Shown here: one piece after another, positions 1 to 22,086 of the stretch
How the letters are laid out: every line of letters begins with the position of its first letter
How positions within the stretch are numbered: the first letter of the stretch is position 1
DNA from: a virus
Virus record (IMG/VR): IMGVR_UViG_3300025121_000144
Coordinates: 1 to 22,086 of that record
DNA: 22,086 nt
Reading direction: 5' to 3' (one strand)
Position numbers and translations under genes: made by a program
Notes under the pieces: generated by a model
Seen by the model: the letters and a program-made list of their open reading frames with translations, nothing else
Told to the model about the DNA's origin: nothing
The model's database searches: none

Positions 1-426
1 CCCAGCGAAGGGAGCTGTCAGTAGTGCGCCTGCAATCTCTTCCTTTCCAGTGGGCGGTCTTACATCGCCAGTATCGGCTTTCTGACCAAACGCCATATTA
101 ATGGCTTCTGCGCTCTTTCTGGCCGTCGGCATACCATAACCAAGCGTACCCGCCTGAATAGCCCCCTGGCCGATTCCTTTACCAGTAGGCGATTGCATGG
201 CATTCACTTGTTTGACAGGATTAAGAGCAAATCCAAGTGATCGTTTAACCTCACTTCCGATTGTTGCCTTTGGCTGTTCCTGTATTGGCTCCAACTCCTT
301 AAATTCAACCTTTTCCTTGTAGACAGGGTATTTATCAACAACCTTTTGTGCTAAAGTCAGATCATCGACACTTTCGTATTGCGGATATTTTTGTTTGATA
401 GACTTAGAAAATTCCTTGTAGTCCAT
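1..426 (-). CDS. Large virion/ejection-type protein, N-terminal 142 residues (runs off window)
   Basis: The reading frame is open from an ATG at 426 to the window edge, with no stop in 142 codons, so only the N-terminus is visible. The protein begins MDYKEFSKSIKQKYPQY. The first 35 residues have a short repeated pattern around 'KYPxY' (KYPQY at about 14-18, KYPVY at about 32-36). From memory, this pattern is common at the N-terminus of large podophage virion proteins, often internal or ejection proteins or ones carrying a lytic domain. The rest is low complexity and rich in Gly and Ala. The start codon follows the TAA of the upstream gene directly with no gap, so translation is probably coupled. 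No enzymatic domain can be judged because the C-terminus is missing. The phage-structural role is inferred from position and the N-terminal pattern. Confidence 0.65.
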   Translation of the reverse strand, partial: MDYKEFSKSIKQKYPQYESVDDLTLAQKVVDKYPVYKEKVEFKELEPIQEQPKATIGSEVKRSLGFALNPVKQVNAMQSPTGKGIGQGAIQAGTLGYGMPTARKSAEAINMAFGQKADTGDVRPPTGKEEIAGALLTAPFAG

Positions 427-1371
427 TTATAGCCCCAGCCCGAGAGGGTCATTGTCGTCTACCTTGCCACCTGACAATTCTCCGTATGTATCATTGAATG
501 ACTTTCGTGCTGATTTCCGACGCTGTTCAATGTCTTGTAATGCCATTTCAAAAGCCGTTTTCATCTTAGGCAATACGCTAATATCACCATTAGCTACTGA
601 ATTTGCAAAGAACTTCATTTCAGCGTCAGAGATCGCGCCTTTTGTGAATTGCAAGTTCATCAACTGCATTTTAGAAAGAGTGGATTTAACCTTTTGAATG
701 TCAGATAGTACAGGCGATTTTGACCCTGCCGCTTCCATAACGGCTATTTTCCCGCTACCAATAATTCCTGTCGGTATGTTATCAACAACAGCTAACGCTT
801 CTTTTATATTACGTTCGAGTATATCGGCTTCCGTCATATTGTCATTAAATTCTTTCTGTGCTTTTGGTAATCCGCGCATGAGTTGTTTCTTATTGTATCC
901 GTCCATCTGTTCGTCAAATGGCTTTTCTGCCTTTGGGGGATTAATGAAATCGTTCTTTTCCGTTCCGGTCGGGATGCCTGTATTTTCATACTTCCCTGAT
1001 TTTGGATTCCATTGCCATCCAGTGCCGCCGGATTTCTCTTGTTTAATCGTCTTTAATCTCACCGTTGGCGGTAGATCGTCGTTCTCCGCAATATAGCCAT
1101 GCACCACGTTCAAAGACTGTGCGTCTAATGGCTCACCCATTGTGTCGGTCAACTCATAGTCTTTCAGTTTCTCTTTCCATAGGTTGAACTTATTTTCGGA
1201 AATAGCCTTCTTGCGTTCGGAAAGTTGTTTTTTCTCTTCTGCCCTGTTCGCCATTCCATAATTCACGCCGCCCACCAATCCCTGCGACAATAACTGTGCC
1301 GGTCTTAGCCTTTGTTCTTCGTCTGATACTCTTTTTCGTTCAAGTAGCGCAATAGCTTCCTGTGCGTTCAT
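427..1371 (-). CDS. Unknown late protein, probable internal virion/ejection protein
   Basis: The product has 314 residues and I do not recognise a family. Residues 1-75 are charged and predicted helical (ERKRVSDEEQRLRP, then NRAEEKKQLSERKKA). The middle is rich in Gly, Pro and Lys. Residues about 165-295 are helical again, with a central small and hydrophobic segment (VDNIPTGIIGSGKIAVMEAAG). There is no signal peptide, in contrast to the five tail genes transcribed before it. An SD-like GGAGATAAT lies just before the ATG at 1371. It sits one base after the stop of the 439-residue gene and directly before the next start. The place after hub and fibre genes matches where podophages encode DNA-ejection proteins. 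That role is inference; the reading frame itself is secure. Confidence 0.75.
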   Translation of the reverse strand: MNAQEAIALLERKRVSDEEQRLRPAQLLSQGLVGGVNYGMANRAEEKKQLSERKKAISENKFNLWKEKLKDYELTDTMGEPLDAQSLNVVHGYIAENDDLPPTVRLKTIKQEKSGGTGWQWNPKSGKYENTGIPTGTEKNDFINPPKAEKPFDEQMDGYNKKQLMRGLPKAQKEFNDNMTEADILERNIKEALAVVDNIPTGIIGSGKIAVMEAAGSKSPVLSDIQKVKSTLSKMQLMNLQFTKGAISDAEMKFFANSVANGDISVLPKMKTAFEMALQDIEQRRKSARKSFNDTYGELSGGKVDDNDPLGLGL

Positions 1372-1372
1372 A

Positions 1373-2692
1373 TTATCTCCTTAAAAGACTTGGAAAAGAA
1401 CTGTTAATATCTGATATTCGAGAAGGTTGATTATAATATGGTCTACTTGCACTTGCGAGATTTTGATATCCAATAGACGATGTAGGTTGACTTCCTTTAA
1501 GAAGTCCACTAACACCAGAAGCAACCATGCCACCGACGGGGCCACCAATGGCATAGCCTGCGCCCATTATCGCTGTATCAAGTAACGGCTGCCACCATTG
1601 CGCCTCTCTTGGTTGTGTCGATTTGTAAAGGTTCACCATTTCACGGTCTGAGCGTTCCTGTGAGTCAATCTGTCGCTGCTGTGCAACGGATTTATAGCCA
1701 GCGTCAAGTCTGTTTGCTTCTGTTTGGAATCCAGCGTTTTGCCTGGCAAGAAACGATTGAAATTCATTCTGTAAAGGTATCAAGCGTCTTTGGTCGTTTG
1801 CTGATGCTATTCCCAATAAGCGGTCAATTCCTGTTCCTGTCTGTGTAAGTTTTTGACCCAATTCATTGGACGCGGCACTATATCCCATCTGCTCGCGTCC
1901 AAGCTGTGTCTCTCTGATCAAGTCCGCTACGGCTTGCTGGTGTGCTGAACTTCCAATATCGCCAACAGCCGAAAAAGACTCCGTAAGCCGTGTGGCGGCT
2001 TTCCTATCTTCTTCTGAGTACAAATTGTTGTAATACTGCGTCCATGTCCTTACTTTTTCAGGGTCAACCGTTTCGGGGTTGTCAATAATGCTCTGTATTC
2101 TTGTCTTAATTTCAGTAGTTTCTGGTGACTCTGCGTAAGCCGCTTCCTCTTCTGCCTCTGTGGTTGTTTTTAATGTCGCTATTTTGTCTTTATAAGGTGT
2201 AAGGTCATAACCATACGCATTCTGTGTTTCAATCGTGCCGTAGATACTATTAGCGGTATCATAATCACCATCGGCAATGGCTTTATCAAGTTTCGGCTTA
2301 ACAGTATCTTCCCAGTATTGTGCAGCCTGCTGTGGAAGTGTTTTTGTTCTTTCTTCTATTTCGCTTGTTAAAGAGGGCAGGTCTTTCCATTCTTCACTAT
2401 CAGGATATTTATTTGAAATAATATCCTGTGTAACGCCGGTTAGCTTGCCATACTTCCGTGCTTCTGCGTTATAGTTATCGACAGTTTTTGAATATACTTG
2501 CGTACCGTATTTCGTTAAATACGTACCTTCAAGATCGCCACTCCAAGGAACCTTAAATTCATTAAATGATTCCGTTGGCGTTAATCCGGCCTTAGTAAAT
2601 TCGTCAACATAACGTAAATAATATTTATTTTTCCAAGGCGCGGCACCACCCATACTGCGTGCTTTGTCAACTTCACTTTGGGTTATAGCCAT
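1373..2692 (-). CDS. Long helical late protein, candidate DNA-ejection protein
   Basis: The product has 439 residues, mostly polar and alpha-helical, with likely coiled coils from about 120 to 350 (EIEERTKTLPQQ; AQQRQIDSQERSDREM). A Gly/Ala-rich amphipathic or membrane-active segment lies near 370-395 (AIMGAGYAIGGPVGG). This mix of a long Gln/Glu-rich helical body and one glycine-rich hydrophobic patch is typical of podophage ejection proteins that form a channel in the host envelope, but sequence alone does not prove it. There is no signal peptide. A strong AAAGGAGAATGAT site precedes the ATG at 2692. The upstream neighbour is a fibre-like gene and the downstream neighbour another probable ejection protein. 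A gene boundary this clean and a length this great make it a real CDS even though the family is not recognised. Confidence 0.78.
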   Translation of the reverse strand: MAITQSEVDKARSMGGAAPWKNKYYLRYVDEFTKAGLTPTESFNEFKVPWSGDLEGTYLTKYGTQVYSKTVDNYNAEARKYGKLTGVTQDIISNKYPDSEEWKDLPSLTSEIEERTKTLPQQAAQYWEDTVKPKLDKAIADGDYDTANSIYGTIETQNAYGYDLTPYKDKIATLKTTTEAEEEAAYAESPETTEIKTRIQSIIDNPETVDPEKVRTWTQYYNNLYSEEDRKAATRLTESFSAVGDIGSSAHQQAVADLIRETQLGREQMGYSAASNELGQKLTQTGTGIDRLLGIASANDQRRLIPLQNEFQSFLARQNAGFQTEANRLDAGYKSVAQQRQIDSQERSDREMVNLYKSTQPREAQWWQPLLDTAIMGAGYAIGGPVGGMVASGVSGLLKGSQPTSSIGYQNLASASRPYYNQPSRISDINSSFPSLLRR

Positions 2693-2777
2693 ATCATTCT
2701 CCTTTTATAAATTTGGTTAATACTTGAATCACGATCTTTTTTTTCATGACACCTCAATATTTGATGATGTAGGCGAC

Positions 2778-3488
2778 TCAATACGGAACAAGCAGCAAAA
2801 AGGATAGTTGATATATAGTTCCAGCGTCTGCATTATCTCCATTGTGAAATGTAAACGTTAGAGTTGATGACGTGAAAGTATCTAAATATAAATAATGTAT
2901 ATCGTTTGCCCCATTTCCACAGCCATCACAAAACCCCTGTCCATACACAACGTCCGACGTGTCTATATTAAACGAAAACCCCCCAATCTTTACCTGATAG
3001 TCAGTTCCGGCTGGTGCTGTAGCACGAACATGGATTGAAACTAAGTAATGTGATGAAGAAATTGGTATCTCAAATGCACTCCCAGAAATATCAACCCAAG
3101 TCGTGTCGGAAGTGTTTGTTAAAGTTATTGGAGAGGTTCCACTCCTTCTCGGTATGCTTTTGTTCCATATATAGGGAGTGTTTAAATTCGTCGTCGTTAT
3201 ATTCGTAATCGTCGAGTGCGTCACCGTGAGATTGGTGATGGTGGTGGCTCCGCTGAACGTGCAAGCCCCTGAATGCGACTCTGTACCATTAAAATACACG
3301 TCATTTTCAAAGATTTTATCGCCGTAAACTGCTTGATTACCATGCAGGGTTACATTATTTTGCCTTGAATCTATCGCCCTGCGATTTTGCAGACCGTTTA
3401 AAATAGGGTCAACAATTTCAGGGGCTTGAGCCCATGAAAGAGAAACCGACAGAATGATGATTAAACTACTGAACAGGTTGCGTATCAT
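2778..3488 (-). CDS. Secreted fibre-like tail protein (C-terminal of the exported tail cluster)
   Basis: The product has 236 residues from the chosen ATG at 3488. A longer in-frame start at 3524 would put 12 residues ahead of the signal peptide and lie deeper inside the hub gene. The N-terminus MIRNLFSSLIIILSVSLSW has a basic n-region, a hydrophobic core and an AQA site, with predicted cleavage after Ala22. Residues about 50-95 are Thr/Asn/Ile-rich with short repeats (TITNLTVTHSTITNITTTNL), the look of a triple beta-helix fibre shaft. The C-terminal 110 residues are beta-rich and contain a CDGC pair. The start overlaps the end of the hub gene by 23 bp, implying coupled translation. A receptor-binding or fibre role is inferred from composition and position. 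Confidence 0.72.
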   Translation of the reverse strand: MIRNLFSSLIIILSVSLSWAQAPEIVDPILNGLQNRRAIDSRQNNVTLHGNQAVYGDKIFENDVYFNGTESHSGACTFSGATTITNLTVTHSTITNITTTNLNTPYIWNKSIPRRSGTSPITLTNTSDTTWVDISGSAFEIPISSSHYLVSIHVRATAPAGTDYQVKIGGFSFNIDTSDVVYGQGFCDGCGNGANDIHYLYLDTFTSSTLTFTFHNGDNADAGTIYQLSFLLLVPY

Positions 3489-5775
3489 AAATAATGTTCC
3501 AGCCCCTAAGACTGAATTTTCCATTCAATAGGCGTGCTTTTAGCTGTATAAAGTAGCTTTTGAGTTGATTTGCTATCGGCGTGCGTGCGGCAACAAGAAT
3601 TGAGCCGGATAGGTCAACGGTATTAGTGGTAAATGCGGTGGTATATCCGTCAATCTGGTAATCAACGCCCATTGAACCACCGCTATTATCGGCGTGCGTA
3701 TATATCTTGTTCCACACCTTTTGAGCCATCGGATTACCAGCGTCAAGCCACGGAGTTTTGTAGTACGCATCGTATGCCACGCCGTCATCGGTATAGATAC
3801 CATCTACCATCCGTTGCTTAATCGTTCCGTCAGAATTGGAATTGCCCGTATAGAATTTATTGCGGTATAGGCAGGATGATTGAGCATAGATGTTATTGTA
3901 TTTCGTCCACCGACCATAACGGTCATAGACGTAAACTACATTGTTATACTGTGTTTCGCTATCCGTCGAAACGAATAGCCAGTATTCGTCATTAAATACC
4001 TTGCCACACGGAGTAAAGTTATTTACCCCGTAACTCTGCACCCGTATTTCATCTAATTTCGGTGTTGCTGTTACGCTTGTACGAGTAAATGATGCATAGA
4101 ACAGCGCATATGGACCGACAGCGGAAGGAATAGCCGCACCATCGGTAACGACAAAAGGAGCATTCGTGGTGAGATTGTAGGCACTGGTTGAGGTTACGGC
4201 GTAGTAGTCAATATCGCTTCCAGAAGGGATTGTATCGTCTACCTGAAATGTGCCCCAGCTGCCCCATGAAGAACCGGCATTGATGGATTTGGTAGTGTAT
4301 GAGCTGGTTAATTCATTACTCGAAAGATATACTTTGAATTGTATATCACCGTTCTCACCATACCCAGGTATTGTATAAGCGCCTCTTGCATATGAATCGG
4401 TTGAGGTTTTCGCTCGACGTACGGTGCCAATACCTCCATACAAATATATTCTATACTCACGATCTTTTATTAATTCATACGATGTAGAAAAGTCAAAATC
4501 TATATATGAGAAATCAGTTGATACACTGCTGTCATTTACAGTCGAACTTGTGGCAAGATTTGCACCCGACGAACTACCCAGAACAACATATAAACCAGCT
4601 GAAATTGTTCCGACCTTTTGCAAATATAGACTTATTGTGGTTAGATAATTTGTTGTTCCTGGTTTGAACGTCTGATAATACGTCTCATCCGATATAAGAG
4701 ACCATCCATTATTTGTCGTTTGGCTTTGATCTATATATTCATCATTACTTACCATTGCCACACTGCCACTATACGTCGCGGTATCAATGTTCGTGCCACT
4801 ACCAGCGCCCCAGTCCGCTGCTGTGGTCAGCGTGTTTAGGCTTGAATTGGTGTCAAGCTGTCTAAGTGCCTTTATTTCGTTGTCTATTGGCTCGGATACC
4901 AGCTTAAAACCGCCACCAGTCCATACAACAATCCCTAAGTGACTTAACCATATTGGCATACCCTGATAAACATCCATCGTGTCACCGTACAAGCATCCGA
5001 TATTAGGATCTAAACAAGTCAATTGCCACGTTGCCACGTTCTTTCCCACCAGCTCCCATGTAGAGTGTTCTTTCGTCCAAATAAACGTATCTTTTACTTT
5101 CAGGCCGCCGGTAATGTTTTCCCCGTCGTCTTTGGCTATAAATTTCCAGCCATAACCACTACTTCCGAAGTCATCGGGGTCATTGGTAACGCTCCAATAG
5201 AACCGGCTCCGATCATTCGTCATACCGGCTTTCAATAAGACGTTGTTATACCAGTAGATATAACGACCTTTCGGTACGCTGGTAGAATTAGCCACCGTCA
5301 ATGCCGTATAAGTCGTTCCATCCCATTTACCTGGATCGTCATATCCATTATCACGGTACAGATACCCACCGGCTGTCGTGTAGCTGTCTTTATAGGAACT
5401 GCTTAATCCACTCTTAATTGACGTTGCTATGCCATCAGAAAGCGCATAGTAACACGACCATGACGAATTAAATATCAGATATTTATCACCGTCGGATTGT
5501 ATGTATTCGTACATTGAGCGAATGGGTTGTTTTTCGGTAAGTGCTGCAGAAAGGAAATTCAGACTTCCTTCACGCGGTGTAACCCCAATGTCTTTTGAAA
5601 ATGTCACGTTTAGGCAGTCAGGGGTACAGTTTTGGGGTATTCTTTCGGCTGAATAGTTGGTAACTAACCCACCACTGAAATCAAATAATGGCAGTACTGC
5701 TTCCTCTGCGTGCGACTTAATCGCCACGCACATTGAAAGCAGTCCGGCAATGATTAGTCTATTAATCATTCTCAT
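3466..5775 (-). CDS. Tail hub / DNA-stabilisation-like protein with N-terminal Sec signal
   Basis: The product has 769 residues. After the signal peptide, the segment FDFSGGLVTNYSAERIP at 31-47 followed by 'CLNV' is the pattern seen at the start of podophage tail-hub and tail-tube proteins of the P22 gp10 / T7 gp12 type (an 'SGG-(N/T)-x-x-x-IP-x-x-x-x-D-x-xNV' signature). Aromatic-rich WxxxD repeats from about 75 to 300 suggest a beta-propeller. A Ser/Thr-rich beta-sandwich-like insert occupies about 300-540. The propeller pattern resumes to the end (YDRYGRWTKYN). Residues 1-23 (RMINRLIIAGLLSMCVAIK, then SHA) form a Sec signal with cleavage after Ala23. Cys50 and Cys54 fall in the signature where homologues rarely have Cys. 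Start and adaptor stop overlap as ATGA. The SD is weak (GGGAAA, distant), so coupling is likely. Confidence 0.82.
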   Translation of the reverse strand: MRMINRLIIAGLLSMCVAIKSHAEEAVLPLFDFSGGLVTNYSAERIPQNCTPDCLNVTFSKDIGVTPREGSLNFLSAALTEKQPIRSMYEYIQSDGDKYLIFNSSWSCYYALSDGIATSIKSGLSSSYKDSYTTAGGYLYRDNGYDDPGKWDGTTYTALTVANSTSVPKGRYIYWYNNVLLKAGMTNDRSRFYWSVTNDPDDFGSSGYGWKFIAKDDGENITGGLKVKDTFIWTKEHSTWELVGKNVATWQLTCLDPNIGCLYGDTMDVYQGMPIWLSHLGIVVWTGGGFKLVSEPIDNEIKALRQLDTNSSLNTLTTAADWGAGSGTNIDTATYSGSVAMVSNDEYIDQSQTTNNGWSLISDETYYQTFKPGTTNYLTTISLYLQKVGTISAGLYVVLGSSSGANLATSSTVNDSSVSTDFSYIDFDFSTSYELIKDREYRIYLYGGIGTVRRAKTSTDSYARGAYTIPGYGENGDIQFKVYLSSNELTSSYTTKSINAGSSWGSWGTFQVDDTIPSGSDIDYYAVTSTSAYNLTTNAPFVVTDGAAIPSAVGPYALFYASFTRTSVTATPKLDEIRVQSYGVNNFTPCGKVFNDEYWLFVSTDSETQYNNVVYVYDRYGRWTKYNNIYAQSSCLYRNKFYTGNSNSDGTIKQRMVDGIYTDDGVAYDAYYKTPWLDAGNPMAQKVWNKIYTHADNSGGSMGVDYQIDGYTTAFTTNTVDLSGSILVAARTPIANQLKSYFIQLKARLLNGKFSLRGWNIIYDTQPVQ

Positions 5776-6485
5776 TTTTTATTGCTATTTCCCATGAATG
5801 AAGGCACATAGTCAGGCGTAACCCTTATGACACGTTCCATCACGTTTATGCGGTCAACGTAGAGCATATAGTATTTGTCTCCGTCGGTCGGTTTTCCATA
5901 GGCATAGCTGATAAGAGCTGACGCGCCCAATACAATGGCATAGTGGAACGGATCTAATCTGTCCTGTCCGTCAAATGGCTCGTCAGTGTCGGAGGTCAAT
6001 TCGGTGGGGTTTTTGATATACCATGCAGTAAATGACGTGTCTGTGGTTGTCGAAGGAATAGTGTCAAAACCAATAACACTGACAGTCGTGTGACGCACAT
6101 AGTAATACGAGGGCGTGGATGTCGCCTTGCTTACATCCCACGAACCATCTTCATCATCAAGTTTTGACACACTCTTTTGCGAGATCAATTCATCGTCTAT
6201 GGTCAGGCGGGTAATCGCCACCATGTCTGACTCAAACTGATATTCTTCCTGACCGACAGCAATGGTATAGGTATGATAATCCTCAATACACCATGTATTC
6301 ATGGCTATTTCACGCTGGACGATGTTGATATACTCGTCAATCAGCGTATCGGAGAATACGGGACTACCGGTAGCAGGGGTATTGTCCCTGACAAGACTCC
6401 TAACCATCGTCTCAATCTCACCCAAATTAAGAGCATAAGCCGACGTATTCATAAACATACATAGTGCAAAGATTGCTCTTTTCAT
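5772..6485 (-). CDS. Head-tail adaptor (connector) protein with N-terminal Sec signal
   Basis: The product has 237 residues. The mature part matches the podophage head-tail adaptor pattern: 'LGEIETMVRSLVRD', then 'FSDTLIDEYINIVQREIAMNT' at about 43-64, then 'GQEEYQFESDMVAITRLTIDDE' and 'TPSYYYVRH'. This is the family that docks under the portal and connects it to the tail. Remarkably it starts with a classical signal peptide (MKRAIFALCMFMNTSAYA, cleavage after Ala18). The start at 6485 is supported by an AGAGGAAGG Shine-Dalgarno sequence at normal spacing. A shorter start at Met10 would still keep the AYA site but lose the basic n-region. Adaptors normally act in the cytoplasm on filled heads, so export is unexpected. 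The family call is confident; the export call is strong but not proven. Confidence 0.85.
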   Translation of the reverse strand: MKRAIFALCMFMNTSAYALNLGEIETMVRSLVRDNTPATGSPVFSDTLIDEYINIVQREIAMNTWCIEDYHTYTIAVGQEEYQFESDMVAITRLTIDDELISQKSVSKLDDEDGSWDVSKATSTPSYYYVRHTTVSVIGFDTIPSTTTDTSFTAWYIKNPTELTSDTDEPFDGQDRLDPFHYAIVLGASALISYAYGKPTDGDKYYMLYVDRINVMERVIRVTPDYVPSFMGNSNKK

Positions 6486-6495
6486 GTCCTTCCTC

Positions 6496-6876
6496 TTATT
6501 TCTGAGTCACATAGAACATATCAAGCCTGTTGCTTGCACTACCGTCGGCAGTAATTGCATAAATATTCTTCGTCGTGCGGCCATTCAGATTAATGCTTTC
6601 GTCAGTCTTCAATAGCATTACATTGCTGGCATTTGTCGCGTTAGATGAAAACGCTATTGAATACGTTGATAAATATATCGAATAATCACCATGATTAATC
6701 AACAACCAATCTCCGATATAGTCTGCTTGTGTAGTCATTAGTTGCGTACACGCCGTAGAGCTGATAGTTACATTACACGGCCTTGGATCGTTTCCCAAAT
6801 ATGGGGTTGTTGGCTCAACAGCATATAGAATTGAACAAAACGACAACAGATAAAGCGTTAATATAATGCGTTTCAT
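6496..6876 (-). CDS. Small secreted tail-cluster protein, beta-rich
   Basis: The product has 126 residues. The N-terminus MKRIILTLYLLSFCSILYA is a signal peptide with predicted cleavage after Ala19. The mature 107 residues contain two cysteines (NDPRPC and STAC) close enough to form a disulfide. The C-terminal half reads like a small beta barrel or decoration-type fold (STYSIAFSSNATNASNVMLL, then LNGRTTKNIYAIT). From memory, that half resembles small phage accessory proteins placed beside adaptors, but no family is claimed. An AAGAGGAAGG-type SD precedes the ATG. The stop lies 10 bp before the adaptor start, so the two are co-transcribed. It may be a minor tail or attachment protein; that is inference from neighbours. 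Confidence 0.7.
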   Translation of the reverse strand: MKRIILTLYLLSFCSILYAVEPTTPYLGNDPRPCNVTISSTACTQLMTTQADYIGDWLLINHGDYSIYLSTYSIAFSSNATNASNVMLLKTDESINLNGRTTKNIYAITADGSASNRLDMFYVTQK

Positions 6877-6891
6877 GTTTTGACCTTCCTC

Positions 6892-7074
6892 TTAATCCGT
6901 TTCGCTATCGAAACAATCTGTGCAGATAATTTCGTCACCAAGAATCTTTGCCGTATTCTTCCCGTACTTCTCAAAATAGAAACCACAACGCCGACATGGC
7001 AACTGCCCGCCTTTCTTCATAAAAGATTTATTTGAAATTGTGCGTCCGTGTTTTTCACTGAATCTCTTTGACAT
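6892..7074 (-). CDS. Small zinc-ribbon protein
   Basis: The product has 60 residues with two CxxC knuckles, Cys27-x-x-Cys30 (LPCRRCG) and Cys51-x-x-Cys54 (ICTDC), spaced as in a one-zinc ribbon. The first 23 residues are basic (MSKRFSEKHGRTISNKSFMK), giving a nucleic-acid-binding look. There is no signal peptide although it lies between two genes for secreted proteins, so it would act in the cytoplasm. It could be a late regulator or a structural zinc protein; no specific family is recognised. The ATG at 7074 has TTGGGGAAA upstream. A 14-bp hairpin sits just before it in the intergenic gap, which may set its expression apart from the fibre gene. Confidence 0.6.
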   Translation of the reverse strand: MSKRFSEKHGRTISNKSFMKKGGQLPCRRCGFYFEKYGKNTAKILGDEIICTDCFDSETD

Positions 7075-7087
7075 TTCCCCAACTTAT

Positions 7088-7122
7088 GCCCCCTCACCTT
7101 GAATAGAACAAGGCAAGGGGGC
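7088..7122 (-). terminator. Strong intergenic hairpin after the fibre gene
   Basis: The 14-base arms 7088-7101 and 7109-7122 pair completely with two G-U wobbles (in minus-strand RNA) and leave a 7-base loop. It begins 10 bp past the fibre stop codon. In minus-strand RNA no U tract follows, so it is more likely an attenuator, processing site or 3'-end stabiliser. On the plus strand a TTTATTT follows, which would act as a terminator for stray antisense transcription. Confidence 0.6.
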
Positions 7123-7131
7123 TTTATTTAC

Positions 7132-8217
7132 TTACTGAATGTATCGGCTAACGATATGCCAGTTGGCATTATCTGAAACAATAGTGATGAAATCATACTG
7201 CGCATCAATCGCCGTATAACCGTCTGCTCCGTCAATTGTTTCGCTTGCATTCGTAGTTACAGTAACAACACCAGCAGCACCACTTTTCTTGATCGTGAAC
7301 GTAAGACCACCATTACCAACAGCGGTTGGAAGTGTGATCTCCTGTTCGGTTGCCTTCGACGCAATCACAATGGTTGCCGACGAAACGGTAAGCGTGCCGG
7401 AATCTGCCATTACCACATAACTCTGCTTGTAGCCAGCAGAGAATGACATATTGCCGGTAACGGCAAGCGTGCTGCTCGCCGTTAATGCACCTGTTGCGGA
7501 CAACGCGCCAGTAACAGCTGTCGCTCCGACAAGCGATATATTTGCACCCGTTGCAGTGACAGTAATATCATCGGCCGCCGTAATAGCAATATCGCCAACG
7601 GTTTCATCAATCGTCACAGCAGTTGCCGCCTGCGTGATACTAAACGTAGGATCGGAACCGGTCGTGCCCTTGATCATCGAGAACACTCCGCAATCAGCCG
7701 CCGCCGTACCCATTGTCATTGCACCGAGTACTCCAGTCGCGCCCGTGAAGGTTTGGGCCCCGGTAACGGCCAGCGTACCGCCGACGGTCGTATTACCAGC
7801 TTCTTCAACCTTAAACACGGTAACCGCGGTTGCGCTTGCCTTACAGGTGATGAAATCACCATCTGCGTCATCGGATTGATTCTTCTGCCACAACTCCAAC
7901 AGATAATGCTGTTCAGATACCGCTGAACTGGTATTAACAACCTGAACAACACCATAACCAGCAGGCACATTCGATGAAGTCGTGATATTGAACTCCTCGT
8001 CACGAGCGTCGAGATCAATATCAATCTCTTCATCGAATGCAGTAGCACCCGTAACAGTCAGATTGTTCTTGACGTTTGTATTACCAGAAGAATCCACCGT
8101 AAAACAATCATCACCGGCGGTATTATCTCCGGCGGCGATCATATCACCTATGGCTGCAAATGCCGTGAAATTACAAAACGACATGATTGCAACAAGGGTA
8201 ATTATTCTCTTAAACAT
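7132..8217 (-). CDS. Secreted fibre/stalk protein with TG-rich repeats
   Basis: The product has 361 residues from the ATG at 8217, chosen because a near-perfect GGAGGTGA lies just upstream. The frame stays open further upstream, but that would overlap the capsid gene and bury the signal peptide. MFKRIITLVAIMSFCNFTAFA is a signal peptide with cleavage after Ala21. The body has repeats of the type 'LTVTGATAF', 'LAVTGAQTFTGATG' and 'GALSATGALTASSTLAVTG', typical of trimeric beta-helical phage fibre shafts. The C-terminal 100 residues form a compact domain (EITLPTAVGNGGLTFTIKKS, then DFITIVSDNANWHIVSR) that recurs at the end of many phage fibres. It sits straight after the major capsid gene. It is probably a virion fibre or spike; exact location on the virion is unknown. 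Confidence 0.78.
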   Translation of the reverse strand: MFKRIITLVAIMSFCNFTAFAAIGDMIAAGDNTAGDDCFTVDSSGNTNVKNNLTVTGATAFDEEIDIDLDARDEEFNITTSSNVPAGYGVVQVVNTSSAVSEQHYLLELWQKNQSDDADGDFITCKASATAVTVFKVEEAGNTTVGGTLAVTGAQTFTGATGVLGAMTMGTAAADCGVFSMIKGTTGSDPTFSITQAATAVTIDETVGDIAITAADDITVTATGANISLVGATAVTGALSATGALTASSTLAVTGNMSFSAGYKQSYVVMADSGTLTVSSATIVIASKATEQEITLPTAVGNGGLTFTIKKSGAAGVVTVTTNASETIDGADGYTAIDAQYDFITIVSDNANWHIVSRYIQ

Positions 8218-8248
8218 GTATTCACCTCCAAGTGAATTTTTACCCTTA

Positions 8249-9151
8249 TCAGCTACCATAGCTACCATAGATACCACGCGCGTCAACACAGTCATACGAA
8301 CAACGGAAGCGTGACATAAACAGTGCGTCATCGGTGGTATCAGGAGCGGCAACAGCACGTCCGTTTATCTTCTCGCGCCAATAGAACAGAAGCTGGCGTT
8401 CTTTGGGGTCGGTCATCAAGTACCACGAGCCGGACAGCTGCAAGTAGTCCCAAATAACAGATTTCAGTCCGCGTTCACGAATGGCGTTCACGTCGCGGGT
8501 GGTCGTACCCGCTTTTTCCATATTTTTGAGAAGCTGGATTGAAGTGAACTCATTCATTCCTGGGATCGCAAGCATGGTAGGGAACAACGGCTGCGGATTG
8601 CCCCAATCGTCAACGGTCTGGCGCATACCGGTCAAAGCGGCTTCAAGCGACGTTACAGACAGCGCGGCATTCGTCGTAGGACGGTTTGCCCATGTGGTCG
8701 CACCATCTCCTTTGCACGGGTGATCAGTGGCAATAATTGCCTTACCATCAGCGCAGGTGTTGGTCTGAAACAGGTCAACGAAACCAGCCGTCAGCAGTTC
8801 GACGGTCTGGCGTGCAGCGACACCAAGAAGCTGGGGAATCTTCGTCAATTCTCCAGACAGGTCATCGTCTGACGCTTCTTTTTCAATACGGGCATATGCC
8901 GCATACGTTTTGTGCGTCAGCGTCTTAGCGTCCTTCTGAACCATCGTCAGTTCGGTTGCGTTCGCGCCTTTATTTTTTTCGGGAATAACGCCGAATCCGG
9001 TAATGCCACCGCGTTTTTCATACGACTGTTTCGACGTAAGAACGTCGAATATCTGATCGAATTGCGGCTCAACCTTCATCACTCCGTCATTGTAAATTTT
9101 GGAGTACTGAGGATTAAGCAGATTTGCAAATGCTTCACCTTTCATAGTCAT
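8249..9151 (-). CDS. Major capsid protein (HK97-fold, Mu gpT-like)
   Basis: The product has 300 residues. The segment 'DGKAIIATDHPCKGDG' near 135-150 is the 'DGxALFSTDHP' hallmark of Mu gpT-type and related HK97-fold major capsid proteins. Upstream, 'AARQTVELLTAGFVDLF' matches the spine helix. Downstream, 'LMTDPKERQLLFYW' near 249-262 fits the A domain. There is no long N-terminal delta domain, so scaffolding is supplied by the separate scaffold gene transcribed ahead of it. The start at 9151 follows AAGGAAGGTGA. Gene order scaffold, small protein, decoration, capsid is standard for tailed phages. It has no signal peptide, in contrast to the tail genes that follow. Confidence 0.9.
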   Translation of the reverse strand: MTMKGEAFANLLNPQYSKIYNDGVMKVEPQFDQIFDVLTSKQSYEKRGGITGFGVIPEKNKGANATELTMVQKDAKTLTHKTYAAYARIEKEASDDDLSGELTKIPQLLGVAARQTVELLTAGFVDLFQTNTCADGKAIIATDHPCKGDGATTWANRPTTNAALSVTSLEAALTGMRQTVDDWGNPQPLFPTMLAIPGMNEFTSIQLLKNMEKAGTTTRDVNAIRERGLKSVIWDYLQLSGSWYLMTDPKERQLLFYWREKINGRAVAAPDTTDDALFMSRFRCSYDCVDARGIYGSYGS

Positions 9152-9178
9152 TGTATTTCACCTTCCTTTTTAATTGAA

Positions 9179-9661
9179 TTATGCCTGCGCCGCGCCGTTA
9201 GACTGCAACAGCGATGACGGGATTGTCACGAATACACGCGGATATACGTCCGTTGCAGAATCACGCGGGGAACGCCCGATGATATGGAACAGATCATGCC
9301 CGGTATCTGAAATATCCAAATAACAGACGTTTGAAACCACATCGAGCGCATAGGGAATGCCCACACTCGCATCCGCACATAACGCACTTGCGGCAGTCGC
9401 GTGATAGACGGTAACTTCCAAAATATCTCCCGGCATGATAACGTCAACTGGCAACATTGTGCTTGTCGTTCCCGTAGCATCAGCTTTTACAATGCCAATG
9501 CACAAAACGGCGTCATCTGCACATTCAGCAATGCGCCCATCAGTCGTAAGATAAACAAGCTGATCGGCTTTAAACGTCTGCGAAGCCGCTTCGGGGTAAT
9601 AGACGATATTGCCCTGAGAAAGCCCATTCCTTTTAATCTTTTCTTTCGTCCGTGTAGCCAT
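9179..9661 (-). CDS. Capsid decoration/stabilising-type protein
   Basis: The product has 160 residues and is beta-rich. The N-terminal 'GLSQGNIVYYPEAASQTFKADQLVYLTTDGRIAEC' followed by 'GIVKADATGTT' resembles the small capsid decoration or DUF2190-like proteins encoded next to Mu gpT-type capsids. These have a 'fkagdlV ... dGk...a....i.Gia...a' pattern. It would bind the outside of the capsid shell. AAAGAGG lies seven bases before the ATG at 9661. It has no signal peptide. Position between scaffold and major capsid genes supports the assignment; the exact family is a pattern match from memory. Confidence 0.68.
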   Translation of the reverse strand: MATRTKEKIKRNGLSQGNIVYYPEAASQTFKADQLVYLTTDGRIAECADDAVLCIGIVKADATGTTSTMLPVDVIMPGDILEVTVYHATAASALCADASVGIPYALDVVSNVCYLDISDTGHDLFHIIGRSPRDSATDVYPRVFVTIPSSLLQSNGAAQA

Positions 9662-9679
9662 TGTTAACCTCTTTGTTCA

Positions 9680-10165
9680 TTATTTGTCTTCCAATGTTTC
9701 GGAAGTATCGGCTGTTACGCCGCGCAACTTATTGTTTCGTTCTGCAGATTCAGCGATATAACGCTGACGGTTCTGGATAGGTGCTATTTCAGCCGCGAAT
9801 TTATCTTTGAAATCCTCTTCGGAGATGTGCATAAGAATCAAATCTCCGCGAGTAATAAAAGACGTTTCGGAAGATCCTTGTGAGAGCGGGCCTCTCGACT
9901 TGCGCTCATCTTTGGTAAGCGTCGGGTATTCATACCCTTCGCCCTCTTTTTCTTCCATCGAATCCGAATCCCTACGAACCCACACAGGGTGCATACCGGG
10001 GTATTTCTTGTGGTATTCAACTGGGACGTCGAGTTTTCCCTTCCTTGACCAATCCCGCTTGACCTTTACAGGTGCTACCGCTTCGGTAGGCTGCGTGGTC
10101 TTGCCGCCCTGCTCTTTCGCTTCCATTTCCAGTTTTGCTCTGTCTGCTTTTTTGACGTATGCCAT
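9680..10165 (-). CDS. Unknown head-module protein, charged
   Basis: The product has 161 residues, strongly charged, with Lys-rich N-terminus (MAYVKKADRAKLEMEAKEQ) and acidic C-terminus (TSETLEDK). The central 'HKKYPGMHPVWVRRDSD' looks like a short folded motif, and 'RGDLILMHISEEDFKDK' a helix. I do not recognise a domain. AGGAGA precedes the ATG at 10165 with good spacing. It lies between scaffold and decoration genes in one run of closely packed genes, so a role in head assembly or as a minor head protein is likely but inferred. Confidence 0.68.
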   Translation of the reverse strand: MAYVKKADRAKLEMEAKEQGGKTTQPTEAVAPVKVKRDWSRKGKLDVPVEYHKKYPGMHPVWVRRDSDSMEEKEGEGYEYPTLTKDERKSRGPLSQGSSETSFITRGDLILMHISEEDFKDKFAAEIAPIQNRQRYIAESAERNNKLRGVTADTSETLEDK

Positions 10166-10183
10166 GTTAGTAATCTCCTGTTT

Positions 10184-10987
10184 TTATTCTGCTGTGTAGC
10201 TTCCCCAACGGCTCTGGGGCTTCACTTTTCCGCTCACAAACTCCTCAACGGCTTGCACGCTACCACCAGAACGCTCAATGTATGCCTTTTGTTCTGCTGT
10301 AAGGTGGGTTGTCTTCGGGCTTGGAGTGGCAGGAGTACTACCACCACCAGCAATATTTACTTCGGGCGGGGCGGGTGGTCTTGCGGTTACACTCTGCCTG
10401 CCGCGCTCTTCTGCCATTTTGATAATGTCTGGCATATGTGCATTAATGACCTCTGATTTGATCTTTGCAAGCTCATCTTTGTTCGTCCGTTTCTTCACGG
10501 GTAGAAGGTTTAGTTTTGCCTCAATTTCAGGCATGAACTCCTCAAAGATTGGATCTTCGGCCTTTAATCTGTGCTTGGTGCTTTCGTAACGGTCTTCCGC
10601 AAGCGCATTCTCGATTTCATCCAATTTGGCTTTGAACTCGACAGTGTCCTTGTTTTTCAGTTCAAGCATCCGATTCATTAACTCAATCTGCTGATACGGA
10701 AGCCCGAACTGTTCTTCAAGCTGACGTTTGACGTGTTCCGGCGGCTCCTGATACAGCGGTGGCTGCGGAGCCATCGGCTGCATACCGTTAAGCTGCTGTT
10801 TCATCAGGTCGAGTTCTTTACGAAGCAAAGCCGCTTCCTGCTGCTTAATATTCATCTCGCGTACTGCGGCCTTATACTTCGCTTCCTCAACTACTGACGG
10901 TGCCGGTGTTACCGGCGGTGTTTCTTTTGGCGGTTCGTTCGCAGGCGGCGTTACCGGTTCTGCGGGTGGAACAATCTGATCTGGCAT
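10184..10987 (-). CDS. Capsid scaffolding protein
   Basis: The product has 267 residues. A Pro/Glu-rich disordered N-terminus (about 1-35) is followed by a coiled coil (about 36-70, KAAVREMNIKQQEAALLRKE), a Pro/Gln linker and a second long helical region (about 85-200, QIELMNRMLELKNKDTVEF). The C-terminal 60 residues are Pro/Thr/Gly-rich with a short helix near the end. Acidic, helical, low-complexity proteins of this size directly before the capsid genes are phage scaffolds that fill the procapsid and leave before packaging. GAGGAG lies before the ATG at 10987. It is the first gene after an intrinsic terminator, so its mRNA start or readthrough is separately controlled. Confidence 0.78.
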   Translation of the reverse strand: MPDQIVPPAEPVTPPANEPPKETPPVTPAPSVVEEAKYKAAVREMNIKQQEAALLRKELDLMKQQLNGMQPMAPQPPLYQEPPEHVKRQLEEQFGLPYQQIELMNRMLELKNKDTVEFKAKLDEIENALAEDRYESTKHRLKAEDPIFEEFMPEIEAKLNLLPVKKRTNKDELAKIKSEVINAHMPDIIKMAEERGRQSVTARPPAPPEVNIAGGGSTPATPSPKTTHLTAEQKAYIERSGGSVQAVEEFVSGKVKPQSRWGSYTAE

Positions 10988-11037
10988 TGTCTATCTCCTC
11001 GTTTTAGTTCGCCCTTTCGGGGTAGAACTTGACAAAC

Positions 11038-11086
11038 AAAAAAAGCCACCATGTAGCACGTCATTCGACGTACACACATAGCGGCT
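11038..11086 (-). terminator. Intrinsic terminator between packaging/portal and capsid genes
   Basis: In the minus-strand RNA a roughly 19-bp stem (arms 11067-11086 and 11044-11062 in plus coordinates) closes a 4-base loop and is followed by a run of seven U residues (plus-strand A run near 11038-11044). Pairing includes several G-U wobbles and one bulge. It would end transcripts from the terminase-portal genes and leave the capsid genes to another promoter or to partial readthrough. Confidence 0.82.
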
Positions 11087-11105
11087 CTGATTCTTTCAGT
11101 TGCCT

Positions 11106-11142
11106 ACTATTTGACATTCAGTTTTCAAAGATCGTCAATAGT
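11106..11142. repeat. Near-perfect 9-10 bp inverted repeat ahead of the terminator
   Basis: ACTATTTGAC (11106-11115) and GTCAATAGT (11134-11142) are inverted copies differing by one inserted base, separated by 18 bp. It sits between the last small gene of the portal group and the terminator. It could be an operator for a capsid-operon promoter, since TTGACG lies in one arm on the minus strand, or a second hairpin. No good -10 was found. Confidence 0.45.
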
Positions 11143-11148
11143 TACTTC

Positions 11149-11322
11149 TTACCGCCCTTCTTTTTCTTGCAACCCAATTGAATCACCTTCTCTCGGTATT
11201 TCTATGCTTTCCTTATACGATACATTTACTATCAATCCAGCCTTAAACTGTATGACCAATTCGCCAAATTTCTCACATACATCAATTTCCTTAATCTTCT
11301 GCACAATCCATTCATTGCGCAT
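11149..11322 (-). CDS. Small unknown protein
   Basis: The product has 57 residues from ATG 11322, which is preceded by AAAGGCG at proper spacing and overlaps the end of the 87-residue gene by 11 bp. A start ten codons earlier (11352) adds a very basic tail and lacks a good SD. The sequence is a mixed alpha/beta pattern (WIVQKIKEIDVCEKFGELVI, then LIVNVSYKESIEIPREGDSI) ending with a Lys/Glu tail. No family recognised. It is the last gene before the terminator at about 11086. Confidence 0.55.
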   Translation of the reverse strand: MRNEWIVQKIKEIDVCEKFGELVIQFKAGLIVNVSYKESIEIPREGDSIGLQEKEGR

Positions 11323-11575
11323 CAATCGCCTTTTTCTTTTTATTGTTTTCAATTACCTTTTCTTCCAGCATACGCCTAAACTCTTCACGCAACGGAAGAA
11401 TATCTCTCTGCAGTGACTGTATGTTCCCTTTTAGCTTCTCGTCCTCAACGTCATCTGAGTCAATTAGTCGTCCTATATATCCGTTAATGTCGGATTGCAC
11501 ATGGCGCATGATCACACCCCAACCCGGAGTGTCAATAGTCGCTAAAGCTTCTTCTAACTCGTTCTGGGTAAACAT
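11312..11575 (-). CDS. Small helical protein, unknown
   Basis: The product has 87 residues. A short N-terminal motif (NELEEALATIDTPGWGVIMR) with 'TPGW' is followed by a long helix likely to form a coiled coil (GNIQSLQRDILPLREEFRRM) and a Lys-rich C-terminus. From memory, small phage proteins with 'pGW..l' followed by a helical hairpin occur downstream of portal genes, but function is unknown. The stop of the previous gene and this start overlap as TAATG. GGAGTGG gives an SD. Likely translated with its neighbours. Confidence 0.6.
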   Translation of the reverse strand: MFTQNELEEALATIDTPGWGVIMRHVQSDINGYIGRLIDSDDVEDEKLKGNIQSLQRDILPLREEFRRMLEEKVIENNKKKKAIDAQ

Positions 11576-11844
11576 TATTTAACCACTCCGCCTAAATGCT
11601 TGCCATATCCTTTGCCGGCGTGTTTAATGCTATGAATCTCAACCTCTCCACGGTGTACCTTCGGATTATCGTATTCCTCATTAACGCCTTTAACCTTGCC
11701 AGTGACAACAAACTTTACCTTTTTCCCAACCATGTTCTTGATACCTTTAATGTGCGTTGACTTAACTGTCATTGACGGCTTTGGTGGCTTATACGCAATA
11801 GGTGCGTCCATGTAGGCATTCTCTTTCTTCGTCTTCTTGGCCAT
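11575..11844 (-). CDS. Small basic protein, unknown
   Basis: The product has 89 residues and is very basic, with an unstructured N-terminus (MAKKTKKENAYMDAPIAYKP). A beta-rich core follows (GKKVKFVVTGKVKGVNEEYD, then GEVEIHSIKHAGKGYGKHLG) that looks like a small barrel. No family is recognised. GGGCGGTG precedes the ATG at 11844. It begins one base after the stop of the tiny membrane protein and overlaps the next gene by one base, so it is part of a tight operon with the portal. Confidence 0.6.
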   Translation of the reverse strand: MAKKTKKENAYMDAPIAYKPPKPSMTVKSTHIKGIKNMVGKKVKFVVTGKVKGVNEEYDNPKVHRGEVEIHSIKHAGKGYGKHLGGVVK

Positions 11845-11845
11845 T

Positions 11846-11977
11846 TTACACCGCCCTGTATTTATTTATCCAAAACGCTACCAGTCTATACACATTCACA
11901 GCAATCATTGACACACCGACACACATAATCGCAAATGGCACTAACAACAATGTCCACTTTGTTAACACGCTTATCAC
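11846..11977 (-). CDS. Tiny single-span membrane protein (43 residues, GTG start)
   Basis: This ORF fills the otherwise empty gap between the portal stop (11984) and the next start (11844). It starts with GTG six bases after the portal stop, behind GAGGTAAA, and ends one base before the next ATG. The product begins MISVLTKWTLLLVPFAIMCV and ends with a basic KYRAV. A hydrophobic stretch of about 25 residues is flanked by Lys and Arg, so one transmembrane helix is predicted. Its packing argues that it is real. It could be a holin-like or membrane-tether protein, but nothing in the sequence decides that. Confidence 0.55.
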   Translation of the reverse strand: MISVLTKWTLLLVPFAIMCVGVSMIAVNVYRLVAFWINKYRAV

Positions 11978-11983
11978 TTTACC

Positions 11984-14050
11984 TCATTCCATCGGTGCGC
12001 CGGGATGTGCTACTGGTGCTGATTCTTGTGGCGGTATTTCAGGTGCAGGGTTCCCGTTCCGCTCTGCCATCTTACGGCTGATAAACTGCTGTCTAAACTG
12101 CGCTATAAGCTGTTCCCGCTGTTCAGGTGGTACGCCCTTAACATCCATAGCGTGTATAAACTTCTCTTCCTCATGTTTTGCGTACTCACCGATCATCTGC
12201 TGTTTGGCATCACTCATAACCTTTTCGGTCTGCATTATCATGGCTTCACGCTGTTGTAATTCCTGTGCTTTCTGCTGAATCATCTGCAACATCTGCATTT
12301 CCTTAGGTGAGCGCATAACCTTCGACTTATCGCGTGGTGCCAGTTTATCAACCAAATTCTCCTTGAGGAAGTATGTGTTGGTTTCGCCGGTCTGATCTTG
12401 CCCCAATGCTTGGTATAACGCCACAGCACCTTGCTTATCGGCATTGACCATAACATCAACAGCACCCTGCAATACGACTATATCCCAATCATCAATGAAT
12501 TCAAGGTCTTGCCGCGTAAGCGTTGCCTGTTTGTATTCCTGCGTCTCTTTGTCCTGATAGCTGTATGTAATCCCTTCGGCTGGCATGAACTCGTAGGCAC
12601 ACTGTAAAGTCTGTTTAATTCCTTCTTTTAGGGCTTCCTGTGTGTTCTGCATAAGCGGGTCAAGGTTTAGGCCGTACTCTTGCAGAAGCATCGCCGTGCC
12701 GCGCATAGTCGCTTTCTTATTGATCGAGCTTTCACGGCCTAATGAGTAATCAGAGACAAGTGATTTCCTTTCAAGGAACCCCTGCAATATACCTTCAATC
12801 CCTGCTATGTCCTGCAGACGGCTTTCAAATTTCCATTGCTTGATAATATCATTTGACTTAACCGGTGCGAATTTCCCCGGCTCTAATTTGTGCTTGTCAG
12901 GATCAAACCCTGCACCAGGTATATATGTACCGGTGATCGTGTTAGATAGCGTGTTGTTATCCAGTGCCTGATCTATCACTATGTCAATTGCGTCATTGAG
13001 CGCACCGATATACATTGGTATGCCCTGCCCGTCTATCTTTCCGGCAATCCTCCGGCATTTCCCTGACACAACCGGCTTACGCTTATCAAAGAATGAGTTT
13101 TCCTCGTCATAGACCAGATTGCCGGTGTCCTTTGAAATGATAAACGTCATTTCTTTATAGTCCGGTGCGTCCGGCGTTCCTACGTTATAGGCAATCCACC
13201 ATTGATAGAATTTCTTTTTGTGCGTAAGAGTATTGGAATAGCCAATATAGTCATTCTTTGTATCGTCATCATCAGATTCATTTTCGGCGGTTGGTAGATC
13301 ATTGGGCTTGATTGATCTTAGTATATCTTTGACGTTATACCACGGGTTGTCTTTACGTTTGCTTAATTCAAAGATTTCAGCCGGTGACTTCTCAAACTCA
13401 ATGCAGACTGCCCCGCACTTCTGGATTGTATTAGCTGAGTTATCAAACTTGATTAACCGTCTGGGGATATTCACCCACCGTGCAGCGATGAAGTCATTGA
13501 TCTCTTTGTCCTCGGCTTGCATCTCACCGTCTTGACCAACGAGGGATTGGAACATAGCTTTTGCGCCATCAACTATCTTTCGTACTGAAAACCTCTTGAC
13601 CTTACGTTTAGACACATCAGGAACGATCTGAATGAAGAATGACCCCTCTACGGTGTTGTACTGGAATGCTTCGAGCAGTACGTCATTGACACCCGACTTA
13701 TGCCGCCAGAAGTTGTTAAGCCAGTTCTGTGCGTTCTTTGCTGCTGCGTTTGACGCCGCGCTGACCTGCGAACTGATATTGACCAGCTGCACGGAGTTTA
13801 ACGCCGATGAATACCGCGCTTCTATGCCCGAACATGAGTAAGAAACAATACCAGTCTGTATGTCTGCGGCACCATTCCAAGGGAACGATTTATCTTTTTT
13901 CGCAGAATGTTGACCGGTATACCTCGACCACCACTCGTCAAGGTTGTCTATAACGCTTTTATCGTTCTGCTCGTAAATTGAATATAATGAGCATAGATAA
14001 GCCGCTATTTCCTTCTTCTTTTCTTCGGTCAACTTAAATTTCTTAGCCAT
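11984..14050 (-). CDS. Portal protein (podophage type)
   Basis: The product has 688 residues, the size of large P22-like portals. 'DKSFPWNGAADIQTGIVSY' near 53-71 is the 'FPWpGAAD' motif at the start of this portal family. Later come the wing and stem regions, and residues 590-640 are Gln-rich and helical (EMQMLQMIQQKAQELQQREA), matching the C-terminal barrel helices of podophage portals. The end is Pro-rich. Twelve copies would form the DNA channel at the capsid vertex, bind the terminase during packaging and later the adaptor. It overlaps the co-chaperonin gene by eight bases, and no long gap lies between packaging and portal genes. No signal peptide. Confidence 0.88.
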   Translation of the reverse strand: MAKKFKLTEEKKKEIAAYLCSLYSIYEQNDKSVIDNLDEWWSRYTGQHSAKKDKSFPWNGAADIQTGIVSYSCSGIEARYSSALNSVQLVNISSQVSAASNAAAKNAQNWLNNFWRHKSGVNDVLLEAFQYNTVEGSFFIQIVPDVSKRKVKRFSVRKIVDGAKAMFQSLVGQDGEMQAEDKEINDFIAARWVNIPRRLIKFDNSANTIQKCGAVCIEFEKSPAEIFELSKRKDNPWYNVKDILRSIKPNDLPTAENESDDDDTKNDYIGYSNTLTHKKKFYQWWIAYNVGTPDAPDYKEMTFIISKDTGNLVYDEENSFFDKRKPVVSGKCRRIAGKIDGQGIPMYIGALNDAIDIVIDQALDNNTLSNTITGTYIPGAGFDPDKHKLEPGKFAPVKSNDIIKQWKFESRLQDIAGIEGILQGFLERKSLVSDYSLGRESSINKKATMRGTAMLLQEYGLNLDPLMQNTQEALKEGIKQTLQCAYEFMPAEGITYSYQDKETQEYKQATLTRQDLEFIDDWDIVVLQGAVDVMVNADKQGAVALYQALGQDQTGETNTYFLKENLVDKLAPRDKSKVMRSPKEMQMLQMIQQKAQELQQREAMIMQTEKVMSDAKQQMIGEYAKHEEEKFIHAMDVKGVPPEQREQLIAQFRQQFISRKMAERNGNPAPEIPPQESAPVAHPGAPME

Positions 14051-14624
14051 TGATTTCGCCTAAAATGTCCTCTGTGTTGACGATGAAATACGTCTTACCA
14101 TCGAGCAGGATTTGAGAATATCCATAGGGTGACAGCAGAACCTTTTCGCCCTTGTTGTACACGTCACTGTCAACCACTACCCCAACATCCGAATACTTCT
14201 CTTGCTGGGCAACTGATAAGATAATCCCGCCATCAGTCTTCTTGTCCTCATTCTCAATCGGTGTAACTATCGTGCGCTTGCCAATAACTATCAGACTGTC
14301 ACCGTCAACCTTACACAGCAGGTTTTCAGGTGCGATAATCTTATAATCCTGTTTGTTCATCTCTACATCTTGACCGGTGTAGGAATCATAATAGACCACA
14401 TCACCCAGACGCACCTCAACCTTCGCAAGCCCGACAAAGACCCCGCCTGACTGACGAATCCAGCCACGCCGCGAATACTTTTTATACGCCTCATGCTTGA
14501 TAATACCTGATCCAAACGTGTCCGAATCGCTTTCGCACTCAATCAGCACATGATTGCCTTTAACGGTAAACCTCTGGCCATTCTCAAGGTTAATTGCTGA
14601 CGACTTCAATTCGTTGCTTGACAT
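14043..14624 (-). CDS. Tandem GroES-like co-chaperonin
   Basis: The product has 193 residues made of two GroES-like domains. Domain 2 (about 112-193) aligns by eye with GroES: 'VIGKRTIVTPIENEDKKT', the mobile-loop core GGIIL at 132-136 (GGIVL in E. coli GroES), and 'KVLLSPYGYSQILLDGKTYF' followed by 'IVNTEDIL' in place of 'EEVLIMSESDILA'. Domain 1 (about 20-105) has the same plan, with 'GNHVLIECESDSDTFGSGII', then 'LGDVVYYDSYTGQDVEMNKQ' and 'DYKIIAPENLL'. Double-GroES proteins are known from chloroplast Cpn20; phage co-chaperonins such as T4 gp31 and RB49 CocO have one domain. It would cap host GroEL for folding capsid or tail proteins. It lies between terminase nuclease and portal, and its stop and the portal start overlap. 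Confidence 0.8.
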   Translation of the reverse strand: MSSNELKSSAINLENGQRFTVKGNHVLIECESDSDTFGSGIIKHEAYKKYSRRGWIRQSGGVFVGLAKVEVRLGDVVYYDSYTGQDVEMNKQDYKIIAPENLLCKVDGDSLIVIGKRTIVTPIENEDKKTDGGIILSVAQQEKYSDVGVVVDSDVYNKGEKVLLSPYGYSQILLDGKTYFIVNTEDILGEING

Positions 14625-15304
14625 TAATATCCTCCGCTTCCTCGTTCTGTTCTTTGTAGACTGCGCTCATATGCTCTTTGTGCCGCCTGTAATGCCCCGC
14701 TATTACGTCCTAAATCTGGATAAAGCAAATACATCTCATACGCTATGGCCGATGCCATTACCCGGTCATCATGTGCGTTCTTTTCGGCCTCCGCTTTAAC
14801 TGAACTGCTATGCTGAACCCTGACGAAACTGAACATCTCGTTGATCGTTGCTTTGTCGTATATGTGAATCAACCTATTATCAACCGCTTCTTTCAGGTGT
14901 GACAGCATCTGCGGTCTTGTGGCTGTGTTTGTGTCCCAGCCCAACTTATCGGCTTTCTCTATTGTGCCGGTTGATGGGTCTTGAATCGGCATCCTGAATA
15001 TGTCAAATTTTCCTTGCTTGTTAAGGCGTGCCAGTCTGTCCATCTCGCAAGCTCCACCCTTTGCCCGCTCATATGCTACCAACGGCTCAATACCTGTACA
15101 GTCATAAACGTATTCAAGTATCGGGAAAAGCTCATCAGTGAAACTCGTCGCTATCTCTGGCATTGCCAACACCAGCGGAAAATCAAATCTCTTCGATGAA
15201 AAGAACTGACCTACTGACCAATCTCCGCATCCGTCCGAAGTGTCAACACCCACATATATCTGCTCGCCTTTCTTCAAATCGCGGTATTCATTTAACGGCG
15301 GCAT
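14624..15304 (-). CDS. terL: Large terminase, nuclease subunit (split TerL C-terminal half)
   Basis: The product has 226 residues from ATG 15304, chosen because GGAG lies seven bases upstream. The frame stays open upstream to 15337 but lacks an SD there. It is the RNase H-like nuclease half of TerL: 'YVGVDTSDGCGDWSV' near 17-31 carries the first catalytic Asp, 'PLVAYERAKGG' the Glu, and 'NAHDDRVMASAIA' the last Asp pair. 'KLGWDTNTATRPQML' is a family motif between them. It would cut concatemeric DNA during packaging. In most phages this is fused to the ATPase domain; here the ATPase gene ends 17 bp inside this one, in another frame. The order and overlap imply a working two-part terminase. 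Confidence 0.88.
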   Translation of the reverse strand: MPPLNEYRDLKKGEQIYVGVDTSDGCGDWSVGQFFSSKRFDFPLVLAMPEIATSFTDELFPILEYVYDCTGIEPLVAYERAKGGACEMDRLARLNKQGKFDIFRMPIQDPSTGTIEKADKLGWDTNTATRPQMLSHLKEAVDNRLIHIYDKATINEMFSFVRVQHSSSVKAEAEKNAHDDRVMASAIAYEMYLLYPDLGRNSGALQAAQRAYERSLQRTERGSGGY

Positions 15305-16154
15305 TGTTAATCTCCAAAAGATACTGATGCAATGCATCCTTGCTGAAATACGTTTCGCCTGATGTTAAAAAGGCATCTTGTGGCGTATCAGGGAACTCTT
15401 GCAGTATCAGCCGTTTGTCTGTGAACCCTGCGCATATCGCCTTGTACTCATCCTGTGAGTAGAACTCTCGCCATGAGAAGAACCTGGGTTTGTAGTCTAC
15501 TTCACCGCTAACCGCCATATCCCAAGTCTTTTTGAAATAGTTGAACCCGTTAGCGGTTGTTTCCTGTATCACCATCCCAGAATTAATCGCTACCATGCTT
15601 TTTGTTCCTTCGATGATCTCCGGTGCCGATATTATTCCGGTATTCGGGAAATGCGCGGCTTCGGTGAACAATACCCCTTGTACCGTGCCACCACGCTCGC
15701 CAGTCTTCGTTGAAGCTGTTCCCACATAGAAACTTGCGCCATTGTGCCTTAAAACAAACTCTGCGCCTTCTGTGATTGAAGAGAACACTAACCGGTCAAG
15801 TTCCTTTGTCCACTTCTTCGGGTTTCTTTCAAAGAACGATAAAATATATGCTTTCGCTCGTCGGAAATGCTGCCGTGTCGCGTCTTCTTTATAGCTGATC
15901 TCTAAGTACCGAACGGGATTAACATTGTGCAGTATGTCGGCGCAGAATATACCTAACCAGAACGATGTAAACCCTTCTTTGCGCGCCTTTAAGTCTATTT
16001 CCCGCAGCCCTCTAAAATTCAGCTTCTCGCCATATTCTTTGCACAGTATATCGTAATAGTTTTTCTGAACCTTCCTGAACAAAAACGGAACATATGCACC
16101 TGTATCTTTATCGTCGATTAAAAAATGATCTTCGATAAACTTTTTGAATTGCAT
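15288..16154 (-). CDS. terL: Large terminase, ATPase subunit (split TerL N-terminal half)
   Basis: The product has 288 residues and contains only the packaging ATPase domain. 'LKARKEGFTSF' at 55-65 is the variant Walker A loop of TerL proteins (ARQxGxS type). 'VQGVLFTEAAHF' near 148-159 is Walker B, with Thr instead of the usual Asp before the catalytic Glu. 'QETTANG' near 187-193 is the coupling motif. 'DTPQDAFLTSGETYF' follows, where the linker to the nuclease normally starts, and the chain stops after 'LLEINNAAVK'. ATP hydrolysis would drive DNA into the procapsid with TerS and the nuclease partner. The start at 16154 is four bases past the TerS stop. Confidence 0.88.
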   Translation of the reverse strand: MQFKKFIEDHFLIDDKDTGAYVPFLFRKVQKNYYDILCKEYGEKLNFRGLREIDLKARKEGFTSFWLGIFCADILHNVNPVRYLEISYKEDATRQHFRRAKAYILSFFERNPKKWTKELDRLVFSSITEGAEFVLRHNGASFYVGTASTKTGERGGTVQGVLFTEAAHFPNTGIISAPEIIEGTKSMVAINSGMVIQETTANGFNYFKKTWDMAVSGEVDYKPRFFSWREFYSQDEYKAICAGFTDKRLILQEFPDTPQDAFLTSGETYFSKDALHQYLLEINNAAVK

Positions 16155-16157
16155 GGG

Positions 16158-16583
16158 CTATTCATAACGCTTACGCATGGCTTCTATCATCTCGCTAAGG
16201 CCTGTAACTTCTGTTTCGGTCTTTTCCTTCCAGTCGTAATGGTTTGACAATATGTACTTTGTCATCGTCGCATCGGTCTTTCTGGTCAGAGCATTCTTCT
16301 GTAATTTATTGCAACAAGCAGTCTTGACCAATGACAACATTTCCGAAAACTCTTTTGATTTTTCGCAAAACTCCGATAGTCTTTGCAGCGCAAAACCGTT
16401 GTCAAAACAAAACTCGCCGAGTATATAATTATCAGGTTGTTTGGCCCATATATGCAATTTGCCACACAAATCTTTCAGAAATTCGACTGTATACCTTTCA
16501 GGCGCGCCCGTTGCATTCTTCCCATTAGGTTTTAAGTCGTATGTGTGTTTCTTCTCTGGTTTGTGATTCTTGGTCTTAGCCAT
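16158..16583 (-). CDS. terS: Terminase small subunit
   Basis: The product has 141 residues directly upstream of the TerL genes. The N-terminal 25 residues are basic. A helix-rich part follows (about 30-110). The C-terminus has 'TKYILSNHYDWKEKTETEVTG', the 'LKNxxGWKDKxExxxxG' pattern typical of one class of phage small terminases (from memory). It recognises the packaging start site and stimulates the ATPase. GAAAGGGA precedes the ATG at 16583. The 103-bp gap ahead of it holds a GC-rich hairpin that may be part of the recognition region; that link is a guess. Confidence 0.78.
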   Translation of the reverse strand: MAKTKNHKPEKKHTYDLKPNGKNATGAPERYTVEFLKDLCGKLHIWAKQPDNYILGEFCFDNGFALQRLSEFCEKSKEFSEMLSLVKTACCNKLQKNALTRKTDATMTKYILSNHYDWKEKTETEVTGLSEMIEAMRKRYE

Positions 16584-16686
16584 TCATTCCCTTTCGCAAC
16601 CATCGGGGCCTATGGTCGGACTTACCCGATACACTCAGCCCCTCCAGGTCGCTGCGCCCCACACATGAGGTGAGTGCGCTATATAC
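16584..16686. other. GC-rich intergenic hairpin region before terS
   Basis: An inverted repeat ATCGGG/CCCGAT lies near 16603-16627, with further short complementary G/C runs (GCGC near both ends). It is clearly richer in G and C than the flanking genes. No gene was found. A packaging recognition site is possible because of its place before the small terminase gene, but nothing else supports it. Confidence 0.3.
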
Positions 16687-16899
16687 TCAATGCTGCGGCT
16701 CTACGCTATCCCATCCACCATCTAACCAGTCTGCTGGTTCAGTGGGTACCACCGGCGCGTCTACTTGCTTACCCTGCGTTATATCCTTGTACGCTACCAT
16801 GTGCCGCTCACGGTACACACGATCATAGTGCCTGTACCACTGACTACCGTACTGCTCTTTTAACTCTGCCATTAGCTGGCTGTCGTACTGTGAGGGCAT
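16687..16899 (-). CDS. Small unknown protein at head of late block
   Basis: The product has 70 residues: a helical, Tyr/Arg-rich half (QYDSQLMAELKEQYGSQWYR) and an acidic, Trp-containing tail (EPADWLDGGWDSVEPQH). It has no recognised domain. The start at 16899 follows AGCGGTGAAATAAGAAT, one of three related repeats in the gap before it. Its tail of Asp/Trp resembles short interaction tails. Being the first ORF before terS, it may take part in DNA packaging or its control, which is only positional inference. Confidence 0.5.
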   Translation of the reverse strand: MPSQYDSQLMAELKEQYGSQWYRHYDRVYRERHMVAYKDITQGKQVDAPVVPTEPADWLDGGWDSVEPQH

Positions 16900-16900
16900 A

Positions 16901-16994
16901 TTCTTATTTCACCGCTACAGGTTAAATAAACCTGTTAATCAAATTCTTATTTCACCGTTTTCAGCAATTCATCTTCACCGCTACAGGTGAAATG
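16901..16994. repeat. Iteron-like repeat cluster
   Basis: Three related copies of a motif containing TTCACCG occur at about 16901-16922, 16944-16964 and 16974-16991. The first and last share CACCGCTACAGGT, and the first and second share TTCTTATTTCACCG. Inside are two inverted repeats: ACAGGTT-5-AACCTGT at 16917-16935 and TTCACC-6-GGTGAA at 16974-16991. The cluster lies just after a winged-helix gene that could be a replication initiator, so it may be an origin or an operator. It also carries the ribosome binding site of the next gene. Confidence 0.55.
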
Positions 16995-17004
16995 CTTTAG
17001 TGTC

Positions 17005-17370
17005 TTACGTCTCTTTTATATTAGTGTCTTGTCCAGCCGTGATTCTGTAAGTGAAGTATGCGTATTTCTTTGACTGCCCTGTCTTGCTAATAAGTTGATA
17101 TTTCTCAAGTTCTTTAACATATTGACTTACATGAGCTCTCGTTATATTTGTGAAGTCGATTATCTGATTAGTATAGATATATCCCTTCCTGTTATATGAG
17201 CGGCGCAAAAGAAGTAGAAAAAGAAGTAGGGCGTTGCCTGATAATAAAGTGAATACACCGCCGTCAAAGATCTTGTTCTGTATTAAAAAAAATGGTTCTG
17301 TATGTATTTCTGGTACCTTTGCAATATCAAATTGCTTTGGTGCCGGAAATGGTATAATTTCCGTTGGCAT
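17005..17370 (-). CDS. Winged-helix DNA-binding protein, possible replication initiator
   Basis: The product has 121 residues. Residues about 27-105 have the layout of the N-terminal DNA-binding domain of phage replication O proteins and related regulators: 'FFLIQNKIFDGG', a hydrophobic helix (TLLSGNALLLFLLLLRRSYN), then 'YIYTNQIIDFTNITRAHVSQ' and 'YVKELEKYQLISKTGQSKKY' as helix-turn-helix and wing. It is short, so it lacks a helicase-loader part. It may be an origin-binding protein or a transcription factor. AGGAGG precedes the ATG at 17370, and that SD lies inside a short inverted repeat. An iteron-like cluster follows the gene. Confidence 0.62.
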   Translation of the reverse strand: MPTEIIPFPAPKQFDIAKVPEIHTEPFFLIQNKIFDGGVFTLLSGNALLLFLLLLRRSYNRKGYIYTNQIIDFTNITRAHVSQYVKELEKYQLISKTGQSKKYAYFTYRITAGQDTNIKET

Positions 17371-17371
17371 G

Positions 17372-17435
17372 AGCCTCCTGATTAGGCTTCCGTAGTCAGA
17401 CGCTGGTGATCAGGGCACCAAACGCCTGACTACGG
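17372..17435 (-). promoter_or_regulatory. Leader hairpins covering the ribosome binding site
   Basis: AGCCT (17372-17376) and AGGCT (17384-17388) pair across the AGGAGG of the winged-helix gene, so the SD can be hidden. Right next to it a larger hairpin has 10-bp arms CCGTAGTCAG (17390-17399) and CTGACTACGG (17426-17435), with an inner TGGTG/CACCA stem. Together they suggest translational control of the gene. Confidence 0.5.
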
Positions 17436-17740
17436 ACTATTGCGTGCAGACGAACCGTCGCTCATCTGCGATATGACACTAATATGACACTAAAAAAAGC
17501 ATTCCGATCCTATATGATCGGCACTAATTTGTTCTTTTTGTTCTTGTGGTGAGGGGCACACATTGTGGGATCCCCCCTCCATAAAAACAAAAACCCTACC
17601 GTTTCCGGCGGGGCGTAAAATATGAAAACAATTTTTTCTTCTTTCTTTCGTCGCAAAGAAAAACAGACTTTAGTGCTTCCCTACATTGATCTATCATTTG
17701 CTCCGTAACAATTGTATTCGCGTTCAATCAATTCTCCGTC
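17436..17740. other. Intergenic stretch with short repeats, no supported gene
   Basis: It holds two copies of ATATGACACTA near 17471-17491, a small hairpin CCGATC-6-GATCGG near 17505-17522, and a GAGGGG/CCCCTC pairing near 17551-17579. No promoter was called inside it and no coding region is convincing. Confidence 0.4.
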
Positions 17741-17889
17741 GATAAAATAAAAAAGCACCAGCCATGTGAAAAAATCACTTGGTCGGTGCTTTGATAATCT
17801 CCACACCGCCCGTAATGCAAAAAATCGCATTGAGAGGTGCTTTGATAACTTGTCTATGGGCGCGATGAATTGCGAATGTTTTTTGCTAC
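17741..17889 (-). ncRNA. Candidate small RNA A with two tandem hairpin repeats
   Basis: A minus-strand promoter (17896-17924) would start a transcript near 17889. It passes a hairpin (CACC/GGTG and AATGC/GCATT arms, 17804-17839), then a 16-bp imperfect stem (arms 17754-17769 and 17775-17790), and ends in a run of U broken by one A (plus-strand A/T run 17741-17753). TTATCAAAGCACC occurs twice, 51 bases apart, each followed by a U6 loop, so the RNA looks like two diverged copies of one unit. No ORF with an SD is present. Size would be about 145 nt. Confidence 0.5.
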
Positions 17890-17895
17890 ATTATA

Positions 17896-17924
17896 AGTAT
17901 AACCTTTTTTTCAGAAAACCGCAA
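17896..17924 (-). promoter_or_regulatory. Sigma70-like promoter for candidate RNA A
   Basis: On the minus strand TTGCGG (-35) and TATACT (-10) are separated by 17 bp. An overlapping TATAAT follows directly, so the -10 region is strong even if the -35 is weak. Confidence 0.5.
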
Positions 17925-18004
17925 TAGTTATTTATATTGCAAATTTAATCTCCACCGCATACTATCATTTTCCCACTTTTCCGTCAATGAAAATAGCATA
18001 ATTT

Positions 18005-18046
18005 ATTTTCTCCGTCGTAGGAATGATATTTTCCGACGATGAAAAT
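18005..18046. repeat. Imperfect 13-bp inverted repeat upstream of the plus promoter
   Basis: ATTTTCTCCGTCG (18005-18017) and CGACGATGAAAAT (18034-18046) match in 11 of 13 positions as inverted copies. GAAAATA is further repeated up to 18058. It lies just upstream of the promoter at 18062 and may be a regulator binding region. Confidence 0.4.
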
Positions 18047-18061
18047 AGTTGAAAATAACTG

Positions 18062-18090
18062 TTGACAACGTATTGTCGTTATGGTATCAT
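18062..18090 (+). promoter_or_regulatory. Consensus sigma70 promoter with embedded operator
   Basis: A perfect TTGACA (18062-18067), 17-bp spacer and TATCAT (18085-18090) drive the three-gene plus operon. GACAA-CGTA-TTGTC (18064-18077) is a perfect inverted repeat over the -35 and spacer, a likely repressor operator. Confidence 0.8.
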
Positions 18091-18096
18091 ATGAGT

Positions 18097-18207
18097 GTAG
18101 AGATCAGACACACCCCGACCGGTGGCCACTCGCTCACCGGCGGCAATCGCGGAGCCTGACCGCACCACAGGCATCACCGGAGCCATCCGGTAGGTAGGAG
18201 CAAAAAA
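18097..18207 (+). ncRNA. GC-rich structured 5' leader with three hairpins
   Basis: From the expected transcription start to the ATG the leader has three consecutive perfect hairpins: CCGGTG-10-CACCGG (18119-18140), GCCTG-9-CAGGC (18154-18172) and ACCGGA-4-TCCGGT (18176-18191). The last abuts the TAGGAG ribosome binding site. It is a GC-rich island in AT-rich surroundings. It may be a regulatory leader or a separate small RNA. Confidence 0.5.
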
Positions 18208-18459
18208 ATGAAATTAACAGTTAGGCTCACAAATGGACAAATTATTAAAAACGTAAATGTTAAAAAATTTGAGCACGAAATCGGGGATTTGATTAACATA
18301 GTGCGGGTAGAGAGGCACAGCATTCGTGGTGAGAAAATTAACCATAAATTCTGGGAATCAGAAAATGACGAAATATCAAACCAAACACGCGGAGCCGGTG
18401 GGAACGATTATTTCATCGAGACGAGTTTTAGGTCTGGGAAAATAATTGAAATAATTTAA
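18208..18459 (+). CDS. Small unknown early protein
   Basis: The product has 83 residues, beta-rich at both ends (MKLTVRLTNGQIIKNVNVKK and FIETSFRSGKIIEII) with a charged middle. It has no recognised domain. The TAGGAG SD is well spaced, and the gene is first behind the consensus promoter at 18062. It is AT-rich, in contrast to the two GC-richer genes after it, so the operon seems to be assembled from parts of different origin. Confidence 0.6.
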   Translation: MKLTVRLTNGQIIKNVNVKKFEHEIGDLINIVRVERHSIRGEKINHKFWESENDEISNQTRGAGGNDYFIETSFRSGKIIEII

Positions 18460-18503
18460 CAACCGCACAATGAGACGGAACTAAATTAAACAGGAGGCAC
18501 ACA

Positions 18504-18833
18504 ATGGACGCACGCTACTATGATCCAAATTTGATATGGACACTCGCCCGCGCCGCCTGTGAGGCAGACATTAAAGCGCAGGGGCATCACGCCGCGACGA
18601 TGACAACTCGCGATCCGCGCATACACATCTATGCGGACGGGATAGAGGGTGCATTTTTGGTGATACGGGGAAAACTCTATCACGATGCGGACACGACGGA
18701 CAACGGCTGGTGCAATACCACGGAGACACTGGCCGATCACGCCGACGGTCTGCGAGAGGTGTCGATGCGGTATGGACAGCTCAACCGCGCGTTTACCTCA
18801 TACGCGGATTTTATAGCGTGGATTAAAAAATGA
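18504..18833 (+). CDS. Unknown early protein, 109 residues
   Basis: A perfect ACAGGAGG lies ahead of the ATG. The protein is mixed alpha/beta: 'DPNLIWTLARAACEADIKAQ', then 'DPRIHIYADGIEGAFLVIRG', and a C-terminal helix 'SYADFIAWIKK'. No family recognised. It is GC-richer than the flanks. Its TGA overlaps the ATG of the next gene, so the two are translationally coupled. It could be an early regulator or host-takeover protein, without further support. Confidence 0.6.
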   Translation: MDARYYDPNLIWTLARAACEADIKAQGHHAATMTTRDPRIHIYADGIEGAFLVIRGKLYHDADTTDNGWCNTTETLADHADGLREVSMRYGQLNRAFTSYADFIAWIKK

Positions 18834-19042
18834 AATTCAAACAGGGAAAAAATGGGCGGTTAATTATCAGGTTGCAGCGGGTTTTGGAGTTATACCGTGT
18901 GGCGCTGGGTGGGGTGGATTTAGGCAAATTCGCTGCTTCGCGCGGGGTGAATATCCGCACGGTACAGCGAGACATTAAACTGCTAGGTGACGCGGGGTAC
19001 CCGATAAAACCGGACGGGAAGGGAAAATACAAAACGAAATAA
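18830..19042 (+). CDS. Small HTH protein (DeoR/HTH_11-like)
   Basis: The product has 70 residues. 'RLQRVLELYRVALGGVDLGK' and 'FAASRGVNIRTVQRDIKLLG' form a helix-turn-helix followed by a short wing 'YPIKPDGKGKYK'. The 'VNIRTVQRDIKLL' recognition helix is the pattern of the N-terminal domain of DeoR/WYL-type regulators (SxRTIxRDIxxL). There is no effector domain, so it is a stand-alone DNA-binding protein. It overlaps the preceding gene by ATGA and is followed at once by a strong terminator. It may be a Cro-like or early regulator of this phage. Confidence 0.65.
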   Translation: MKFKQGKNGRLIIRLQRVLELYRVALGGVDLGKFAASRGVNIRTVQRDIKLLGDAGYPIKPDGKGKYKTK

Positions 19043-19046
19043 ACTG

Positions 19047-19071
19047 AACCCCGCTTAACGGCGGGGTTTTT
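19047..19071 (+). terminator. Intrinsic terminator of the plus operon
   Basis: AACCCCGC (19047-19054) and GCGGGGTT (19061-19068) form a perfect 8-bp stem with a 6-base loop, followed by a T run to 19071. It begins 4 bp after the stop codon of the small HTH gene. Confidence 0.9.
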
Positions 19072-19073
19072 GC

Positions 19074-19093
19074 TTGCCAACACTTTGCCAACA
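19074..19093 (+). repeat. attP left arm-type integrase sites
   Basis: TTGCCAACA is found at 19074-19082 and 19085-19093, 11 bp (one helical turn) apart, in the same direction as the right-arm copies. The pattern is that expected of arm-type sites for a tyrosine integrase. Confidence 0.65.
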
Positions 19094-19148
19094 TGAGCTG
19101 TTAAAATGGCTACATTTGGCCATAACTGGCGATAAGTGTGTAATGTGG

Positions 19149-19165
19149 TTTTATCGTCGATAAAA
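19149..19165. promoter_or_regulatory. Perfect palindrome within attP
   Basis: TTTTATCG-T-CGATAAAA is a 17-bp palindrome with one central base. Part of it, TTATCGTCGAT, is repeated 30 bp away at 19181-19191. It may be a binding site for the excisionase or a host bending protein. Confidence 0.4.
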
Positions 19166-19167
19166 GA

Positions 19168-19199
19168 AACAACCCACCGATTATCGTCGATGGGTTGTT
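19168..19199 (-). terminator. Probable integrase-side terminator (bidirectional)
   Basis: AACAACCCA (19168-19176) and TGGGTTGTT (19191-19199) form a 9-bp stem. On the minus strand TTTCTTTT follows, so it fits as the end of the repressor-lipoprotein-integrase mRNA. On the plus strand the tail TTTTGTGT is weaker. Confidence 0.65.
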
Positions 19200-19211
19200 T
19201 TGTGTACAGTA

Positions 19212-19231
19212 TGCCGGAGGAGGGACTTGAA
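19212..19231 (-). other. attP core: tRNA-Leu-like 3' end
   Basis: Read on the minus strand the 20 bases TTCAAGTCCCTCCTCCGGCA are the T-loop, 3' T-stem, 3' acceptor strand and discriminator base of a tRNA; acceptor GCCGGAG/CTCCGGC fits tRNA-Leu best. There is no rest of a tRNA next to it. With integrase beside it and phage genes on both sides, it reads as the identity segment of attP. Confidence 0.7.
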
Positions 19232-19253
19232 AACCGACGGTAAATACTATTTG

Positions 19254-19273
19254 TTGCCAACATTTTGTCAACC
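19254..19273 (+). repeat. attP right arm-type integrase sites
   Basis: TTGCCAACA recurs at 19254-19262, and a two-mismatch copy TTGTCAACC at 19265-19273, again 11 bp apart and in the same direction as the left pair. The last copy overlaps the integrase stop codon. Confidence 0.6.
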
Positions 19274-20296
19274 AATTTTAATTGAGAGCTTGTTAATGTT
19301 CTTTTGATAATAGCTGTCTTTTAGATGTGTGTATACCTGTTGGGTGATTGTTGCCGTGCTATGTCCTACAATTTTACTGATTCCGAAAATGTCCGCGCCA
19401 CACTCTGCCATGCGTGAAACGAACGTATGCCGGAGAACGTGAAAACATAGACCGTCAATTTTAGTATCTTTACGGAATTTTGTGAACATTGATGCCAAAA
19501 CCGTTTCTTTTAATCGCTCACCACTCTCATAAGACACTACATATTCAGCACCGCGCGCACGCTTTTGGGCCTGTTTTAGGTGTTTAGCCAGGGCAGGGTG
19601 TATTGGTACGTTTCGGTTACTGGTCTTGTTTTTGGGCATCCAATCACCACATGGACGAATCCTCAACACACCATCACCAACATTCGCCCATGTTAAATTG
19701 CACGCTTCCCCTGCCCTTAATCCGGCGTACAGCCCAAGCATACAAGCGGTGGTAAATGGTTCATTAATCGTTTCAAATAGCGCTTTGATCTGCACACCTG
19801 TCAGCACCAATTCGCGGTTGACTTTTGACACCTCATAAAATCCTACGTTTATCGGTTTGTCAGTATACGTTTTTTTAAGCGCAAATTTTCCCATATTTTT
19901 TAGGGTTCCCAATTCACGGTTTATAGAGCTGTCTTTCACTCCCTCCGTTCGGCGTTTCGCTTTGTACTCCGACACAACAAAATCATTAAACTGATCGACG
20001 ATCACGATTTTTGGAAATAATCGTATAAATGTGGCAATAGTCCTTTTGTCGCGGTCGACGCTTGACGGTCTTTTCTCGCCCATCGAAACAACTCTTATAT
20101 ACTCGTCGCAAAAATCCTTGAACTTGATATTTTTCAGCGTCAATCCAGCTTTCCCACGATACTGATTCGTCTCAAAATCTCGTTTATATTGTTTCGCTTC
20201 CTGCTCCGACAATGGCCCTATCGCGCGTGATCTCTGTTTCCCATTTTCGCGCCAGTACAGATGATAGATACCATTACGGTTTACGAGAGAGGCCAT
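19268..20296 (-). CDS. int: Tyrosine-family phage integrase
   Basis: The product has 342 residues. An Arm-DNA-like N-terminus (GIYHLYWRENGKQRSRAIG) is followed by a SAM-like core-binding domain (about 60-160) and the catalytic domain (about 165-342). The active-site residues are visible: Arg194 in 'GLYAGLRAGEACNLTW', Lys224 in 'NKTSNRNVPI', His286 and Arg289 in 'CFHVLRHTF', His312 in 'KIVGHSTATI' and Tyr322 in 'QVYTHL'. It would integrate the phage at attP (core 19212-19231). It overlaps the lipoprotein gene by one base (TAATG), so it is made from the lysogeny mRNA, with GGAGT upstream as SD. The adjacent attP and arm repeats fit this enzyme. Confidence 0.96.
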   Translation of the reverse strand: MASLVNRNGIYHLYWRENGKQRSRAIGPLSEQEAKQYKRDFETNQYRGKAGLTLKNIKFKDFCDEYIRVVSMGEKRPSSVDRDKRTIATFIRLFPKIVIVDQFNDFVVSEYKAKRRTEGVKDSSINRELGTLKNMGKFALKKTYTDKPINVGFYEVSKVNRELVLTGVQIKALFETINEPFTTACMLGLYAGLRAGEACNLTWANVGDGVLRIRPCGDWMPKNKTSNRNVPIHPALAKHLKQAQKRARGAEYVVSYESGERLKETVLASMFTKFRKDTKIDGLCFHVLRHTFVSRMAECGADIFGISKIVGHSTATITQQVYTHLKDSYYQKNINKLSIKIG

Positions 20297-20805
20297 TACC
20301 GATCAACTCCATAGAGTATGTTTCCATACGTCGATTTATCGGGGCTTGACGACAGGCTTTTCTTATAGGCGATTGCTGCTGACGTTGTATTGAATGTGCG
20401 AACATAAATCTCATAAGTAAATCTACTTCCGTCTGGGGACGATAGGGCATACGTTGGCATTACCGTTTCCCATGTTGTAAGCAGTTTAATCGCATTGCTG
20501 TTTTCTATCGCGTAAACGTGAGATTCGGAATACTCCACCGTCCACGGTAGTTTTGCTTTTACCGCCGATGTGTAGTCGGTGCTGTTGCAACGGTAAACCT
20601 CAACAACATCTTTTGACAAGTCTATCGGGGTACTAAAAATAATCTTATGCGGATTTGCCGTCGTAACCCCAGCATATCTTTTTGAACGCAATAGCCCATC
20701 ATCTCCACCGTCCCCCTTGTCTCCGTCGTCGCCTTTATCGCCCTTGAACCAATCACACCCCGACAATAGCAACGCAAAAAAGACCACCCATAAAACTTTA
20801 CGCAT
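20296..20805 (-). CDS. Prophage-encoded lipoprotein with collagen-like segment
   Basis: The product has 169 residues. MRKVLWVVFFALLLSGC is a lipoprotein signal with lipobox LSGC, lipidated on Cys17. Asp18 follows, which in enterobacteria keeps lipoproteins in the inner membrane. Gly repeats every third residue from 22 to 37 (GDKGDDGDKGDGGDDG), a short collagen-like tether. The rest (about 45-169) is a beta-rich periplasmic domain. It lies between repressor and integrase genes in the same mRNA, so it would be made by the lysogen. Inner-membrane lipoproteins of this kind can block superinfecting phage DNA (T5 Llp and related examples act on receptors), which is a plausible but unproven role. 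AGGGGG precedes its ATG. Confidence 0.78.
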   Translation of the reverse strand: MRKVLWVVFFALLLSGCDWFKGDKGDDGDKGDGGDDGLLRSKRYAGVTTANPHKIIFSTPIDLSKDVVEVYRCNSTDYTSAVKAKLPWTVEYSESHVYAIENSNAIKLLTTWETVMPTYALSSPDGSRFTYEIYVRTFNTTSAAIAYKKSLSSSPDKSTYGNILYGVDR

Positions 20806-20815
20806 TACACGCCCC

Positions 20816-21208
20816 CTATTGTTTTTTAGCCAACCTTTTTTTTAATTCAACGATCTGTCTTTGCTGATCTATCACAACCCCGACTAATTCGTTTTCATTT
20901 TCTTCTACGTCGAAAAACCATGTAATTTTTTTTCCTGTATGTTTTGCGATTACACACAACGTGTCTATTTGATTTATATGACCAATCTCTAAATGAGCAA
21001 GTGCCGACATTGACATACCAATATCGTCGGCGAATTGCTTTTGATTGCGCTTTTTTTCTTTCCGTGCCAATGCGATCTTTTCACCAATGCGTTTTCGCAA
21101 CACTACGGAATTGACGACTAACGCATCTTTCGTCAAGTTCTTTTCCATGTTTTTCCCCGAAACACGATGTAGTTCTTCCGTTGATAAAACGTTACGCACT
21201 ATACTCAT
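20816..21208 (-). CDS. Phage repressor (XRE-type HTH with C-terminal coiled coil)
   Basis: The product has 130 residues. Residues about 37-100 are an XRE/Cro-CI helix-turn-helix domain ('LRKRIGEKIALARKEKKRNQ', then 'QKQFADDIGMSMSALAHLE'). The C-terminus is a short leucine-zipper-like coiled coil (ENELVGVVIDQQRQIVELKK). There is no LexA-type peptidase domain, so induction would not be by RecA cleavage. The ATG at 21208 has AGGA at long spacing; a second start at 21148 (MEKNLT) has GGGGA at better spacing and removes 20 residues ahead of the HTH, so either may be used. It is first in an operon with the lipoprotein and integrase, reading from a promoter that overlaps the early promoter. Confidence 0.85.
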   Translation of the reverse strand: MSIVRNVLSTEELHRVSGKNMEKNLTKDALVVNSVVLRKRIGEKIALARKEKKRNQKQFADDIGMSMSALAHLEIGHINQIDTLCVIAKHTGKKITWFFDVEENENELVGVVIDQQRQIVELKKRLAKKQ

Positions 21209-21242
21209 ATAACATTTTTCCTAAAAATACTGATGAAAGGTA

Positions 21243-21271
21243 TTGACATTTATGCAATTATTTGACATACT
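21243..21271 (+). promoter_or_regulatory. Early (PR-like) promoter
   Basis: TTGACA (21243-21248), 17-bp spacer, CATACT (21266-21271). It faces right and gives a leader of about 370 bases before the first gene. It overlaps the repressor promoter. Confidence 0.6.
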
Positions 21272-21284
21272 ATGCACATAGCAA
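21256..21284 (-). promoter_or_regulatory. Repressor (PRM-like) promoter
   Basis: On the minus strand TTGCTA (21284-21279), 17-bp spacer, ATAATT (21261-21256). It reads into the repressor gene with a 5' UTR of about 40 bases, and overlaps the early promoter so that the two cannot be used together. Confidence 0.5.
21270..21281. promoter_or_regulatory. Candidate repressor operator
   Basis: CTATG-CA-CATAG is an inverted repeat that covers the -10 of the early promoter and the -35 of the repressor promoter. A further CATAG half-site is at 21286-21290. TATGCAA (21251) and TTGCATA (21305) form a wider inverted pair around it. Confidence 0.5.
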
Positions 21285-21317
21285 GCATAGATGATGCAGT
21301 TTAGTTGCATAACACAA

Positions 21318-21496
21318 GCACCTCTCGATCCCTAAAAACTTAACATGCCGCCCCACTCGACCCTGCGACACTTTCTCACGCTACGGGGCGGATCCCATAA
21401 ACAATAAGGACACCAGCCATGCCTTAATTAAAGCATGGGCAAACTTTCGAACTTTGAGAGGTGCGGACTGTTCGTTGGCATTAGCCACTGGTGTCC
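21318..21496 (+). promoter_or_regulatory. Interleaved long-range pairings in the early leader RNA
   Basis: Four perfect pairings lie here: GCACCTCTC (21318-21326) with GAGAGGTGC (21456-21464), CCGCCCC (21348-21354) with GGGGCGG (21385-21391), GGACACCAG (21408-21416) with CTGGTGTCC (21488-21496), and CCATGC (21417-21422) with GCATGG (21433-21438). The first and third interleave, so they form a pseudoknot or exclude each other. The leader could therefore switch between folds. Confidence 0.5.
21400..21496 (-). ncRNA. Candidate small RNA B, antisense to the early leader
   Basis: A promoter at 21500-21528 would start it at about 21494-21496, precisely at one arm of the GGACACCAG/CTGGTGTCC stem. 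The other arm (21408-21416) ends it, followed by U-rich TTATTGTTT. The two ends pair by 9 bp and the middle has a CCATGC/GCATGG hairpin. No ORF with SD is inside. It is complementary to the early plus-strand leader, so it can act as a cis-antisense RNA like lambda OOP or P4 immunity RNA. Length would be about 95 nt. Confidence 0.5.
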
Positions 21497-21499
21497 CCC

Positions 21500-21528
21500 A
21501 TTTTAGCAACTTTAGCTATAAATGGCAA
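21500..21528 (-). promoter_or_regulatory. Sigma70-like promoter for candidate RNA B
   Basis: On the minus strand TTGCCA (21528-21523) and TAAAAT (21505-21500) are 17 bp apart, each one base off consensus. A run of G follows, suitable for a start at the closing stem. Confidence 0.6.
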
Positions 21529-21530
21529 TC

Positions 21531-21542
21531 TCTATATATAGA
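21531..21542. repeat. AT-rich 12-bp palindrome
   Basis: TCTATATATAGA is a perfect palindrome in an AT-rich part of the early leader, just upstream of the promoter of candidate RNA B. It could be an UP element or a binding site; AT-rich palindromes are also common by chance. Confidence 0.25.
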
Positions 21543-21650
21543 TATATACATATTCTAAGCATACCAATAGTTTAGCAGGTGTGCAAGTTTTCAGTAAGTG
21601 ATGCAGGTATCAAAAGACTGACTAAATTCCACTAAAAGGCGGTGAAAAAA

Positions 21651-21875
21651 ATGGCAGTAATTACGAACAAACAGATGTGTGAGATACTGGGATTCAAAAA
21701 TCTATCAACCCTTTACAGGGTCAAAAAGAAAGACCCTACGTTTCCTAAGCCCATATATCTATTCATGAAAACCATTAAAGATAAATCAGGAAAGGACGTA
21801 AACGTGAAGACACGTTCGCCACGTTACCATAGCGAAGACGCACACGCATGGCTCGAATCTCAAAACAGGGGGTAG
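21651..21875 (+). CDS. AlpA/excisionase-like small winged-helix protein
   Basis: The product has 74 residues from ATG 21651, which has AGGCGGTG at proper spacing. An in-frame GTG at 21642 lies within that SD. 'ITNKQMCEILGFKNLSTLYR' followed by 'DPTFPKPIYL' and 'SPRYHSEDAHAWLESQ' is the AlpA/MerR-like helix-turn-helix layout of phage excisionases and AlpA regulators ('t.kel.e.lgvs..ti.r....dp.FPkpi....r...w...dv.aWl'). It is the first gene of the early plus operon after the long leader. It could be the Xis partner of the integrase or an activator. Confidence 0.72.
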   Translation: MAVITNKQMCEILGFKNLSTLYRVKKKDPTFPKPIYLFMKTIKDKSGKDVNVKTRSPRYHSEDAHAWLESQNRG

Positions 21876-21876
21876 C

Positions 21877-22086
21877 ATGAACATTGGAAAGGGCTGCGTT
21901 TGGGGTTTGATCTACGGTAAGACCAAGTACGCTGGGGCCCGGAAGGAGAAGCGCGTGTATCGCTGGAAAACGCTACTTTTAATCACGGCGGGGATTGTGT
22001 TTGTTGCGCTACAGGCGTGTAGTATCGCGGGTTGTGATCGGCAGGTTAAACAAGCGTGTGCGTGGGCCGACAGGGTAGCGAGTGTG
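21877..22086 (+). CDS. Membrane or lipoprotein early protein, N-terminal part (runs off window)
   Basis: Seventy codons are open to the window end. A hydrophobic segment 'TLLLITAGIVFVALQACSIA' begins near residue 34. Two starts are possible: ATG 21877 (GGGGGT upstream, one base after the previous stop) and in-frame GTG 21955 (AAGGAG at ideal spacing), which would give a short basic n-region before the hydrophobic part, ending at a lipobox-like LQAC. With the long start it is a membrane anchor; with the short start a signal peptide or lipoprotein. Function unknown. Confidence 0.6.
   Translation, partial: MNIGKGCVWGLIYGKTKYAGARKEKRVYRWKTLLLITAGIVFVALQACSIAGCDRQVKQACAWADRVASV

Follow-up and report, generated by a model that had tools for sequence, protein, structure and literature searches.

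The window, that is, the whole stretch of DNA analysed here (IMG/VR record IMGVR_UViG_3300025121_000144, 22,086 nt, about 22 kb), contains the late region of a podophage on its minus strand. The genes are arranged in the order terminase, GroES-like, portal, scaffold- and decoration-like, Mu gpT-like capsid, tail block and ejection-like genes. The same phage was found on two further metagenome contigs, and the shared proteins that were tested are 100% identical; the N-termini described below are thus no assembly error. One of these contigs, G001, runs 13 kb beyond window position 1. The features are as follows, with the predicted signal peptides given up to the cleavage site.

14624..16583, minus strand: terminase small and large subunit, two overlapping reading frames, no signal
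14043..14624, minus strand: phage GroES-like co-chaperonin, no signal (phrog_3188, E 1.6e-16)
11984..14050, minus strand: portal protein, no signal (phrog_1216, E 3e-13)
9179..10987, minus strand: decoration-like, small head and scaffold-like genes, no signal
8249..9151, minus strand: major capsid protein (Mu gpT-like), no signal (Pfam PF10124, E 8.9e-16)
7132..8217, minus strand: signal-bearing tail/fibre-like protein, 361 aa, first gene after the capsid gene; MFKRIITLVAIMSFCNFTAFA, cut before A; score 11.1; Shine–Dalgarno (SD) sequence GGAGGT
6496..6876, minus strand: signal-bearing small protein, 126 aa; MKRIILTLYLLSFCSILYA, cut before V; score 8.8
5772..6485, minus strand: head-tail adaptor, 237 aa (SU10_adaptor, model and PDB matches); MKRAIFALCMFMNTSAYA, cut before L; signal residues 1-18, predicted mature from L19
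6432..6485, minus strand: signal peptide segment of the adaptor, 18 codons (alignment A6 and VIA alignments)
3466..5775, minus strand: likely tail hub/nozzle, 769 aa (Foldseek, low-confidence model; signal-bearing homologues in five further phages); MRMINRLIIAGLLSMCVAIKSHA, cut before E
2778..3488, minus strand: signal-bearing protein, 236 aa; MIRNLFSSLIIILSVSLSWA, cut before QAP; score 10.6
1373..2692, minus strand: ejection-like protein, 439 aa, no signal, no Cys, assigned from position and size
427..1371, minus strand: ejection-like protein, 314 aa, no signal, no Cys, assigned from position and size
1..426, minus strand: start of a 709-aa ejection-like protein, no signal, no Cys, complete in G001 (L021:292-2421)

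Two further loci of the window may be mentioned. The terminase large subunit is encoded in two overlapping frames (14624-16154; 288 + 226 aa), unlike that of the related phage G004, which is a single 516-aa frame; at least the N-terminal half of the split version is identical in both sister contigs. Adjoining the integrase gene, a putative lipoprotein (MRKVLWVVFFALLLSGC) that includes the collagen-like stretch GDKGDDGDKGD is encoded at 20296-20805, possibly an exclusion or lysogenic-conversion gene.

The N-termini were assessed with a home-made scorer that considers n-region charge, h-region hydrophobicity and the residues at -3 and -1, with a threshold of at least 7. It was calibrated on E. 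coli K-12. Of 17 known signal proteins 15 passed, and none of 50 cytoplasmic proteins did; four of 13 N-terminal membrane proteins passed as well, so that signal peptides and anchors are only partly separable by this score. The first-pass annotation had described a basic n-region, a hydrophobic core and an AxA-like end in the products of the genes starting at 8217, 6876, 6485, 5775 and 3488. This description was borne out for all five, which score 8.8-11.1 and show the positive n-region, hydrophobic h-region and small -1/-3 residues of Sec/signal peptidase I substrates. When residues 2-30 were shuffled the observed score was attained in 0-3% of the trials, and random N-termini of mature composition reached a score of 7 in 0.25-1.4%. 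By eye, neither a lipobox nor the twin-arginine consensus is present in the signal-bearing proteins; one adaptor of the related phage G021 starts with MRRFK, yet lacks the full Tat motif.

Some details had to be revised. For the 3488 gene the signal itself stood, but not the proposed cut after AQA: this would place a proline at +1, which is disfavoured by signal peptidase, and cleavage between SWA and QAP is likelier. The strong SD claimed for two genes is present at 8217, whereas that of 6485 is only moderate (AGGA in GAGGAAGGA). The 5775 gene has no SD and overlaps the stop codon of the adaptor gene (ATGA-type coupling). For the 3488 gene there is an alternative upstream start at 3524, where the score is 4.6; its use would weaken the signal. 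Finally, the count of five signal-bearing tail genes was too low, as G001 carries four more tail/fibre genes with signals beyond the window (259, 512, 156 and 349 aa), the first of them encoding a Gly-rich tail-fibre-type protein. The product of the first gene after the capsid gene (7132..8217) had no match in Pfam.

The 6485 product had been annotated as a head-tail adaptor, and this assignment was confirmed by three approaches. First, it matches SU10_adaptor (PF24175) from residue 20 on with E 1.2e-17 and 65.4 bits at a cut-off of 27. Second, a profile of 12 adaptor sequences retrieved the GP4 adaptor from the PDB at E 2.5e-10. Third, the AlphaFold model, in which most of the mature domain has high confidence and residues 1-20 have low confidence, matched the adaptors of GP4, SU10, A4, Pa223, VP1, KHP30 and N4 (Foldseek, VIA); for GP4 the Foldseek E-value is 2.6e-9, and VIA gave Z 16.1 with an rmsd of 4.2 over 197 residues. 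Judged by profiles and predicted structure, the protein is a true podophage adaptor, alike in fold and family to those of GP4 (8jov), SU10 (7z47), KHP30 (7wmp) and Pa223 (9nwi) and to T7 gp11. It differs from these in that the signal-bearing adaptors have gained a signal peptide of 18-24 residues ahead of the ordinary first residue. In alignment A6 the initiator methionine of ordinary adaptors falls at the predicted cut site of the signal-bearing ones, and in the VIA alignments model residue 18-19 lies on chain residue 1-2 of the GP4, KHP30, Moo19, VP1 and N4 adaptors. The adaptor is therefore complete in itself, and the signal has been added in front of it as a separate segment.

The 5775 product is likely a nozzle or hub of the P22 gp10/T7 gp12 type, as had been proposed. 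The best Foldseek entries of its strand-rich model (pLDDT 49) are nozzles (Pa223, Pan3, VP1, SU10, P22 gp10, Sf6 gp8, T7 gp12); the match to the Pa223 nozzle has E 8e-12 with low TM-scores. The gene lies after the adaptor gene, the position it shares with the nozzle genes of P22, Sf6, T7, Pa223 and VP1. It differs from those nozzles by its signal peptide and by the lack of a sequence-profile match in the PDB: nothing was retrieved at E<=1, a result that still leaves room for a relative.

Relatives of the phage were gathered by scans for terminase and adaptor relatives. Six further lineages were obtained that carry a signal on the adaptor (G004, G021, G023, G024/G025, G026/G027/G028 and L118). 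Conservation of the signal in homologues, which had been put forward as a check, was observed throughout: all eight adaptors from the seven lineages have it, at identities of mostly about 25-45%, as do all six full-length hubs (window and five further phages). In a tree of the mature adaptor domains alone, eight signal-bearing adaptors are separated from seven signal-less ones by a branch with 98/99 support. Homologues without the segment, which the first-pass annotation would have counted against its reading, were encountered only outside the signal-bearing clade, with their methionine at the predicted cut site.

A tblastn search of the INPHARED phages with three signal-bearing adaptors yielded no adaptor relative, and for the hub there were only weak matches, so the group has no cultured member there; no relative was found in the GTDB genome contigs that were scanned. 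Two contigs with a terminase of 58% identity (L023 and L038) have post-capsid genes without signals and stop before any adaptor was found. The signal-tail module may perhaps have moved between head types: by BLAST the window capsid is nearer to ordinary phages than to the signal phages, although in the capsid tree it falls on a long branch without a resolved position. Three peculiarities of the relatives were also noted. G021 has two adjacent paralogous signal-bearing adaptors (L088:17856-19318; 38% identical), which perhaps form two stacked adaptor rings. On L118 an ORF that by eye resembles an HNH endonuclease lies on the opposite strand between the signal-bearing adaptor and hub genes (L118:6343-6804). 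G027 has a GroEL-like gene (by eye; L092:11520-13136), and the window phage has its GroES-like gene at 14043-14624.

We compared the distribution of the signals over the gene classes. The tail block was counted as beginning with the first tail gene and ending with the hub gene, except that in the window it takes in one gene beyond the hub. The second set comprised 50 genes for terminase, chaperonin, portal, scaffold, decoration, capsid, post-capsid and ejection proteins. All 27 tail-block genes of the seven lineages are signal-bearing, as against none of the 50 head, packaging and ejection genes, all of which score below 7 and most far below. The nominal Fisher p of 2e-21 has to be read with the relatedness of the lineages in mind and with the fact that the lists were curated and starts picked with the hypothesis known. 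This agrees with the earlier claim that capsid, portal, scaffold, decoration and ejection proteins lack a signal. The ejection genes encode proteins of up to 2,274 aa, and downstream of them signals are again present, here on proteins of fibre type (in G023 a tail fibre, phrog_4492, E 8e-41; in G027 a tail spike, phrog_4636, E 1e-15); one gene in the fibre region of G004 beyond the ejection genes scores 6.1, just below the threshold. Since the signals resume past the ejection genes, the pattern tracks virion topology and not one DNA stretch. The amidase endolysin has no signal, which is in line with holin-dependent release.

A signal-less protein of 158-185 aa follows the capsid in G004, G023, G021, G027 and L118 (L018:4974-5450, L085:16624-17181, L088:16613-17128, L093:221-739, L118:4423-4932) and marks the border between the head genes and the signal-bearing block; it is missing in the window phage. 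Another peculiarity concerns cysteine. The 14 ejection-like proteins of five genomes (window 1-2692, L017:7359-16120, L086:1342-9652, L089:3703-5857, L093:5360-10823) contain none in 9,659 residues, compared with 99 in about 11,566 residues of the other signal-less proteins. Two ejection-like proteins of the Manatee Spring phage ctf1B273 likewise have none. Disulfide formation was considered as a reason for export and found no support: even Cys counts are not favoured, and the higher Cys content of the predicted mature exported proteins (7.4 vs 4.7 per 1000 residues) arises because the ejection proteins are Cys-free.

The nearest ordinary phages for comparison are HMO-2011-type and other podophages with a Mu gpT-like capsid (CRP-902, QDWS535, GB2A, Pag-Yong1). 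Their capsids are 24-29% identical to that of the window, several have a GroES gene and the order of the head genes is similar. They differ in that their structural genes have no signals: in eight such relatives 1 of 125 genes of the compared regions was signal-like, and this one encodes a holin-like protein. The signal-less tail proteins of an ordinary, cytoplasmically assembled podophage are therefore not what is seen here, with every one of the 27 tail-block genes signal-bearing. In filamentous phages of the M13 type the virion proteins traverse membrane machinery, and their encounter with the genome takes place at the inner membrane; those phages, however, have no pre-formed DNA-filled head and are extruded without lysis, whereas here only the tail is signal-bearing. 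In the open-access literature, outside which most subscription papers lie, we found no report of Sec signals on a tail adaptor or hub. The scattered mentions of signal peptides in the phage literature examined concern holins, endolysins, spanins and other genes. The signals of the tail block are real, conserved and unexpected.

Podophages are built from a portal, one to three dodecameric adaptors, a hexameric nozzle, fibres and core proteins within the head (PMC11784390). As the phages described here have the same classical parts list, we propose that their tail parts are exported by Sec, trimmed and assembled in the periplasm, to be joined to the head later. The adaptor, the hub/nozzle, the fibres and several small tail proteins would be synthesised as precursors with a cleavable Sec signal peptide, which signal peptidase I of the host would remove on export; folding and assembly of the tail machine would follow in the periplasm. 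Capsid, portal, scaffold, terminase and ejection proteins would remain in the cytoplasm for assembly and DNA packaging, the ejection proteins ending up inside the head. Filled heads might meet the tails at the inner membrane or else during lysis, once the membrane has been opened by holin and endolysin; until the adaptor arrives the heads would have to hold their packaged DNA in some other way. On the simplest reading, the parts that lie outside the head below the portal are exported and those in or inside the head are not.

The scheme is physically plausible, since in sipho- and myophages finished heads attach to finished tails spontaneously (PMC3185693). Neck proteins are usually required to keep the DNA from leaking out of packaged heads (PMC3185693), and a periplasmic adaptor thus leaves the scheme with a sealing problem. 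The suggestion of the first-pass annotation that tail parts cross the inner membrane gains support from the conservation of the signals and their tail-only distribution. Assembly of the virus is probably divided between two compartments of the cell, and we consider the scheme as a whole, with joining at the membrane or upon lysis, to be likely. We also lean, with somewhat less assurance, towards an obligate two-compartment morphogenesis, in which the tails including the portal adaptor are periplasmic and are joined across or at a breached inner membrane, perhaps within lysis.

We considered several other explanations for the hydrophobic N-termini. They could remain uncut and serve as membrane anchors, so that a tethered tail would be assembled at the inner membrane, on its periplasmic side, and filled heads would dock there via the portal. 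Such docking would account for contact, ahead of lysis, between a portal in the cytoplasm and an adaptor that has been exported, and our scorer passes some N-terminal anchors of E. coli, too. The segments, however, are short (18 residues in the adaptor, about nine of them hydrophobic) with small residues at -1/-3, and release of an anchored adaptor ring would be difficult. Their median 19-residue hydrophobicity of 1.76 equals that of E. coli signal peptides (1.76) and not that of membrane proteins (2.00); as the ranges overlap, individual proteins may nevertheless be anchored. For the tail in general we regard anchoring as unlikely.

Export could also serve another purpose such as receptor block or superinfection control, while the virions would draw on leaderless copies that stay in the cytoplasm and are translated from internal starts. 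Other phages do encode exported lipoproteins and exclusion proteins, and the window phage has its own lipoprotein gene (20296-20805). We consider this very unlikely, as the region around the cut site, in the window adaptor as in its homologues, showed no internal start preceded by a good SD, and exclusion would require neither adaptor, hub and all fibres nor the retention of the ejection proteins. It is also highly improbable that the segments are uncleaved membrane-active peptides of the virion that aid entry of the tail into the next host. Podophage proteins do insert into envelopes on infection (PMC11784390), but these are ejected core proteins, which here lack the segment, while every part from adaptor to fibres has signal-peptidase-like ends on diverged sequence and the adaptor segment sits ahead of the ordinary start. 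Mistaken start codons or N-termini that are hydrophobic by chance, for which the lacking SD of the 5775 gene and the upstream start of the 3488 gene could be adduced, are most improbable in view of eight of eight adaptors, six hubs, the complete tail-block set, the single signal-like gene in 125 of ordinary relatives and several strong SDs.

The proposed export of the tail leads to a direct prediction, namely that the adaptor in the virion begins at about residue 19. Tailed phages are taught as being assembled in the cytoplasm and released by lysis, and we know of no characterised tailed phage with a two-compartment assembly. If the proposal is true, a tail-exporting lineage exists in which head and tail can be separated by a membrane before they are joined, and how a packaged head is sealed without its adaptor would become a testable question.
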